DNA of 64,000 nucleotides from Planctomycetota bacterium (GCA_030616775.1 JAUWWQ010000020.1:1-64000), one strand, 5' to 3'. Positions 1 through 64,000 are shown, counted from the stretch's first letter. The notes: generated by a model from the sequence alone, not told the origin. Made by a program: numbers and translations.

Positions 1-348
1 ATAGAGGTTCGGTTCCCATGATACTCAGCAGTGGCGAACGTCCAGGCTTAATCGCGTCCTCTGGGACACGAAGCAAGTGTCCGCTCCAGTTGCATACGTA
101 GCATCCCGGTTCATTAATGCTGTCGAAACGAATCTGCGTTCCCACACTCGTCGACTCGGACTCCTGCTGTTGCTTGCTTGCTGTCGGCATTACCATCATC
201 CTCTCAAGAAATACAGAACTTGAATCCAGCCCTTCTTAGGCCTCCACGGAGTAGAAGGCGGGGCAACCCTGCCCCGATGAAACGACTGTATAACGCACTT
301 CCAGAATGTCCTGCGAAAAGCCCAAAAATTCTCAAAGGCGACCCTGGC
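1..348. other. Region without a recognisable gene
   Basis: I see no coding region with a plausible start and family here. The stretch ends in a GC-rich palindrome and then runs into the sufR-like remnant. It looks like decayed or intergenic sequence. Confidence 0.5.
259..276. repeat. Palindrome, 7-bp stem
   Basis: The stem CGGGGCA / TGCCCCG is perfect around a 4-base loop (ACCC). It lies just upstream of the sufR-like remnant. It resembles the other short perfect palindromes in intergenic parts of this window, so I read it as a dispersed palindromic repeat and not as a terminator, because no T-run follows. Confidence 0.5.
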
Positions 349-477
349 GACACGGCCCGCGAAATGGTCAGCCGACTTGTCGGGGCGAAGGCCCGCACCG
401 ATCGCCGGATAGCTGACGGACACACCCGCTGTGAGTTCGAGTTGGCGATCGGATCCGAAGGCTTGGCGAAGCGATAA
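349..477 (+). pseudogene. Remnant of the C-terminus of a SufR-like regulator
   Basis: The last roughly 40 codons of this frame read like the C-terminal end of a SufR-type iron-sulfur regulator: a run ending in MVSRLVGAKARTDRRIADGH, then TRCEFEL. This aligns by eye with the LLG...C-x-x-E ending of that family and of the intact homologue at 1648-2355 (PYCELQV). No HTH or start lies upstream. A sufB-like start with a good Shine-Dalgarno follows directly, which is the usual sufR-sufB order. Function is inferred from homology by eye only. Confidence 0.5.
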
Positions 478-490
478 GAGGAGCTACACG

Positions 491-720
491 ATGCCGGCAG
501 CTACGGAAGCAGCCTAAAGCGTTGGACCGAGCAGGAATACCGGTGGGGCTTCACCACGGACATCGAAGCAGACAGCGTCCCTCCCGGCCTGAACGAAGAC
601 ATCATCCGACTCATTTCCGCGAAAAAGGAAGAACCGGACTGGATGCCGGACTGGCGATTGAGGTCCTACCGCCACTGGCTGACGATGAAGGAGCCGACGG
701 CCCAATATCACGGTGAGATG
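491..720 (+). pseudogene. sufB: Remnant of the N-terminus of SufB (Fe-S assembly scaffold)
   Basis: An ATG at 491 follows a strong AAGAGGAG. It opens MPAATEAA and stops, but the next frame (from about 514) continues with the typical SufB N-terminus: EYRWGFTTDIEADSVPPGLN, then IIRLISAKKEEPDW and RSYRHWLTM. SufB is the scaffold of the SUF [Fe-S] assembly system and is normally about 470 residues. Here only about 65 residues remain, with a frameshift near 510-520, and homology ends near 710. It cannot make a working scaffold. An azoreductase gene follows about 200 bases later. Confidence 0.75.
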
Positions 721-913
721 CGCGAATCTCGCTGGATTCAGGCAGTTTTTTTTGGTAGCGTACTCGTCAATGGATCGGTAAATGGGAGATGTCCGGTGGT
801 GGGTTCGAGCCGGTGGGGCAGCGCCGGCTGACCTTGCCGGGAATATTGTGGTCTTTGGGGTGGCGGAGAGTGCTTGGCTGAAAGTGCTCGGCGTTAAGAC
901 GAAAGGCTTTGAC

Positions 914-1543
914 ATGAGCAAGTTACTTCATTTGGAAGCGTCACCAAGAAAGGAACGTTCGGCGTCGATATTCGTCGCTAGGGCCTTCATCGAGTCGTAT
1001 CGGGCAGCGCATCCCGCTGATGAGGTCGAAACCTGGGACCTGTGGGCCGAGTCGCTGCCGGAGTTTGACGGAGAGACCGTAAACGCGAAGTACCAGATAT
1101 TGCACGGCCTGGAGCACTCGTCGCAGCAGGCGTCCGCATGGCAGGCGGTGACGGACGTGTTCAAGCGGTTCAACTCCGCGGACAAGTACCTGCTAAGTGT
1201 GCCGATGTGGAACTTCGGTATTCCCTACAAGCTCAAACACTTGATCGACGTCATCACGCAGCCCGGCTTGGCGTTCAGTTTCTCACCGGATACCGGGTAC
1301 ACGGGCTTGGTTACGGGGAAGCCCGCTGCGGTCATCTACACACGTGGCGGAGAATACTCCACCAATGAGCAAGTCAGAGGCCTGGACTTCCAAAAGCCTT
1401 ATCTGGAGACACTGCTCGGATTCGTTGGATTCCTGGATATTCGGTCGGTTGTTGTCGAGCCGACCCTCGGTGGTCCGGGGGACGTGGATAGGGTCAAGTC
1501 AGTTGCCGCGGAAGAGGCGAAACGCCTAGCGGAGGCTTTCTAG
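914..1543 (+). CDS. azoR: FMN-dependent NADH-azoreductase / NAD(P)H quinone reductase
   Basis: A 209-residue flavodoxin-fold reductase, close to the usual 200-210 for AzoR. The N-terminal strand and phosphate loop (LHLEASPRKERSAS, residues 5-18) bind FMN, and PMWNFGIPYKLKHLID (97-112) is the family signature. Members reduce quinones and azo compounds with NADH by two-electron transfer in the cytoplasm, which limits radical formation. I chose the ATG at 914 because the fold begins there; a longer in-frame extension to 782 has no family similarity. It lies alone between the sufB remnant and a convergent SufR-like gene. Substrate is unknown. Confidence 0.88.
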   Translation: MSKLLHLEASPRKERSASIFVARAFIESYRAAHPADEVETWDLWAESLPEFDGETVNAKYQILHGLEHSSQQASAWQAVTDVFKRFNSADKYLLSVPMWNFGIPYKLKHLIDVITQPGLAFSFSPDTGYTGLVTGKPAAVIYTRGGEYSTNEQVRGLDFQKPYLETLLGFVGFLDIRSVVVEPTLGGPGDVDRVKSVAAEEAKRLAEAF

Positions 1544-1647
1544 AGACGGAGCACGCTTTCTGTCATAAGGTTCGTTGGGGCGATGTGATTCCGGTGCTGC
1601 GCACCTCTTTGCGGAGAATCCAGGATCTTCGGGGCGGGCCGATCGTG

Positions 1648-2355
1648 TCACTTGCGCCGCTTCGTCGCCTTCTTGGCGTGAGTGACACGACGGCGAGTTG
1701 GTGTCCCGGACGCGGACTTCGATGATGCGACGCTCACCTGGAGTTCACAGTAGGGGTGGCCCTCATGCCTGCAGCGATAAGAGCTTGTTTCTCCGCCGAG
1801 AAGCTCGGCCAACGTCTGACGGTGCATCGCACAGATCTGCTGGTATTCGCCAGCGAGTCCGACATAGGGGCAAGTGTGGATAGTGAGGGTGACCGTTCGT
1901 CTTGAATGGCTGGTGTCGTTCAGGATTCCACTTTCGCTGAGATACTCGGATAACCGGCGAAGGCGCTCGGACGGCGAACCCTCGCCGATGATCGGTCGGA
2001 GTAAGCGAGTCACCCGGCGCCCCACCCCGTCGACCACGGAAGTCACCTTTGATCGGGTCTCGGTAGCCGCCATCTCTTCGAGAAAGAGACGCGCGAGTTC
2101 GCCCATCGTCTGTCGCGCAGAGTGCTGCCGGCTCCGAGCCGACACAGAGAAGATGTCCGCGGGGCGACCAGGACCTTGCCGCCGGCGGCCACGGTCCAAC
2201 CAGCCCTGCAAGACAAGCCGATCCACCTGCGGGCGCAGCGAGGTCTTCGCCACGCCCAGGGCGTCGGCAAGGTCTGCAATCGTCATGGGCCCGTGGCGCA
2301 ACAAGGTTGCGATGATCTGCTGTTGGCGTGATCCGGCTTCATCTTCGGTGGGCAA
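1648..2355 (-). CDS. SufR-like iron-sulfur-sensing transcriptional regulator
   Basis: A 235-residue regulator. Residues about 8-60 form a winged HTH of the ArsR/DeoR type (IIATLLRHGPMTIADLADAL, then a wing with RRRQGPGRPA). The C-terminal part carries a cysteine set: CPY, x12, C-AMH, then RC and PYC. The first C-x12-C spacing matches the SufR pattern, but the later spacings differ from cyanobacterial SufR. I chose the TTG at 2355 because GGAG stands seven bases before it; the longer frame to 2541 adds proline/arginine-rich sequence without family similarity. SufR proteins repress suf genes when they carry an Fe-S cluster. A broken sufR-sufB pair lies 1.2 kb away, so the present target is unclear. 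Confidence 0.75.
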   Translation of the reverse strand: MPTEDEAGSRQQQIIATLLRHGPMTIADLADALGVAKTSLRPQVDRLVLQGWLDRGRRRQGPGRPADIFSVSARSRQHSARQTMGELARLFLEEMAATETRSKVTSVVDGVGRRVTRLLRPIIGEGSPSERLRRLSEYLSESGILNDTSHSRRTVTLTIHTCPYVGLAGEYQQICAMHRQTLAELLGGETSSYRCRHEGHPYCELQVSVASSKSASGTPTRRRVTHAKKATKRRK

Positions 2356-2682
2356 TTGCAATCTCCTCTCGCCCTGTCGCCACCAAGCTGCAGGACCTCG
2401 CCGATGGAAAGCCACACTGGAAACGGCCGGAAGCCGATCCACCCTTTCGGCATCCTCGCAGAGCCCTTGGCGCGGGCGAGGTAACTCCAACGCATGTGCA
2501 TCATAGGCAGGACGGGCGGCTCTGTCCATATTTTTCCCCAAAAACCGTGCAAACCATGCTAACTGTCTATAACGTACTTACAGATGAAGGGGCAGGCCAT
2601 CCGCTGACGAGAATCTACGCCGGCGCGGGCGTGTCCAGGTTGTATCTGATCCACGGTGTTTGTGATCCAGAGGAGAACGAGA

Positions 2683-3162
2683 ATGAGTCGGTATGGTCTT
2701 ATCAGCTTGTCCACGATTGGAATCGCCATCCTGGTGACGGCCGCACTTCTGGCGGTTCACCAAGTTGAAGCCGAGGCGCACTGTCAGGTACCGTGCGGGG
2801 TCTACGATGATGCCGCACGTATCAAACACATGAAGGAGGATGCCACCACGATCGCCAAAGCAATCGCCAACATCAACGACTTGGCCGGTAAGCAGGATGC
2901 CCATGCTTTCAATCAGGCCACACGGTGGGTCGTCACGAAAGAGGCCCACGCGTCTGACATCATCAGCACGGTCTCAGAGTACTTCCTGACGCAGAAAGTG
3001 AAACCTGTTGCGCCGGGCTCCGACGGTTATGAGGTGTACCTCAAGAAGCTAGCCGATCATCACGCGGTGATGGTAGCCGCGATGAAAACCAAGCAATCTG
3101 CTGACCCGGCAACCGTGGCGACTCTGGACAAGGCGATCGATAAGCTGGCGACACACTATTAG
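2683..3162 (+). CDS. sodN: Nickel superoxide dismutase, exported precursor
   Basis: A 159-residue precursor. A hydrophobic signal segment (residues 6-25) ends in VEAEA, followed by HCQVPCGVY. This is the nickel hook of Ni-SOD, in which His33, Cys34 and Cys38 become His1, Cys2 and Cys6 after cleavage. The rest is the four-helix bundle typical of the family (mature length about 117-127). The enzyme dismutates superoxide. The signal peptide suggests periplasmic action, as in marine planctomycete Ni-SODs. AGAGGAGA precedes the ATG at 2683 by a good distance. No SodX-type peptidase gene is next to it. Confidence 0.93.
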   Translation: MSRYGLISLSTIGIAILVTAALLAVHQVEAEAHCQVPCGVYDDAARIKHMKEDATTIAKAIANINDLAGKQDAHAFNQATRWVVTKEAHASDIISTVSEYFLTQKVKPVAPGSDGYEVYLKKLADHHAVMVAAMKTKQSADPATVATLDKAIDKLATHY

Positions 3163-3359
3163 CGGATTGTGTGAGCCAGCGCGTTTCTCGGTACCCTGTA
3201 ACACGGTCGGCTTTTCGTGCCGCGGAGCCCTGCCGCGTACTTGCAGCCATTCCACGGAGGCCGTGCTGCGCCCCGGCGGCGACACGGTCCTGTGACCACG
3301 CGTCACGCGGCGGATTGCCGATCGGCTGGAGAACGTTAATCTGCTTCTCCTGGATAACT

Positions 3360-3381
3360 GATCCACCACGTTAAGTGGATC
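3360..3381 (+). promoter_or_regulatory. Inverted repeat upstream of aconitase
   Basis: GATCCAC and GTGGATC form a perfect 7-bp inverted repeat with an 8-base spacer, ending 22 bases before the aconitase start. Its position suits an operator or a leader hairpin. No regulator can be named from the sequence. Confidence 0.35.
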
Positions 3382-3403
3382 GCCAACCGCAGAGGGACCG
3401 AGC

Positions 3404-5350
3404 ATGGGACAGAACGTTACACAGAAGCTGATCGAGAGCCACCTGATTGCTGGTACGCCTCGTCCGGGACAGGAGATCGCGATACGCATCGACCAGACGC
3501 TCACGCAGGATGCCACCGGTACCCTGGTGATGCTCGCGCTTGAAGCAATGGAGATAGACCGCGTTCGCACGGAGCTTTCGGCTCAATACGTAGACCACAA
3601 CCTCGTCCAGGAAGACCACAAGAATCCCGACGACCACTTGTTTCTGCAGACCGCATGCCAGCGCTTCGGTGTCTGGTACAGCCGGCCGGGGAACGGCGTG
3701 AGCCATCCCGTTCATCAGGAACGGTTCGGCAAGCCTGGCCAGACGCTCCTCGGTTCGGACAGCCATACACCGTCGGCCGGTGCGATTGGGATGCTGGCGA
3801 TCGGTGCCGGTGGTCTTGAGGTCGCCCTCGCGATGGCTGGGCAACCGTTCCACCTGAAGATGCCGGAAGTATGGGGCGTTCGCCTGGAAGCTGAGCTACC
3901 CGAGTGGGTCAGCGCCAAGGACATCATTCTAGAGATGCTCCGCCGGCATGATGTGGATGGTGGCGTTGGCCGGGCCATTGAATATTATGGACCGGGCTTA
4001 GCTTCCCTCTCGGCCATGGACAGACATGTCATCGCCAACATGGGCACCGAGTTGGGCGCGACGACGACTGTATTCCCCTCTGACGGGGAAGTACGAGCCT
4101 TCTTGCGATCCCAGCAGCGCGAGGCCGACTGGGTTGAGCTGATCGCCGACAGGGACGCGGACTACGACCTGCACGAGCGAATCGATCTCTCGCAAGTGGA
4201 ACCGTTGATTGCCATGCCATCGAGCCCGGGAAACGTGATTCCCGTGCGCGAGGTCGCTGGCGAGGAAATCTACCAGGCCTATATCGGCTCGTCGGCCAAT
4301 CCCGGGTATCGCGATTTCGCCGTACCCGCGCAAATCGTCAAGAACCGTCGCGTACACCCACGTGTATCCTTCGATGTCAACCCGACATCTCGGCAGGTTC
4401 TGGAGAACCTGACGCGCGACGGGCACCTGGGCGCTCTGATCCACAGTGGAGCTCGCCTGCATCAAGCCGGCTGCAACGGGTGCATAGGCATGGGGCAGGC
4501 ACCGGCCACCGACAAGATCAGCCTCCGAACTGTTCCCCGCAATTTCCCCGGACGCTCCGGCACGCGCGAGGACAAGGTATGTCTGGTGAGCCCGGAGACA
4601 GCCGCCGCGTCGGCCGTCATGGGGGTCATTACCGATCCCCGCAGCCTCGATATGCCATACCCGAAGATTCGCGATCCGGAACGTCCGATTCTCAACAGGG
4701 ATATGCTCGAACCGCCCGCCCCGCCGGAGGAGGCCCGCAAGGTCACGATAGTGAAGGGCCCCAACATCACCGAAATCCCAACCCTCGAGCCGCTACCGGA
4801 GGAACTCGAGTTGCCGGTGCTGCTCAAAGCTGGCGATAACGTCTCGACGGACGAGATTCTGCCTGCGGGAACGCGTGTACTGCCGTACCGCAGCAACATC
4901 CGGGCGATCAGCGAGTTCACGTTCGAAAGAATCGACGAGGATTACGTACGCCGCGCAAAGGGCCTGAAGGACAAAAACCACGCCGTGGTGGGCGGCCAGA
5001 ACTATGGACAGGGCTCGAGCCGAGAGCACGCGGCGCTGGCTCCGCGTTACCTGGGCTTACGTGCGGTTTTGACTCGGGGATTCGCAAGAATCCATGAACA
5101 GAACTTGGTCAACTTTGGCGTACTGCCACTCTGCTTCTTGGATCCGTCGGACTATGACCGCATCCAGCAGGGTGACGTTCTGGGGCTTTTCGACCTACGC
5201 CAGCAGCTACGTGCTGAACAAGTGGTCCAGGTGCGGAATGTCTCCCGCCAATACGACTTCAGCACACGCCACGGGCTTTCGCCACGGCAGATGGAAGTGG
5301 TCTTGGCCGGTGGGTTGTTCGGATGGGTGCGAACGCATCTTGCGTCGTGA
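3404..5350 (+). CDS. acn: Aconitate hydratase (aconitase)
   Basis: A 648-residue aconitase of the shorter, mitochondrial/IPM-isomerase-like type (AcnA-type enzymes are about 900). It interconverts citrate and isocitrate in the TCA cycle. YVDHNLVQEDHKNPDDH and LLGSDSHTPSAGAIGMLAIG in the first third are active-site segments. GCNGCIGMG near residue 360 carries two of the [4Fe-4S] ligands. The C-terminal swivel domain has GGQNYGQGSSREHAA. The ATG at 3404 follows AGAGGGA. It stands alone on the plus strand. The labile cluster makes it a natural neighbour of oxidative-stress genes such as the Ni-SOD. Confidence 0.95.
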   Translation: MGQNVTQKLIESHLIAGTPRPGQEIAIRIDQTLTQDATGTLVMLALEAMEIDRVRTELSAQYVDHNLVQEDHKNPDDHLFLQTACQRFGVWYSRPGNGVSHPVHQERFGKPGQTLLGSDSHTPSAGAIGMLAIGAGGLEVALAMAGQPFHLKMPEVWGVRLEAELPEWVSAKDIILEMLRRHDVDGGVGRAIEYYGPGLASLSAMDRHVIANMGTELGATTTVFPSDGEVRAFLRSQQREADWVELIADRDADYDLHERIDLSQVEPLIAMPSSPGNVIPVREVAGEEIYQAYIGSSANPGYRDFAVPAQIVKNRRVHPRVSFDVNPTSRQVLENLTRDGHLGALIHSGARLHQAGCNGCIGMGQAPATDKISLRTVPRNFPGRSGTREDKVCLVSPETAAASAVMGVITDPRSLDMPYPKIRDPERPILNRDMLEPPAPPEEARKVTIVKGPNITEIPTLEPLPEELELPVLLKAGDNVSTDEILPAGTRVLPYRSNIRAISEFTFERIDEDYVRRAKGLKDKNHAVVGGQNYGQGSSREHAALAPRYLGLRAVLTRGFARIHEQNLVNFGVLPLCFLDPSDYDRIQQGDVLGLFDLRQQLRAEQVVQVRNVSRQYDFSTRHGLSPRQMEVVLAGGLFGWVRTHLAS

Positions 5351-5386
5351 CATTCCTGGCGCGCAATCCGGAGGAAAGCTCAAGGC

Positions 5387-5602
5387 ATGGGATCGGGCAG
5401 CGGTCAACGCGGTGGAGGACACGGTGGAGGCGGTGGCCGGAGAGGCGGGAGAGGCGACGGGAGCGCACAGATGAGTACGGCGCACAAAGAACGGCCGCTG
5501 CGCTTTGCGAGAACTGGATGTGTGCTGTTGCAGGAAGAGCGACCGCGACCGGGTAGACACGCTAATGACTCGGTTGCTGGCGGGACTGAGCGGGAGCTGT
5601 AG
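5387..5602 (+). CDS. Possible small glycine-rich protein
   Basis: An ORF of 71 codons follows GGAGGAAAG and starts with a Gly/Arg-rich stretch (GSGSGQRGGGHGGGGG), then an unremarkable C-terminus. I do not recognise a family. The Shine-Dalgarno is good, but composition alone could give such an ORF in GC-rich DNA. The surrounding 5351-5852 holds nothing else I can support. Confidence 0.25.
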   Translation: MGSGSGQRGGGHGGGGGRRGGRGDGSAQMSTAHKERPLRFARTGCVLLQEERPRPGRHANDSVAGGTEREL

Positions 5603-5852
5603 ACGAACGACCTTGACTGGCTTAGTGGTATCTGCAGGCGACACTACGCGTGGCGGCCGGATCATGCCGCGGCGCCCTCCTCTTCCTCGGGAGCGATGTT
5701 GACGCGCGTAACCACTTGACCTCTGATGATTATTGCGTAGAAACCGGTGGAGCTCGGCGAGTATTGCAGGTATCAGCGCTCCATCAAGGGCAACCTGGCA
5801 CGCACCCCCGGGCCACCGCGCGGCCGAGCCGAAAGCTGGAGGATAGTGCATC

Positions 5853-6842
5853 ATGGATATGTCCACGAAGTATCTCGGCCTGTACCTGAAGAATCCCTTG
5901 GTTGCGGCGGCATCGCCGCTCAGTCGGGAGGTAGGCTCGGTTCGTGAGTTGGAGGATGCGGGCATCGCTGCGGTGGTGATGCACTCGTTGTTCCAGGAAC
6001 AGATCGAGCACGAAGACGCTGCGCATGACCACTTTATGGAGTTCGGCACTGAAAGCCACGCTGAAGCACTGTCGTATTTCCCCGCCCAGGCTGATTACCG
6101 CCGGGGTCCAGAGCAGTACCTGGAACACTTGACCGCCGTCAAGAAGGCCGTGGGAATCCCGGTGATCGCCAGCCTGAACTGTACGAGCAGCGGCGGATGG
6201 ACCGAATACGCGAAGAAAGTGGAGGATGCTGGGGCGGACGCGCTCGAGTTGAACGTCTACCACATCGCCGCCGACCCGACGATCGACGCGGCCGGGATCG
6301 AGCATCGGTATGTCGAGATACTCCGCGAGGTGAAACGAACCGTGAGACTGCCGGTGTCAGTCAAACTCACGCCCTACTTCAGCTCCCTCGCAAACTTCGC
6401 GAAGCGCCTCGACGATGCAGGAGCCGACGGACTGGTGCTGTTCAACCGCTTCCACCAGCCCGACGTCGACTTGGACGAGTTGGAGGTCGTCCCGGAAGTC
6501 GTATTCAGCGCGCCGCACGAGATGCGGATGCCGCTGCGTTGGATTGCCATCCTTGATCCGTTGGTCAACGCTAGTTTGGCTGCGACTACCGGCATTTATA
6601 CTTCGCTCGACGTGCTTAAGCTGCTGATGGCGGGCGCGGACGTGACCCAGCTCTGTGCCGCGCTCCTGCGCGAGGGCACACGTACAACTGACCGCATTCT
6701 CAACGAGATCAAGAGGTGGATGGACGATCACGAATACGAGAGCGTACGACACATGCAGGGCAGCATGAATCAGCGGTCCTGCCCTGATCCAGCCGCCTTT
6801 GAGCGCGGTCAATATATGAAGGCGCTGAACGCCTATGTGTGA
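5853..6842 (+). CDS. Dihydroorotate dehydrogenase-like protein
   Basis: A 329-residue FMN-binding TIM barrel of the dihydroorotate dehydrogenase-like group. Segments include LGLYLKNPLVAAASPLS at the N-terminus, VIASLNCTSSGGW, DALELNVY, LPVSVKLTPYF and a phosphate-binding end (DVLKLLMAGADVTQL). These proteins resemble PyrD class 1 but are often found outside pyrimidine operons, near pyruvate:ferredoxin oxidoreductase genes, and their reaction is not settled. No pyr gene is adjacent here. GGAGG lies 10 bases before the ATG at 5853; an alternative ATG lies at 5859. Confidence 0.85.
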   Translation: MDMSTKYLGLYLKNPLVAAASPLSREVGSVRELEDAGIAAVVMHSLFQEQIEHEDAAHDHFMEFGTESHAEALSYFPAQADYRRGPEQYLEHLTAVKKAVGIPVIASLNCTSSGGWTEYAKKVEDAGADALELNVYHIAADPTIDAAGIEHRYVEILREVKRTVRLPVSVKLTPYFSSLANFAKRLDDAGADGLVLFNRFHQPDVDLDELEVVPEVVFSAPHEMRMPLRWIAILDPLVNASLAATTGIYTSLDVLKLLMAGADVTQLCAALLREGTRTTDRILNEIKRWMDDHEYESVRHMQGSMNQRSCPDPAAFERGQYMKALNAYV

Positions 6843-6928
6843 CTCGCCGAATTGTTCAGAACACCGCTGGAGTGGGGCGCTGTGTTCCGACGGGAATGCG
6901 GCGAGATTGCCAACGCACGGCTGATTGA

Positions 6929-7288
6929 ATGGGTTGGTGCACGGCCATCGTGCGGGCCCTACGCAACTGCAGCAAACGAAGCCGTAGGCTCCGGCGTCAG
7001 TTCCCGTTTGAATATGATGTGCCATGCGAAGTACCCGAGCCTGTCGACACGCAGACGGACTTGTACGTTGAGAGACTTCGCCGAGCGCTGGACGAGAACC
7101 TCCGCGAGCTGGATGACGTGGAGACCAGGGTGCTTGCCCAGCGCTTCCCTCTGGATGACGAACGGGGAGCAACGCTCGGGGCGATCGGCCGGGCTGTCGG
7201 CCTGAGCAAGGAACGCGTGCGGCAGATTCAGAACGGCGCGCTTCACAAGCTCCACGTAATACTGAATGCCGATCCTATGCTGCAGTAA
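6929..7288 (+). pseudogene. Truncated sigma-70 family factor (region 4 only)
   Basis: The C-terminal half is a clear sigma region 4: ETRVLAQRFPLDDERGATLG, then a helix-turn-helix AIGRAVGLSKERVRQIQNGA that would contact the -35 element. The part before it (AIVRALRNCSKRSRRLRRQF) fits region 3. Regions 1-2, which bind core polymerase and the -10 box, are missing. The ATG at 6929 comes directly after a stop codon, and another frame upstream (ANARLIEW) resembles the missing part, so a frameshift and truncation are likely. A normal factor is at least 180-300 residues. Confidence 0.65.
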
Positions 7289-7391
7289 CGCGCTTGGATT
7301 AACCTCCCTGGCGGCGGCCCAAGAAGAGCTGACCAGGTGTGACCGAGTCCCATTTCGCAATCCGGGGTTCGTTGTAGGTGGTCGCCCCTCC

Positions 7392-8417
7392 CTAAGGGAT
7401 CAATACTACCTTGCCCCGCACGGCACGCGATTCGATGTAGCGGTGTGCCTCCGCGACGTCGCTCAGCGGGTACGTCCGATCGACAAAAGCCTTGACCTTC
7501 CCTTCACCCAGCAGCGCCAGACCTCGCTTAAACTCCTCCATACTCCCCATGAAGGATCCCCGAAGCTGATGCCGACGGAAGAACAGGTCCCGGAAGTTGA
7601 TCTTCGCTTGTATGCCACCGACCAACCCGAAGTTGACGAAGATCCCGCCCAGTCGCAGCGCTCGTAGATTGTCTTCGAACACACTGGCGCCCACGTTGTC
7701 GATGACCGCGTCAACACCCACGCCGTCGGTCCAGCCAAGAATCTCATCCGCGAAGTCGCGCTCGTTGTAGTTGATCACCAACTCAGCGCCGGCCGCCGTC
7801 GCCGTCTCGATTTTCTCAGGCGAGCCGACGGTGGCGGCCACATGCGCCCCCAGTGCCTTGGCGACCTGGATGCATACGTTGCCACTGCCCGAAGCCCCAG
7901 CTTGCACGAGGACCCGGCTTCCGGCGCGTACTTCGCCGAGCGTGTCGACGGCATGCACGGCCGTCATAAGTACCAGCGGCATGGCCGCTACCTGCTCCAC
8001 GGGAAGCCCCGTCTCATTTCTCACAACGAATTGGCTGGGTACCCGAATGTACTCGGCGTTACCACCCCAGATGTGCGTACCGGTCACCTCGAAACTTCGG
8101 GCGTGGTTCTCGGGTCTTACGTCCCAATCTGCCGGATCGATCGGATAGCCTGGGGCGACAATTGCGGCTTCGCCTTCGCTCCATCCCGTGACGTCGGCAC
8201 CTACGGCCACGACCGTACCGGCCACATCCGCCCCCATCACGTGCGGGAAGGCGATATCCGTGAAAACCGCCCCCATTCTCAAGTAAAGGTCGTACCGGTT
8301 GATCCCACATGCACCAACCTTAATAACCAGCTCACCCGGACGGTGTTCGAGTTCAGCCACGTCTTCGTAACGGAATACGTCCGGGTCACCAAACTCACGT
8401 ATGACCGCCGCCTTCAC
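7392..8417 (-). CDS. Zinc-independent MDR oxidoreductase (quinone reductase-like)
   Basis: A 341-residue medium-chain dehydrogenase/reductase. The GroES-like N-terminus (KVGACGINRYDLYLRMG) lacks the catalytic zinc cysteine/histidine set, as in quinone oxidoreductases. The Rossmann domain has VLVQAGASGSGNVCIQVAKA. It should use NADPH to reduce a quinone or enone. It starts at a GTG whose GTGA overlaps the stop of the lipoate ligase-like gene, with AGGAGG eight bases upstream, so it is translationally coupled as the last gene of the pyruvate dehydrogenase operon. Its role there is unclear. Confidence 0.85.
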   Translation of the reverse strand: MKAAVIREFGDPDVFRYEDVAELEHRPGELVIKVGACGINRYDLYLRMGAVFTDIAFPHVMGADVAGTVVAVGADVTGWSEGEAAIVAPGYPIDPADWDVRPENHARSFEVTGTHIWGGNAEYIRVPSQFVVRNETGLPVEQVAAMPLVLMTAVHAVDTLGEVRAGSRVLVQAGASGSGNVCIQVAKALGAHVAATVGSPEKIETATAAGAELVINYNERDFADEILGWTDGVGVDAVIDNVGASVFEDNLRALRLGGIFVNFGLVGGIQAKINFRDLFFRRHQLRGSFMGSMEEFKRGLALLGEGKVKAFVDRTYPLSDVAEAHRYIESRAVRGKVVLIP

Positions 8418-9340
8418 AGTTCATGCCTCCTCTTCGTCATGTTGCCAACGCCATTCGGCGTGGAAATCCCCATTCGACTACCGCCAAGACCGGTCCGACG
8501 AACCACCTCGTCACCATACCAGAGCAGTGGAGATGTCGGGGACGGAATCCATGACGCCGACCTCGACGCAGGGAGCCTCGGGGTCTCCGGCGGCGAACCT
8601 CTACGTGGACTCCCCATACTAGATCCTGCGGCCGTGGCTGGGCGATGCTGTAGATCCGGCGGCTGCAGCGCGTGGCGAAGACGCTTGGCCACGAGCTCCA
8701 CGTTGGCGCCGGAGGTCTTACCCGTGAAGCCCTCACAGTGAGCGTCGTCGGCTGAATCTCCACATAGGGTGTCGACGGCCACGAGGGTGGCCAAAGAGCC
8801 CATGAAATCACGATGAGATCGTCCCCGACGGTACTCTGGTTCGCGCGGTGGATGTTTGAGATAACGGGTCACCTTCTCCACATCAGGATCGATGAGCAGG
8901 CTCGCTGTGTAGTACAGTAAATCGCGGGATCGGCGCAGGCACGCGCCACCGACCTTCTTGTCACCAAGCACCAGGTCGCAGATTCCCGCTTGACTGACGC
9001 CCGGCATGCCGATGCATACCAGGCTGTCAATCATCCAAGCAGTCAGTGTATCAAGTTGCTGACGGTGACGCCCAAACGGCAGACCGGTTGCCGCCACGGA
9101 TATGATCACGTTGCCTGGATCCAGAACCACCGCACAACCTCCCCCGCGGCGCCGAAGGATGGGCATGTTGTCCCTTTGGCAGGTGTCGAGATGCAGCTCC
9201 ACCTCTGGCCGACTGCCAGAACCGAGAACGGCCACCGTGTCGGCGAGCCGGTAGACTCGGACCCCCGTCTGCCCGTCGCGGCGCGCGGCTTCGATCAGAT
9301 CGTCATCGTACGTGTATGGGGGGTAGGTGCAATCGGCCAT
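8414..9340 (-). CDS. Lipoate-protein ligase / lipoyltransferase-like protein with C-terminal extension
   Basis: Residues about 1-225 are the BPL/LPL fold that attaches lipoate to E2 domains. PILRRRGGGCAVVLDPGN is the conserved Arg-Gly-Gly-Gly strand, and GDKKVGGACLRRSRDLLYY contains the lysine that binds lipoyl-AMP. This suits its place directly after lpd in a 2-oxoacid dehydrogenase operon. After about residue 225 (AKRLRHAL) some 80 residues rich in Arg, Pro and Ser follow without family similarity. Either the C-terminus is extended or an indel has removed the original stop. The stop now overlaps the next gene (GTGA), which favours a real extension. The ATG at 9340 is five bases downstream of the lpd stop codon. 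Confidence 0.8.
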   Translation of the reverse strand: MADCTYPPYTYDDDLIEAARRDGQTGVRVYRLADTVAVLGSGSRPEVELHLDTCQRDNMPILRRRGGGCAVVLDPGNVIISVAATGLPFGRHRQQLDTLTAWMIDSLVCIGMPGVSQAGICDLVLGDKKVGGACLRRSRDLLYYTASLLIDPDVEKVTRYLKHPPREPEYRRGRSHRDFMGSLATLVAVDTLCGDSADDAHCEGFTGKTSGANVELVAKRLRHALQPPDLQHRPATAAGSSMGSPRRGSPPETPRLPASRSASWIPSPTSPLLWYGDEVVRRTGLGGSRMGISTPNGVGNMTKRRHEL

Positions 9341-9344
9341 CAAA

Positions 9345-10760
9345 TCACCGTTTCACTGCGTGAACGTGGACTGCCGAGCCAGCCGCCACCTCGGTTGCCT
9401 CCATAATCGCTTCGGACAACGTCGGATGCGGATGGATCGTAACCATGAGGTCCTCCAACGTGGCCCCCATCTCCAAAGCGAGCGTGCCCTCGGCAATAAG
9501 TTCCGATGCATGCGCCCCCACCATTCCCACGCCTAAGACCAAGTGTGACTCGGGATCGGAAATGATCTTCACGAACCCGTCAGTTCGACCCATAGTGTGC
9601 GCCCGGCCCAAGGCCGAGAGCGGGAAGCGCCCAACGTTCACCTTGGTGCCTCGTAATGCGGCCTCGCGTTCAGTCATGCCGACCCAAGCCAACTCCGGAT
9701 CGGTGAATACAACCGCGGGAATGGCTTGATTGTCGAAGGCGGACGGCTGTCCAGCGATGACTTCGGCCACGACTTTGGCCTCGCGAATGGCCTTATGAGC
9801 CAAGGCCGGGCCCGGCGTGACGTCGCCGACGGCGTAAATATGGAGTACAGTCGTCCTTCCTTCGGGAGTGACCTCAATCAGCCCCTCCTCGTTGGGGGAA
9901 ATGCCTGCGGTCTCAAGTCCGAGATTATCTGTGTTGGGCTTGCGGCCGGTGGCCACGAGCACTTGACTGAACTCGTCCTTCTTCGTCTCGCCCTGATGCT
10001 CGATAGTGACGGCGAAGCCGGATGACGTCTGCTCTACACCGATCACACCGGACTCTGTTAAGATGGATTCGAACTTCTTCTCGCAGTTCTTGACGACTAC
10101 GTCAACCAGGTCGGAATCCGCACCGGCCAGGAGCCTGGGTAAAAACTCCACCATCGTCACCTTTGAGCCCAGGCCGGCATACACCAACCCGATTTCCAGT
10201 CCGATGTATCCGCCACCGACTACGAGCAGGCGATCGGGAACTTCGGGGATGCGCAGCGCCTCGGCTGACGACCAGACCGGCAGGTCGTAGGCCGGCGGTA
10301 ACTCGTTGATCTGCGAGCCGGTGGCGATGATGCACTCGCGGAAGTCAATCCCCGCCGTATCGGAGTTCTCGAGAATCAGTGAACGGGGACCATCGAACCG
10401 GGCTCGCCCGTGAATGACCTCGACACCGCGCTGTTTGAGGAGACCGTCGATGCCGCGGGTCAGGCCGTCAATGACGGACTCGGTCCACTGCCGCAGCGCA
10501 TCCGGGTCGATCCTCAGGTTCTCAAAGGTCAGCCCAGCCTTGGCGGCCTCCCGGGCGGTGGCAGCCAGTTCGACCAGGGTGATCAGCGCTTTGGAGGGGA
10601 TGCATCCCTCGAGCAAGCAGACTCCGCCGAGACGCTCGCGCTCTTCGATCAGGGTGACTTCCTTACCTAGATCGGCCGCCCGTAGGGCAGCGACATATCC
10701 GCCAGGCCCACCTCCGATGACCGCGACCTCGGTTTCCTGACGTAAGCTTCCGACGACCAT
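9345..10760 (-). CDS. lpd: Dihydrolipoyl dehydrogenase (E3)
   Basis: A 471-residue flavoprotein disulfide reductase. The FAD site GGGPGG lies at residues 16-21, and the redox-active pair is in GGVCLLEGCIPSK (Cys48, Cys53). An NAD site (VVGGGYIGLEIG) and the C-terminal HPHPTLSEA with the catalytic His are present. It reoxidises dihydrolipoyl groups of E2 with NAD+. AGGAGG stands eight bases before the ATG. It is fourth in the operon E1alpha-E1beta-E2-E3, so it should serve this complex. The length is normal. Confidence 0.95.
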   Translation of the reverse strand: MVVGSLRQETEVAVIGGGPGGYVAALRAADLGKEVTLIEERERLGGVCLLEGCIPSKALITLVELAATAREAAKAGLTFENLRIDPDALRQWTESVIDGLTRGIDGLLKQRGVEVIHGRARFDGPRSLILENSDTAGIDFRECIIATGSQINELPPAYDLPVWSSAEALRIPEVPDRLLVVGGGYIGLEIGLVYAGLGSKVTMVEFLPRLLAGADSDLVDVVVKNCEKKFESILTESGVIGVEQTSSGFAVTIEHQGETKKDEFSQVLVATGRKPNTDNLGLETAGISPNEEGLIEVTPEGRTTVLHIYAVGDVTPGPALAHKAIREAKVVAEVIAGQPSAFDNQAIPAVVFTDPELAWVGMTEREAALRGTKVNVGRFPLSALGRAHTMGRTDGFVKIISDPESHLVLGVGMVGAHASELIAEGTLALEMGATLEDLMVTIHPHPTLSEAIMEATEVAAGSAVHVHAVKR

Positions 10761-10806
10761 GATCGCACCTCCTGTTACGCTGCGAGATGTATGTCGCGCA
10801 CGAGGT

Positions 10807-12162
10807 CTACGTCTCGATCAGCAACGCGTTCGGGTCGGGCAGTCTACGGACGATCCCGCTGACAAACCGCGCGGCCTCCGCTCCGTCGGCGATGCGGTGA
10901 TCGAAGGCCAGAGTCAGCGGCAAAATCTTGCGAATCGCGATCTCTCCATCAACGACTACCGGCTTCTCCTGAACGCGCCCCATACCGAGAATCGCCACCT
11001 CGGGATAGTTAATTGTCGGTATCATTCCCGTGCCCCCGAGCGGGCCTATGTTAGTGATCGTGAACGTACCACCGCGCAAGTCCTCGACCGCCAGATTACC
11101 CTCGCGAGCCTTCGCGGCAGCCTCCTCGATCTCTGCTGAGATCTGCAGGATGCTCTTACGGTCGGTGTCCTGAATGACGGGAACGACCAGTCCGCGCTCC
11201 GTATCCACCGCGATGCCGATGTTGTAGTACTTCTTGTAGATGATCTCCTCGTTGAACGGATCGAGGCTGGCGTTGAACACAGGTGCGGCCTTGAGCCCGG
11301 CCGTCACTGCCTTGATGACGAATGACAGCAAGGTCATCTTGCCTCCCGGCTGCCCGGCGCGTCGTTCCTTCTCCCAGCGGCGGAGTTCCTCGAGCACCGT
11401 CACATCGACGTCGTCCATGTGAGCGACGTGGGGAACCAGGACCATCGACGTGACCATCTTCCGAGCCACCTTCCGCCGGATCGAGCGCAGCGGCTCCTTC
11501 TCCACCGGGCCCCACTGCGTGAAGTCGGGAAGGGGCTCCAAGTCGAGGAACGGAATCGCGTGGGCTGGTGGAGTCGCAACCTCGGCCTCCGCCCGCTCTT
11601 GGGGCTCTTCCGGCGGGGGCGGCACCGGGATCTCGGACGGTGCATCCGGTTGTTCGGCAAAGCGTTTCACGTCTTCAGGGGTCACCCGCCCGCCCGGTCC
11701 TGTCGGAGGAACATCCTGGATGTCAATGCTCATCTCGCGCGCGAGTCGGCGGGTGGCCGGGGCAGCGACAACGCGTCCCCACGACGCGGCGGGAGCGGCT
11801 GCGACCAGCGACCTGCCGCCGCCGTTTGACTTGGTGTCTCGAGCTACGGCTCGAGTGCTGGACGAGGCCTCTACCAGCAACGCCTCCGGCTCCTCGGCGA
11901 CACTCGACGTAACCACATCCGACTCCGTGGCATCATCAATAACAACTATGACATCCCCGACCAGGACGGTATCACCGACATTTCCGGTCAGCGAGACTAT
12001 CTTGCCAGTGCGTGGCGAAGGAATCGTAATCGCCGCTTTGTCGGTCTCGATATCCACGAGCGGTTCATCCTCTTGGATCGCGGCACCATCCTTGACATGC
12101 CACTTGAGGATCTCACCTTCGTGAACACCTTCGCCGAGATCGGGCAGTTTGAACTCGTACAT
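10807..12162 (-). CDS. pdhC: 2-oxoacid dehydrogenase E2 (dihydrolipoamide acyltransferase)
   Basis: A 451-residue E2. An N-terminal lipoyl domain carries the lysine at residue 42 (DIETDKAAI). A linker follows, then the E3-binding domain (AAPATRRLAREMSIDIQDV, about 135-175), a Pro/Glu-rich linker, and the acyltransferase domain ending in DHRIADG (about 421). The E2 core transfers the acyl group from lipoyl to CoA. The substrate is probably pyruvate, but branched-chain 2-oxoacids cannot be excluded from E2 alone. AGGAGAC precedes the ATG, nine bases after the E1beta stop. Confidence 0.93.
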   Translation of the reverse strand: MYEFKLPDLGEGVHEGEILKWHVKDGAAIQEDEPLVDIETDKAAITIPSPRTGKIVSLTGNVGDTVLVGDVIVVIDDATESDVVTSSVAEEPEALLVEASSSTRAVARDTKSNGGGRSLVAAAPAASWGRVVAAPATRRLAREMSIDIQDVPPTGPGGRVTPEDVKRFAEQPDAPSEIPVPPPPEEPQERAEAEVATPPAHAIPFLDLEPLPDFTQWGPVEKEPLRSIRRKVARKMVTSMVLVPHVAHMDDVDVTVLEELRRWEKERRAGQPGGKMTLLSFVIKAVTAGLKAAPVFNASLDPFNEEIIYKKYYNIGIAVDTERGLVVPVIQDTDRKSILQISAEIEEAAAKAREGNLAVEDLRGGTFTITNIGPLGGTGMIPTINYPEVAILGMGRVQEKPVVVDGEIAIRKILPLTLAFDHRIADGAEAARFVSGIVRRLPDPNALLIET

Positions 12163-12171
12163 GGTTGTCTC

Positions 12172-13152
12172 CTAGAAGTCGATGGTCTCCTCGATGGCCT
12201 GGCGAATCCGACCGTTCGTCGGGATGTACGCCGATTCCCGGCCAAAGTAGGGCGTAGCGACGTCGTAGCCGGTAACTCGCCTGACAGGCGCTTCCAGGTA
12301 CATCAGGGCCTTGTCATTGATCGTCGCGATGATCTCGGAGGATGGGCTGAACGACCGCGGAGCTTCCTGCACGACCACGCATCGTCCGGTCTTCTCTACC
12401 GAGGCGCTTATCGTGTCACCGTCCATCGGCGAGATCGTAAGCAGATCAATCAACTCGATGCTGATTCCGCGCTGGTCACGTACTTCTTCGACCGCCTGAA
12501 GCGTCGGGCGCATCACGGCCCCCCAGGAGACGACCGTCAGGTCGGTCCCTTCTTGCACGATTTGCGCCTTCCCAATCTCCATAACCTGCTCTTCCTCGCT
12601 GACCTCCTCCCGAAACGCTCGGTACGAACGTTTGGGCTCCATGAAGATGACCGGGTCGGGATCGCGAATGGCGGAGACCAGCAGGGCGCGAGCGTTGCTC
12701 GGAGTCGAGGGGATGACCACCTTTACGCCCGGCACGTGCCCGTAGGTAGCCTCGTGGCTTTCGGAATGGTGTTCCAGCGCTCGCACGCCGCCGCCGTAGG
12801 GCATGCGGACGACGAGGGGGACTGTGATCGCTCCCTGCGTCCGCGAGCGCAGGCGCGCCGCGTGACCTTCGAGCTGTCCAAACATCAAGTAGGAAAACCC
12901 GGAGAACTGCATCTCGGCCACAGGCCTGAGGCCGGCGATGGCCATGCCGATTGAGGTTCCCAGAATACCTGACTCGGCCAGAGGTGTGTCGATGACCCGC
13001 GCCTCGCCGTACTTCTCAAAGAGACCCTCGGTGACGCGGAACACTCCACCGTTGACGCCTATATCCTGCCCAAGTGCGACCACGCGATCGTCATTGGCCA
13101 TCTCCTGGTCAAGAGCCAAGTTGATCGCTTGCACCATATTCATCTTACGCAT
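12172..13152 (-). CDS. pdhB: 2-oxoacid dehydrogenase E1 beta subunit
   Basis: A 326-residue transketolase-like beta subunit that pairs with E1alpha to form the thiamine diphosphate site. Recognisable segments are VVALGQDIGVNGGVFRVTEG, TPLAESGILGTSIGMA, PYGGGVRALEHHSES and, at the C-terminal domain, VVSWGAVMRPTLQAVEEV. The ATG at 13152 lies inside the E1alpha stop region (ATGCGTAAG, 8-bp overlap) with AAGGAG upstream, so the two subunits are translationally coupled. A longer frame to 13272 has no family similarity. Confidence 0.94.
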   Translation of the reverse strand: MRKMNMVQAINLALDQEMANDDRVVALGQDIGVNGGVFRVTEGLFEKYGEARVIDTPLAESGILGTSIGMAIAGLRPVAEMQFSGFSYLMFGQLEGHAARLRSRTQGAITVPLVVRMPYGGGVRALEHHSESHEATYGHVPGVKVVIPSTPSNARALLVSAIRDPDPVIFMEPKRSYRAFREEVSEEEQVMEIGKAQIVQEGTDLTVVSWGAVMRPTLQAVEEVRDQRGISIELIDLLTISPMDGDTISASVEKTGRCVVVQEAPRSFSPSSEIIATINDKALMYLEAPVRRVTGYDVATPYFGRESAYIPTNGRIRQAIEETIDF

Positions 13153-14287
13153 CAGTAGACTCCTTGCGCAGCTCGTCGAGAAACTCGGCGCGCTGCTCCT
13201 CGATCCTCGGGACCTTGGTCCCAAAGACATGGTCGAATGGAGCGTCGGGCTTGAAATCCTTCCTAGCCTCAAAAGCCTTCACCGCATCCTCGATCTGCTG
13301 TTTGATCTCCGCGTCCAAATCAGCTTGCCGCTCGTCGTTCCATATACCCTTCGCTTCCAGGTAGCTCTTAAAACGGGACAACGGGTCACGTGCCTCCCAG
13401 GCCTGCAACTGTTCAGGCGGCTGGTATCTGCTCGGGTCGTCGGAGGTGGTGTGCATCATCAAGCGGTACGTGACCGCCTCAACGAACGTCGGGCCTCCCC
13501 CGGCGCGGGCACGATCGAGGGCGTCTTTCGTTACCTGGTACATGGCCAGGGCATCGTTGCCGTCCACTTGAATCCCTGGGATGTCGTAGGCGATTGCCTT
13601 CTGGGCCAACGTGCGCGAGTGCGTCTGTTTCTCGCGAGGCAAGGAGATCGCCCAGTGGTTGTTCGCACAGACGAACACCACCGGTACCTGCCACACGGAC
13701 GCAAAGTTAAGGGCCTCGTGGACATCGCCCTCAGATGTTGCCCCATCACCCAGGAAGCACACAACCGCGGAGTCCGTTTCGCCACGGATCTTCATCGCAT
13801 AGGCTATCCCGACGGCATGTAATGTTTGGGCGCCGATAATGATGGAGACTGGAAGGGTTCGTTCGCCACCCGGAAAGACACTCCCTTCCTCGTACCCGTT
13901 GTAGAGGAGGAAGCCGTTCTCGATAGGTTCGCCACGCATGAGGCGCCCACCCAATTCGCGGTAGGATCCTACAAACCAGTCTTTGTCCGTCATTGCCAGT
14001 ACCGGACCGCATGAGGCTGCCTCCTGCCCGGTGCACAAGGGAAGAGTCCCGATCCGGCCCTGCCGCTGCAGCTTGAGCAGGCGTTGGTCCACGGCACGAG
14101 CCAAGACCATCGCCCGGTACAGGCTGATGAGATCTTCGGTACTCAGATCCGGCTCGCGCTCGGCGTCCAGGTTCCCGTGCTCGTCGAGTATCTGGAGGTG
14201 AGAGATCTTGAATGTGCGCTCCCTCAAGTCGAGGGCATATGGTTGTTGCCGATCTACTGTATGCGGTTCACAGGTCTTCGCGATCAT
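13145..14287 (-). CDS. pdhA: 2-oxoacid dehydrogenase E1 alpha subunit (pyruvate dehydrogenase type)
   Basis: A 380-residue E1alpha. The thiamine diphosphate motif runs from GDGATSEGD (180-188) to NN (209-210). LPLCTGQEAASCGPVLAM and the phosphorylation-loop-like YRLMMHTTSDDPSRY are family features. It decarboxylates a 2-oxoacid and passes the acyl group to E2. The bacterial alpha/beta layout is shared by PDH and branched-chain enzymes; I favour pyruvate but with reservation. It is first in the operon, with GAGAGGAG before the ATG at 14287 and a strong promoter upstream. Confidence 0.93.
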   Translation of the reverse strand: MIAKTCEPHTVDRQQPYALDLRERTFKISHLQILDEHGNLDAEREPDLSTEDLISLYRAMVLARAVDQRLLKLQRQGRIGTLPLCTGQEAASCGPVLAMTDKDWFVGSYRELGGRLMRGEPIENGFLLYNGYEEGSVFPGGERTLPVSIIIGAQTLHAVGIAYAMKIRGETDSAVVCFLGDGATSEGDVHEALNFASVWQVPVVFVCANNHWAISLPREKQTHSRTLAQKAIAYDIPGIQVDGNDALAMYQVTKDALDRARAGGGPTFVEAVTYRLMMHTTSDDPSRYQPPEQLQAWEARDPLSRFKSYLEAKGIWNDERQADLDAEIKQQIEDAVKAFEARKDFKPDAPFDHVFGTKVPRIEEQRAEFLDELRKESTDA

Positions 14288-14535
14288 CCTGTTCTCCTCT
14301 CGCTATTCGGTCCTGCGTCAACGCCAAGCCCACGTTGCGGGGCCCGGGGCCTTACCGAGGCTCACGCTCTGACCCCCTGCCACGTGACGGGACGGCCACC
14401 ATCCGGCGCTCCACCTTACCGGGCGTCTGTGCATGTCCCGCCGAGCTCTGTTGTGTCACCAGACACTTGATCTCGCACGGGCGGGGGCTGGATTGAACCG
14501 CTCGGCGCATCGTAACTCTCCGCTCTATCCACCTC
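14288..14535 (-). other. Long leader of the pyruvate dehydrogenase operon
   Basis: About 240 bases separate the predicted transcription start (near 14529) from pdhA. The leader is GC-rich with runs of G and C that could fold, but I cannot match it to any known riboswitch. No small ORF in it is convincing. Confidence 0.4.
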
Positions 14536-14564
14536 ATTCTATTGGCGAGGGCTCATTTTGTCAA
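14536..14564 (-). promoter_or_regulatory. Sigma-70-type promoter of the pdh operon
   Basis: On the minus strand TTGACA (14564-14559) is followed after exactly 17 bases by TAGAAT (14541-14536), with A/T-rich sequence upstream of the -35. This is close to consensus and reads toward pdhA. Transcription would start near 14529. Confidence 0.7.
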
Positions 14565-14703
14565 TTAAATTGATAAAAACCGTCTAAATAGTTGCCTTGC
14601 GTCGTTCAGGGCCTAGAATCCCTACGAATGCGGCAGACTCGTCCCGCCTTGCCGGTCAGACGAACCGCTAGGTTGCCGGCCAGTTGGGCCTGGACCGTTA
14701 CGC

Positions 14704-14877
14704 GTGCGTACAAGGAGTGCAACATGCTGCAAGTTGGGTGCGAAGAAGTGCTCCAAGTGCGGGCCGGCCGAGGGCGCACCAGGGTGCTGCAAGATCTGCT
14801 CCTTCATCAAGTGGTTTCCCAGGGGCATCGTTGATCGAATGATTATCGGCAATGATGGTGAATCATGGACGTGGTGA
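14704..14877 (+). CDS. Possible small cysteine-rich protein
   Basis: In this frame the DNA encodes [20 protein letters not shown], then [14 protein letters not shown] and a short tail to a stop at 14875. That is seven cysteines within about 25 residues, in CC and C-x2-C arrangements like a small metal-binding knuckle. The nearest start is a GTG at 14704 without a clear ribosome site. A well-placed AAGGAG-ATG (14724) opens a different, cysteine-poor frame, so a one-base indel may have broken the true start. It overlaps the start of the DUF255 gene by 13 bases. I do not recognise the family. Confidence 0.35.
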
Positions 14878-17189
14878 GAGGAACACGGGTCAGACGTCTC
14901 GCGGGACCGCTGCTCGTGGTCGTCGCCTTTTCCACAGGTGTGATGGCCGGTGACCGGCCGACGGAAGGTGGCAAGCACATGCGTACATCACGGAGCAACC
15001 CAAGCACGACTACCACGGCGCAGTCACGACCATCTCACATGAACAGGCTGGCCGGGGAGACCAGTCCGTATCTGCTCCAGCACGCCCACAACCCCGTCGA
15101 CTGGTATCCATGGGGCGAGGAGGCGCTGAGCCGGGCAAGGAGAGAAAACAAACCCATCTTCCTGTCGATCGGGTACTCCGCCTGTCACTGGTGCCACGTC
15201 ATGGAGCGGGAGTCTTTCGAGGATCCTGAAGTGGCGAAGATCCTGAACGCGAACTTCATATCCATCAAGGTCGACCGCGAGGAACGGCCCGACCTGGATG
15301 AGATTTACATGACGGCCGTGCAATTGATGACGGGAAGTGGCGGATGGCCGCTCAATGTGTTCATCACGCCTGAGCTGAAACCCTTCTACGGCGGGACGTA
15401 CTTCCCGCCCGGCGACCGTTACGGGCGTCCGGGGTTTCGAAAGTTGCTCGAGCGCATTGCCCAGACGTGGCGCGAGAACCATGAAGGGATTTCGCGCACT
15501 GCCGACGAGCTGACCCGCGCAATCAAGGACACGGTCGAACGCCACACCGCACCGGCAGATACCCTCGATGCGACCGTTTTGTCGCACGCGGCGCAGGAAC
15601 TCGAGCGGGTCTTCGACCCGGAGTGGGGCGGGTTTGGCCGGGCTCCGAAGTTTCCGCCCAGCGGCGCCATAGCGGTGCTGCTGCGACAGTATGCGCGCAC
15701 GGGCGAGAAGAAGCTGCTTCAGATGGCAACGACAACCCTCGACCGGATGGCGCACGGCGGCATGTACGACCACCTCGGCGGCGGGTTTCACCGCTACTCG
15801 ATCGACGATCGGTGGTTGGTGCCCCACTTCGAGAAGATGCTCTACGACAACGCGTTGCTCAGTAGAGTCTACCTGGAGGCCTGGCAGGTGACCGGCAAGG
15901 AGCTCTATCGCCGCGTGGCCACCGAGATCCTCGATTACGTGCTTCGAGACATGGCCGACCGTCGCGGCGGTTTTCATTCGGCCGAGGACGCCGACAGCGA
16001 AGGAGAAGAGGGCGAGTTCTATGTCTGGAACCCGGATCAGATCGAGGCAGTTCTCGGCAATGACGATGGGGCTTTCTTCTGCGAATTCTACGGCGTGACC
16101 AAGGCAGGCAACTTCGAGGGCCGGAGCATTCTGCACGTCCCGCGAGAGCCCTCCGAGTTCGCACGTGAGAAAGGAATCTCACCGAACGAGATGGAGGAGC
16201 GCCTGGCGCGGCTGCGCCGCAAGCTGCGCGAAGCGCGCGATGTGCGTGTCCGGCCGGGCAAGGACGATAAGGTCATTGCAGCTTGGAACGGTATGATGAT
16301 CTCGGCTTTTGCACGTGGCTACCAGGTTCTGGGGGAGGAGCGCTTCCTGAAGGCGGCGGAAAAGGCCGCGGACTTCGTGTTGACCGCGATGGTCCACGAC
16401 GGTGGTCTTCTGCGCACCTATCGCGCCAAGGGCGACGCGGGCGAGTGTGGCACGAGCAAGCTCCCAGCATACCTCGATGACTATGCCGAGATGGCGAACG
16501 CCTTGATCGACTTGTACGAGGCCACCTTCGATCTGCGCTGGCTGGAGGCCGCGGACCGGCTTGTCTGCAGGATGGTGGCAGATTTCTGGGACGAACAGAA
16601 CGGTGGGTTTTTCTATACTGCCGTGGTCCACGAGGATCTTCTCGTGCGGACGAAGCCGTATTACGATGGCGCCGTGCCGTCCGGCAATTCCACGGCGACG
16701 CTCGTGCTACTCAGGTTGTCGGGACTCCTCGACAATGCTGCGTACGGCGTGAAGGCGCAGCTGGTTTTCACATCCACGCAGGGCATGATGCTTGCCCAAC
16801 CGAGGGGATACCTGAACCTACTGTGCGCGGCCGACTTCTTCCTCCATCCGAGTTGGGAGATCGCCATCGCAGGCAAACGAGGCAGCGCTGATACACGACG
16901 ATTCCTTGAGCTCATCCACGGCCGGTTCATCCCGAACAAGGTTCTGGCCCAAGTGGAACCGGCCGCACCCGGATCGAAAGCAGTCGAGGAGCGCATTCCC
17001 CTGCTTCGTTACAAAGGGATGATCTCAGGCAAGACGACGGTCTACCTATGCAGGAATTACAAGTGCAAGCTGCCCGTGACTGACCCCGCTGCACTCATGA
17101 AGATGTTGGACAGACCGAACGCAATATTTCAGACAATCGGTAGGTCACCTCGGGTCGAGACGTCCGGACTGGGTCACAGTGATCCTTGA
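14865..17189 (+). CDS. DUF255 thioredoxin-domain protein (YyaL / SPATA20 family)
   Basis: A 774-residue protein, slightly longer than usual because of an N-terminal hydrophobic leader and a Thr/Ser-rich stretch (residues 1-58). The DUF255 thioredoxin-like domain starts at [20 protein letters not shown] and has a CHWCHVM motif. A large (alpha/alpha)6-barrel domain follows, similar to glycoside hydrolase or epimerase folds ([15 protein letters not shown]). The family is widespread and its reaction is not established. The leader suggests possible export. MNRLAGE at 15042 is a possible internal start for a cytoplasmic form. Confidence 0.88.
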
Positions 17190-17195
17190 GTACCA

Positions 17196-17324
17196 ATGAA
17201 GATGCACGACATCTTTGTGGAGATGCTTGGCGAAGGTTCGCTGGTTCTCGGGCAAACGGTGGCGTGTCTGCTGCTTGGTTTCCTGGTGGCTGGGGTGCTG
17301 TCGGCGCGTGTCTCAGTTGAGTGA
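17196..17324 (+). pseudogene. N-terminal fragment of a membrane permease
   Basis: A 42-codon ORF encodes MHDIFVEMLGEGSLVLGQTV followed by ACLLLGFLVAGVLSARVSVE and a stop. It resembles the first transmembrane helix of the YraQ/DUF318-type predicted permeases (LLLGFLVAGLL). Those are normally over 300 residues with eight helices. The rest is absent, so I read it as a truncation. The next gene (ptsI) begins 125 bases later. Confidence 0.4.
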
Positions 17325-17449
17325 GAGCGAAAAGGCGTTTTTGGGCTTCGTGGCGACAGTGAAGAGAAGGTAGCCGTTTTCGTGGTAGCTGTGAGTCTCA
17401 AGAACCGGTCTTTGAAATCTCCTCGAACGTATAGGGAGGGGGCCGGCCC

Positions 17450-19078
17450 ATGACACTTCGAGCCTCTCATGATCTCCACAACGCGGAGACTCGCTTCGCC
17501 GGACTGCCGATCAGCGAGGGTGTAGCAGCTGGGCGGGTCTGCCTGTTCAACGAGCGACGTCACTCGAACCTGCCTTCTTACAGAGTGAGTGGTGAAGGAA
17601 AGGGACGAGAAAAGAGACGCCTCAAGAGCGCCATCACAGCAGTCGTCGAGCGGATTGACGGCTTGGTTCGTGAGGTCGCCGATCGGGTCGGCCCGGCGGA
17701 AGCGGAAATCTTTCGGGCTCAGAAGGTCATCCTGCAAGACCCAACCCTCACGAAACAGATGATGGAACTGGTCGACGATGGCAACGTTAATGCGGAGCTC
17801 GCCGTGACGCGAACGCTGGATGACTACGAGACCCGCATCCAGGAGGTGGACAGCGAATACATCAGGGAACGGTCGACCGATATCGGAGAGATCCGGCGAC
17901 GGCTGCTGGATGTCCTTCGCAACATGAACCCGTCGCTTCAGTGTGCGGGCGAGGAACACTGCCAGCGCGGGCGCAACCGTGTCATCGTTGCCGAGGAACT
18001 CACGCCCAGCCTCACGGTCGAACTGGATACGAAGCACACGATTGGGTTCATCACCGAACGCGGCGGGCCCACTTCACACGCGGCGATTCTCGCCCGCGCC
18101 CTTGGCATCCCCGCCGTCAGCGGCATCGAGGGCATCCACGGTCTTATCTCCTGCGGGACCGATGTCCTCCTCGACGGCGACAGCGGAGAGGTGGTCATCT
18201 GGCCTACGGAAGAAACCTTGCGCCGACATCCGATGCTGGGTCCCGGGCTGCCGCGACCCGGCGCGGTGGGCCCGGTCACGGGCCTACGGGTCATGGCCAA
18301 CATCAGTCTCGCGTCGGAGGTGGCAGAGGCCGTGGAGATGAGGGCGGAAGGGATCGGCATGTACCGCACGGAGTTCGAGTTCATCGCCGCCGGCCGCACG
18401 CTCGACGAAGAGGAGCAGTTCGAGCGCTACGTGTCGGTCGTCAGGGCGATGGACGGGCGTCCGGTCACCTTCAGGTTGCTCGATATCGGTGGTGACAAGG
18501 CCGCGTCCTTCCTTGATCTGCCCGAGGAACCGAATCCGCACCTGGGTCTGCGCGGCGCCCGCCTACTGCTGGCCCGGCCAGACCTACTCAGGACGCAGGC
18601 GCGAGCACTGGCCAGAGTGTCGACTCACGGGCCGGTCAGCGTGTTGTATCCCATGATCGTCGATCGTGAACAATTCCTTACCCTCAAGGAGCTCTTCCTC
18701 GAGAGCATCCGCGACATGCATGCTGAGCATCTTGAGCATGGTGTGATGTTTGAGGTGCCATCCGCGTGCCTGCAGGCACGTGAGATCCTTCAAGTCGCTG
18801 AGTTTGGGAGTATCGGCACCAACGACCTGATCCAGTACCTGTTCGCCGTCGACCGCAACAACGAGCTGGTAGCGCGCGACTACAATCCTGATAGGTCGGT
18901 GTTTTGGTCTCTGATTGGTGACTTAGTTAATGCGGCGAATGAAGTTGGCCGCCCGATATCGGTTTGCGGAGAGGCAGCTGGCAATCCGGCGCTCCTCATG
19001 AAGTTCACGGATGCCGGGATACAGACAGTCAGCGTCAGCGCGAGATTGATACCAGGGTTAAGGCTGGCGGTATGCTGA
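17450..19078 (+). CDS. ptsI: Phosphoenolpyruvate-protein phosphotransferase (PTS enzyme I)
   Basis: A 542-residue enzyme I. It takes phosphate from PEP onto His210 (GGPTSHAAILAR) and would pass it to HPr. The N-terminal HPr-binding helices, the swivelling His domain and the C-terminal PEP barrel (MYRTEFEF; IGTNDLIQYLFAVDRNN; CGEAAGNP with the catalytic Cys) are all present. The length is slightly below the usual 570. No HPr or EII gene is next to it, so it may regulate rather than import sugar. The long minus-strand ORF over its 5' half is a shadow. Confidence 0.93.
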   Translation: MTLRASHDLHNAETRFAGLPISEGVAAGRVCLFNERRHSNLPSYRVSGEGKGREKRRLKSAITAVVERIDGLVREVADRVGPAEAEIFRAQKVILQDPTLTKQMMELVDDGNVNAELAVTRTLDDYETRIQEVDSEYIRERSTDIGEIRRRLLDVLRNMNPSLQCAGEEHCQRGRNRVIVAEELTPSLTVELDTKHTIGFITERGGPTSHAAILARALGIPAVSGIEGIHGLISCGTDVLLDGDSGEVVIWPTEETLRRHPMLGPGLPRPGAVGPVTGLRVMANISLASEVAEAVEMRAEGIGMYRTEFEFIAAGRTLDEEEQFERYVSVVRAMDGRPVTFRLLDIGGDKAASFLDLPEEPNPHLGLRGARLLLARPDLLRTQARALARVSTHGPVSVLYPMIVDREQFLTLKELFLESIRDMHAEHLEHGVMFEVPSACLQAREILQVAEFGSIGTNDLIQYLFAVDRNNELVARDYNPDRSVFWSLIGDLVNAANEVGRPISVCGEAAGNPALLMKFTDAGIQTVSVSARLIPGLRLAVC

Positions 19079-19337
19079 GAGTATCAGTGCCGTGCATCGC
19101 GAGCTACCCCTTCGTATGACGAGCGTCGCAGTCCGCCAGGAACCGTTCTTCGAAAACCACTACACGCCTCGCGTTCAGTGGGCCGTTCAGGTCGTCGACC
19201 TGCGAGCCGCAGCAGTTGATACCGTTATGGGCACCGGAGAACAGCCCTTCGGTTAGCGGACCAGCGATCCCGCGCCCAGCACCATACTCAGTTCGCCTTG
19301 GAGCCTCGCCCGGGCCAGCGACGGCGTGTTCACCACG

Positions 19338-19457
19338 ATGGCCGGTACGCATCAGATGTGGGTGCTTGACCTGTGGGAGAAGGCGTTCCGGTCTGCATGC
19401 GTCCCCTTGAACAACTGGCCGCGCTACCGCGAAAACCTCGCCCGCGTCCTATCCTAG
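19338..19457 (+). pseudogene. Remnant of the C-terminus of an Fe/Mn superoxide dismutase
   Basis: MWVLDLWEKAF, then NNWPRY and a short end, fits the C-terminal signature D-x-W-E-H-A-Y..R-N-R-x-x-Y of iron/manganese SOD, including the metal-binding Asp. The upstream sequence (EPFFENHYTPRVQWAV in another frame near 19140) may be the decayed N-terminus. Stops and frame changes rule out a working enzyme. The match is by eye and short. Confidence 0.4.
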
Positions 19458-19505
19458 ACGACCCAGAATGCCTAGATTAACGCACATGGCAAGCGAGGGG
19501 AGATC

Positions 19506-19918
19506 ATGGACAGCGCCGCGAAGCAGATAGTGGCGACGGTACCGGCCCCCGTGCTGGCCGCATAGGCGTTCGAGTGTTCCGCCACGCGCTTGACGCCCTT
19601 ATGGAGGCCGCCAGGTCAAAGCCCGACGTGATGGTTTTTGATGCGGACACGCCGGTGTTGGGCTCCTTGGACTTTGCGGATGTCGTTTCGCGCGACCCGC
19701 AGTTCAAGTCCCTCGCCCTGATTGCGATCGTTGACGAGACGGACTCCGTCGCGCTGCGGCGGTATTCGGCTCGCGGGATCGCAGTCGCGGCGAGACGTAA
19801 GGACAACTGGAAAGCGCTACGCCGAGAACTGTCGCGCTTGCTTCAGCCGTTTGCGGTGCGTGAATCCTCAGCGGGCCGCGGTGCCCATCGCGGGGCACGT
19901 GAAAAAGGAGTGGCGTAA
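19506..19918 (+). pseudogene. Broken response-regulator receiver domain
   Basis: An ATG at 19506 after GAGGGGA opens MDSAAKQIVATVPAPVLAA and stops at 19563. A second frame then continues with a receiver-like pattern: RSKPDVMVFDADTPVLGS, a hydrophobic strand LALIAIVDE, and KDNWKALRRELSRLL. The Asp in VFDADTP would be the phosphoryl acceptor. The frame break after the first strand makes it a pseudogene unless the sequence has an error. No output domain or kinase is adjacent. Confidence 0.4.
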
Positions 19919-20400
19919 CGTGGGATGCCGGAACGTAGTGATAGGGAGTGCTTGCGTACAGGCTGCCCGTTAAGCGGCTGATCCTGTGCAACGGATGCCG
20001 AATGAGGTCCAGTTTGATCGCCGTATGAATGTCTTGAGAAGGATAAAGAACGATAAGACGGATGATTCCCGGGCAGGCTCTGGTTGTACTCACACTTCTG
20101 ATGACGACCGCAATGGTACTCGCTGATTGGTTGTCGAGGGACGGAATGTGAGTTTGTACGAGACCTTGAATCGGCGTGCGCGGCGACCGTGCACGATCCA
20201 CGGTCCATACCGAAGTGTCGGAAGTACAAGAATTCAGAGTGACGGAGACTAAAGCGTGCACGGTAATTGGAAGATTGCTGAAGTCATGACGGACAGCGAC
20301 ATGAATGCCGTCGCTTAATGCACCGAGGCAAGTGTCTCCTTATCCGGGCGACAAGTCATGAGATGGCTCAGAGGTACAGCGAGTCCGCCGGACAAGCCTT
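19919..20400. other. Region without a recognisable gene
   Basis: No ORF here has a family or a convincing ribosome site. It continues the decayed stretch from about 19080. An ATG at 20358 opens a short frame (RWLRGTASPPDKPS) that may belong, after a frameshift, to the following hypothetical gene. Confidence 0.45.
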
Positions 20401-20856
20401 CTAAGCATATCCCCTAGGGAGAAACCTCAGGACAATCTCGGCGGAATTGTGCAACAATATGACGCGGCCGTGGGCATGACCGAGGATCAGCCGGGGTTCA
20501 TGGTGCTGTCGGCGCTGTACCAGGAGAAGGTCGAGGTGAGCGCGACCCAGGTCGTCGACCGCGTTGCGGGTACGCACACGATTCTCGAAGTGCAGGCGCC
20601 GCGTGACAAAACGAGCATCCGCCTTCGCGGTCCGCAGGTCATATTGGTTTCGCAGGATGGCGCGGTCGAGCGACATGATGTTGACTGGACGGTGGCCGAG
20701 TTCAACGCCCTTCGCGAGGCGGCGGTCAAGAAGCACCGGTGCGGAGCGCCGTTCACCGACCTGCAAGAGAGTCTCGCCCGGTGGCCTGGCGATCGCGTCT
20801 CGGAAGGTGTGCACGCCTTTCTGGCGCCGTTCAAGGAATACCGGACGCATCATTAG
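20401..20856 (+). CDS. Hypothetical protein, possibly 5'-frameshifted
   Basis: The frame is open from about 20362 to 20856, with candidate starts at 20449 (GTG) and 20476 (ATG); neither has a good ribosome site. The product looks like real protein: a mostly beta N-terminal part (VEVSATQVVDRVAGTHTIL, IRLRGPQVILVSQDGAVERH) and an amphipathic helical end. No signal peptide is visible. An ATG at 20358 in another frame would join it if one base were added near 20400. I do not recognise the family. It ends 54 bases before the YHS-repeat gene, on the same strand. Confidence 0.5.
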   Translation, partial: LSISPREKPQDNLGGIVQQYDAAVGMTEDQPGFMVLSALYQEKVEVSATQVVDRVAGTHTILEVQAPRDKTSIRLRGPQVILVSQDGAVERHDVDWTVAEFNALREAAVKKHRCGAPFTDLQESLARWPGDRVSEGVHAFLAPFKEYRTHH

Positions 20857-20910
20857 TAAAGCTGTTTGACATTCGTTTGAGTGTTCACGAACCCAAGGAG
20901 ATCAAATGCT

Positions 20911-21795
20911 ATGAGAAAGTATGTGGTTACGACAGTGTGCTCGGTATTGCTGGTCGGATCGAGCTTGGCGTCGGCGGCGGAACCCGAACCGGCCCTAGGC
21001 GGATACTGCCCCGTATGCCTCGTGAAGATGGACAAGCTTGTAAAGGGCGATCCGAGTTACTCGTCCACCTTCGATGGCCTAACCTATCTGTTCCCCGGCG
21101 CGGAGCAGAAGCGGATGTTCGACGCGAACCCGGCCGCGTTCGCGCCGGTCTTAGGTGGCGACTGCGCCGTGTGCCGCGTCGAGATGGGCAAAGCGGTGCC
21201 GGGAAAGCCTGAACTGCACACTGTGCGGGATGGCAGACTCTATCTCTTCCCCTCCGAGAAGCAGCAGCGGATGTTCGCGGACAACCCGGAAAAGTACGCG
21301 GATGCGGACCTCGCGATGGCAGGCAACTGCCCGGTTTGTCTTGTGAAGATGAACAAGGTCGTACCCGGCAAGCCCGAGTATGCGAGCGTCCATGACGGAT
21401 TGCGGTATCTGTTCCCCGGTCCGGAACAGAAGCAGATGTTCGACGCCGATCCGGCGACATTCACCCCCGCAATGGGCGGTAAGTGCACGGTGTGCAAGGT
21501 GGAGATGAACAAGGATGTCGAGGGACAGGCCGAGTACCACCTGACCCACAATGGACGCCTCTATCTCTTCCCGTCGCAGAAACAGCTTGACATGTTCAAG
21601 TTCAATCCCGCCAGGTATGCCGACGCTGACGTGGCACTGGGCGGCTATTGCCCGGTGTGCAAGGTCGAGATGGGCCAGGATGTGAAGGGAACGGCGGATT
21701 TCGCGGTGGATTACAAAGGCAAGCGGTACCTGTTCCCCGGGAAAAAGCAGCTTGACATGTTTCTCGGCAATCCAAGGAAGTACGTGGCGGAGTAG
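20911..21795 (+). CDS. Exported protein of five tandem YHS-like domains
   Basis: A 294-residue protein with a signal peptide (cleavage near ASA at residues 20-22) and then five repeats of about 52 residues. Each starts C-x-V-C-x-V-x-M (Cys pairs at 33/36, 85/88, 140/143, 192/195 and 247/250), followed by a D/N-G-x-x-Y-L-F-P turn and MF-x-x-x-P. This is the YHS/TRASH-type metal-binding fold seen in heavy-metal proteins. Repeats 1 and 3 share CPVCLVKM and MFDA-x-P, while 2 and 4 share VEM and YADAD, so a two-domain unit has duplicated. The ATG at 20911 follows AAGGAG. It probably binds metal ions in the periplasm; an arsenic cluster follows downstream. Confidence 0.85.
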   Translation: MRKYVVTTVCSVLLVGSSLASAAEPEPALGGYCPVCLVKMDKLVKGDPSYSSTFDGLTYLFPGAEQKRMFDANPAAFAPVLGGDCAVCRVEMGKAVPGKPELHTVRDGRLYLFPSEKQQRMFADNPEKYADADLAMAGNCPVCLVKMNKVVPGKPEYASVHDGLRYLFPGPEQKQMFDADPATFTPAMGGKCTVCKVEMNKDVEGQAEYHLTHNGRLYLFPSQKQLDMFKFNPARYADADVALGGYCPVCKVEMGQDVKGTADFAVDYKGKRYLFPGKKQLDMFLGNPRKYVAE

Positions 21796-21972
21796 TCGTG
21801 AGGGTGAGGTTTGGATTTCATCGAACGAACATACTGGAGTGGTTTCGGCGGACGCGCGGGGCGACCGCCGAGCTGCTCCAACAGGAGCGCCGATTCTCGC
21901 CGGCCACGCGAGTCACTTGACATACAAAGTCGCGACGCCGCTTGGCGCCGCGGAGATGGCAGGAGCGGTTTG

Positions 21973-22506
21973 ATGAACAAGTTTTTCAGATCGACAAGCG
22001 TTTTGAGCCTGCTCTCCGTCGGCGGTGTCGCGTTGGCCATTCTTTTGGCTGTCGCGGGGTGTCCGGCGATGCCCGGAGCGGATGATTCCGCGGAGGACTC
22101 GCCTACCGGTGCGAGGCTTTTCACTCGGATCACGCAGGATGATCCTTATCAGGAATGGGCGCAGTTTCCCGATCACCGGGGCACCTTCTTCAGTGTGTTG
22201 CCACATGGGCCTATGTCGCAGGTTTTTATCAGCGGCGAGGTCGAGTCGGCTCTGACCAGTTTCAACGGTGCGCTTCCGGATGGTTCGATCATCGTGAAAG
22301 AGAATGTCGGAACGAGTCCCGACGTCACCGAAGCCGCGCTCACGGTGATGTGGAAGGTCCAGGGATTTGATCCGGCAAACAACGATTGGTTCTGGGCCAA
22401 CATGACGCCGGAAGGGCAGATCGTGGCCGAGGGTAAGGTTCAGGCGTGCGCCGCCTGCCCCGGTGGTGCCCGTGAGAACGACTACGTCTTCGTGCACGAT
22501 TTCTGA
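21973..22506 (+). CDS. Cytochrome P460-like lipoprotein lacking the heme-ligand histidine
   Basis: A 177-residue lipoprotein with hydrophobic signal and lipobox LAVAGC (Cys near residue 33). The rest resembles the cytochrome P460 domain: YQEWAQFPDHRG, GALPDGSIIVKEN, VMWKV, WFWANMTPEGQIVAEGKV and an ending ENDYVF. In P460 proteins a CxxCH motif precedes that end; here it reads CAACPGG, so the His is replaced by Pro. Covalent heme binding in the usual way is therefore doubtful. AGGAG precedes the ATG at 21973. It probably sits on the outer face of a membrane. Confidence 0.65.
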   Translation: MNKFFRSTSVLSLLSVGGVALAILLAVAGCPAMPGADDSAEDSPTGARLFTRITQDDPYQEWAQFPDHRGTFFSVLPHGPMSQVFISGEVESALTSFNGALPDGSIIVKENVGTSPDVTEAALTVMWKVQGFDPANNDWFWANMTPEGQIVAEGKVQACAACPGGARENDYVFVHDF

Positions 22507-22590
22507 ACCGAGTGAAATAAGATCGGCATCAGAGCAAACGATTAAGGTGAGTGCGCCGACGCGGCGGCTCAGCAGCACAGGAGTCGATGA

Positions 22591-23808
22591 ATGGAATCCA
22601 CACTAGAGCACACGAGCAGCCTACAAGTCGGAGGGGCCGCATCTGCAACCGATGTCGAACGGTCGGTCATCAGCCGATACGCGCGTGCCGCTGAGGAGGT
22701 CGAGCCGGGTTTGTGCTGTCCGAACGGGAGCTACGACCCGACCCTTCTCGAGAATCTACCGCAGGAGATCATCGGGAAGGACTACGGCTGCGGTGACCCG
22801 TCGCCCCACGTGCGAGAGGGTGAAACCGTTGTCGATCTGGGCTCGGGTTCGGGCAAGATCTGCTACATGCTCGCCCAGAAGGTCGGACGACACGGGCAAG
22901 TCATCGGAGTCGATTTCAACGGCGCGATGCTCGCGCTGGCGCGGAAGTACCAGGACAAGATGGCCGAGCGAATAGGGCACGCCAATGTCCGCTTCGTCAA
23001 GGCTCGGATTCAGGATATGCCCCTGGACATCGAGCGCGCTGAGCGATGGCTACGAGACCATCCGATCACGACGATGGACGGCATGAGCCGGTTTGAGGCC
23101 GAGTGTGCGCGGCTGCGGCGAGATGCACCGGCCGTCGGCGACGGCTGCGCGGATGTCGTGGTTTCCAACTGTGTACTCAACCTCGTGAGGCCGGAAGATA
23201 AGCAGCGTTTGTTCAGCGAAATCTTCCGGGTGCTGAAACGCGGCGGACGGGCGGTGATCTCGGACATCGTCTGCGACGAGGATCCGACTCCTCGCATCCT
23301 CAACGACCCAGGGCTCTGGAGCGGCTGTATCGCAGGCGCGTTTCGCGAGGATCGGTTCCTTGAACACTTCGAGGAAGCCGGGTTCTACGGCGTGGAGATT
23401 CTGGCCCGACAGGATCGGCCGTGGCAGGTGATCGACGGGATCGAGTTCCGCTCGGTCACGGTCCGCGCGTTCAAAGGCAAGGACGGCCCGTGCTTGGAGC
23501 GCAACCAGGCTGTGATCTACAAGGGACCTTGGAGGACCGTTCGCGATGACGACGGCCACACACTTCGCCGCGGCGAGCGAATCGCCGTTTGCGACAAGAC
23601 GTTCAGCATCCTGACGAACACGGAGGGTCCGTACGGCAAGGAGATCATCGCCGTGCCGCCCGTCGCCGAGATACTAATCGAATCGGCGGCGCCGTTCGAT
23701 TGCAAATCGTCGGGTGTTCGTGATCCGCGTCAGACCAAGGGGCGGGACTACGCGGAGACCCGCTTGAGTGAAGATTCACCCTGCTGCGAGAGCGAGGGTT
23801 GTTGCTGA
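22591..23808 (+). CDS. arsM: Arsenite S-adenosylmethionine methyltransferase-like (ArsM)
   Basis: A 405-residue class I methyltransferase. The SAM motif is VDLGSGSGK (81-89). Cysteines in LCCPNGSYDP (42, 43), DYGCGDPSP (67) and SNCVLNLV are the pattern of ArsM enzymes, which bind As(III) and methylate it. A C-terminal domain of about 120 residues follows the catalytic core, and the tail CCESEGCC is a further thiol cluster. With ArsS at 25319 it fits arsenosugar synthesis, where ArsM makes the dimethylated arsenic precursor. It starts the plus-strand arsenic cluster. Confidence 0.87.
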   Translation: MESTLEHTSSLQVGGAASATDVERSVISRYARAAEEVEPGLCCPNGSYDPTLLENLPQEIIGKDYGCGDPSPHVREGETVVDLGSGSGKICYMLAQKVGRHGQVIGVDFNGAMLALARKYQDKMAERIGHANVRFVKARIQDMPLDIERAERWLRDHPITTMDGMSRFEAECARLRRDAPAVGDGCADVVVSNCVLNLVRPEDKQRLFSEIFRVLKRGGRAVISDIVCDEDPTPRILNDPGLWSGCIAGAFREDRFLEHFEEAGFYGVEILARQDRPWQVIDGIEFRSVTVRAFKGKDGPCLERNQAVIYKGPWRTVRDDDGHTLRRGERIAVCDKTFSILTNTEGPYGKEIIAVPPVAEILIESAAPFDCKSSGVRDPRQTKGRDYAETRLSEDSPCCESEGCC

Positions 23809-23907
23809 TAAACACAGGGGCGCGCTGGAGCGCCGGTGCGAGTGCATCACAGGATTGCGAGCAGGCTGCTCGGCGCGTTGCCCTGAGATTGAGAAAGTAA
23901 GGTTACG

Positions 23908-24489
23908 ATGGTGTGCGAATGTAATCTAAGTCAAACAGGCCGATCGAGAGCGTTGAGCCCCGTCGTCGTGCTCGCTGTGCTGACCGCGCCGGTGCTTGGC
24001 GCGGCTATATACGTGGGTACTGCCCGTGAGTCGCACGCGCGTCACGGACCCATTTCGACGTCCGACGTCGAGTCGCCCGCCGAAGGCGGTGATTGGGCTC
24101 GCCTGGCGACCTCGAAGCTGGACGGTAGCCGCTTTGCGATGGCGGATCTGTCCAGGAAACCGGCGATCCTCTACTTCTGGGCGACCTGGTGTCCGCAGTG
24201 CCGGGTACAGCGCGAGGTGCTGAACACTTTCTCGCACGAGTGGGGCGACCGGTTGCGGATTGCAGCACTCACGGTGGACGACGACGTACCTTCCGTGCAG
24301 CGCTATCTCGAAGCCCACTATTCACTCTCGTATGAGCTGCGCACGTCGCGCGAGCTACTAGGACTCTTCGACATCGAGGGACTGCCGACACTCGTGGTGA
24401 TCGACGCGAACGGGCGTGTGCAGAGCGTATCGAGCGGTCTCACGGATGCCGACGGGCTGCGCCGAGTTGTCGCACCGCTTCTGCCATGA
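23908..24489 (+). CDS. TlpA-like membrane-anchored thioredoxin
   Basis: A 193-residue protein with an N-terminal membrane anchor (PVVVLAVLTAPVLGAAIYVG) and a thioredoxin-fold domain. The redox site is ATWCPQC near residue 96, and the cis-Pro lies in EGLPTLVVID. It would act outside the cytoplasmic membrane as a thiol reductant. Its place between arsM and the PiT transporter suggests a role in keeping arsenic or cysteine ligands reduced, but this is inference from context. Confidence 0.85.
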   Translation: MVCECNLSQTGRSRALSPVVVLAVLTAPVLGAAIYVGTARESHARHGPISTSDVESPAEGGDWARLATSKLDGSRFAMADLSRKPAILYFWATWCPQCRVQREVLNTFSHEWGDRLRIAALTVDDDVPSVQRYLEAHYSLSYELRTSRELLGLFDIEGLPTLVVIDANGRVQSVSSGLTDADGLRRVVAPLLP

Positions 24490-24537
24490 GACCCTGACCA
24501 TGATGATGAACACGAACCTCTTCGCTCAAACGAAAGC

Positions 24538-25314
24538 GTGTGTCCCGTGACGTCTGCCGTACTCATCCTGGCCGTTTTCTGGCCCGCTTACAGCAACGGC
24601 GCCAACGATAACTTCAAGGGCGTGGCGACCCTGTACGGCAGCGGCACGATTAGCTACCGCAAGGCGGTGACCTGGACGACCATAGCCACGATGGCGGGAA
24701 GCGTTTTGTCGATTCTCCTTGCCGGCTCGCTCGCCAAGTCCTTCAGCGGCAAGGGGCTCGTACCGCCCGAACTCGCGCAGAGTGGCGAGTTGCTGATCTC
24801 CGTAGCCGCCGCTGGCGCCGGGACCATCCTGCTCGCGACTTTCCTGGGGATGCCGACCTCGACAACGCACGCCTTGACGGGCGCGCTTGGCGGCATCGCG
24901 TTAATTGTCGGATACGAAGAGGCGAATCTCGGCGAACTGTGCGGCAGCTTCTTTCTGCCGCTCGTGGTCAGCCCGTTTCTGGCGCTCGGCGCGGCGGCGA
25001 TGGCAATCGGCGGATTGCTGAATTCGAGGAAGGTCGCCGAGACGATGGGTAAGCGCATCACCGACCTGAACCCGGGACAGGGTCTTTTGGGCAATCTGGT
25101 GACGGCCGCCCTGGTGCTGGGCGCTTCCCGCCTGGGCGTCCCCGTTTCGACGACGCACGTATCGTGCGACGCGATTTTCGGGATCGGCATGGTCAGCCGC
25201 ACCGCACGTTGGAAGACCATCGCGCAGATTCTGGCGACGTGGCTGACCACGCTGCCGATTGGGGCCGCGCTCGGTGCGGTGATCTACTGGACCCTGACTC
25301 GCACAGGAAGCTGA
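24538..25314 (+). CDS. PiT-family inorganic phosphate (arsenate) transporter, short form
   Basis: A 258-residue membrane protein with the two PiT signatures: GANDNFKGVATLYG near the start and a duplicated STTH motif (GMPTSTTHALTGALGG and GVPVSTTHVS). Several hydrophobic helices are visible. PiT carriers move phosphate, and arsenate by mimicry, with H+ or Na+. The protein is shorter than the usual 330-500 residues. The start is a GTG at 24538, with another GTG at 24547. The arsenic context suggests arsenate or organoarsenical transport, not proven. Confidence 0.85.
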   Translation: MCPVTSAVLILAVFWPAYSNGANDNFKGVATLYGSGTISYRKAVTWTTIATMAGSVLSILLAGSLAKSFSGKGLVPPELAQSGELLISVAAAGAGTILLATFLGMPTSTTHALTGALGGIALIVGYEEANLGELCGSFFLPLVVSPFLALGAAAMAIGGLLNSRKVAETMGKRITDLNPGQGLLGNLVTAALVLGASRLGVPVSTTHVSCDAIFGIGMVSRTARWKTIAQILATWLTTLPIGAALGAVIYWTLTRTGS

Positions 25315-25318
25315 CGCA

Positions 25319-26311
25319 ATGAGTACGACCATCGCAGTACCCCTGACTGTCCACGGACGAAACGAGTTCGACGAGCGCGTCGAGGCGAGCTGTGGCGGAC
25401 CGTTGTACGCACGGTCGCTCGACACCATTCAGGTCAACATCGGCCTGACCTGCGATCTAGCCTGTCGCCATTGTCATGTGGAATCCTCGCCAAAACGTAC
25501 GGAACAGATGGACTGGCAGACCATGGTGCTCGTGCTTGAGGCCGCGAAGTGGGCGAGCATTACGACGCTGGACATCACCGGCGGCGCGCCGGAGATGAAT
25601 CCCAACTTCCGGCGCTTCGTCATGATCGCGCGATGCAGAGACCTCGACGTGCTGGTGCGGACGAACCTGACGATCATGCACCGCGACGGGTACACGGACC
25701 TGCCCGAGTTCTACCGCGATCAGCGCGTTCGTCTGGTTGCCTCGCTGCCGTGCTACTTGCCGGAGAACGTCGATCGACAGCGCGGTGTGCGGGTGTACGA
25801 GAAGAGCATCGACGTGATCCGACGATTGAACTCGGTCGGATACGGGATCGAGCCGGGATTGACGCTCACCCTTGTCTACAACGCAGCAGGTCCGACATTG
25901 CCGCCAGAGCAGACTGGCCTGGAACGTGATTATCGCCGTGAACTCGAACGGCGCTTCGGGATCAGATTCACCCGGCTTCACACGATTACAAACATGCCCA
26001 TCGGTCGGTTCCTGCACGACCTGCGACGTAACGGTCACGACGAAAAGTACCTGCGTTTATTGCGTGAGTCGTTCAATCCCGACACTCTGGATGGGCTGAT
26101 GTGTCGCCGGCAAATCCACGTGAGCTGGGACGGGACGCTGCACGATTGCGATTTCAACTACGCCTTGGCCATGCCAACCGATCATGGGGCACTAAAGCAC
26201 ATCCGCGACTTCGATCCGGCAGCGCTGATTCACTGGCGCATCGTCACTGGTGAACACTGCTTCGGCTGCACGGCCGGACACGGGTCCTCATGCGGAGGAG
26301 CGTTGACATGA
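25319..26311 (+). CDS. arsS: Arsenosugar biosynthesis radical SAM protein ArsS
   Basis: A 330-residue radical SAM enzyme. The cluster-binding motif is CDLACRHCHVE (Cys45, 49, 52), and further cysteines lie in the C-terminal region (LMCRRQIHVSWDGTLHDCDF; CFGCTAGHGSSCGG), as in the ArsS family with an SPASM-like or auxiliary cluster end. ArsS joins the 5'-deoxyadenosyl group to dimethylated arsenic to make arsenosugar precursors. It starts four bases after the PiT stop and its stop overlaps the next start (ATGA), so it is clearly in an operon. Confidence 0.92.
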   Translation: MSTTIAVPLTVHGRNEFDERVEASCGGPLYARSLDTIQVNIGLTCDLACRHCHVESSPKRTEQMDWQTMVLVLEAAKWASITTLDITGGAPEMNPNFRRFVMIARCRDLDVLVRTNLTIMHRDGYTDLPEFYRDQRVRLVASLPCYLPENVDRQRGVRVYEKSIDVIRRLNSVGYGIEPGLTLTLVYNAAGPTLPPEQTGLERDYRRELERRFGIRFTRLHTITNMPIGRFLHDLRRNGHDEKYLRLLRESFNPDTLDGLMCRRQIHVSWDGTLHDCDFNYALAMPTDHGALKHIRDFDPAALIHWRIVTGEHCFGCTAGHGSSCGGALT

Positions 26312-27057
26312 CGAACGACAACGGTGCGCCCAACGGTTGGGACAACTGCACGGTGATCGACCGCCGCGATCTGGCGGAAGATCTGGCCGTGTTTCGTGTG
26401 AAGCCCGATGGCGATCTGTTTGACTTTCGCGCCGGGCAGTACACGGTCATCGGCCTGCGTGCGTCCGCGCCGCGCTTAGAATCCTCCGACCACCCTTACT
26501 ACAAGGCCCGCACTCATGTGGTGCGTTTGCGCGCCGGAGACGGGATGGGAACCGGCTTCGTCGTCAGCGAGTCCGGGCAGATTGTAACCAACCCACACGT
26601 CGTCGGAAACGATGACGCACCTTCCGTGGAGACGTATGAGGGAGAGACGTTCGCCGCAAAAACCTTGCGAAGGAGCAGCGAGGCGGACTTGGCGCTCGTG
26701 CAGGTTGATCCGCCGTCAGGCGAGTGGGTGCCGATGCGGGTTGAGCTTGTCGCCCTGCCAGAGGTGGGAAGCGATGTGTACGTCATCGGCCATCCCGTCG
26801 GGTTGGGCTGGACGATCACTCGCGGAATCGTCTCCGCAGTACGGAGGGCGGGAGAAGTCGCGCCGACGCAGATAATTCAGACCGATGCGGCCATCTCTCC
26901 CGGCAACTCCGGCGGGCCGCTGCTGGATCGGCACGGCCACCTCGTCGACGTGGTCGTCTCCAAGCTCGCCGGTCCGGGGATTGAGAGTGTGGGCTTCGCG
27001 ATCCCGATGTCCGAAACCGCAGCCTTTATGGCCCAGGGTGAGCGCGCCGGTTCCTAA
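26308..27057 (+). CDS. Chimera: ferredoxin-NADP reductase N-terminus joined to an S1C-type serine protease
   Basis: 249 residues. Residues about 10-55 (NCTVIDRRDLAEDLAVFRVK, FDFRAGQYTVIGL) look like the start of a ferredoxin-NADP reductase FAD domain. The protein then turns, near LESSDHPYYKA, into a complete trypsin-like domain of the DegP/HtrA type: GMGTGFVVSESGQIVTNPHV (His), SEADLALVQVD (Asp), SPGNSGGPLL (Ser). No signal peptide and no PDZ domain. The ATG overlaps the arsS stop with GGAGGA upstream. A deletion that fused two genes in frame is likely; whether the product is stable or active is open. Confidence 0.75.
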   Translation: MTNDNGAPNGWDNCTVIDRRDLAEDLAVFRVKPDGDLFDFRAGQYTVIGLRASAPRLESSDHPYYKARTHVVRLRAGDGMGTGFVVSESGQIVTNPHVVGNDDAPSVETYEGETFAAKTLRRSSEADLALVQVDPPSGEWVPMRVELVALPEVGSDVYVIGHPVGLGWTITRGIVSAVRRAGEVAPTQIIQTDAAISPGNSGGPLLDRHGHLVDVVVSKLAGPGIESVGFAIPMSETAAFMAQGERAGS

Positions 27058-27068
27058 TCTAAGGCAAA

Positions 27069-28778
27069 ATGAGGAGCGTGTTTCAAATGATTGTGGCCAA
27101 CACGACCACCGCCAATGCGTCGGCCGATCCTTCGCCGAAGACAGGAAACATGATGTCCATTACTTCGCACATAGAGCGTCGAGCAGGGCTCATCAAAGGA
27201 GTCTCTATCGCCTTGATTATCGTCTCGCTCCTGGTGCTGATTCGGGCACTGCCGGTGGATCGAGCGATTGACCTGGTCAAGTCGAAAGCGGACGGCCTGG
27301 GATTCTGGGGACCGCTCGCCCTCGGAGCTGCTTATGTTGTTGCGGCCCTGGCGTTCTTTCCCGGTTCGGCGCTGACGCTCACCGCAGGGGCAGTGTTCGG
27401 CTTGGCCTGGGGAACGGTGACGGTGTCGCTTGCCTCCACAACTGCCGCCGCGATGGCATTCCTGATCGCCCGGCACCTCGCGCGCGACAAGGTCGCCCGA
27501 CAGGCCCAAAGGTTCCCGAAATTCGAGGCCATCGACCGGGCCATCGGCGACGGTGGATGGAAGATCATCGCGATGTTGCGATTGTCACCGGCCGTGCCGT
27601 TCAGCCTGGGCAACTATCTCTTCGGCCTCACCGCCATCCGATTCTGGCCCTACGTCCTGGCGAGCTGGCTGTTCATGCTGCCGGGCACATTCATGTACGT
27701 GTACCTGGGGCACATCGGAACGGAAGGCCTGCGGTCCGCGGCGGGTGCTCAACGCGGAAAGACGCCCGGCGAATGGGCACTGCTGGCCGTCGGGCTGATG
27801 GCAACCATCGCAGTGACCGTCTATGTCACGCGTCTGGCCCGCAAAACGCTCCGCCAGAACACCCGAATTCAAGAGGAAACCGCTTCGGAAGGGACGATGA
27901 ATGAGTCAACCGAACAGATGGTCGTCGGTTCGGCCGGCCGGACGAGGGGGACGATCGTGCTCGCGCTCGTGGCGGTCGCGATGCTTGGGATCGCCTCCCG
28001 CGCACACCAGCGGCGCGATGCGCTCCGAAACCTGTTCGGGCCCGCTCCGGTCACGCCGCAAGAGGCGTATCAGCGGCAATCCGATGGCCCGACGTTCGAC
28101 CACTCCGCATTCGACGCCTTGCTTCGCAAACACGTCGACGGCGACGGATGGGTCGACTACGAAGGTTTGCGCAGCGAAGCCGCGTCTTTGGATACCTATA
28201 TCGCTTCACTTGAGAACGCGCCCTTCGCTGATCTCGGTCGCGACGAGAAACTGTCGCTCCTCATCAACGCCTACAACGCTTTCACGCTCCGGTTGATCCT
28301 CGATCACTACCTCGTCAAGTCCATCAAGGACATCCCCCGCGCGAAACGCTGGCGCCACACGCGATGGCGCATCGGAAGTGTGACGCTCAGCCTGGACCAG
28401 ATCGAGCACGAACAGATCCGGCCGAAATTCGCCGAGCCGCGCATCCACTTCGCCCTGGTGTGTGCCGCGATCGGCTGTCCGAAGCTGCGCAACGAAGCCT
28501 ATCACGCGGAACTGATCGACGAGCAACTGGAGGATCAGACGCGCTACGTGCATTCGCATGATCAGTGGTTTCGTTATCAGCCGGGCGCTAAGGAAGTTTA
28601 TCTGACGAGACTCTACGACTGGTACGGCGCGGATTTCGAGCAGGTCGCGGGCTCCGTACTCGCGTTCGTCGCTCGTTATTCCGCGCCGCTGAAGGCAGCC
28701 TTGGACGAGGGTAAAAAACCGCGAGTCAAATGGCTCGATTACGATTGGACGCTGAATGATGCAAGAAACAAGCGTTGA
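27069..28778 (+). CDS. TVP38/TMEM64 membrane domain fused to DUF547
   Basis: 569 residues. The first part (about 40-275) is a multi-spanning TVP38/TMEM64 (SNARE-associated/DedA-like) domain with FFPGSALTLTAGAVFGLAWG and GNYLFGLT. A second membrane segment near residue 300 (TIVLALVAVAMLGIA) leads to a DUF547 domain (about 330-560) with LLINAYNAFTLRLIL, HFALVCAAIGCPKL and LYDWYGADF. The two parts are probably separate genes in related clusters; an internal ATG at 27898 would allow DUF547 alone. Starts at 27069 and 27087 are both possible. The role is unknown; the context is arsenosugar synthesis. Confidence 0.82.
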   Translation: MRSVFQMIVANTTTANASADPSPKTGNMMSITSHIERRAGLIKGVSIALIIVSLLVLIRALPVDRAIDLVKSKADGLGFWGPLALGAAYVVAALAFFPGSALTLTAGAVFGLAWGTVTVSLASTTAAAMAFLIARHLARDKVARQAQRFPKFEAIDRAIGDGGWKIIAMLRLSPAVPFSLGNYLFGLTAIRFWPYVLASWLFMLPGTFMYVYLGHIGTEGLRSAAGAQRGKTPGEWALLAVGLMATIAVTVYVTRLARKTLRQNTRIQEETASEGTMNESTEQMVVGSAGRTRGTIVLALVAVAMLGIASRAHQRRDALRNLFGPAPVTPQEAYQRQSDGPTFDHSAFDALLRKHVDGDGWVDYEGLRSEAASLDTYIASLENAPFADLGRDEKLSLLINAYNAFTLRLILDHYLVKSIKDIPRAKRWRHTRWRIGSVTLSLDQIEHEQIRPKFAEPRIHFALVCAAIGCPKLRNEAYHAELIDEQLEDQTRYVHSHDQWFRYQPGAKEVYLTRLYDWYGADFEQVAGSVLAFVARYSAPLKAALDEGKKPRVKWLDYDWTLNDARNKR

Positions 28779-30363
28779 CATCCCGCGAGCTGAGACGGGA
28801 CCGAAGGTGGCCCGGGTGCCAGGCGATGCGGACGCGGCAATGGATTCGGTCGTAGCCGGGTTACCGCAGGCCCAACCGCTCGACGAACACAACCGGCGCC
28901 TGATCGCCAACGTGCACCCGACGGATTGGGTCAACCCGCAGCCCGCAGGCCGCTACAACATGGTGGTAATCGGCGCCGGGGTGGCCGGGCTTGTGACCGC
29001 TGCGGGTACGGCCGGGTTCGGCGCCAAGGTGGCGCTCATTGAACGCCACCTCATGGGCGGCGACTGCCTCAATGCCGGGTGCGTGCCGTCGAAGGCCTTG
29101 ATCCGCTGCGCCCGCGCCTTCGCAGATGTCCGCGACGCCGGCGAATACGGCGTCAGTGTGCCGGATGGTGCGGCCATTGACTTCCCCGCGGTGATGAAGC
29201 GCATGCGAAAGCTCCGCGCCGGTATCAGTCCGCGTGACTCGGCCAGACGTTTTAGCAAACTTGGGATCGACGTGTTCATCGGCGACGCGCGGTTCACGGG
29301 TGGCGATACCGTCGAGGTCGATGGTAAGACGCTTCGATTCGCCAGGGCGTGCATCGCAACGGGCGCACGGGCGGCCGCCCTCCCGATACCGGGCCTTGCG
29401 GGGACGGGCTATCTTACCAACGAGACCGTCTTCTCGTTGACGGAGCTGCCCGCACGCCTGGCCGTAATCGGAGCCGGTCCGATCGGCTGCGAGATGGCAC
29501 AGACATTCGCGCGCTTCGGCTCTTCCGTCACCTTGCTCGAAGTCGGGCCGAACGTTTTGGGTCGCGAGGATCCCGATGCGGCGGAGCGGATCCAAGCCGC
29601 GCTGCTGCGAGACAGGGTCGACGTGCGTTGCGGCGTGCAGATCGAGTCGGTACGGAAGGACGGTGCCGAGCGTGTTATCAAGCTCGGCGACAAGAAGGAG
29701 GTTCGGGCTGAACAGATCCTGCTCGGTGTTGGCCGCGCACCCAATGTGGAAGGACTCGGCCTGGAGGCGGCTGGCGTTGCATTTGACACGAAGTCGGGAG
29801 TACAGGTCGACGAGCGTTTGCGAACATCGAACAGGCGCATCTACGCTGCCGGCGATGTCTGCTCCGTATACAAGTTCACGCATGTGGCGGATTTCATGGC
29901 CCGCATCGTGATACAGAACGCGCTGTTCTTCGGCCGGAGCAAGGCAAGCGCCTTGACGATTCCCTGGTGCACCTACACGGATCCGGAGATCGCCCACGTC
30001 GGGATGTACGAACGCGACGCGAAGCAACGTGACATCGAAGTGCAGACGATTACGATGGAGCTGTCCGATGTGGACAGAGCCGTGCTGGACGGTGAAGCTG
30101 AGGGATTGCTGAAGGTCCACCTGAAAAAAGGCACGGACCGGATCCTCGGAGCGACGCTCGTTGCCCGACACGCGGGCGAAATGATTAACGAGATCACGCT
30201 GGCCATGGTCGCCGGCAAGGGGTTGGGAACCATCGCAAGGACGATTCATCCCTACCCAACGCAAGCGGAAGTCATCCGTAAGGCCGGTGACGCCTACAAT
30301 CGAACCCGGCTGACGCCGTTCGTTCGCCGACTGTTCAACCTGATCTTGAAGTCCCGACGGTAA
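28756..30363 (+). CDS. Mercuric reductase-like FAD-dependent disulfide reductase
   Basis: A 535-residue pyridine-nucleotide disulfide oxidoreductase. FAD site VVIGAGVAGLV (70-80), redox pair GGDCLNAGCVPSK (Cys104, Cys109), second dinucleotide site VIGAGPIGCEMA, and C-terminal HPYPTQAEV with the catalytic His. It resembles the MerA-like branch, but lacks the N-terminal heavy-metal domain and the C-terminal vicinal cysteines of true MerA, so mercury is unlikely as substrate. It overlaps the preceding gene by 23 bases. In arsenic clusters such enzymes may reduce a small thiol or arsenic species; this is inference. Confidence 0.87.
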   Translation: MMQETSVDIPRAETGPKVARVPGDADAAMDSVVAGLPQAQPLDEHNRRLIANVHPTDWVNPQPAGRYNMVVIGAGVAGLVTAAGTAGFGAKVALIERHLMGGDCLNAGCVPSKALIRCARAFADVRDAGEYGVSVPDGAAIDFPAVMKRMRKLRAGISPRDSARRFSKLGIDVFIGDARFTGGDTVEVDGKTLRFARACIATGARAAALPIPGLAGTGYLTNETVFSLTELPARLAVIGAGPIGCEMAQTFARFGSSVTLLEVGPNVLGREDPDAAERIQAALLRDRVDVRCGVQIESVRKDGAERVIKLGDKKEVRAEQILLGVGRAPNVEGLGLEAAGVAFDTKSGVQVDERLRTSNRRIYAAGDVCSVYKFTHVADFMARIVIQNALFFGRSKASALTIPWCTYTDPEIAHVGMYERDAKQRDIEVQTITMELSDVDRAVLDGEAEGLLKVHLKKGTDRILGATLVARHAGEMINEITLAMVAGKGLGTIARTIHPYPTQAEVIRKAGDAYNRTRLTPFVRRLFNLILKSRR

Positions 30364-30369
30364 GATAAG

Positions 30370-30750
30370 ATGGGCCGGCGTGGTCGCAACACATTGAGGC
30401 GGGCCAGGGACTGGTTCCATGCGGCGATGGAGCCGGCGGTCGTACGGCGGGTGTCGTGGTATGCCGTGGTTGTCGGCGCCATCCTGGTCTTCATCAACCA
30501 TGGTGACGCCCTGTCCAACAGAAACGTCGATCGGGGCAGACTAAATAGCTCCACACAAGAGGGAAAGTGAACTGGGAATGCTACGTCCTACAGGTGCTGG
30601 GATAAACGCAGATTACCCATTTTACGCTTTGCGAGGAGCTATTTAGTCAGGATGGGCTTGACAGTGGTGGTGCCCTACATCGTGCCCACGCTTTCGAGCG
30701 TTGGGGCGACACGGCGGGAGGTCGCCAAACGGCACAGGAACAAGCGCTGA
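30370..30750 (+). pseudogene. NrtS-like small membrane transporter gene, broken by an insertion
   Basis: The first part encodes EPAVVRRVSWYAVVVGAILV, then FINHGDAL and NRNVDRGR; the last part encodes MGLTVVVPYIVPTLSSVGA and ends at a TGA (30748). These are the two transmembrane halves of NrtS-type nitrate/nitrite transporters (R-R-x-L, INHGDA, VPY-x-V-S motifs). A 108-bp element plus a 3-bp duplication separates them. Removing 111 bases restores one frame of 89 codons. The insertion brings an in-frame stop at 30568, so the product is truncated after the first helix. Confidence 0.75.
30540..30647. mobile_element. MITE-like insertion, 108 bp
   Basis: The ends are a perfect 13-bp terminal inverted repeat: ACTAAATAGCTCC (30540-30552) and GGAGCTATTTAGT (30635-30647). 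Both sides carry the direct repeat CAG (30537-30539 and 30648-30650), as expected for a 3-bp target duplication. The inner 20 bases also show weak inverted similarity. There is no room for a transposase, so it would be mobilised in trans. It interrupts the NrtS-like gene exactly between its two halves. Confidence 0.82.
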
Positions 30751-30762
30751 GGGAGCTTTCCC

Positions 30763-32238
30763 ATGGATCGACCTTTGTCTTACCAAAGCGAACATCTTAT
30801 CGTCTTTGCGCGCTTTCCAATGCCTGGCGCAGCCAAGACGCGCCTCGTCCCCGCCGTCGGCGCCGAGCGGGCGGCCGATATCTCACGTGAATTGACCGAG
30901 CAAACGCTCAGGAAGTTGGGCGTTCTGAGTGACTTGCGACTCTGCTCACTCGAAGTTCGGGTGACCGGCGCCGATGTGCCGGCCTTTCGCGAGACGTTTG
31001 GCAAGCAGCACAGATATGTGCTTCAGGGCGACGGAAATCTCGGACACCGAATGAGTGACGCGGCAAGTGAGGCATTCGCCAACGGGGCCCGGAGCGTGGT
31101 CATCATCGGAACCGACTGCCCGGAACGCGAGCCAGAACACGTCATTGAGGCACTCGCCCGCTTGGAAGAGAACGACATCGTTGTCGGACCGGCTCCCGAT
31201 GGCGGCTACTATCTGCTCGGGCTACGTCGGCCAATTCCCGAGTTGTTCAACGACATCGAATGGGGCAGCCCAAACGTTCTCGAACAAACATGCGAAATAG
31301 CCGCTCATGCCGACGCTTCAACGAACTTCTTGCAGGTGCTGTCGGATGTTGATCGCCCCGACGACCTGCTGACCTGGGAGCAGGGCAAGACGCGGGATTC
31401 TCAGCAACGGCCGCGGGTTTCGGTCATCATTCCCGCGCTCAACGAGGAGGCGACGATTGCCGCTGCGATCCAGTCCGCGTCCCAGAGCGCGATCGAGGTT
31501 ATCGTTGTGGATGGCGGAAGCACCGATAGAACTACGGCGCTTGCGGCCGAGGCTGGTGCGAAAGTTATCCGCGCAAAGCGTGGCCGCGCGCGCCAGATGA
31601 ACGCCGGCGCCGCCGCTGCCAATGGCGACGTTTTGCTGTTCCTTCACGCCGACACGATTCTGCCGGAGGGTTTTGACGAGGCCGTCCTTCATACTCTCGA
31701 GCAGCCGAGCGTATGTGTCTGCGCCTTTCGGCTGTCGATCGAGGCCGAAGCGTGGTCCTTTCGCCTCATCGAGAAGCTGGTGGACTTTCGATCCCGTGTC
31801 CTCCAGATGCCCTACGGCGATCAGGCTCTCTCGATCCGGGCGTGCACTTTTCGCGAAACTGGGGGGTTCCCCGATGTGCCAATCATGGAGGATTACGCTC
31901 TGGTCCGGGACTTGCGGCGCGCGGGGCGAATTGCGGTTACACCGTTGACTGTGATCACGTCGGCACGACGCTGGCTCCTCCGTGGTGTATGGCGTACCAC
32001 CCTAACCAACCGGGCGTGTATCGTAGCTTACCGGATCGGCGTCTCCCCGACGCGGATCGCGCGATGGCGAGACGACTCCGGTGCCCCACGGCTCCGGTCG
32101 ACGGCCGACGACACGGCGATGAGCGAGTCCCTGCACCGCCTGGGCGACGCCAGGAAAGTGCGGAGTCCGCGACTCGATGTCCCTCACGTTTCGAACGGCC
32201 AACAAGCGCGAGACGTGCCGTGTCGCGTTGACACATAG
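30763..32238 (+). CDS. Fused arsenosugar glycosyltransferases (TIGR04282 + TIGR04283 types)
   Basis: 491 residues with two nucleotide-sugar domains. Residues 1-205 are the TIGR04282 type (LIVFARFPMPGAAKTRLVPA, VVIIGTDCPEREPEHV, GPAPDGGYYLLGL). Residues 215-430 are a GT2 fold of the TIGR04283 type (VSVIIPALNEEATIAAAIQS, VIVVDGGSTDRT, VLLFLHADT, MPYGDQALSIRA). Both are usually separate neighbours in arsenosugar clusters and are thought to add the sugar or build its aglycone. The C-terminal 60 residues look unstructured. A stretch GGGAG lies before the ATG at 30763. Confidence 0.9.
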   Translation: MDRPLSYQSEHLIVFARFPMPGAAKTRLVPAVGAERAADISRELTEQTLRKLGVLSDLRLCSLEVRVTGADVPAFRETFGKQHRYVLQGDGNLGHRMSDAASEAFANGARSVVIIGTDCPEREPEHVIEALARLEENDIVVGPAPDGGYYLLGLRRPIPELFNDIEWGSPNVLEQTCEIAAHADASTNFLQVLSDVDRPDDLLTWEQGKTRDSQQRPRVSVIIPALNEEATIAAAIQSASQSAIEVIVVDGGSTDRTTALAAEAGAKVIRAKRGRARQMNAGAAAANGDVLLFLHADTILPEGFDEAVLHTLEQPSVCVCAFRLSIEAEAWSFRLIEKLVDFRSRVLQMPYGDQALSIRACTFRETGGFPDVPIMEDYALVRDLRRAGRIAVTPLTVITSARRWLLRGVWRTTLTNRACIVAYRIGVSPTRIARWRDDSGAPRLRSTADDTAMSESLHRLGDARKVRSPRLDVPHVSNGQQARDVPCRVDT

Positions 32239-32288
32239 GACAATCTGCCGGGAATTCGGCACGAGCATCGTTACGTCGAATACGATCC

Positions 32289-32941
32289 ATGACACAAAGA
32301 CGAGACGAGAATCACGATAATGGGCAAGGGACAATGCCGGCGGATATGGTGTTTGTACCAGCGGACAGCTACATCGTCGGGACCGATCAACCGAATATCA
32401 AGAACCCAAAGCGCAAATGCACGGTCCCTGCATTCTTTATCGATCGTTATCCCGTGACCAACGGCCGATGGCGAGAGTTTCGGCCTGATCATCGTTACCC
32501 GAAGGAACTCGAGACTCACCCGGTGACCAACATTCACTTCATCGATGCGGTGCTCTATGCGCGGTGGAGAGGCAAGCGCCTTCTTACCGAAGTCGAGTGG
32601 GAAGCTGCCGCCCGCGGGCAGATGGCTCGATCTACCCGTGGGGCCAAGCACCAGATCCCAAACGCCTCCACAGCGCCGAGCACAAGTTGAAGATTACCAC
32701 GTCGGTCACACAATTCCCAATGGGCGCGTCGGTTTTTGGAGTGCAAGACCTGATGGGCAACACCCAAGAGTGGGTCGATGAGTGGGAACCCCAAGCGGCC
32801 AGGCAGCCTTCCATGCGTGTAACCAAAGGCGGCGGGCGGGGCTTTCCTGCTCAGGGGCTCCAGTGCTGGCTGCGGCAGTTCACTGCGCCGCTGACAAGAA
32901 ACGCCAACATCGGGTTTCGCTGCGTGAAGGATGTGTCGTGA
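32289..32941 (+). pseudogene. Formylglycine-generating enzyme family protein, frameshifted
   Basis: The first frame gives MPADMVFVPADSYIVGTD, ...FFIDRYPVTNGRW and LTEVEWEAAARG. At about 32620 the frame changes, and the second frame continues DGSIYPWGQA, GVQDLMGNTQEWVDEW and NIGFRC up to 32941. Together these cover the FGE-sulfatase / SUMF1 domain, a fold used by sulfatase activators and by EgtB-like non-heme iron enzymes. One missing base (after CGCGGGC) explains the break. It may be a true pseudogene or a sequencing error. It lies at the end of the arsenic cluster on the same strand. Confidence 0.78.
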
Positions 32942-33650
32942 GTTGCTGCTGCGCCCACATCGTCCGATGCTGACCGATTCTTCCGTACGGCGGTCGAGGG
33001 CATCGAATAAGACATGACACCAGCCTCTTGACGAGCGGGCGAGAAACGAGTGTGATACGGATGGTCCGAGCTACAGCTCCTTGGCTATCCTCGGTCGCTG
33101 AGTCGAGCGTAGTTGAGTAACGGTCAGACGCCAGGAAAGGGCGCGCAGTGCAAGGTCCCGTATGCTGAAACGATGATGTCGTTTGAACCATATTCCGTTA
33201 GGACTACTTCCGTTCGTACGTTTCAAAGATGCCCGTTGACATCAGTTCATACAGCAATCGTACGCAAGTTTTGAGGCGTCCATGGCTTGGCGGAGATTTG
33301 GCGTCGAGATGGCACCGAGTTGGCACCCTCTGTAGGGCCCGAAAAACGCAGAAAAAAGCCCCCTGGCGTACTCTCCAGAGGGCTTTCTGCGACCGAGCGA
33401 CGAATCGACACGCAGGCGCTCATTTCCGTACCGCTGTCGCAAATCATCGTTTTTTGACAGCGTGTTTGATCATGCTACATCGAGGAGCCTGGCGATCTCA
33501 GCGCTCGGCCATGCGAAGATGGGAAGAGTTCTAACTTTGTCCACCCAACCCGAGTACTTATCTGACAATATGTTACGATGATTCCGAGGTGGGCGCAAAC
33601 GCTCCAAAACGCCTCTCCAGTGGAACTCCAGTGGAACTCGGGCGGAAATC
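32942..33650. other. Intergenic region with integrase terminator
   Basis: No recognisable gene. A minus-strand terminator lies at 33351-33384. A 61-codon minus-strand ORF (33470-33655) starts in the GTGATG that overlaps the integrase stop, but I find no family for it; it contains a short direct repeat (GTTCCACTGGA twice). I found no tRNA that could serve as an attachment site. Confidence 0.4.
33351..33384 (-). terminator. Rho-independent terminator downstream of the integrase
   Basis: In the minus-strand RNA, AGCCCUCUGG pairs with CCAGGGGGCU (10 bp with one G-U) around an 8-base loop and is followed by six U. It lies about 270 bases after the integrase stop, in its direction. Confidence 0.75.
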
Positions 33651-33651
33651 A

Positions 33652-34911
33652 TCACGTGCCTACCAATCGTTTGTCACCCGGGCCCAGTAGCCGGTCCATC
33701 GTCTGAGCCACGGCTCTTTCGTTCGCGTCCGTCACCCGGTTGTAGAATTCCATCGTCACCGACACGTCCGAGTGCCCGAGTAGCTTGGCCAACGCCCGGG
33801 ATGGCGTGCCGGCGTTTGCGTGGTTCTGCCCGAAGCTCTTGCGGAACGCGGTCAAGGTGAACAGAGCCGTCAGGTCCACCCCTGCCTTGCGAAGGTATGC
33901 CTTGGTGTCGCGGAGGAGGTTGTTCATCATGTCCCGGTTCAGCCAGGGCCGATGATCCTTGCGACCACCCCAGGATTCACCGTCCCGGCACAGCCGCCAG
34001 TATCGTTGGACGGTAGCGAACCGCTCGGGACTGAGCACCACGAAGCCGCCCGACTTGAAGGCCTGCTGGCACGCTGCGGTCAGGTCCGCTATTCCGGCCT
34101 CGGGGATCGGCACGCTCCGTTCCTTCGTGTCCGCTGATTGACCGTCCGCCTTGACCACGAATGGGGGGACGCTGTTCGTCACAGCTAGATTGGCGACGTA
34201 GACGCGACGAGATTCAAGGTCTACCCGATCCAACGTGAGGTTGTAGACCTCACCCGGCCGGAGCCCGCAGCCGTACATGAGCCAGTAAGCCGCCCGCCGC
34301 TTAACGTTCGGGACCGCGGCCAGCAACCGATCGAATTCGCCCGGCGTGAGGTGATGCCAGGCTCTCGACTTGGGCTTGGCCCGCAGCGGTGAGCTACCAC
34401 TCGACCGGACCGGAAGGAATGGGTTGCGGACAATGTACCGCCACTCGACGGCAGCGTTGAAGATCGCCCGACAGTACTTCAGATGCTGCTTCCTCGCGTT
34501 GCCTGACAGAGATCCTGGACGATCGTCTCGGCGCTTCCGTGCCGCCATAAACGTCTCGGCATGCCGCTGCTCAATCAGCCTCACGGGGCGGCTGTTCCCG
34601 AAGTGTTCCCGTAGCTGGCTGACTGTGTTGCGATAGCACGCCTGTGACGAATGGCTGAGTCCAGAGACCCTTGCGTCCCAGAACTCATCAAGCAACCGCC
34701 CGAGGGTCACGTCGGCAGGCATATCCCGCGGCCCGCCTCGGTCGAACTGCGTCTGCTTGTCCGTCTGAAACTCGCGGGCCTCACGGTTGTACCGGAAGCA
34801 CTTCGTGTACTTGCGCTGTTTGCCGGTCTCATCGTCCGGTTGCCCGAACCAATAGACCACCCAGGGCAACTTCCGTTTGGGCTCGTGGCTGAGCCCGACC
34901 TTCGTTTTCAT
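33652..34911 (-). CDS. Tyrosine recombinase / phage-type integrase
   Basis: A 419-residue integrase. An N-terminal core-binding domain (LLDEFWDARVSGLSHSSQACY to AETFMAA) precedes the catalytic domain. The first Arg is in YGCGLRPGEVYNL, the second in FRKSF, and LGHSDVSVTMEFYNRV gives the His and the nucleophilic Tyr. The usual H-x-x-R box reads T-A-F-R, so its His is replaced; this variation is common in integrase-like proteins and may not abolish activity. No excisionase or phage genes accompany it, so it may be the last part of an old element. Confidence 0.88.
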   Translation of the reverse strand: MKTKVGLSHEPKRKLPWVVYWFGQPDDETGKQRKYTKCFRYNREAREFQTDKQTQFDRGGPRDMPADVTLGRLLDEFWDARVSGLSHSSQACYRNTVSQLREHFGNSRPVRLIEQRHAETFMAARKRRDDRPGSLSGNARKQHLKYCRAIFNAAVEWRYIVRNPFLPVRSSGSSPLRAKPKSRAWHHLTPGEFDRLLAAVPNVKRRAAYWLMYGCGLRPGEVYNLTLDRVDLESRRVYVANLAVTNSVPPFVVKADGQSADTKERSVPIPEAGIADLTAACQQAFKSGGFVVLSPERFATVQRYWRLCRDGESWGGRKDHRPWLNRDMMNNLLRDTKAYLRKAGVDLTALFTLTAFRKSFGQNHANAGTPSRALAKLLGHSDVSVTMEFYNRVTDANERAVAQTMDRLLGPGDKRLVGT

Positions 34912-35049
34912 GGCCGTTGACTCCTGCGCATAGCGGATGGCGGCGGCAGGCCGGACAAAGTCTTGGCAGTTCTGTCGAGCAGTCTGTGCGAGGCTAGCCA
35001 GGTCCGAAAATGATCCCGCACTTGAATTATATAACGAGGAGGAGGGGCG

Positions 35050-35814
35050 ATGAGATCAAGCGGCGCACTCTTGTGTCCGAGTAGAGAGGTGTCCGAGGGT
35101 AAGGGAGTGCGCCGGATTCTGGAGCACGTTCATATGCCGCAGAGCCTGACAAGCCCATCTGTAATGTATGTCCGGGACATCATGACGACCCCTGTGCATA
35201 CCGTCGATATGGATGATCCGATCCTGAGCGTAAAGCTCCTGTTTGATCGTGAACGCTGTCACCACGTCGTTGTTCTGAGGCGGAACCGAGTCTTTGGTGT
35301 AGTTTCAGATCGGGACATCCTAAAAGCGATCAGCCCTTTCGTCGGCAACAGGATGATGGAGCGATCACAGGACCTCAACACTCTGAAGAAGCGCGTTCAT
35401 CAAATCATGTCCCGAGACCCGGTCACTGTCGGCCCCGACGAAGCCGTCCCCGAGGCTGCCGAGAAAATGCTTAGTGAACGGGTATCCTGCCTTCCAGTTG
35501 TGGATGATAGCCGATCCCCAGTGGGCATCGTGACAATTCGAGACTTTGTCGCATGGGCCGTCGGCACCTCAAGTGTGTACGAGGAATACCCCGATGAATT
35601 CGAGGATGACAAGGGCATTCTCGTCATAATCGATGGTGCCCGTTGTTACTCTCCGCACGTCGCGATTGGTCGGCTGATTCGAGAAGCCGAGAGGTCATAC
35701 GAAGACAAGCATGGTGCTGGTTCAGCCCGTGCAAAATGCCTACCCAGATCCAGAATGAAACAGTTGCGGGCTAGGCACCGCCACGACCATCCTACGCCAC
35801 CGCTCCCAGCGTAA
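35050..35814 (+). CDS. Protein with two CBS domains
   Basis: 254 residues. Two CBS domains form one Bateman module: VRDIMTTPVHTVDMDDPILS to VVSDRDILKAI, and IMSRDPVTVGPDEAVPEAAE to GIVTIRDFV. Such modules bind adenine nucleotides and sense energy state. The remaining C-terminus (VYEEYPDEFEDDKGILVIID) is not recognised and ends in a basic tail. GAGGAGGAGGGG stands before the ATG at 35050, which decides the start over the internal ATG at 35134. It stands alone, divergent from the integrase. Confidence 0.88.
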   Translation: MRSSGALLCPSREVSEGKGVRRILEHVHMPQSLTSPSVMYVRDIMTTPVHTVDMDDPILSVKLLFDRERCHHVVVLRRNRVFGVVSDRDILKAISPFVGNRMMERSQDLNTLKKRVHQIMSRDPVTVGPDEAVPEAAEKMLSERVSCLPVVDDSRSPVGIVTIRDFVAWAVGTSSVYEEYPDEFEDDKGILVIIDGARCYSPHVAIGRLIREAERSYEDKHGAGSARAKCLPRSRMKQLRARHRHDHPTPPLPA

Positions 35815-36022
35815 GAATCACGATGATGGCCTTGCGGATCATGGTTCTCGACTCTCAGCCGCTCCAGCACCGGCCTGGGGTACATCTCAACGGGCGCTGG
35901 CCGGGGCTTTTCGCTTGGGCTGGCGCTCTCGAACATGCGATCCATATGCCACGCGATCGGCCGGGGACACGACCCGACAAGTGAGTGGGTCTCGTCCTTT
36001 CAGCGCTGTGACCGTACAGAGT

Positions 36023-36301
36023 TCACACATCGATTAGGAATGCCGAGACACGCACTCCCAGGGAGTGGGCAATACGAACCAGTGCCCAGATCGAAGCTGC
36101 GTTCTTGCCCAGCTCAACCTGTGACAACTGTGAGGTGGTCAGCCCCACGCTATCCGAAAGCTCCCGAAGTGTGACGGCCCGGCGGAGCCGTACCGCAAGA
36201 ATCCGCTTGCCGATCAGCTTGTTCAGTTGAGCACGTGTGCGGACCTGCCGCCGTGTTCTCTGTGTCGCCTTACGGATTCCCCTGCGTGTTTTCTTTGCCA
36301 T
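36023..36301 (-). CDS. XRE-family helix-turn-helix regulator
   Basis: 92 residues. A basic N-terminus (KKTRRGIRKATQRTRRQVRT) is followed by a Cro/C1-type HTH: LRELSDSVGLTTSQLSQVEL and GKNAASIWALVRIAHSLGV. It is a small DNA-binding repressor or antitoxin-like protein. No toxin partner is adjacent. The target is unknown. Confidence 0.85.
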   Translation of the reverse strand: MAKKTRRGIRKATQRTRRQVRTRAQLNKLIGKRILAVRLRRAVTLRELSDSVGLTTSQLSQVELGKNAASIWALVRIAHSLGVRVSAFLIDV

Positions 36302-36588
36302 GTAGGTCGGGCTCCGTCATTCTGGACCAGGGCGATCATAACTCACTCCCGGCAGATGCGAAACAGCCGACCGCTCTGCTGCGGTTGGTCCACTGGATAC
36401 CGTCTCGCATCAGGGAGGCGGCTTGGGCGGGGCAAGCGGCTTCCCGAATCCACAGATGAGCGGCTCCGATGTCAGACGAGGCAATAACCTCGTCCGGGTC
36501 ACCGTCAAGATTCGTGGTTGCTCGGCTCTCCGTTGTCGAGAACGGAAGTCGTCCGTAGCTTCGAGCACCTGGTTTCGCTACAAATGCT

Positions 36589-36612
36589 GGGACGAGATTA
36601 CCATCTCGTCCC
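36589..36612. repeat. Perfect 10-bp palindrome
   Basis: GGGACGAGAT and ATCTCGTCCC pair around the loop TACC. No T-run follows, and it lies in a cluster of palindromes, so it is more likely a dispersed repeat than a terminator. Confidence 0.6.
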
Positions 36613-36647
36613 TACGTGTGCGGGAACCCTTTCCTGCTGGACGCGCG

Positions 36648-36730
36648 GGGTGCCACTGGCAGCTTGCCTGCCAGTGTGTCTGCGTGCACAACGGTTCCGG
36701 GTACGGGCGGACAAGCCGCCCGTGGCACCC
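36648..36730. repeat. Compound palindrome: outer stem with two inner hairpins
   Basis: An outer stem GGGTGCCAC (36648-36656) / GTGGCACCC (36722-36730) encloses hairpin CACTGGCAG/CTGCCAGTG (36654-36676) and hairpin ACGGGCGG/CCGCCCGT (36703-36723), all perfect; the inner stems share two or three bases with the outer one. It could be a REP-like mobile repeat or a structured RNA. Confidence 0.65.
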
Positions 36731-36781
36731 GGCGAGAGCCGAAGACGCGGGAGGCGATTCCGGCGGATGAGGGTGCGAGAA

Positions 36782-36821
36782 TCCCGATGTACCCCGATGT
36801 GCTTCGGGCCAGGCATCGGGA
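36782..36821. repeat. Nested palindrome of the TCCCGATG/CATCGGGA family
   Basis: TCCCGATG (36782-36789) pairs with CATCGGGA (36814-36821), and an inner stem CCCGA/TCGGG lies between. The same outer arms occur as a compact palindrome at 42390-42407. Confidence 0.6.
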
Positions 36822-36997
36822 CTCGCACCAGCCACGGGTCTGCTGCCCTTTTGCGAACTGGACGAGCCCTTCCGTTTGACGGAGAAGGGAAGCACGGTGT
36901 TGTCCGATCCGCGCCCAGGAATCAGCACGCAGCACACCATGCCGGCCATGTTGCGACAAAGTGTCTACGGGCGTCTGGCGGGCTACGAAGATGTCAA

Positions 36998-38815
36998 TCA
37001 TGCCGAGCGGTTGCGCATCGATCGTCGCCGGTCGACTTCTTTCAGGATTCGCTTGCGCAGGCGGATGGCTTCGGGGGTGACCTCGACGAGTTCGCCCTCC
37101 TCGATGAACTCCAGGGCCATTTCCAGAGGCATCTCACGCGGCGGCTTGAGTACCACCGTCTTGTCGGCCGAGGCCGCGCGGATGTTGGTCATCTTCTTGG
37201 CCCGGCAGATGTTCACCTCCAGGTCGTTATCCCGGCAGTGTTTGCCCACGATCTGGCCTGTGTAGACCTCCGCACCGGGCGCCACGAAAAACTCGCCGCG
37301 GTCGGCGAGGTTGTTGAGGGCGTAGGCCGTCACCCGGCCCGCCTCGTTGGCGATCATGACACCGCACTGCCTGCCGGGGATGTCACCGCGGAAGAACTCG
37401 TACTCGTAGAAGTTGTGGTGCATGATCGCGGTCCCGTTGGTGGCCGTGAGCATGCTGTTCCGCAGCCCGATCAGTCCGCGGGCTGGGATCGTGAACTCGA
37501 TCGTGGTAGACTCACCACGCGACTTCATCGTCTTACAGATGCCGCGACGCCCGCCCATCAGCTCCATCACCGTGCCGACATGCTGCGACGGCACGTCGAT
37601 GTTGCACAGTTCGATCGGTTCGGTCTTCTTGCCGGTTAGCTCCCGATAGATCACCTTCGGCTTGCCCACGGCCAGTTCGAAGCCCTCACGGCGCATGTTC
37701 TCGATCAGGATCGACAGGTGCAGCATGCCGCGACCCGAGACGTGGAACTCCTCCGGTGTGTGACCCAGCTCCACACGCAGAGCGACGTTGCTTTGCATCT
37801 CCTTTTCGAGCCGTTGGCGTAGGTGGCGCGACGTGAGAAACTTGCCCGAGCGCCCGGCGAAGGGGGAATCATTGACGCGAAAGGTCATGTGGAGCGTCGG
37901 CTCGTCAACGCGGATGATGGGCAATGGCTGAGGGCTGTCCGCGCAGGCGATCGTGTTGCCGATATCCACCGTCTCGAGTCCGACGACGGCGCAGATGTCA
38001 CCGGCCGATACCTCTTCGACCTTCTTGCGACCGAGTCCCTCGAATACGAACAGCTCCGAAATTCGTTCCTTACGCTGCGTTCCGTCGCGATAAATGACGG
38101 TGACTTCGTGACCAGCGTGGATCGTGCCGGCGAAGACGCGACCGATGCCGATGCGGCCGACGTAGTCGCTGTAGTCCAGCGTGACGATTAGCATCTGAAG
38201 CGGCGAGTCGGGCTCAACATCCGGTGCTGGCACGTGATCGATGATCGCTTCGAACAGGGCGAACACATCGTCGGGGTGCTCTTCCGGATCCATCGTGGCG
38301 TAGCCCAGCGTGGCCGAGGTGTAGACCGTGGGGAATTCGAGTGCGTCTTCGTCGGCGCCGAGTTCGATAAACAAATCGAGGACCTCGTCGAGCACGGCCT
38401 GGGGCCTGGCGTCGGGGCGATCCATCTTGTTGATCACTACGAGGGGGCGCAGGTGGTTCTCGAACGCCTTTTGCAGCACGAAGCGCGTCTGTGGCATAGG
38501 ACCCTCGAACGCGTCCACCAGCAGCAGGCAACCGTCCGCCATTTTCAGAACACGCTCGACCTCGCCGCCGAAGTCCGCGTGGCCGGGCGTATCGATCAGA
38601 TTGATCTTCGTGTCCTTGTAGGTGATCGCGATGTTCTTGGCCAGGATCGTGATGCCGCGCTCGCGCTCGAGGTCGTTGGAATCCAAAATGCGTTCGCCGG
38701 ATACTTGAGATTCTCGAAACTGCCCGCACTGGCGGAGCATCTGGTCCACAAGCGTGGTCTTGCCGTGATCGACGTGGGCGATGATCGCGATGTTGCGTAT
38801 CGTCGTGTTTTTCAT
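36998..38815 (-). CDS. typA: Ribosome-associated translational GTPase BipA/TypA
   Basis: 605 residues, the normal size. The GTPase domain has [14 protein letters not shown] (G1), [12 protein letters not shown] (G2), [12 protein letters not shown] (G3), INKMDRPDA (G4). Domain II, the EF-G-like domains III and V, and the BipA-specific C-terminus ([20 protein letters not shown]) follow. It binds the ribosome under stress and helps assembly of the 50S subunit, often at low temperature. It is monocistronic here. Confidence 0.96.
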
Positions 38816-39163
38816 GTTCGCTGCCTTCGGCTTTCACTCACTGAGCATTCTCCCCGGTTCGTCGCCGTCTCCGCTGGGTAGATCGGGAATATCCCCTGGG
38901 GACTGTGCGCGATCCGGCGTGCGAGAACAGCCCGTCAAGACCGGCCCTCCGCGATTGCCAAGGTGGCACTTATAGCGTTACGCAACACGCGTGGCAATCA
39001 TTTCGTCGCACAATACTCGCAATCTTGTAGGGCGGGTTCTACCCGCCTCTTTCGGCGGGCGGGGCCGGCTCGCGCGGTTCCAACTGCCGATACATCAGTC
39101 CCGGTCGAGCCGGCGGGTGAAACCCGCCATACTTCCTGACGAGCCTAAAAGAACCTGAAGTCC
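38816..39163. other. Intergenic region upstream of typA
   Basis: No gene seen. It holds the typA 5' region (minus strand) and a pair of GGCGGGT palindromes. Confidence 0.5.
39031..39128. repeat. Pair of GGCGGGT/ACCCGCC palindromes
   Basis: GGCGGGT-TCT-ACCCGCC (39031-39047) and GGCGGGT-GAA-ACCCGCC (39112-39128) share the same 7-bp stem with different 3-base loops, 64 bases apart. They flank the approach to the IS1380-like remnant. Confidence 0.65.
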
Positions 39164-39275
39164 TTGATGGACGTGCCGGGGAAGTGGATTGATCGCGTTC
39201 GCCAACGCCGCTTCCTGGACAAGCTGATCCTCGACCTGAATCCCGGCGCGCCGGGACTGAGCCAGACCTACGGAC
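39164..39275 (+). pseudogene. Fragment of an IS1380-family transposase
   Basis: The frame from 39164 reads KWIDRVRQRRFLDKLILDLN and then a TYGRRE motif. IS1380 transposases have a catalytic segment of the type DK-(I/L)-(V/L)-LD-(L/M)-D-S-S-x-x-x-TYG-x-QEG, so this is the first catalytic region with the Asp-Ser-Ser changed. Only about 37 codons remain. It is inactive. Confidence 0.55.
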
Positions 39276-39357
39276 GCCGGGAACGATCAAGCTCACCGGC
39301 AGCAATGGATCGCAGCGGAATAGCCGTCAAGCGCAAGGCTTTGTTGGATGCTCCATT

Positions 39358-39600
39358 TCATCCGACGATCAGCAGAGCCACGTAGGGAACGATATTGAAG
39401 ACCAGAAAGACGATTTTGAACAACCCGAGGAACGAGTAGATGACCACGTTGAAGGTTTCTCGGGGAATGGGAAACCATTTGCTTTGCGTGCGATACACTA
39501 AATCCGGGGCGAACACGCAGAACGCTGCCCACAGAATCAACATGCCGCCATTTATGATTGTGCACCACATGAAGAACGTTGTGAGTGTCTGAAGATCCAT
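39358..39600 (-). CDS. DUF6868 family small membrane protein
   Basis: 80 residues with two hydrophobic helices (TTFFMWCTIINGGMLILWAA; VIYSFLGLFKIVFLVFNIVP) and a connecting stretch with FAPDLVYRTQSKWFPIPRET. This fits the DUF6868 family of two-helix inner membrane proteins, whose function is unknown. GGAA lies a few bases before the ATG. It stands alone. Confidence 0.78.
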   Translation of the reverse strand: MDLQTLTTFFMWCTIINGGMLILWAAFCVFAPDLVYRTQSKWFPIPRETFNVVIYSFLGLFKIVFLVFNIVPYVALLIVG

Positions 39601-39721
39601 GATGTTCCTTTCCTATATTTCTGCATCCAACAATAATTAGCTTGATCCGCATAACATGCGGAACTTTGGTTTCCTGTCCGCATAACACGCCTCTGGATCA
39701 TCTTCCAGAGGCGCGCTCCGC

Positions 39722-39788
39722 AAGGATGAAGGATGAAAGCTGAAGGATGAAAGCTGAACAGCCGCTTCTCTACTCATCCTTCATCCTT
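39722..39788. repeat. Inverted repeat of tandem GAAGGAT units
   Basis: AAGGATGAAGGATGA (39722-39736) and TCATCCTTCATCCTT (39774-39788) are perfect 15-bp inverted copies. Between them the unit GAAGGATGAAAGCT is repeated. No gene is involved. Confidence 0.65.
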
Positions 39789-39962
39789 CCGGCATCGTCC
39801 TTGCTCTTCATAGGTCAAACTCGCACCAGTCAAAAGGCTTCTGCAGGCGCCGTTAGACAACGTACAGGAAGCATAATGTGGAGCGGCGGTCGCTGCAACG
39901 CCGGTGTCCACGCCGCCGTTGGTGCAGCTTGGATGACGCGGCCACCGAACGAAGGCTGGTCC

Positions 39963-40052
39963 CGGTGCGCCGGGATGGGCCACCCGGCCAAACAGCACAA
40001 ATCGCCGGATGCGATGTACGCAACAGAACGCCGCAATCTGGTCGTGGTCAAA
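39963..40052 (-). pseudogene. Decayed N-terminus of an MNT-type nucleotidyltransferase
   Basis: The minus-strand frame reads FDHDQIAAFCCVHRIRRFVL and FGRVAHPG. This mirrors the intact MntA at 44265-44573 (LDRDKIAAFCRRHGIRRLGL, FGSVLRDD). The GS motif is GR here, and the D-x-D part is lost, so it is inactive. It suggests a second, dead copy of the MNT-HEPN module. Confidence 0.6.
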
Positions 40053-40183
40053 CTGAAGTCGCGCGTTCCCTATAACCTTGATATCACCCCACATGACCAG
40101 CGGCGGAAACAATCAAGCAGAGGGCCACCCTTAAGGTTGGGCACTCTTCAAGTTCCTGGTCAGTCGCCTCATTGCAGCGGGCG

Positions 40184-40954
40184 TCACACCTCGCCGGCAA
40201 TCAACGCGGCGCCGAGGGCACCGGTGTACTGGGGGTGATCGGGGACGAGGACCTTCCGGCCTAGGGCGTTGGAGACCAGGTCGACGATGATGGGGTTGTG
40301 GGCCACAACGCCGCCGGTCATCACCACGTTTCCCGTAAGCGGGTCCATTTCCAGGATTCGCTTGACCACGGAGCGGAAGGCGGCTTTGACGATGTCGGGT
40401 AGGGGCGTGCCGTCGGCTATGAGCTTCAACAACTCCGTCTTGGCAAAGACGGTGCAGAACGAGCCCAGCTCGAGATCGCTGGTGGCCTGGCCGGCCAGGT
40501 CGTTGAAGGCGGACACCGGCGTGTCCAGAGAGTTGGCGATCTCTTCGAGAAAGGCTCCCGTCCCGGCCGCACACTTGCGGTTCATCTTGAAGCTTCGGCG
40601 GTCGCCACTGTCCTCGACCACGATGACCTTGTTGTCCTGTCCGCCGATGTCGACGATGGTCATTGCGTGGGGATAGCTCGCATAGCAGCCACGGGCGTGG
40701 CAGGTAATCTCGGTCACCGTTGTGGTGGCGAAGTCCACACTGCGACGCCCATAGCCGGTGGCTACCACGCGTTCAATTTCCGTTGCCTTAAGCCCGGTGG
40801 CCGAGATTATCTCCTCGAGGCATGCCTTGGCTGCCGCGGCAAAATCCGCCCCTGACTTTCGCAGTGACCGGGCCCGCACCACATCGCCATCCAACAGGAC
40901 AGCCTTCGTGGCTGACGCCCCGATATCCAAACCCAGTGACCAGCGATGAGTCAT
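40184..40954 (-). CDS. Acyl-CoA dehydratase/reductase activase (BadF/BcrA/HgdC-type ATPase)
   Basis: 256 residues of the ASKHA ATPase fold. LGLDIGASATKAVLLDGD is the phosphate-binding strand, VDIGGQDNKVI the second, NVVMTGGVVAHN the adenosine motif. Two cysteines (RKCAAGTGAFLE and GSFCTVFAKTE) bind one [4Fe-4S] cluster between subunits. It uses ATP to push single electrons onto a partner such as the 2-hydroxyacyl-CoA dehydratase-like protein encoded just upstream (41089-42348). The short length is that of HgdC or the DCCP reductase, not of the larger BcrA. It is last in the minus-strand operon. Confidence 0.92.
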   Translation of the reverse strand: MTHRWSLGLDIGASATKAVLLDGDVVRARSLRKSGADFAAAAKACLEEIISATGLKATEIERVVATGYGRRSVDFATTTVTEITCHARGCYASYPHAMTIVDIGGQDNKVIVVEDSGDRRSFKMNRKCAAGTGAFLEEIANSLDTPVSAFNDLAGQATSDLELGSFCTVFAKTELLKLIADGTPLPDIVKAAFRSVVKRILEMDPLTGNVVMTGGVVAHNPIIVDLVSNALGRKVLVPDHPQYTGALGAALIAGEV

Positions 40955-40995
40955 GTATGGTAACCTGAATATAGTGTTTAGACCCGCACGGAGCG

Positions 40996-41066
40996 GAACC
41001 GAAAGCCAACCGTGAGGAAGGGTTCACGCTGCACTCGGCAAGGCCGCTTCCTCACGGGCGCGGTTC
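40996..41066. repeat. Nested inverted repeat between activase and dehydratase genes
   Basis: CCGTGAGGAAG (41010-41020) and CTTCCTCACGG (41047-41057) form a perfect 11-bp stem, enclosed by GAACCG (40996-41001) and CGGTTC (41061-41066). It could fold in the operon mRNA and tune expression of the activase. It also fits the dispersed palindromes of this window. Confidence 0.6.
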
Positions 41067-41088
41067 GGATCACATGGACGCGTTCGGA

Positions 41089-42348
41089 TCAGCTAGAGAC
41101 CCCGACTCGCCCGGCCAGTTGTTCGGCGAACGCCTCGATCTGTGTCTTGGCCTGTTCGTCCGAATAGCACCGAAGGTCGTTCAAGTCACCCGCGATCGTG
41201 ATCGACGGTATGCCCAGTCGCTCCTGGAGCCGCTGGGGCATGCCATACCGGCTGTTGGTGTTGTGCGGGCAGGTCTTTGAATCATGGAAGACGATCCCAT
41301 CAACGCCGAACGTGTTGATCATTTCCTCCAGGTATTTCTCCTTATAGGGATCGGATCGCACGATGAACAGTTCTGTGTACGCCCGGGCCATCGATCTGAT
41401 GGGATCATCCGGCTCGAGAGCCGTGAATATCCATGAGTTGGCGTAAGTGCTGGCCACCATGCAGGTCCGCAATTCCAAAAACAGCGTGGCCAAGTCGCGC
41501 AGGCGACCCCAGATCGGCATGCCTTCCCAATAAAGCCGGAGCCTCTCGCCCTCCACGGCCGCGACGCCGTCAGATACGCGAGCCTTCAGCTCCGGCAGCA
41601 ACTCCTGATAATAGTCTATCGCCGTTTGCGTTCCGCGCATCACGACGGCAGGGGCCATGTGGATCGTACTGTCGAAGAAGGTGAGCGGCGATGGTTTCGC
41701 GGTGGCGGTCTCCAGCACCTCTTTCCAAAGGTCCGAGCATTGACGCGATAGGCGCACAGCCTCGCGAAGTCGATCAATATCGAATCTCTGCCCACAGATC
41801 TCTTCCAGCGGCCGAATCAGGGCCTTGATCTGACCGGCGATGCCCGCGACGTGCACATCCGTCACCTCACCGACACCACGGTAGCACTCGATGCCGATGA
41901 CCGGCTTCGACCAGTGCCGGCCATACCAGGCCAGCCAGTCTTGCACTTCGCGGCACTGGTTGGTGTTGTAGACCAGCACGTCGGGTTCGGGGATGGTGTT
42001 GATGCCTTCGTAGGCGTCGCTAAGCGGCGTACGGCCCTGCAAGAAGGCGCCGATGTCGCTGGTCAGGTAGGAGCAGATTTCGGGTGAATAGCCGATTGCG
42101 TTGGCCGAGGGTATGGTTTCGGCGGCCATGCGGGTGGCACCGAGCATGGCCCCGTGGTTCTCCGGGAAGTAGACCAGGAAGCCCATGGCCCGCAGGAGTT
42201 CGGCCGGCCCGACACTCGTGCACCAGGCGACTTTAGGGTGTCCTTCCTTCGCGGCTTGATCCAGCTCATAGAAGTGATCGGCCATCAGCTTTCGCATTGT
42301 CTTGGCCGCCACAATCTTCTTGATCTCGACCTTCTTCGCCTCAGCCAT
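41089..42348 (-). CDS. 2-hydroxyacyl-CoA dehydratase / benzoyl-CoA reductase-like subunit (single)
   Basis: 419 residues of the HgdB/BcrB family. Segments: HPKVAWCTSVGPAELLRAMG, YFPENHGAMLGATRMA, GYSPEICSYLTSDIGA, VYNTNQCREVQDW and, near the end, SKTCPHNTNSRYGMPQRL. Cysteines in several of these could bind one or more Fe-S clusters. The family normally works as two different subunits; here one gene is paired with one activase, as in double-cubane cluster proteins (YjiM/YjiL type). The substrate is unknown. It follows xdhC on the minus strand. Confidence 0.85.
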   Translation of the reverse strand: MAEAKKVEIKKIVAAKTMRKLMADHFYELDQAAKEGHPKVAWCTSVGPAELLRAMGFLVYFPENHGAMLGATRMAAETIPSANAIGYSPEICSYLTSDIGAFLQGRTPLSDAYEGINTIPEPDVLVYNTNQCREVQDWLAWYGRHWSKPVIGIECYRGVGEVTDVHVAGIAGQIKALIRPLEEICGQRFDIDRLREAVRLSRQCSDLWKEVLETATAKPSPLTFFDSTIHMAPAVVMRGTQTAIDYYQELLPELKARVSDGVAAVEGERLRLYWEGMPIWGRLRDLATLFLELRTCMVASTYANSWIFTALEPDDPIRSMARAYTELFIVRSDPYKEKYLEEMINTFGVDGIVFHDSKTCPHNTNSRYGMPQRLQERLGIPSITIAGDLNDLRCYSDEQAKTQIEAFAEQLAGRVGVSS

Positions 42349-42389
42349 TTACAAACCTCCACCACGGTAGGGTCCGCTGCCTGTCCCGG

Positions 42390-42407
42390 TCCCGATGTGC
42401 ATCGGGA
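42390..42407. repeat. Palindrome of the TCCCGATG/CATCGGGA family
   Basis: TCCCGATG-TG-CATCGGGA is a perfect 8-bp stem with a two-base loop and can be extended with one G-T pair. It has the same arms as the element at 36782-36821. It lies between xdhC and the dehydratase gene. Confidence 0.65.
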
Positions 42408-42572
42408 TCGGGGTGCGGACCATCCCATACAGCATCGTGTCATGTTACCCGAAAAGAAGCGGCCCGCACAGCACGGGCGCGGTAGGCGGGTCCGTCGTGG
42501 GCTTCGATCCGTCTGCGCCGTTGGGTCGGCTCAATGCTCTATCCCGTTCTTGATGTCGCCCGGCGTAGGGTA

Positions 42573-43547
42573 TCATTTAGAGTCATCGCCAAGGGGTACG
42601 GGGCCTTCAAGGGCTTTGCGATATTCTGCGCGGCGGATGGATATCATCTGGGCGGCGATGCTGACGGCGATTTCCTCAGGCGTGACGGCTTTGATGGCCA
42701 GCCCGATGGGCGAGTGAACGCGGTCAAGTTGCTCTTGGGTCGCGCCGCATAGTCTTAGATTGTCGAAGACGACCTTGATCTTCCGCCGGCTGCCGATCAT
42801 GCCGACGTACTTGGCCGGTGAGTTCAGGACGGCGCCGAGGGCCTGCTCGTCGTGCTTGTGGCCGCGGGTCACGATTACAACGTATGTGTTCGCATCAGTC
42901 GGCCAATCCGCGAGTGTCTTGGCAATGTCACCGGCGATCGGATTGATCGGCGGTGGGAAGCGCTCCGGGCTTGCGAACTCGCCGCGATCGTCGATCACGC
43001 TTATGTGAAAACCCAGCGGGACCATCATGGTGGCCAGGGCCAGACCTATGTGCCCGCCGCCGGCGATGACCAGCTTCGGCGTGGACTCGAGGTTGAGACG
43101 ATACTCGACGGGACCGGTTGATCTCGCAACGCGAATCGGGATCGTCGCAGAGTGTCCGGTACGAAGCTGGTCAAGTGCTCCCCGCAGCGGCTGTATTTGA
43201 TCCTGCTCCGAAAGCACCGCAATCGCGATATCCATCTGACCGCCACAGATCGGCCCCGTCTCGCCGCCGGAGTCGTGGTCCAGGCCGAAGGTGAAGACAC
43301 CGCCGGATGGCATGCTGATATCCCGCCCCTTGGAGGTCAACAATTGCCGGGCCTGCCGCGTAACGTCAGCCTCCGTCATCCCACCGCCCACCGTGCCGAC
43401 GATCTCGCCCGATTCGGTCACACAGGCCATAGCCCCGGGCACCTGTGGCGTCGACCCCCGCGTGGCCACAACCACACACAAAGCCACCCTCCGCCCGGTT
43501 CCAACCTCTCGAACGACGGTGTCAAGGATATGCGTTGTGTCACTCAT
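42573..43547 (-). CDS. xdhC: XdhC/CoxF family molybdenum-hydroxylase maturation protein
   Basis: 324 residues. The N-terminal XdhC/CoxI part has CVVVATRGSTPQVPGAMACV and GTVGGGMTEADV; the C-terminal Rossmann part has LVIAGGGHIGLALATMMV and KYVGMIGSRRKI. XdhC proteins receive the molybdenum cofactor, insert the sulfido ligand and deliver it to xanthine-dehydrogenase-type enzymes. It lies in one operon with the Mo-hydroxylase genes, which is the usual place. The Mo enzyme of this operon should therefore carry sulfurated Mo-MCD or Mo-MPT. Confidence 0.92.
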   Translation of the reverse strand: MSDTTHILDTVVREVGTGRRVALCVVVATRGSTPQVPGAMACVTESGEIVGTVGGGMTEADVTRQARQLLTSKGRDISMPSGGVFTFGLDHDSGGETGPICGGQMDIAIAVLSEQDQIQPLRGALDQLRTGHSATIPIRVARSTGPVEYRLNLESTPKLVIAGGGHIGLALATMMVPLGFHISVIDDRGEFASPERFPPPINPIAGDIAKTLADWPTDANTYVVIVTRGHKHDEQALGAVLNSPAKYVGMIGSRRKIKVVFDNLRLCGATQEQLDRVHSPIGLAIKAVTPEEIAVSIAAQMISIRRAEYRKALEGPVPLGDDSK

Positions 43548-43669
43548 TCTATTGAGCGCTTACAGAGTTCATCCGGCAGGTCAAAACCGCCTACTTAGCC
43601 CATATTACTGCACAGTGGGTCCCGCGCCCAAGCCGTAGGCCCGGGGAATGACGAGAGATACTACAGTGG

Positions 43670-43858
43670 TCACGGCTGATGGCTGACGGCTGACGTCTCT
43701 CTTCTCTTCTCACGAGATGCTTTGAGTATCTTCTCCGGTGTGATGGGGAGGTCTTTGATCCAGGTGGCGTTGGCTATGGCGTGGGCCACGGCGCCGAGGA
43801 CGGGTAGGGTGCTGCCCTCGCCGATTTCTTTGGCGCCGAAGGGGCTGCGGAGGCTCGG
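43670..43858 (-). pseudogene. Second copy of the 3' end of the molybdenum-hydroxylase gene
   Basis: The minus-strand frame reads PFGAKEIGEGSTLPVLGAVA, HAIANAT, WIKDLPITPEKILKASREK. The intact gene at 44634-47696 ends with almost the same words. Two codons (GT in ATGTWIK) are missing here, and the frame has no real N-terminus. It is separated from the intact 3' end by the MNT-HEPN pair. Either the insertion duplicated the target or a paralogue was deleted except for its end. Confidence 0.85.
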
Positions 43859-43942
43859 ATGAATTGACAATGGCGCCGAACATTCCTAGGACGGCTTCGC
43901 CCATTGTCCCGGAGGAGGAGAGTGGGTACTCCCTCATCGGTT

Positions 43943-44281
43943 CTATCTGTCCAGTTCGCTGTGTAGTCTCGCGATCAAGTCGGGCAGATCGTCGTGGACG
44001 ACGCCCCACAACACGTCCAGATCAACTGCTCCATACCCGTGAATCAGCCGGTTTCGCATGCCTACCATCTGCCGCCAGGGAACGCCCGGCGCGAGCACCC
44101 TGCGCTCCTCGCTCACCCGCCCCGCGGCTTCACCGATGACCTCGACAAAGCGTGCCAATGCCGCCGCGAGGACGACATCCTGATCCAGATCGCGGCGGGA
44201 ACGGTCGCGGATGGCCTCGACCGCTTTGCGGGCGTAGTCGAGCATGTCGCGGAGCCGGGCTTGGTCATCCTGCGGCGACAT
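43943..44281 (-). CDS. hepT: HepT-like HEPN ribonuclease toxin
   Basis: 112 residues, helical, of the DUF86/HepT family. The catalytic R-x4-H-x-Y motif is RNRLIHGY; the next helix reads GAVDLDVLWGVV. HEPN toxins cut RNA. The partner MntA is encoded directly upstream with a 17-base overlap, so they are co-translated. The pair interrupts the molybdenum-hydroxylase operon. Confidence 0.9.
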   Translation of the reverse strand: MSPQDDQARLRDMLDYARKAVEAIRDRSRRDLDQDVVLAAALARFVEVIGEAAGRVSEERRVLAPGVPWRQMVGMRNRLIHGYGAVDLDVLWGVVHDDLPDLIARLHSELDR

Positions 44282-44573
44282 AGACGTCCTGAATCCCCCG
44301 GAGCACCTGCTCGCGGATTTGGGGCCCGAGAAAGCCGGGCGTGTTCAGGTCCACCGCCCGCCCGATGATCTCTGACAACTCGTCCTGCATGTCGAAGAAC
44401 GCGAGGCCGGTCCTGGAACCCGGCTGGAACTCCACGAGCACGTCCACGTCGCTGTCACGCCTGAAATCGTCGCGCAGCACGGAGCCGAATAGTCCCAATC
44501 GCCGGATGCCATGACGGCGGCAGAAGGCGGCGATCTTGTCGCGGTCCAGTGGTAGTCGTGCGTCTTCCATCAC
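44265..44573 (-). CDS. mntA: MntA-like minimal nucleotidyltransferase antitoxin
   Basis: 102 residues of the MNT family. IRRLGLFGSVLRDDF gives the G-S motif and RRDSDVDVLVEF the D-x-D metal-binding pair. MntA antitoxins silence HepT by adding AMP to its catalytic tyrosine. Together with hepT it forms a type VII-like toxin-antitoxin pair. A decayed copy of its N-terminus lies at 39963-40052. Confidence 0.9.
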   Translation of the reverse strand: MMEDARLPLDRDKIAAFCRRHGIRRLGLFGSVLRDDFRRDSDVDVLVEFQPGSRTGLAFFDMQDELSEIIGRAVDLNTPGFLGPQIREQVLRGIQDVYVAAG

Positions 44574-44633
44574 CGCTATGTTACCATGCGTGGCCGACGG
44601 CCGAAACCTACGCTAGCCCGTTAAGTCTATTCG

Positions 44634-47600
44634 TCAAGTGACTGGACGTTCGCCGCTGACGGGTGACGGCTGATCGCTTATAGCTGATGGTTTCTGCTTC
44701 TCGCGAACCGCCTTGAGAATCTTCTCCGGGGTGATGGGCAAATCTTTGATCCAGGTGCCGGTGGCGTTGGCTATGGCGTGGGCGACGGCGCCGAGGACGG
44801 GGAGGGTGCTGCCTTCGCCGATTTCTTTGGCGCCGAAGGGGCCGCGGGGTTCGTAGGAATCCACGATGCCGCTGAAGATTTCCGGGGCGTCCTTGATGGT
44901 CATCATCAGATAGCCGTGCAGGTTGGGGTTTAGGATTTGACCCTTTTCGTCGAACTGGACCTCCTCCATGATGGTCTCGCCGGCACCCATGACGATGGCA
45001 CCTTCGACCTGGCCATGAACCGCTCGGGGATTGATCGGCGTGCCGCAGTCGTGGTAGTCGGTGAAGCGGTCGATCTTGACCTTGCCGGTTTCCAGGTCCA
45101 CCGACAGTTCGCACACTGAGGTGCCGAACGAATAGGCCGGGCTGGTGCCCACGGTTGCACCTTTATAGTCACCGCCCAGACCCTCCGGCGGCTTGTAGCA
45201 ACCGGTGCCGACCAGCGGGCCGTTGTCGTTGAAATACTTCCGGGCGACTTCCGCCCAGAGGACGAATAGCGATTCATCGACGGGTTGCTCACCGGTTGCA
45301 GGTCCGCGCGGACTAAAGCCCGCGGCTCGGTGTGCGTCGTCCACTGCTCGGGTGGGAAACATTCTTCCGCCGCGTGCCACGACGTCGGCTTCGTTGCAGC
45401 CGAGCATGTTGGCCGCGTAGGGTCTCATCTTGTTGACCACGTCCTCGGCCGCTCGTGACACTGCGTGGCCACCCATCAAGGTTATCCGCGATGAGTATGC
45501 CCCGAGGTCGAGCGGCGAGATGTCGCTGTCTTCGCTGCGAATTCGCACCCGGGATGCGGGGATGCCCAGGGACTCGGCGCACATCTGTGTCAAGACGGTG
45601 TCACTGCCCTGGCCGATTTCGGCGGCGCCGATCAGAAGAACCGCGGCCATGCCGTCTTCGCTGATCTTCACGATGGCGTTGGCATGTGGGAAGATCGGTC
45701 TTTTCTGGAAGGGTTCGCGGCCTTTCTCGTGTGAAAGCTGAACCTGCCCACGGTAAATGCAATAACCCGCTCCGGAGACGAACCCGCCGGAGCCGACGCC
45801 GATGCCTTTACCCCTGGGGAGCTTGCCGTACTTTTCGTTCCAGCCGCTTTTTTCGCAGGCGGCGTCGAGCGTCGCTAGAAACTCGCAGCTACCGATGTCC
45901 ATCTCGTTAACAGTTATGGTGTTCGGGGTCATGGCGTTGCGGCGGCGGATTTCGATCGGATCGATCCCCAGGTCGTCGGCGATCATGGTGAGCAGGCACT
46001 CGAAGGCGAATCGCGGCTGAGGTACACCGTGCCCGCGCATGGCCCCACAGGCCGGTTTGTTGGTGACTACGCGGTAGCCGTTGTACCGGTAGTTGGGAAT
46101 GTGGTAGAGCGTCGGCACCACGCTGCCGGCGTAGTAGGCGGTAGCCACGCCGAACGATGAATAGGCCCCGCCGTCGAGATAGATTTCGCTGTCGAACGCC
46201 TTGATCCTGCCGTCGCGATCGACGCCGAGCTTGAACTTCATGTGCTGCTTATGCCGGCCACGGCCGTAGTGAAACATGTCCTCACGGGAGTAGACCATCT
46301 TGACGGGCCGCCCGGTCTTCTTGCTGAGAATGGCCGAGCAGAGATCAAGCGGCGAGGTTGCCGCCTTGCCGCCGAATCCACCGCCGACGGTGGGTCGGAT
46401 CACGCGAATCCGGCCCAGCGGCATGTGCAGCACGTGAGCCATCATGTATTGCACGTAGTGCGGCACCTGAGTTGACGAATAGAGCACCAGTGTGCCGTCG
46501 TGATCCCAGGTGGCGATGGCCGCGTGCGGTTCCAGCGGCGATTGGTAAACGTGGTTCCCGACGAAGGTTTCCTCGCGCACGCGATATGACTCTGCAAACG
46601 CCTTTTCGACGTCGCCGAAGTCTTGATCCACGTGCGTGTTGATATTGCGTTCATAGCGGTCATGGAGTTGCGGCGCGCCTTGGGCAAGCGCCTCAACCGG
46701 ATCGAAGACGGCCGGGAGCTCCTCGTAATCGACTTCAATCAGCGAAAGAGCTTTCTCGGCAGTCTTCTCGTCAACCGCTGCGACGGCCGCAACGGGCTCT
46801 CCGACGTGCCGGACCTTCTCCTTTGCAAGAACGTGCTCGTCGTACCGAGCGGGCGATACGCCGTACATCGTGTCGGGTACATCGGCACCGGTTATGACTG
46901 CGATCACACCTTCGAGAGCTTTAGCCTTCGAGGTGTCGATCTGCTTGATACGTCCATGGGCTACGGATGAGCCGAGGATCTTGCCGTGGATCATGTTGGG
47001 CAGCGAGACATCACCCGTATACAGGGCTCGCCCGGTGACCTTGTCTGCCGCATCGACGCGCGGGATGGAGACGCCGACACTGTCGTATTTTGATCCCTGA
47101 GCCGCAGGCTTTAGCCTGCGCGGTTCCTTGCACTTAGAAGCAGTTTCGTCGTCCGTAGCACCGCGCGGGCTCCCGACTTCGTCGGGACAGTTTCCGATCG
47201 CAGCTCGGTCTTTCTCAGCGCAGGTGCCATCGCTTCGATAGTTGTTACATCGCTGAACCGCACGAAGGATGCCGGCATAGCCGGTGCATCGGCAGAGGTT
47301 GCCGGCCAACGCCTCTTTGATCTCATCGGCTGAGGGGTCGGGATTCTCGTTGAGCAGGGCCGTCGCGGACATGATCATGCCCGGCGTGCAGTACCCGCAC
47401 TGTATAGCCCCCTCGTGTACGAACGCTTTCTGGATGGGGGCGAGTTTGCCACTCTTGGCGAAGCCCTCAACAGTAGTGATGGCCTTGCCCTCGAACTCGA
47501 CGGCTAGCAGCAAGCAGCTATTCATTGGTTGGCCGTCGATCAGGACCGTGCACGCACCGCAATCCCCGACGTTGCAGCCTTTCTTAGTACCGGTCAAATG

Positions 47601-47696
47601 CAGCTTGTCGCGTATGACGTCGAGGAGCGTGTCGCCCGCTTCGACCGCAACGCAGTGTTTGTGTCCGTTGATCGCGAGCGTGCAAGGGGTCATCAT
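44634..47696 (-). CDS. Fused [2Fe-2S] and molybdopterin subunits of a molybdenum hydroxylase (4-hydroxybenzoyl-CoA reductase-like)
   Basis: 1020 residues. Residues 1-150 are the iron-sulfur subunit: GCNVGDCGAC (Cys41, 46, 49), Cys61, then CGYC (100, 103) and CRC (135, 137). Residues 204-1000 are the molybdopterin subunit: GGGFGGKAA, AMRGHGVPQPRFAFE, GQGSDTVLTQM and GAKEIGEGS with the catalytic Glu. They are usually two genes (hcrC, hcrA). The joining linker (151-203) is encoded by palindromic repeat DNA. Operon partners are a FAD subunit and XdhC. The aromatic context suggests a CoA thioester substrate, but xanthine-type or aldehyde substrates remain possible. Confidence 0.88.
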   Translation of the reverse strand: MMTPCTLAINGHKHCVAVEAGDTLLDVIRDKLHLTGTKKGCNVGDCGACTVLIDGQPMNSCLLLAVEFEGKAITTVEGFAKSGKLAPIQKAFVHEGAIQCGYCTPGMIMSATALLNENPDPSADEIKEALAGNLCRCTGYAGILRAVQRCNNYRSDGTCAEKDRAAIGNCPDEVGSPRGATDDETASKCKEPRRLKPAAQGSKYDSVGVSIPRVDAADKVTGRALYTGDVSLPNMIHGKILGSSVAHGRIKQIDTSKAKALEGVIAVITGADVPDTMYGVSPARYDEHVLAKEKVRHVGEPVAAVAAVDEKTAEKALSLIEVDYEELPAVFDPVEALAQGAPQLHDRYERNINTHVDQDFGDVEKAFAESYRVREETFVGNHVYQSPLEPHAAIATWDHDGTLVLYSSTQVPHYVQYMMAHVLHMPLGRIRVIRPTVGGGFGGKAATSPLDLCSAILSKKTGRPVKMVYSREDMFHYGRGRHKQHMKFKLGVDRDGRIKAFDSEIYLDGGAYSSFGVATAYYAGSVVPTLYHIPNYRYNGYRVVTNKPACGAMRGHGVPQPRFAFECLLTMIADDLGIDPIEIRRRNAMTPNTITVNEMDIGSCEFLATLDAACEKSGWNEKYGKLPRGKGIGVGSGGFVSGAGYCIYRGQVQLSHEKGREPFQKRPIFPHANAIVKISEDGMAAVLLIGAAEIGQGSDTVLTQMCAESLGIPASRVRIRSEDSDISPLDLGAYSSRITLMGGHAVSRAAEDVVNKMRPYAANMLGCNEADVVARGGRMFPTRAVDDAHRAAGFSPRGPATGEQPVDESLFVLWAEVARKYFNDNGPLVGTGCYKPPEGLGGDYKGATVGTSPAYSFGTSVCELSVDLETGKVKIDRFTDYHDCGTPINPRAVHGQVEGAIVMGAGETIMEEVQFDEKGQILNPNLHGYLMMTIKDAPEIFSGIVDSYEPRGPFGAKEIGEGSTLPVLGAVAHAIANATGTWIKDLPITPEKILKAVREKQKPSAISDQPSPVSGERPVT
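45301..45328. repeat. Palindromic repeat inside the molybdenum subunit gene
   Basis: On the minus strand the sequence is GAGCCGCGGGCTTTAG, then TCCGCGCGGACC. It has nearly the same arms as the element at 47099-47126. It is translated in frame as AHRAAGFSPRGPA, a loop absent from the typical family as far as I can judge. Confidence 0.6.
47099..47187. repeat. Palindromic repeats forming the inter-subunit linker
   Basis: Two palindromes lie here: GCAGGCT-TT-AGCCTGC within 47099-47126 (GAGCCGCAGGCTTTAG, then CCTGCGCGG) and TCCCGAC-TTC-GTCGGGA at 47171-47187. Both are read through in frame on the minus strand and encode the linker between the [2Fe-2S] and Mo domains. Confidence 0.65.
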
Positions 47697-48574
47697 GCCG
47701 CGTTCTCCTGGGCGCGCCGGCAGGCGGTTGCCAGCGCCCGGCGCGTCATCACGCCAACCACCTCACGACGGAAATCGGCGGACCCCCGCACGTCGGAGAT
47801 CGGCTCGGCCGCCTCCATAGCGGCCACGGCTGCGGCGCTGAACGCCTCCTCGTCCGCACGTTTTCCGACAAGCACCGTCCGTGCAGCCTCGACCACCTTC
47901 GGTATGGGCGCTACTGCTCCGAGGACGATGCGGGCGCTGCGCACGGTGTTGTCGCGTCCGAGGGTCAGGCCGGCGGCGACTGCTGCCACTGCGATGGCAT
48001 TCCCGTCGCGTAGCGCGAACCTGGCGTAAGCGGCGCCGAACCCCGGTGGAGGTTTCGGCACCAGGACCCTGGTCAGCACCTCGTCATCGCGCAGAACCGT
48101 TTGACGGGCATCCACGAAGAACGCCTCGAGCGGCACGCTGCGCTCTCCCTTGGGCGACCAAAGCGCCACGGATGCGTGCATCGCCGTCAAAATGGGGGGC
48201 AGGTCAGCGCACGGAACTGCACATGCTATGTTGCCCCCGACCGTGGCGACGTTGCGAATCTGGGGTGCCGCCATCTTGCCGGTTGCGTCGAGGATCGGCG
48301 AGAACCTCTCGCGAACAATCGACGAGCAGCCTAGCTGCGTGATCGTCGTAAGCGCGCCGATGCGCAAGCTGCCGTCGGTCTCCGATACTCCACGTAGGGC
48401 GTCGATTCGGTTCACGGAGACTAAGTGGCCGACGCTGACCCTGCCGGCCTTCAGGTCGACGAGTAGATCCGTCCCGCCGGCGAGCAAACGGGCGTCCGGA
48501 GCGTACCGCGACTTTGCGGCTGCCGCTTCTTCAAGCGTCGTGGCTTCGTGGAGCTCGATGTCTGGCAAGTGCAC
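47693..48574 (-). CDS. FAD-binding subunit of a molybdenum hydroxylase (CoxM/HcrB-like)
   Basis: 293 residues of the FAD-PCMH/CO dehydrogenase medium-subunit family. DARLLAGGTDLLVDLKAGRV is the first FAD loop; RNVATVGGNIACAVPCADLP is the second; the CO-dehydrogenase C-terminal domain follows. I chose the GTG at 48574 because AGGAG lies seven bases before it; a TTG at 48610 would add 12 residues. The stop overlaps the next start (ATGA). True HcrB carries an extra loop with four cysteines for a [4Fe-4S] cluster; I see no such loop here, so the electron path may differ. Confidence 0.88.
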   Translation of the reverse strand: MHLPDIELHEATTLEEAAAAKSRYAPDARLLAGGTDLLVDLKAGRVSVGHLVSVNRIDALRGVSETDGSLRIGALTTITQLGCSSIVRERFSPILDATGKMAAPQIRNVATVGGNIACAVPCADLPPILTAMHASVALWSPKGERSVPLEAFFVDARQTVLRDDEVLTRVLVPKPPPGFGAAYARFALRDGNAIAVAAVAAGLTLGRDNTVRSARIVLGAVAPIPKVVEAARTVLVGKRADEEAFSAAAVAAMEAAEPISDVRGSADFRREVVGVMTRRALATACRRAQENAA

Positions 48575-48656
48575 GCTGCCACTCCTGACTACGTGTCGGA
48601 CCTGGGCCAAGAGACCCAGCGACCGCAGGCTCTATGCGTACGTGGTCCCATGGGCG

Positions 48657-49334
48657 TCAGCACCCGCGGCTCGATACTCCAAGCACCCCGTGAAGAAACT
48701 GGGACGAAATCTGATTAGCGACGGTCGTTGGCGAGCGGTCCCGCTTGGGGTCATACCAGCGATAGAGCCAGTTCAGCGTGCCGAACAGGCACATGGTGGC
48801 CACGTGACGATCGAGCGTGCTTTCAGTAGTATGCGCATCGTAGATACGATCGACAATGCTTCGCGTAAGGTCATAGTAGTCGCGTCGAAGCCGGCTCGCT
48901 TCGTCGTGGGCGGCCCCGGTCAACGAGTCGAGCTCATGGGAGCAGACCTTGAGAGCGGCCATGTTGGCGGCAAAGTGGCCTACGTGAGCACGGACCATCA
49001 CCCGTAGTTGCTCGATGGGGTCGGTTACGCCGTGCAGTTTCTCTCGCAGGTTGTTGAGCAGGGAGTTGAAGGTGCGGGTTTGGATAAGGAACAGCATGCG
49101 TTCCTTGCTGTCGAAGTAGTGGTAGAGCCCGGCCAGGCTGACCGTCGCCTCCCTGGCAACCGCCCGCATGGAGGCCCTGCCGTACCCGACCCGGGCAATC
49201 AGACCGGTGGCCGCTTCCAGGATGTGGTTAAGTCTCTCGTCGTAAGTTCCGCGTATATCGGACTTTCGGTTCGCCGCCCCCGAGTTCCGTTCGTGTTCGA
49301 ACAATCGTTCTGGTTTCTGTGATATCATTGGCAA
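48657..49334 (-). CDS. TetR/AcrR-family regulator
   Basis: 225 residues. The HTH is in ILEAATGLIARVGYGRASMR, AVAREATVSLAGLYHYFDSK. The C-terminal domain is all helical, as usual for a ligand-binding TetR domain. It lies divergent from the benzoyl-CoA pathway genes and just upstream of the Mo-hydroxylase operon (same strand as that operon). A palindrome in the promoter of the former is a possible operator. The ligand may be an aromatic or alicyclic CoA thioester; this is inference. Confidence 0.88.
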   Translation of the reverse strand: MPMISQKPERLFEHERNSGAANRKSDIRGTYDERLNHILEAATGLIARVGYGRASMRAVAREATVSLAGLYHYFDSKERMLFLIQTRTFNSLLNNLREKLHGVTDPIEQLRVMVRAHVGHFAANMAALKVCSHELDSLTGAAHDEASRLRRDYYDLTRSIVDRIYDAHTTESTLDRHVATMCLFGTLNWLYRWYDPKRDRSPTTVANQISSQFLHGVLGVSSRGC

Positions 49335-49421
49335 TGAGTTTCGCTGTTACACGGACGCATGCTCGCATCTACTATGTCACATAAGCGAGGCCGTGTCAAG
49401 AAGAAATGTCCGAAAAAGCTC

Positions 49422-49449
49422 TTGACCATGTGCGCAGGCCTGCGATAAT
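49422..49449 (+). promoter_or_regulatory. Promoter of the benzoyl-CoA cluster with central palindrome
   Basis: TTGACC (49422-49427), a 16-base spacer and GATAAT (49444-49449) resemble a sigma-70 promoter reading toward oah, about 160 bases upstream of the start. The spacer holds the perfect palindrome CGCAGGCCTGCG (49433-49444). A repressor bound there would block polymerase; the divergent TetR protein is the natural candidate. Confidence 0.55.
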
Positions 49450-49613
49450 CGGTGCCTTACCGTGCGCGGCAGAAGCGGCACCAAAAGTATGCGTCCGCGT
49501 ATGTGCCACGGTAATGACCGTATGTACGTACGTTCGGTTTTTTCGGCCGCGTTGAACGCGTCGTCTCGCGTGCCAAGCGGTGCGCTCTCTGGATCTAGTT
49601 GGAGAAGCCGGTC

Positions 49614-50735
49614 ATGAGTCTGTTTCCCGCCCGTAATGCCGAGTCGTTTGATTTCAAGGAGGTCCAATACGAGAAGCGTGATTGGGTTGCCCGGGTCACG
49701 ATAAATCGACCTCATAACTACAACGCATACAGCACCCCTGCGCTCCAAGAGCTCGCAACGGCGTTCGAGGACGCTTCCTGGGACGACAGCGTCGCTGTTG
49801 TGGTGTTTACCGGGACCGGTGATCGCGCCTTTTGCACCGGCGGCGACGTGAAGGAGTACCAGGAGAGTTACACTCAAAAGCCCCGCGACTACTGGAAGTA
49901 CATGTGCTGCTTCAAGGGCTACATCGAGTCGATGGTCAACTGCGCCAAGCCGGTGATCGCCCGCCTCAACGGGATGGCTGTCGGCGGAGGCAATGAAAGC
50001 CAACTGGCTTGCGACCTGGGGGTCATGGGTGAGCATGCGTTTATCGCCCAGGTGGGGACCGGTGTCGGATCCGTGGCCTGCGGCGGATCGACACAATGGC
50101 TCCCGCTGCACGTCGGGGATCGCAAGGCCCGGGGTATCCTGTTCCTCAACCAGCGATACCCGGCTTATACCTCGCTGGCCATGGGGTTGGTGAATGTCGT
50201 CGCGCCGACAGTCAAGGGGCCCGACGGCAAGTTCGTGACCCGCTTTAGGACGGGTCGCAAGTATCTGGCCGACTGGAATACCGACCCGTGGGATGATCCT
50301 TTCGACAATCGCGTGACACCGCAGGAGATCGGTAAGGCCCAGAAAGGCAAGGACGGCTACTCGATCGATCTATCGCTGCTTGACGACGTAGTGGCGGATC
50401 TGTGTGATCAGGTGGTCAACAAATTCTTCGAGTGCACCCGCTACACCAAAGCCCAGGTGAACTTCTGGAAGGAATTGTCCTGGCACGCGACCGCCGGCCA
50501 CGCTCGGGATTGGCTTTCCACTCACTATACGAGTCTGGAACCGCATGAAGGCATGACCGCTTTTGTCGAAAAGCGGAAGGTGGATTTTGTGGGGATGCGT
50601 CGTCGTGCAGCCGACCCGAGCGGTTCCAGTGAATTCTTGTGGGGTCCCTATGCCAAGAGCTGCCCGAAGTGCGAGGCCAAGGGCATCCCCGCCTTTTTCG
50701 AGTATTGCGGCAAGTGTGGCGCCAAGTTGGGCTAA
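49614..50735 (+). CDS. oah: 6-oxocyclohex-1-ene-1-carbonyl-CoA hydrolase
   Basis: 373 residues of the crotonase fold, the size of Oah/BamA. KEVQYEKRDWVARVTINRPH, AFCTGGDVKEYQESY, NGMAVGGGNE and GTGVGSVACGGSTQWLPL are characteristic. A zinc-ribbon-like end (CPKCEAK, YCGKCGAK) is also a trait of this enzyme. It adds two waters to the ring ketone and cleaves it to 3-hydroxypimeloyl-CoA, the ring-opening step of anaerobic benzoate degradation. The ATG at 49614 follows GGAG; a TTG at 49599 is less likely. First gene of the plus-strand cluster. Confidence 0.95.
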   Translation: MSLFPARNAESFDFKEVQYEKRDWVARVTINRPHNYNAYSTPALQELATAFEDASWDDSVAVVVFTGTGDRAFCTGGDVKEYQESYTQKPRDYWKYMCCFKGYIESMVNCAKPVIARLNGMAVGGGNESQLACDLGVMGEHAFIAQVGTGVGSVACGGSTQWLPLHVGDRKARGILFLNQRYPAYTSLAMGLVNVVAPTVKGPDGKFVTRFRTGRKYLADWNTDPWDDPFDNRVTPQEIGKAQKGKDGYSIDLSLLDDVVADLCDQVVNKFFECTRYTKAQVNFWKELSWHATAGHARDWLSTHYTSLEPHEGMTAFVEKRKVDFVGMRRRAADPSGSSEFLWGPYAKSCPKCEAKGIPAFFEYCGKCGAKLG

Positions 50736-50762
50736 TCTCTCGCAGGAGCATAGGACATCATC

Positions 50763-51506
50763 ATGACACTAGAAAATAAGAAGGCGATTGTCACAGGCGG
50801 CAGCTTGGGAATTGGAGCTGCGATTGCCCGGGAACTGGCCCGGCAGGGCGCCAACGTGGCGATCAACTATCGGAAGCACGACACCGAGGCGAAACAAGTG
50901 GTCGCGGACATAGAGGGCATGGGTCGCAAGGGTCTGGCGATCAAGGCGGACGTGGCCAGCTTCGCCGATGCCGAGCGCATGGTGGCCGAGGTGAAAGAGA
51001 CCTTTGGCGGGCTCGACATTCTGGTCAACAATGCCGGGATTAACCGGGACAGCGTCATCTGGAAGATGACCGAAGAGCAGTGGGATCAGGTAATCGACAT
51101 CAACCTGAAAGGCTATTTCAACTACATCCGCGCCGCCGTAGGCGTTCTTAGAGAGCAGAAATCCGGCAAGATCGTCAACGTCACGTCGATCAACGGACTT
51201 CGAGGAAAATTCGGACAAACCAACTACTCGGCGTCGAAGGCCGGTATCATCGGATTGACGAAAGCATTGGCCCGCGAGTTGGGTCGGTCGAGCGTCAACG
51301 TCAATGCGGTGGCTCCCGGCCTGATAGAAACTGACATGATGAAAGACGCCCCTCAGAATGTGCTCGATGCAGCCCTTGCGGAAATCGTTCTGGGCCGGAT
51401 GGGCCAGCCTGAAGAGGTGGCATCGGTGGTGGCGTTCTTGTGCAGTGAAGCCGCCAGGCACATCACCGGTGAGGTCATCCAGGTTGACGGCGGACAGTAT
51501 ATTTAG
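50763..51506 (+). CDS. Short-chain dehydrogenase (3-oxoacyl-ACP/acetoacetyl-CoA reductase type)
   Basis: 247 residues. Cofactor motif AIVTGGSLGIGAAIA, structural NNAG, catalytic Ser (VTSINGLRG), Tyr and Lys (NYSASKAG), C-terminal GEVIQVDGG. FabG/PhaB-like enzymes reduce or oxidise 3-oxoacyl thioesters with NADP(H). In this cluster it may act on 3-oxo/3-hydroxy intermediates after ring opening. GCAGGAG stands upstream. It lies 27 bases after oah. Confidence 0.9.
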   Translation: MTLENKKAIVTGGSLGIGAAIARELARQGANVAINYRKHDTEAKQVVADIEGMGRKGLAIKADVASFADAERMVAEVKETFGGLDILVNNAGINRDSVIWKMTEEQWDQVIDINLKGYFNYIRAAVGVLREQKSGKIVNVTSINGLRGKFGQTNYSASKAGIIGLTKALARELGRSSVNVNAVAPGLIETDMMKDAPQNVLDAALAEIVLGRMGQPEEVASVVAFLCSEAARHITGEVIQVDGGQYI

Positions 51507-51536
51507 ATTGCAGATTGGGGATTGGAGATTGGGCAA
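51507..51536. repeat. Tandem GATTGG-type repeat
   Basis: A short run of imperfect GATTGGG units follows the SDR stop directly. The same type of repeat occurs at 53581-53620. It lies between two genes of one operon. Confidence 0.55.
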
Positions 51537-51611
51537 TAGGACTGGATCGAACGGGTGGTGGAGCCTTTTCGTAGATAACGCCACCTTTCTGGCAAAGGAA
51601 TAGAGGCTGGC

Positions 51612-52802
51612 ATGAACCTGAATGACATAGTTGCGATCAGTGCGGTACGGACGCCGATGGGTCGTTTCGGCGGGACGCTTAAGGATATCGCCTCGTACGA
51701 TCTCGGGGCGGTAGCGATCCGGGCGGCGCTGGAAAGGGCCAAGGTGGCAGGTGACGGTATTGACGATGTGATCTTCGGAAGCTGTCGCCAGGCGGGCAAT
51801 GGGCCGAATCCGGCTCGGACGGCTGCGGTCCGTGCCGGGATTCCCGTCAGTGTTCCAGTCCAGACAATTAATATGGCTTGCCCTTCGGGAATGCGCTGTA
51901 TCGCGCTGGCGTCACAGGCCATCCGGCTCGGCGATTACAAAACCGCCGTCGTGGGCGGAATGGACAGCATGAGCACGATTCCTTATCTGCTCAAAGACTG
52001 TCGCTGGAGCGGCTTCAAGATGGGAGATCGTACCCTTCTGGATGGCTGGGCGGACAGTATCGACCCGCTGTGTGGCGTGGGTATGGGAGCCACCGCAGAG
52101 AATCTTGTCGACAAATACAAGATTTCGCGTCAGGCCCAAGACCAGTTTGCCGTGGAGAGCCATCAGAAGGCCGCGAAGGCGCGGGCGGATGGATGGTTTG
52201 ACGAAGAGATTATTCCGGTCGAGGTGCCGGCCGTGGGCAGACAACCGGCTGTTGTGTTTGACAAGGATGAAACGATACGCGCGGATACCTCACTGGAGAA
52301 AATGGCCAAGCTCAAGCCAGCGTTCAAGAAGGATGGGACGGTCACAGCCGCCAATGCATGCGGCATGTCCGACGGAGCGTCGGCGCTTGTTCTGACCTCG
52401 CGCGAACATGCCAGGTCGTTGGGAGCGACACCGCTGTTCTCGCTGGTGGTGTACTCCAATGTGGCAGTCGACCCGGTCACTATGGGTGAGGGGCCTGGTG
52501 TCTCTATCCCTGCGGCACTTACGCTGGCGGGAATGACTCTCGACCAGATGGACTTGATCGAGGTGAACGAAGCCTTTGCGGTCCAGGTACTGGCCAACCA
52601 GCGCGTGCTGAAGTGGGATCCCGACAGGCTCAACGTTCACGGCGGGGCGATTGCTCTGGGCCATCCGACGGGGATCAGCGGGGCGCGCATCGTGGTCACC
52701 CTCTATTACGCTCTGAAACGGACCGGCGGCGAACTGGGCATCGCCGGCATCTGCGGCGGCGGCGGCGTGAGCATGGCTCTGGTCATCAAGCGGGAGGACT
52801 AG
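51612..52802 (+). CDS. Acetyl-CoA acetyltransferase (thiolase)
   Basis: 396 residues. The acylated cysteine is in NMACPSGMRCIALA, the His in GAIALGHPTGISGARI, and the second Cys in GICGGGGVSMA. VNEAFAVQVLANQ is also conserved. It cleaves 3-oxoacyl-CoA with CoA in beta-oxidation, here probably the glutaryl/acetyl-CoA-forming steps after 3-oxopimeloyl-CoA, or condenses acetyl-CoA. A second thiolase is encoded at 58247. AAAGGAAT precedes the ATG. Confidence 0.93.
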   Translation: MNLNDIVAISAVRTPMGRFGGTLKDIASYDLGAVAIRAALERAKVAGDGIDDVIFGSCRQAGNGPNPARTAAVRAGIPVSVPVQTINMACPSGMRCIALASQAIRLGDYKTAVVGGMDSMSTIPYLLKDCRWSGFKMGDRTLLDGWADSIDPLCGVGMGATAENLVDKYKISRQAQDQFAVESHQKAAKARADGWFDEEIIPVEVPAVGRQPAVVFDKDETIRADTSLEKMAKLKPAFKKDGTVTAANACGMSDGASALVLTSREHARSLGATPLFSLVVYSNVAVDPVTMGEGPGVSIPAALTLAGMTLDQMDLIEVNEAFAVQVLANQRVLKWDPDRLNVHGGAIALGHPTGISGARIVVTLYYALKRTGGELGIAGICGGGGVSMALVIKRED

Positions 52803-52807
52803 CGACG

Positions 52808-53578
52808 ATGGGCGATTACCAATTCCTGGAACTGAACGTAGCAGAGGGTATCGCAACGGTCACGCTGAATAGACCGCCGCTCAACATCCTGAATATCCGG
52901 ATGATGGCGGAGCTTAATACTTTGCTGGAAGCGGTCCTCGGTGATGGTGACCTTGCGGCTATAGTGCTTCGGGCCAATGGCAAGGCCTTCAGCACCGGCG
53001 TCGATGTGAGCGATCACACGGCTGAGAAGGTCGGCGAGATGATCGGGCAGTTTCACGGTATCTTCAGGAAGCTTGCGTCGACCGACTCGCTAACTATTGC
53101 CGCGGTCAGCGGAGCGGCTTTGGGTGGGGGATGTGAACTGGCCACCTTCTGTGACATTGTGTTGGCGTCTGATCGGGCCAAGTTCGGCCAGCCCGAGGTG
53201 CAAGTCGGGGTCCTTCCGCCGGTGGCGGCGTGTGTCTTCCCGCCGCAGATTGGGCTCAAGAAGGCGATCGAGCTTAATGCGATCGGCAGGACCATTGACG
53301 CTCACGAGGCGCACCGAATCGGTCTGGTCAATCAGGTCTATCCAACGGAAGAGTTTGACTCCTCAGTCGAGGCGTATCTTGCACAGATCCGGAAGCTCTC
53401 GCGCCCTGTGGTGCGGATGGCCAAACGGGCGACGACCATGGTAGCAAGAGAGCAGGTCCTTTCGCACTTGGAACGAGTCGAGCGATTGTACCTTGATGAG
53501 TTGATGAAGCTTTCGGACTCCTACGAGGGTCTCGCAGCGTTTATGGAGAAACGACCACCCAAGTGGCAGCACAAATAG
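52808..53578 (+). CDS. dch: Cyclohexa-1,5-diene-1-carbonyl-CoA hydratase
   Basis: 256 residues of the crotonase fold, as usual for Dch/BamR. The oxyanion-hole and family segments are LNRPPLNILNIRMMAELN, KAFSTGVDVSDHTAEKVGEM and VSGAALGGGCELATFCDIVL. It adds water to the diene formed by benzoyl-CoA reductase, giving 6-hydroxycyclohex-1-ene-1-carbonyl-CoA. The order with oah and had is that of the benzoyl-CoA pathway. The ATG at 52808 is five bases after the thiolase stop; a longer frame from 52613 is a shadow. Confidence 0.92.
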   Translation: MGDYQFLELNVAEGIATVTLNRPPLNILNIRMMAELNTLLEAVLGDGDLAAIVLRANGKAFSTGVDVSDHTAEKVGEMIGQFHGIFRKLASTDSLTIAAVSGAALGGGCELATFCDIVLASDRAKFGQPEVQVGVLPPVAACVFPPQIGLKKAIELNAIGRTIDAHEAHRIGLVNQVYPTEEFDSSVEAYLAQIRKLSRPVVRMAKRATTMVAREQVLSHLERVERLYLDELMKLSDSYEGLAAFMEKRPPKWQHK

Positions 53579-53580
53579 AA

Positions 53581-53774
53581 AATTGTGGATTGGCGATTGC
53601 GGATTGGGGATTGGGGATTGCAAAAGACAAAAGGGTGAATCAGCCTTTATGACACCGAGAGATTTCAAATGACGAATGAAGGCCGACGCCATCGTGTCTT
53701 TGGCCGTCGCCTCCATCAAGACGGCCCGTTCCCGGAACGAATACCCAATCGTCAATCGGCAATCCCCAATTGTT
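53581..53774. repeat. Inverted arrays of GATTGGGG units between dch and had
   Basis: Imperfect units of GGATTGGGGATTG occupy 53581-53620, and the complementary type (CAATCGTCAATCGGCAATCC) lies at 53741-53774. They could form a long imperfect hairpin in the mRNA. The middle contains no gene. Confidence 0.6.
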
Positions 53775-53788
53775 GAAAGGATCGAGCA

Positions 53789-54814
53789 ATGAAAGCAGCG
53801 GTGTTCCACGGTAGTGACAAGGGATTGAAGATCGAGGATATCCCGGTTCCGCAGGTCGGTGACGGTGAGGTTCTGGTCAAGGTGGCGGCTTGTGGTGTGT
53901 GTCATACCGACCTGCACTACCTTGAACACGGGGTGCCGACGTTCAAGAAGCCTCCAGTGGTGTTAGGGCATGAGGCCTCAGGCATGGTGGAACAGGTCGG
54001 GGCCAACGTGACCAATGTCAGCAAGGGGCAGCGGGTATTGATCCCGGCGGTTTTAACCTGTGGTTACTGCTCCGCCTGTCGGCAAGGGCGTGAGAACATC
54101 TGCAGCAACATGAGAATGGTGGGCAATCATTTTGACGGTGCCTATGCCGAGTACGTGGCAGTTCCGGCCAAGGACCTGTTGGATCTGCCGGAGTCCATCC
54201 CGTTGGAAGAGGCGTCCATAATCGCCGACGCGATTTCCACACCGTATCACGCCGTGAAGAACCGGGCCCAGGTGAAACCGGGTGATACGGTGGTGATATT
54301 CGGATGCGGCGGCGTGGGCATCAATGCCGTGCAACTGGCGTCGGTGGCCGGGGGATACGTGATTGCCGTGGACATCAACCCCCGCAAGCTTGACTGGGCG
54401 TCCGAGTTCGGGGCCGCCAGGACCATTGACGCGACAAAAGTCGATCGGGTTAGTAAGGAGATCAAGAAACTGACCGGTGGCGGGGCCGACATCGCCATGG
54501 AGGTCATCGGGAATCCTCGGACGATTGAAGAAGCGTTCGAGTGCGTTCGCGTGGGCGGGCGGTTATGCGTTGTGGGTTACACGCATGAGGCGATCTCGAT
54601 TGTAGCCGGCAAGATCATGTTCAAGGAAATCGAGGTGGTCGGCTCGCTGGGCTGCCGCCCGGTCGACTATATGCCGCTGATTCGGATGGTGGAACAGGGC
54701 AAGATCGACCTGAAGCGACAGGTGACCCATCGCTTCAGCCTGGACGAGATCAAAAAGGCCTTCGAGGTAATGAAAGAGGGCCTGTCGTTGCGCTCAATCG
54801 TGATCCCGCAGTAA
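53789..54814 (+). CDS. had: 6-hydroxycyclohex-1-ene-1-carbonyl-CoA dehydrogenase (zinc alcohol dehydrogenase)
   Basis: 341 residues of the zinc MDR family. The catalytic zinc site begins CGVCHTD, HE is in LGHEASG, and the structural zinc cysteines lie in CGYCSACRQGRENIC. NAD site VVIFGCGGVGINAVQLA. The family alone does not fix the substrate, but its place right after dch, with oah and bcr genes in the same cluster, makes Had/BamQ the likely role: oxidation of the ring alcohol to the ketone used by Oah. AAAGGATCGAGCA lies before the ATG. Confidence 0.88.
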   Translation: MKAAVFHGSDKGLKIEDIPVPQVGDGEVLVKVAACGVCHTDLHYLEHGVPTFKKPPVVLGHEASGMVEQVGANVTNVSKGQRVLIPAVLTCGYCSACRQGRENICSNMRMVGNHFDGAYAEYVAVPAKDLLDLPESIPLEEASIIADAISTPYHAVKNRAQVKPGDTVVIFGCGGVGINAVQLASVAGGYVIAVDINPRKLDWASEFGAARTIDATKVDRVSKEIKKLTGGGADIAMEVIGNPRTIEEAFECVRVGGRLCVVGYTHEAISIVAGKIMFKEIEVVGSLGCRPVDYMPLIRMVEQGKIDLKRQVTHRFSLDEIKKAFEVMKEGLSLRSIVIPQ

Positions 54815-54837
54815 TTGCGGAGGCAGTGTAGTCGGCA

Positions 54838-57800
54838 ATGTTGCATGAAGGTCAACTTGGAGTTCATCCGCCCGGTGCGCTAAGTGTGGCGTTCTTCATT
54901 CACGCCGGTGCGGAGTGCTTCATCGGCCGGGGCGGCGACGGAATCACACAACCGCTCAAGGAGATCGGTGCACTTAACCTCGACGACCAGCGCAGGCTCC
55001 GCTCGATTCCTCTGCGGGGCCGCATCTTCGCAAACCTTCTGGAAGCCGACGCCCTCGACCACATGCCGGAACTTCTGCTGGTTTGCTGCAACCCTGATCA
55101 GCTCGGTTTGTTCACCAAGGAGCTGACCCGATTCCTGGAGAATCTGGCAGAACGCCAGCGGCTGTGCTCCAAGGACGACATCCACCGGGAAGTGCCGATC
55201 CTGTTGATCCTGCCCAACGGCGTCCTGTCGGAGCAGATCGTTCGCACCTACGACGAGCAGTTGCACGAGTCAATGCTGATGCAACGCCTTCCCGGGCTCA
55301 CCGATGAAATGCGGCAAGCCCTGCTCGAAAGAGTGGTACGGGGGGTCTCCCTCCAGGCCGGTGGCCGGCGCGGTAGCGGAGCCGATACGGTCTTCATCCT
55401 CGAACGGAAAGGATCACTGGTTTTCGCAGGAGGCGGGGACTTCGAGCGTCAGCGGGTAGAAGACATTCTTTCCGCTCATGATTATCCGTTCACGCACGCC
55501 CGCGGCGTGCCGGGCACCCGGATCGAGTTCGATAAGGCCATGATCTCCATCGTGCTCAACGTGGGCGGCTTGATCCATACTGTCAAACCGGACGGCGAGC
55601 TGATCGATTTGCGCATGGGTGACCTGTGCAGAGACCCCTCGAAAGCGGAGTTTGTGGGTAGAGTCACACATGCGTTGTTCACAGTCGGCCGGGCCGTCGG
55701 TGCGTATCCCACCAATGCCAAGTACGAGGACATTTGGGCCACACACCGAGCGACGATCATGGCCCACGCCGGGCACGTCACCAGTTCGCTGATGACGTTC
55801 CGCGATGCACTGGGCAGCGGACTTTATAGCGTCGAGCTCTTTTCTAATGAGGAATGGATCCTAACGCCGCTGAGTCGCTATGCAGCCAACGCCGGGTTGA
55901 AGGAAGAAGAAGCGCTGTTCAACTCACTCAAACGCCAGGTGCAAGAGTCGATGGCCAAGGCAATCCACCATCGGGACCGGCAGTCCTGTGGCGGAAAAAT
56001 GAGGACCAGCAAAATGAAACTCACCGGACAACGCACCTTCAGTATCGAGCTTTACGAAAGCGGCTCTGATGAGATGGCACTGGTCGGCACGGTACTTGAT
56101 AACGACCACCTGATCAAGCTCGAACTCGATCTCAACCTCCCGGACGAGCAGATTACACGCTGTAAGCTCGATATGGTCCGCGTGCCATTCCCGGTGTGCC
56201 GGGGAATCGAGCCCATGGTAGACCGCCTGGTCGGGCTGCGGATCGAGCGAGGCGTGATCAATGAGATTGCACAGCGGATAGGCGGTCATCTGGGATGTTC
56301 GCACGTCAAGGAACTGGCTGCCAACATGGTATATTTTGCGGCCTCGAGCCTGGTGCAACATCGGCTGGGCGTGGACCCCACAAGTACCGAGTATGAAACC
56401 AAGCCGCCCGAAGAGCGGTTTACGATGACCAAGGAGCTTTTGAGCGATTCATGTCTTGCATATTGTCAGGCAACGGCTTGGAGGCTCGACGAGCAGATCG
56501 GAATTAGGAAGGTCGGTGAAGAGCACACTAATCCTTTGCCTCTGGGAGATTACGAGCCATCCTTCGGAGCGTTGCTAAGAGACCGAGCCCAACGATGGGG
56601 TGAGAAGGTCTATCTTCGTTATCGCATCGACAACCGTGAATTTGCTGTCACCTGGAAGGAGTTCGCCGGGAAGACGTTTCAAATCGCCCGCCATCTGCTT
56701 GACCAGGGAATCCGCAACGGGGATCGAATCGGCATGATCTCGGAGAACCGCGCCGAAATGTACATGTTTGAAATGGCCACCATGTCGATCGGCGCAGTCA
56801 CAGTACCGATCTTCGCCGGGTACCGGCCACAGCAGGTCGCCTACGTATTGGACAGCGCCCGGCCACGGTATGTGGTGGTCTCCGGCAAACACCAGCTCGA
56901 CAAGATCGAGCGCGATAAGCATCCCTGGGTTGAGAAGATCTATTGCATGGATTTCAACGATGCCTGCCGGAGCTGGGGTGCCGTCAACTTCGCCACGCTT
57001 ATCGCCGATGGCGGGGTTTCGGAGCAACGCCTGTGGGATCACATAGATTCCGTCAAACCGGAGGATCTCTGCCTTGTCATGTACACCTCCGGCACCACGG
57101 GCGCGCCTAAAGGGGTGCGCCTGGGCCACCGACACCTGATCTCTCAGCAAAGAGCCATGTCGCTCATGTGGGACGTGAACCAGAACGATGTGTATATGAA
57201 CTACCTGCCGTGGCATCACAGCTTCGGTGGGTTGTTCGAGCGATTCATGACTCTCTACAACGGATGTGAACTGTGCCTCGACGACTCGCGCGGGAAGGAT
57301 ATCGACCGGCTGATCGAGAACTGGAAGGCCTTTAATCCCACGACCTTCTTCAGCGTCCCACGGGTCCATGATTTGCTTATAAGCAGATGCCAACAGAGTC
57401 GCAGTGTTGCAGACGTCGTCTGGGGTGGTCGATTGCGCTTTGTCCTAAGTGCCGGTGCCCCGTTGCCGGCTCATGTGGAAGCCGCTTATCGCGAGCGCGG
57501 CATCCCCGTGCTCGAGGCCTGGGGGCTGACCGAGACATCGCCGTGTGTCACCGCCACAACCATGGATAGTGGATGGAAGAGCGGGTACGTGGGCGTTCCA
57601 CTGCCCGGGGTATCGGTTCGCATCGACAGTGAGCAGGAAATCCTGGTGAAAGGCCCCAACGTCATGGAGGGCTATCTCAACGACGAGGAGGGCACTGCAC
57701 ACGTCATCACGGAGGATGGTTGGTTCCACACCGGCGACCTCGGCGAGTTCACCAAGGACGGGCTGCGCGTCTTTGGTCGAAAAGATGGGACTTTCAAACT

Positions 57801-58257
57801 CACCACCGGTGAGAAGGTGCATCCGCTACGTGTCGAAACGGTGCTGGTCAACGAGTCGTCGTATGTCAGCCAGGCCGTGGTATTGGGGAGCGGCAAGGAC
57901 TACGTCGGGGCGCTGATCTACCCGGATGTCCGCAATCTCCAGTTCTGGGCGGCCAACCACGACGTGGCTGCCGGTGACGTCCTCAGCCATCCTGCCGTGC
58001 ATGAACTGTATGCATCGGAGCTCAAACGGATCAATCCGCTGATCGAGATCAAATACCAGCGCCTGACGCGAGCGGTGTTGGCCGACCGTGAACCCTCTCT
58101 GGACAGCGGCGAGTTGACCCCCTCGGGGAAGCTCGTCCGCAAGGTGGTGATGAAGAACTTCAAGAACAAGATCGACGCGTTGTTTGCACCGGAGACCCCG
58201 GGAGAGGTCATCGAGGTGCAACAAGCATCGCAAAGGACGGTTACCAATGAAGCGTGA
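54838..58257 (+). CDS. Three-part protein: unknown domain + DUF2889 + acyl-CoA synthetase
   Basis: 1139 residues. Residues 1-375 are not recognised; ALSVAFFIHAGAECFIGRGG and VPILLILPNGVLSEQ recall a nucleotide-binding dehydrogenase, uncertainly. Residues about 395-515 match DUF2889 (RTFSIELYESGSDEMALVGT; CRGIEPMVDRLVGLRI). Residues about 565-1120 are an AMP-binding ligase: P-loop VMYTSGTTGAPKGVRLGH, NYLPWHHSFGG, EAWGLTETSP, WFHTGDLGE and GRKDGTFKLTTGEKV. The ligase part is closer to long-chain fatty acyl-CoA ligases than to benzoate-CoA ligases. It lies in the middle of the benzoyl-CoA cluster, 24 bases after had. Confidence 0.88.
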   Translation: MLHEGQLGVHPPGALSVAFFIHAGAECFIGRGGDGITQPLKEIGALNLDDQRRLRSIPLRGRIFANLLEADALDHMPELLLVCCNPDQLGLFTKELTRFLENLAERQRLCSKDDIHREVPILLILPNGVLSEQIVRTYDEQLHESMLMQRLPGLTDEMRQALLERVVRGVSLQAGGRRGSGADTVFILERKGSLVFAGGGDFERQRVEDILSAHDYPFTHARGVPGTRIEFDKAMISIVLNVGGLIHTVKPDGELIDLRMGDLCRDPSKAEFVGRVTHALFTVGRAVGAYPTNAKYEDIWATHRATIMAHAGHVTSSLMTFRDALGSGLYSVELFSNEEWILTPLSRYAANAGLKEEEALFNSLKRQVQESMAKAIHHRDRQSCGGKMRTSKMKLTGQRTFSIELYESGSDEMALVGTVLDNDHLIKLELDLNLPDEQITRCKLDMVRVPFPVCRGIEPMVDRLVGLRIERGVINEIAQRIGGHLGCSHVKELAANMVYFAASSLVQHRLGVDPTSTEYETKPPEERFTMTKELLSDSCLAYCQATAWRLDEQIGIRKVGEEHTNPLPLGDYEPSFGALLRDRAQRWGEKVYLRYRIDNREFAVTWKEFAGKTFQIARHLLDQGIRNGDRIGMISENRAEMYMFEMATMSIGAVTVPIFAGYRPQQVAYVLDSARPRYVVVSGKHQLDKIERDKHPWVEKIYCMDFNDACRSWGAVNFATLIADGGVSEQRLWDHIDSVKPEDLCLVMYTSGTTGAPKGVRLGHRHLISQQRAMSLMWDVNQNDVYMNYLPWHHSFGGLFERFMTLYNGCELCLDDSRGKDIDRLIENWKAFNPTTFFSVPRVHDLLISRCQQSRSVADVVWGGRLRFVLSAGAPLPAHVEAAYRERGIPVLEAWGLTETSPCVTATTMDSGWKSGYVGVPLPGVSVRIDSEQEILVKGPNVMEGYLNDEEGTAHVITEDGWFHTGDLGEFTKDGLRVFGRKDGTFKLTTGEKVHPLRVETVLVNESSYVSQAVVLGSGKDYVGALIYPDVRNLQFWAANHDVAAGDVLSHPAVHELYASELKRINPLIEIKYQRLTRAVLADREPSLDSGELTPSGKLVRKVVMKNFKNKIDALFAPETPGEVIEVQQASQRTVTNEA

Positions 58258-59497
58258 CGAATTCCCGCACGTGGTCATTGCCGGAGCGGCCCGCACACCT
58301 GTGGGGCTCAAGTGCGGCACCCTCAGCAACTTTTCAGCGGAGGATCTGGGCGTCTTGGCCGCCGAAGAAGCGATCCGCCGCAGCGGCGTGGGGCGCGAGA
58401 AAATCGACGCCGCCATTGGTGCCAACGTTTATCAATACACCGCACCGGGCTGCCAGGACATCTACTTCCCGCGCAACGTGGCTTTGCGTTGCCACCTCAA
58501 TACCGAGACCCCGGGGCTAATGGTGCAACGGATTTGCGGTTCCGGGCTGCAGACCGTAATCAACGCATTCCAGCAGATTGCCTTGCCGGATGTCGTCGAT
58601 GACACCAAGATCGCCCTCTGTGTCGGCGCGGAGACTATGTCGCGCGTTCCGCAAGTCATACGGGCGCCACGGCGATCGGCGCCGAGCTTCTGGGAGTTCG
58701 TTGAGGACGGCGACGTTGAGGACATGATGCTGGCCGGACTCAATCACGATCTCGCCGAAACGGCCATGATGATTACCGCCGACGAGTACGGAACGCAAAT
58801 GGGCGTTACCCGCCAGGATTGCGACGAGTTCGCCAGCTTGTCACACAGCCGTGCCCGGGCGGCATACCGCAGCAGCCACTTCAACGGCGGCGACGCACTG
58901 CGAGGCATTTTTGCCATCGACGCAACGGACCTTACCGGCAACCCGGTGCATTTGGCCCGTGATGAATGCGTGCGCCAGACCTCGCCGGACGTGCTTGCCA
59001 AGCTTCCGGGCTTCACGCCCAACGGTCTGGTCTCTCCAGGCAACGCCAGCGAGATCAGTGACGGTGCGGCGGCGCTGGTGGTCGCCGGTCGGGCGGAAGC
59101 CGAAAAGCAGGATCTGCCGACGCGGTATGAGGTTGCCAGCTATGGTGTTGCCGGCGTTGAGCCGCGGGTCATGGGGCGCGGACCGGTCCCGTCCGTCAAA
59201 CAGGCACTGTCCCGGGCCGGTCTTGAGCAGAATGACATTGGCCTTTGGGAGATTAACGAAGCCTTCGCCGCTCAATACCTGGGCGTTGAGAAGGAGCTGA
59301 ACCTGGACCGTGAGATTACAAACGTCAACGGTGGCGCCGTGGCAATCGGCCATCCACTAGCGGCGACTGGAGGACGCCTGCTCACCGATCTTATATACGA
59401 AATGGAGCGGCGCGATGTGCATTACGGGTGTGCATCGGCGTGCATCGGCGGTGGTCAGGGCGTGGCAGTAATCGTACGTGATATGGAAAAGACGTAA
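58247..59497 (+). CDS. Thiolase family acyltransferase
   Basis: 416 residues. The active-site cysteine is in [45 protein letters not shown] and the C-terminal [10 protein letters not shown] are also conserved. It should cleave 3-oxoacyl-CoA, probably 3-oxopimeloyl-CoA, to glutaryl-CoA and acetyl-CoA. The ATG at 58247 overlaps the preceding stop by 11 bases, so the two genes are coupled. Confidence 0.93.
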
Positions 59498-59643
59498 CAC
59501 TAACCTGATTGAACTGCGAGCTTTAACCCGCCCGGATATTCGCGTGCTGGAGTATTCGGTCGGCTCAAGACATCGCGCAGGCTCACGGCTTGGGGCTCAC
59601 AATGGGATTAGGGTACTTCCGGCTCACAGTGGGATTAGAGTAA
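59498..59643. other. Gap between thiolase and hydroxyacyl-CoA dehydrogenase genes
   Basis: About 145 bases within the cluster. I see a direct repeat (next entry) but no gene. A promoter for the downstream genes could lie here; none is clear. Confidence 0.4.
59594..59638. repeat. Direct repeat GGCTCACA(A/G)TGGGATTAG
   Basis: The 18-base unit occurs at 59594-59611 and 59621-59638, differing in one base, just before the next gene. Repeated binding sites or the ends of an insertion sequence look like this. Confidence 0.6.
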
Positions 59644-62154
59644 ATGAGAAGAGCATTTTCATTCGGTGATAGAACGATCGAGCCGGCTGTCAGGCGAGTC
59701 AATGAGGTTCGCTGTGTGGCTATCATTGGGGCGGGCACAATGGGGCAGGGCATCGCCATCGATCTGCTGCAGAAGACCGATTACGACATCATTCTTTTGG
59801 ACGTGCAGGCTGAAGCTCTGAAGCGAGCCGAGGCCAAGCTGACTTCCCTCTGGCAACAACAGGTCAAGCGCACGCAGATCCGTGATGAAGATGCCAAGGC
59901 CCTAAAGGCCCGCGTAAAGTATACCCAGAAGTACGATGATCTTACCGGCGCCGATATCATCTGGGAGGTGGCCACGGAACGTAGTGAGATAAAGGCCAAG
60001 ATCTTTGAAAACATCGAGAAGACTGCCGACCCGGAGCATCTGGCCGCGGTCTTCTCCAACACCTCCTCACACACGACCGGGGAACTCGCCGTACTGTTTC
60101 GATCGGAGGCATTCCGTGAGAAGTTTCTCACGGTGCACGGTTACTTCCCGTTCGAAGCCAATCGTCTCATCGATGTGATGAAAGGCAAATATGCGTCGAG
60201 TGAGACCTTCGCATTGGGGGTGGTTTTCGCCGATCAGATCCTCGAAAAGACGGTCATTGCCCTGCCCGTCGACCATCACGGCTACATTACCGACCCCATC
60301 TTCCAGGCCATGGCAGCGATCATCTCCTGGGATATTGAGACCGGTCAAGATATTGTGCAGTTTGGGGGATTGTGGGAATTATTCACTGCCAATCCCTTCT
60401 CAGTGCTGGATCAGACCGGGCACATGCCCTATACCGAGTCGTCGCGGCACTTGGGGGAGGCGCTTCCGGCCGACGACCGCCTGCGCAGCCTGTATAAGCG
60501 CGACGGCAAGTATTACCCTGACTGGATCGCCAAACTGGAGAAAGAGGGATCCACCGGTGTCAACTCTCCGTCAGGCAGGGGGTTTTATACCTGGAGCGAG
60601 GGTGGCCGTCCCAAGCCTCAGGCCGTAATCGATCCCGCCAGTGGAGAGTATGTGTCGATCGGGGAAATCTCCCGCAAGGATTTCTGGTCCTGCTATGAAG
60701 CTACCGAGCGCGATCGGCGGGCCGGAAAGATCAAGAGCGTTGAATCATTAGTCCACGTCGCCTGTGCGGACGACGCCGGCGGCCGGGCCTTCCGGCGGTA
60801 TGCCCTTCCGATCTGTCTTTACGCCCTCGACATGATACAGGATCGGGTCGCCACCCCGGGGCAGATCAACATGTGCACGCGGGCGGGGTTACGCTACAAG
60901 GCCGGGCTGATTGAGCTCATTGATGCTTTGATCGCACACTTGACCATCGACGGGGTGATTGAATTGATTCGTCGAGCTCGGGATGAAAACGCCGACGATC
61001 CCTATATGCTCGAGATGCTCGACGTAGACGGCAAGGCTGGACCGCGAAAGGGTCGGCCGTGTCTCCTGCATGAGATGAAAAAGCGGAACTTCAGTCGCCT
61101 TTTGGGATATGGCAAGTATTATCACAATCCAGTCGCCGAACTGGACCTGAATTCGGGCAAATACAAAGGCTGCTATCTCGACTTGAAGTTCTATGAACCC
61201 TCCTCACGCGACCGCGTGGTAAGCATCGTGTTTGACAGTCCACTTCGTGGCAACGTGTGGAATCGGGCTGCCATTGATCAGCTCGCTCATGCTTACAACC
61301 GGATTCTGCAGCTTCACCGTGAGGGGCGCTGTGGGGGCGTGCTGTTTAGTGCGGCTGGTGCAGGCATGCGGATGCTGGGTGCAGATGCCCGCGAGTTCAA
61401 CCGCGGCTGGTTCGAGCGCGAAAAGGGGTATGTTCCTCTTAATGAGGCGGAGGCGGCGGGCTTTACACGCAACGGCATGGAGCTGTTCCGCATGATTCAA
61501 CAAAGCCCCGTGGCCACAGTCGGGGTCTTCGGTGAGAAATGGGGTGGCGGTGCCGAGTTCTCCTACTTCCTCGACCTTCGCTACGACGTGCGAGCGGAGG
61601 GTTTCGTCTTCGACTCGCTCGAACGCAAGACCAACTGGCAGCAGAAGAACACCTATAATCAACCCGAGCTTGACTACGCTATTCTCGGCGGCTTCGGGGC
61701 GGCCGGAGAACTGAAAAGACTCGGCATGGGTGATTCGATCATATTCGAGGTCTTTGACCAGGGAATGACTGCCGACCGCGCCTACCAAGTGGGATTGAGC
61801 AATGCTGTATTCGAGGACGAGCTGGAGGCCCTTCGCCGGGGCTACGAACGGGCTCGTCTTATGGCCAAAGACGCTCCGTACTCCAGAGCGCTATTCAAGA
61901 AGCAGCTTTCTCGTGGAACTGACGATGAGGCCCTGGCCAAGGAAACCGGCGAAGTCTTCAATCCCAAGAAGAATCCCTTCGTCAGCACGGGTCTGCTCGG
62001 TCTTCTGGACCGAGGGGCCCGGGCTCCGAAGATGAATTACACATGCACAGGCACCGAACTTCCGGGATGGAGCTATCCAACGGAAGACGGCATGTTGGAT
62101 GTGGATGCAGCCGAGGAACCGGGCCCTGAGCGGACGGCTCACGGAGGCCATTGA
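59644..62154 (+). CDS. 3-hydroxyacyl-CoA dehydrogenase / enoyl-CoA hydratase fusion
   Basis: 836 residues. The NAD domain starts at VAIIGAGTMGQGIAIDLL (GxGxxG at 29-34), with SNTSSHTTGELA, VHGYFPFEANRLIDVMKGK and VDHHGYITDP of the dehydrogenase. The C-terminal domain begins with GRGFYTWSEGG. From about residue 510 a crotonase-like domain follows (VVSIVFDSPLRGNVWNRAAI, GVFGEKWGGGAEFSYFLDLR). It should act on 3-hydroxypimeloyl-CoA and shorter acyl-CoAs in beta-oxidation. The order dehydrogenase-then-hydratase is the reverse of FadB. Product and substrate are inferred from context. Confidence 0.88.
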   Translation: MRRAFSFGDRTIEPAVRRVNEVRCVAIIGAGTMGQGIAIDLLQKTDYDIILLDVQAEALKRAEAKLTSLWQQQVKRTQIRDEDAKALKARVKYTQKYDDLTGADIIWEVATERSEIKAKIFENIEKTADPEHLAAVFSNTSSHTTGELAVLFRSEAFREKFLTVHGYFPFEANRLIDVMKGKYASSETFALGVVFADQILEKTVIALPVDHHGYITDPIFQAMAAIISWDIETGQDIVQFGGLWELFTANPFSVLDQTGHMPYTESSRHLGEALPADDRLRSLYKRDGKYYPDWIAKLEKEGSTGVNSPSGRGFYTWSEGGRPKPQAVIDPASGEYVSIGEISRKDFWSCYEATERDRRAGKIKSVESLVHVACADDAGGRAFRRYALPICLYALDMIQDRVATPGQINMCTRAGLRYKAGLIELIDALIAHLTIDGVIELIRRARDENADDPYMLEMLDVDGKAGPRKGRPCLLHEMKKRNFSRLLGYGKYYHNPVAELDLNSGKYKGCYLDLKFYEPSSRDRVVSIVFDSPLRGNVWNRAAIDQLAHAYNRILQLHREGRCGGVLFSAAGAGMRMLGADAREFNRGWFEREKGYVPLNEAEAAGFTRNGMELFRMIQQSPVATVGVFGEKWGGGAEFSYFLDLRYDVRAEGFVFDSLERKTNWQQKNTYNQPELDYAILGGFGAAGELKRLGMGDSIIFEVFDQGMTADRAYQVGLSNAVFEDELEALRRGYERARLMAKDAPYSRALFKKQLSRGTDDEALAKETGEVFNPKKNPFVSTGLLGLLDRGARAPKMNYTCTGTELPGWSYPTEDGMLDVDAAEEPGPERTAHGGH

Positions 62155-62278
62155 GTTGACTTCCAGCCGACGCTCATCGTACACCTGCCATGGCTGTGGG
62201 TTTTATGGCAATCAACTGTCGGGTGAGGGTCCAAGCCCGTGTCCGACATCGGACTCAAAAGGTATGGGAGACGCGACT

Positions 62279-63433
62279 ATGGCAAGCCAGGCCGTGCTTG
62301 ACCAAGAAACATTTGAAACCTTCCGCAACTGGCGGTTGAACCGCGCCCAATATGCCAAGGAGTGGAAGCAGCGAACCGGGGGCAGGGTCATGGGGTACTT
62401 TTGTACCTACGCCCCTGAAGAACTCATGTATGCAGCCGGTATCCTACCTGTCCGCATTCTAGGTAGTCACGAGGTTCAGGACGTGACCGAGCCCCACATC
62501 TTTGCGATGTTCTGTCCGTTCTGCCGAGACTGCCTGGCTCAGGGACTTAAGGGGCGCTTTGATTACCTGGATGGCATCATGATCGCTCAATCCTGCCTGC
62601 ATATCCGGCAGACGTTCACCAGTTGGCAAAAACACATCCCGATCGACTACAGCTATTACCTGCCAATGCCTCATCACGTTCAGAGCCGGCGTGCCACTCC
62701 GTTCCTGACCAAGGAGCTGGAGGTGTTCAAGGACTCGCTCGAGAAGTGGCTCGGAAAGACAATCGACGAGCGGGCTATTGACGACGCCATCGAGGTGTAC
62801 AACCGGAACCGCCGGTTGTTGTGGAGAGTTTATGAGCTGCGCAAGGGCGACCGTCCTCCGCTGACCGGCGAAGAGGCGATGGAAGTAGTGCTTTCATCAC
62901 AGATGGTGGATAAGCAGGATCACAATGCCGCGCTTGAAGGTCTGTTGGCTCAGCTGTCGAAGCGCGAGCCGGCGCGCCCTACTGGAACCCGCCTGATGAT
63001 CTTGGGCAGTGAAAATGACGATATGGAGTTTATCCGGATGGTCGAATCTTTCGATGCCACCTTCGTCATTGACGATCACTGCACGGGCACACGTTATTTC
63101 TGGAACGATGTGGAACTCGATGGAAACCGACTGCATAACATAGCCGATCGGTACGTCAAACGCGTTCCCTGTCCAACAAAGGACTGGCCGGAGCGCACCC
63201 GGGTGCGGCACGTGCTCGAGTTGGCCGAGGCATACGGGGTACAGGGTGCGATCGTCATTCAGCAGAAGTTCTGCGATCCCCATGAACTCGATATCCCGGC
63301 TTTGACCAGGGCCCTGAACAATGCAGGAATCAAGACCTTGTTTCTGGAGTTCGACGTGACCGTGCCCATCGGCCAGTTCAAGGTCCGGGTTGAGGCCTTC
63401 CTCGAGATGCTTCAAGAGGATGATCTTTTCTGA
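62279..63433 (+). CDS. bcrC: Benzoyl-CoA reductase subunit C
   Basis: 384 residues, the size of BcrC/BadD. GRVMGYFCTYAPEELMYAAG, FCPFCRDCLAQGL and IMIAQSCLHIRQTF contain the cluster cysteines, and the second half has ENDDMEFIRMVESF, DDHCTGTRYFW and IQQKFCDPHELDI. With subunit B it holds the active site that reduces benzoyl-CoA to the 1,5-diene, driven by an ATP-using electron activator. GGGAG stands before the ATG at 62279. In frame upstream lies a zinc-ribbon-like stretch (YTCHGCGFYGN, PSPCPT) from a possible TTG at 62156, so a longer form is possible. Confidence 0.92.
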   Translation: MASQAVLDQETFETFRNWRLNRAQYAKEWKQRTGGRVMGYFCTYAPEELMYAAGILPVRILGSHEVQDVTEPHIFAMFCPFCRDCLAQGLKGRFDYLDGIMIAQSCLHIRQTFTSWQKHIPIDYSYYLPMPHHVQSRRATPFLTKELEVFKDSLEKWLGKTIDERAIDDAIEVYNRNRRLLWRVYELRKGDRPPLTGEEAMEVVLSSQMVDKQDHNAALEGLLAQLSKREPARPTGTRLMILGSENDDMEFIRMVESFDATFVIDDHCTGTRYFWNDVELDGNRLHNIADRYVKRVPCPTKDWPERTRVRHVLELAEAYGVQGAIVIQQKFCDPHELDIPALTRALNNAGIKTLFLEFDVTVPIGQFKVRVEAFLEMLQEDDLF

Positions 63434-63458
63434 GCCCCACTACGGGAAGGAAACTGTA

Positions 63459-64000
63459 ATGGCAGATAAAGCGAAATACAAAACCGCTCCTCTCAAGTGC
63501 TGGAAGAAAGCCAAAGAGCTGCGACTGAAATACTACGAAGACTACGCCAAGGCCCACGAACGAGGCGGTCTGAGGTGGGCCGGCGGGGCCTGGAGCTTCA
63601 GTGCCATCCCATCCGGACTTGGAGAGGATGTATGGAGTCTGACCAGCGAGCCTTACGCTGCCAGTATTGCCTTCGACAAGGACTTCTCTCTGAGATGTCT
63701 CGAGGCCGCAGAGAAAGCGAGCTACGCGCGCGATCTGTGCGCCTATATGCGGAACTATTGGGGATCAATTATTCTCAACGAGTACGCCTTCGGCGGGCCG
63801 TTCCCCAAACCCGATTTTATCTGGCAGGATCACATCTGTTGCAGCCACGCCAAATGGTATCAGGTGGTGAGTGACCTGGAGGGTGGTATACCGCACTTCT
63901 GTATGGATGTATCCGTGGGCCCGTACAATGAGATGGCCCCGCACAAGATCGACTATCTCGTCGGTCAGATGCACGACGGCATCGAGTGGCTGGAAGAGAC
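63459..64000 (+). CDS. bcrB: Benzoyl-CoA reductase subunit B, partial (runs off the end)
   Basis: Open from the ATG at 63459 to the end of the window, 180 codons. GGAAGGAAAC lies before the ATG, 25 bases after bcrC. The start reads KYKTAPLKCWKKAKELRLKY, then GGLRWAGGAWSFSAIPSGLG and HICCSHAKWYQVVSDLEGGI, which fits BcrB (about 435 residues). The activating subunits bcrA and bcrD are expected to follow beyond the window. Confidence 0.9.
   Translation, partial: MADKAKYKTAPLKCWKKAKELRLKYYEDYAKAHERGGLRWAGGAWSFSAIPSGLGEDVWSLTSEPYAASIAFDKDFSLRCLEAAEKASYARDLCAYMRNYWGSIILNEYAFGGPFPKPDFIWQDHICCSHAKWYQVVSDLEGGIPHFCMDVSVGPYNEMAPHKIDYLVGQMHDGIEWLEE

What the first reader, a model, noticed from the sequence alone, without database searches (positions are those of the whole stretch)
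54838..58257. Giant three-domain acyl-CoA synthetase with DUF2889
An unknown 375-residue domain, DUF2889 and an acyl-CoA ligase are joined in one chain inside a benzoyl-CoA cluster. I know of no such architecture. DUF2889 has no defined role; the fusion ties it to CoA-thioester formation, perhaps as a substrate-binding or regulatory part.
Basis: partly seen in the sequence, partly recalled or inferred. Interest (0 to 1): 0.75.

Follow-up and report, generated by a model that had tools for sequence, protein, structure and literature searches.

The report
Three-domain CoA ligase in benzoyl-CoA operon
Certain sediment and groundwater Planctomycetota that appear able to break aromatic rings without oxygen carry one 1139-residue protein joining a dehydrogenase-like domain, an uncharacterised probable metal-binding domain (DUF2889) and a CoA ligase; it is a conserved part of their benzoyl-CoA operon and probably the enzyme that attaches coenzyme A to the incoming aromatic acid.

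Summary
In detail: ORF 54838-58257 (1139 aa) is one chain with DUF2889 and a complete acyl-CoA ligase. The "unknown 375-residue domain" is now identified: its predicted structure is that of ketopantoate reductase / D-mandelate dehydrogenase (Foldseek E 1e-12, probability 1.00). The catalytic Lys, Asn, Ser and Glu are retained, but the first Gly of the NAD(P) motif is Pro. The window is a Phycisphaerae (Planctomycetota) genome. The architecture is not unique: it occurs in 30 of 100 related genomes and in about 45 named loci, essentially all Planctomycetota, always in the same operon. It co-occurs with the ring-opening hydrolase gene in 29 genomes. In most lineages it directly follows a 2-hydroxyacyl-CoA-dehydratase-like gene and its activase. 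DUF2889 keeps D, H, C, C, H, C in all members aligned, including proteobacterial ones that often lie among acyl-CoA genes. Best reading: a dedicated aryl-CoA ligase, possibly for (hydroxy)benzoate or a phenylpropanoid, with a reductase-like and a probable metal-binding domain attached. The ligase step is well supported by motifs; substrate and roles of the two N-terminal domains are inferred. I found no published description.

The parts
54838..58257 (+). fusion gene: KPR-like domain - DUF2889 - acyl-CoA ligase, 1139 aa
54838..55992 (+). residues 1-385: ketopantoate-reductase/D-mandelate-dehydrogenase-fold domain; N127, K233, N241, S317 and E338 correspond to KPR N98, K176, N184, S244, E256; first Gly of GxGxxG is Pro11
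   Evidence: AlphaFold model pLDDT 89, Foldseek, weak profile alignment fixing K233 register, conservation
56014..56517 (+). residues 393-560: DUF2889 domain; invariant D421, H424, C454, C487, H489, C539
56578..57678 (+). AMP-binding (adenylation) domain, residues 581-947
57790..58188 (+). AMP-binding_C_3 domain, residues 985-1117, with A10-type Lys1098
49599..50735 (+). 6-oxocyclohex-1-ene-1-carbonyl-CoA hydrolase-like gene (OAH), co-occurring with the fusion
50763..51506 (+). SDR-family 3-oxoacyl reductase-like gene
51612..52802 (+). thiolase 1
52805..53578 (+). cyclohexa-1,5-dienecarbonyl-CoA hydratase-like gene (DCH)
53789..54814 (+). 6-hydroxycyclohex-1-ene-1-carbonyl-CoA dehydrogenase-like gene (HAD)
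58247..59497 (+). thiolase 2, start overlaps the end of the fusion gene
59644..62154 (+). 3-hydroxyacyl-CoA dehydrogenase / enoyl-CoA hydratase-like 836-aa protein
62099..63433 (+). bzdN, benzoyl-CoA reductase subunit (bzdO, bzdP/Q follow beyond the window in L050)
40184..40954 (-). acyl-CoA dehydratase activase; its homologue lies directly upstream of the fusion in most lineages
41089..42348 (-). 2-hydroxyacyl-CoA dehydratase / BCR-B-like subunit (HGD-D family, closest to HadB)
44634..48610 (-). molybdenum hydroxylase (gamma-alpha fusion plus FAD subunit) resembling 4-hydroxybenzoyl-CoA reductase

Best explanation
The protein is the dedicated entry CoA ligase of a planctomycetal anaerobic aromatic pathway. 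The C-terminal half adenylates an aromatic acid (most likely 4-hydroxybenzoate or benzoate, or a phenylpropanoid precursor) and transfers it to CoA. The product feeds the 4-hydroxybenzoyl-CoA-reductase-like and benzoyl-CoA-reductase enzymes encoded next to it. The N-terminal ketopantoate-reductase-like domain binds a nucleotide (NAD(P)(H), or CoA as in archaeal KPR) and either carries out a redox step on the substrate or senses the cofactor state. DUF2889 supplies a probable metal site between them. Shown: architecture, KPR fold by prediction, retained catalytic residues, intact ligase motifs, operon conservation. Inferred: aromatic substrate, nucleotide binding, metal binding, and any functional coupling of the domains.
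For: Ligase: YTSGTTGxPKG, WGLTE, GD967, R981KDG and K1098 are invariant or nearly so in 24 homologues. It is the only AMP-binding gene on its contig, among six in the genome. Canonical benzoate-CoA ligase (TIGR02262) is above cut-off in only 4 of 60 relatives and not in this genome. Pathway link: fusion and OAH genes agree in 29 genomes (fusion in 30, OAH in 31 of 100; Fisher p about 1e-21; relatedness and linkage inflate this). Synteny with DCH, HAD, OAH, thiolase and BCR genes is conserved, and the 4-HBCR-like molybdenum enzyme stands in the same place in about 27 loci. KPR-like domain. DUF2889.
Against: The ligase domain does not reach the benzoate-CoA ligase family; its best NCBIfam match is the subfamily NF009232 at 269 bits against a cut-off of 777, followed by long-chain FadD families, so the substrate cannot be read from sequence. 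The four genomes that do have a canonical benzoate-CoA ligase also keep the fusion, so its substrate may be something else. Pro in place of the first Gly and loss of the KPR K72 equivalent leave nucleotide binding uncertain. The DUF2889 model matched no solved fold.
Confidence: 0.5

Rival explanations
1. Bifunctional 2-oxoacid reductase and CoA ligase: the KPR-like domain reduces an aryl 2-oxoacid (phenylpyruvate, 4-hydroxyphenylpyruvate, phenylglyoxylate) to the 2-hydroxyacid, the ligase makes the 2-hydroxyacyl-CoA, and the neighbouring dehydratase-like HGD-D protein with its activase turns it into an enoyl-CoA (cinnamoyl- or coumaroyl-CoA). The hydratase, dehydrogenase and thiolase genes then shorten this to (4-hydroxy)benzoyl-CoA.
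For: The top fold matches include D-mandelate dehydrogenase with an aryl 2-oxoacid analogue. In about 29 loci an HGD-D subunit plus activase lies directly upstream and overlaps the fusion; that subunit is closest to HadB, 2-hydroxyisocaproyl-CoA dehydratase (206 bits versus 150 for BCR-B). A 4-hydroxybenzoyl-CoA-reductase-like enzyme is encoded alongside.
Against: All fold matches have about 15% identity, so specificity cannot be inferred. Pro11 breaks GxGxxG, and Ser237 replaces the Asn180 equivalent in all fused proteins but in none of the standalone ones. Known 2-hydroxyacyl-CoA dehydratases have two different D-type subunits; here one stands next to the fusion. The HadB score is far below its cut-off (750).
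Confidence: 0.15
2. The KPR-like domain is a non-catalytic nucleotide or CoA sensor that regulates the ligase, as CoA inhibits archaeal ketopantoate reductase.
For: Degenerate dinucleotide motif with the fold kept. T. kodakarensis KPR is inhibited by CoA (PMC6650551), and a KPR-CoA complex is among the fold matches (5ayv). Standalone homologues are paired with a tandem ACT-domain (regulatory-type) gene in 10 loci.
Against: The Lys, Asn, Ser and Glu of the KPR active site are invariant in fused and standalone proteins, which a pure sensor would not need.
Confidence: 0.2
3. The ligase acts on a fatty acid or alicyclic (cyclohexane-type) acid or on a ring-cleavage product, not on an aromatic acid; the fusion salvages intermediates of the pathway.
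For: C-terminal domain of the AMP-binding_C_3 type and FadD-type profile scores; canonical benzoate-CoA ligases coexist with the fusion in four genomes.
Against: Most fusion-bearing genomes, this one included, have no recognisable benzoate-CoA ligase, yet need one if free aromatic acids are used; strict linkage to the aromatic operon.
Confidence: 0.15

Closest known systems
Acyl-CoA synthetases of the adenylate-forming (ANL) superfamily, AMP-binding_C_3 subgroup (NF009232, FadD11/FadD-type, carboxylic acid reductase adenylation domain)
   Same: Complete two-domain ligase with all catalytic motifs; domain order adenylation then C-terminal lid
   Different: About 560 extra N-terminal residues with two further domains; far below the cut-off of every equivalog family
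Ketopantoate reductase (PanE/ApbA) and D-mandelate dehydrogenase
   Same: Predicted fold over the full length; catalytic Lys, Asn, Ser and Glu at corresponding places
   Different: About 15% identity, first Gly of GxGxxG replaced by Pro, K72 equivalent lost, N180 equivalent replaced by Ser in the fused form, longer (about 385 aa); not recognised by Pfam or NCBIfam cut-offs
DUF2889 (PF11136)
   Same: Above the Pfam cut-off; shares R, D, H, P, C, G, G, C, H, C with proteobacterial members
   Different: Lacks the roughly 19-residue insert between the D421 and H424 equivalents seen in proteobacteria; fused, whereas the proteobacterial genes seen here are standalone
Benzoate-CoA ligase BadA/BzdA/BclA (TIGR02262)
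   Same: Probable pathway position: activation at the entry to benzoyl-CoA
   Different: Different ligase subfamily, two additional domains, not recognised by the family model
bzd-type benzoyl-CoA degradation cluster of Azoarcus
   Same: bzdN, bzdO, bzdQ and the DCH, HAD and OAH steps
   Different: Gene content: KPR-DUF2889-ligase fusion, 836-aa HCDH/ECH protein, extra HGD-D plus activase pair and linked 4-HBCR-like enzyme; planctomycetal host

Membership tests
ANL acyl-CoA synthetase | P-loop, A5, A7, A8 motifs and C-terminal catalytic Lys | tested here: met
   conserved in 24 homologues; Pfam PF00501 and PF23562 over cut-off
Benzoate-CoA ligase (TIGR02262) | score above the curated family cut-off (375 bits) | tested here: not met
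   best match in the window's genome is another protein (C65) at 247 bits; no hit in the genome above cut-off
Benzoate-CoA ligase (TIGR02262) | activity on benzoate | not testable with these tools
   needs assay
Ketopantoate reductase (PanE/ApbA) | fold: Rossmann domain plus all-helical C-terminal domain | tested here: met
   Foldseek E 1e-12 to 1e-8 for some 45 PanE/D-ManDH chains, on a predicted model
Ketopantoate reductase (PanE/ApbA) | catalytic Lys176, Glu256, Asn98, Asn184, Ser244 (E. coli numbering, from general knowledge) | tested here: met
   K233, E338, N127, N241, S317 invariant in 32 sequences; register supported at K233 by a weak profile alignment, E 0.037; the other equivalences are by motif and predicted secondary structure, not by superposition
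Ketopantoate reductase (PanE/ApbA) | GxGxxG dinucleotide motif | tested here: not met
   PxGxxG in the other 31 sequences, PxGxxS in the window
Ketopantoate reductase (PanE/ApbA) | sequence family cut-off (PF02558, PF08546, TIGR00745) | tested here: not met
   no hit for the window domain; best sub-threshold hits among relatives E 0.0075 and 0.0057
DUF2889 (PF11136) | Pfam gathering score | tested here: met
   51.4 bits against 25; all 34 fused relatives match
NifU/IscU-like scaffold (considered for DUF2889) | profile similarity to NifU_N | tested here: inconclusive
   hhalign E 0.062 over 22 columns only; no fold match

The most novel reading that the evidence does not exclude
A bifunctional enzyme that reduces an aromatic 2-oxoacid and ligates the resulting 2-hydroxyacid to CoA, handing it to an adjacent 2-hydroxyacyl-CoA dehydratase: a route from phenylalanine, tyrosine or related keto acids through cinnamoyl-/coumaroyl-CoA into benzoyl-CoA ring reduction, in Planctomycetota, with DUF2889 as a new metal-binding acyl-CoA domain.
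Probability: 0.12. Interest if true: 0.75.

Novelty: new variant of a known kind. Interest (0 to 1): 0.5.

Why it matters
It gives a fold to a 385-residue domain that Pfam and NCBIfam miss, with standalone relatives in Cyanobacteria and Verrucomicrobia, so a new ketopantoate-reductase-like family can be defined and tested. It ties DUF2889 to CoA-thioester metabolism by fusion and by gene neighbourhood and nominates six invariant residues as a metal site. It marks a conserved anaerobic aromatic-degradation operon in uncultured Planctomycetota, where the activation enzyme appears different from the known benzoate-CoA ligases.

Tried and rejected
Frameshift or assembly fusion: rejected by full-length homologues from independent MAGs. 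Uniqueness of the architecture: rejected. Sequence-only identification of the N-terminal domain: Pfam, NCBIfam and PDB sequence searches gave nothing significant; only the fold search worked. DUF2889 as an IscU/NifU-like scaffold: suggested by strand pattern and Cys/His positions, but profile comparison (E 0.062) and fold search gave no support; left open. Substitute for missing PanE: this genome has no ApbA_C protein, but relatives without the fusion lack it as well, and the domain tracks the aromatic operon, so rejected as unlikely. Ligase substrate from the nearest solved structure: scores of malonyl-, oxalyl-, luciferase-, feruloyl- and coumarate-type enzymes are too close to discriminate. 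Alignments A5 and A6 used some wrong-strand or wrong-family loci and were discarded in favour. Literature: two papers mention DUF2889; the one I read assigns a possible fold only and states no function, the other I did not open. No paper found on this architecture or on 4-hydroxybenzoyl-CoA reductase in Phycisphaerae.

Full report
WHAT IS THERE. The ORF at 54838-58257 (+) encodes 1139 residues without interruption. Pfam finds DUF2889 at 424-498, AMP-binding at 581-947 and AMP-binding_C_3 at 985-1117, all above cut-off, and nothing in residues 1-389. The gene starts 23 bases after the upstream gene, behind GGAGG, and its stop overlaps the next gene's ATG by 11 bases, so it is part of an operon.

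THE OPERON. Upstream lie genes whose best NCBIfam matches are 6-oxocyclohex-1-ene-1-carbonyl-CoA hydrolase (OAH), a 3-oxoacyl reductase-type SDR, a thiolase, an enoyl-CoA hydratase with cyclohexa-1,5-dienecarbonyl-CoA hydratase as second-best match (DCH) and 6-hydroxycyclohex-1-ene-1-carbonyl-CoA dehydrogenase (HAD). Downstream come a second thiolase, an 836-aa 3-hydroxyacyl-CoA dehydrogenase/enoyl-CoA hydratase-like protein and bzdN; bzdO, a second activase and bzdQ follow in the rest of the contig. bzdN, bzdO and bzdQ exceed their curated cut-offs; OAH, DCH and HAD are the best-fitting names but fall below theirs. On the other strand, at 44.6-48.6 kb, is a molybdenum hydroxylase whose best match is 4-hydroxybenzoyl-CoA reductase alpha (873 bits, cut-off 995) with a fused gamma part, and at 40.2-42.3 kb an HGD-D subunit with an activase.

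HOW COMMON IT IS. Among 100 genomes (the window's own and relatives) 30 carry the N-terminal domain, and in nearly every case read out in full it heads the same three-domain chain (the exception is a MAG with two interrupted copies). The OAH gene is in 31, and 29 genomes have both (Fisher p about 1e-21, inflated by relatedness and linkage). A scan of 84,980 species genomes gave about 45 fused loci, titled Planctomycetota, Phycisphaerae, Phycisphaerales or Planctomycetaceae with one labelled Vicinamibacteraceae (isolate PLA1, likely a planctomycete: its operon resembles that of planctomycete isolate PLA5, L080), and about 17 loci with a standalone homologue of about 385 residues in Cyanobacteria, Verrucomicrobia and unclassified MAGs. 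The scan depends on two conserved peptides, so distant forms can be missed. In a wider draw of 392 Planctomycetota only five genomes had the domain, two of them standalone.

THE N-TERMINAL DOMAIN. AlphaFold2 on 32 sequences gives a confident model (mean pLDDT 89, pTM 0.87). Foldseek against the PDB returns D-mandelate dehydrogenases and ketopantoate reductases almost exclusively (best E 1.4e-12, probability 1.00, alignment over the whole length, about 15% identity). A weak profile alignment (E 0.037) puts K233 on the KPR catalytic Lys, and the K233/S237/N241 spacing equals K176/N180/N184. N127-G128, S317 and E338 fall where KPR has N98, S244 and E256, judged by motif and predicted secondary structure (KPR numbering from general knowledge). 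All but S237 are invariant in 18 fused and 14 standalone sequences; standalone proteins have N at 237, fused ones S. The first Gly of GxGxxG is Pro in all 32. It is thus KPR-like in fold and active-site make-up but is not a member of PanE by sequence models or by the dinucleotide motif. Standalone relatives are preceded by a tandem ACT-domain gene in 10 loci.

DUF2889. Aligned with proteobacterial members and one planctomycetal standalone protein, R399, D421, H424, P450, C454, G466, G472, C487, H489 and C539 are invariant in 26 of 26. This is the pattern of a metal site; no metal has been shown. The model (pLDDT 76) resembles no solved structure convincingly. Plasmid-borne DUF2889 genes lie among CoA-transferase, acyl-CoA dehydrogenase, enoyl-CoA hydratase, MaoC and AMP-binding genes in 8 of the 11 annotated neighbourhoods examined (exceptions). 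Two of the eight are near-identical Variovorax plasmids, and two of the exceptions are near-identical Burkholderia ones.

THE LIGASE. The adenylate-forming motifs and the late Lys1098 are conserved throughout. The family models do not name a substrate. It is the only AMP-binding gene on the contig and one of six in the genome. True benzoate-CoA ligases are found in only 4 of 60 relatives, all of which also have the fusion. Hence in most of these organisms the fusion is the best candidate for aromatic acid activation, while in four it may have another aryl substrate.

NEIGHBOUR THAT MAY MATTER. In about 29 loci an HGD-D protein and an activase precede the fusion directly, the activase overlapping it. 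The HGD-D protein is closer to the 2-hydroxyisocaproyl-CoA dehydratase subunit HadB than to BCR subunit B. With a KPR/D-mandelate-dehydrogenase-like domain next to a ligase, this suggests a 2-oxoacid, 2-hydroxyacid, 2-hydroxyacyl-CoA, enoyl-CoA sequence. I give this 0.12-0.15 because it rests on fold and neighbourhood alone.

VERDICT. Real, conserved, undescribed in the literature I could search; a new domain architecture of a known enzyme kind. Ligase activity is likely; an aromatic substrate is somewhat more likely than not; the function of the two N-terminal domains is open and testable.

Noticed in passing
L066:17233-20556 compared with window 62099-63433 and L050:5457-8600: At the same place in the operon most lineages carry divergent bcr-like ring-reductase subunits (best matches BCR-C 264 and BCR-B 224 bits, both below cut-off), whereas the window's lineage carries bzd-type N, O, Q: an apparent in-place replacement of the benzoyl-CoA reductase type.
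   Followed up: partly
window 44634-48610 (-): Molybdenum hydroxylase with the gamma (2Fe-2S) part fused to the alpha subunit, 4-hydroxybenzoyl-CoA-reductase-like, linked to the operon in about 27 loci.
   Followed up: partly
L022:11579-13152 and L096-L107: Standalone KPR-like proteins of Cyanobacteria and Verrucomicrobia follow a tandem ACT-domain gene, a possible enzyme/regulator pair of unknown function.
   Followed up: partly
window 50650-50735 (+): The OAH-like protein ends in a CPKC...CGKC zinc-ribbon-like tail (sub-threshold Pfam DZR match, E 0.0086).
   Followed up: no
window 59644-62154 (+): 836-aa protein with an N-terminal 3-hydroxyacyl-CoA dehydrogenase and a distant enoyl-CoA-hydratase-like C-terminal part, far below all FadB/FadJ cut-offs.
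   Followed up: no
L089 and L090 (JASMMN010000024.1): Two copies of the operon lie in opposite orientation at the two ends of one contig with identical gene coordinates; probably a palindromic assembly artefact.
   Followed up: no
L026, L027, L092, L094 (G026, bin470): Two interrupted copies of the fusion gene (707-aa and 946-aa frames) in a single-contig MAG, probably sequencing frameshifts.
   Followed up: no
L120:1013-1468 (-): Standalone 151-aa DUF2889 protein in another planctomycete, not near acyl-CoA genes, sharing all the invariant residues.
   Followed up: partly
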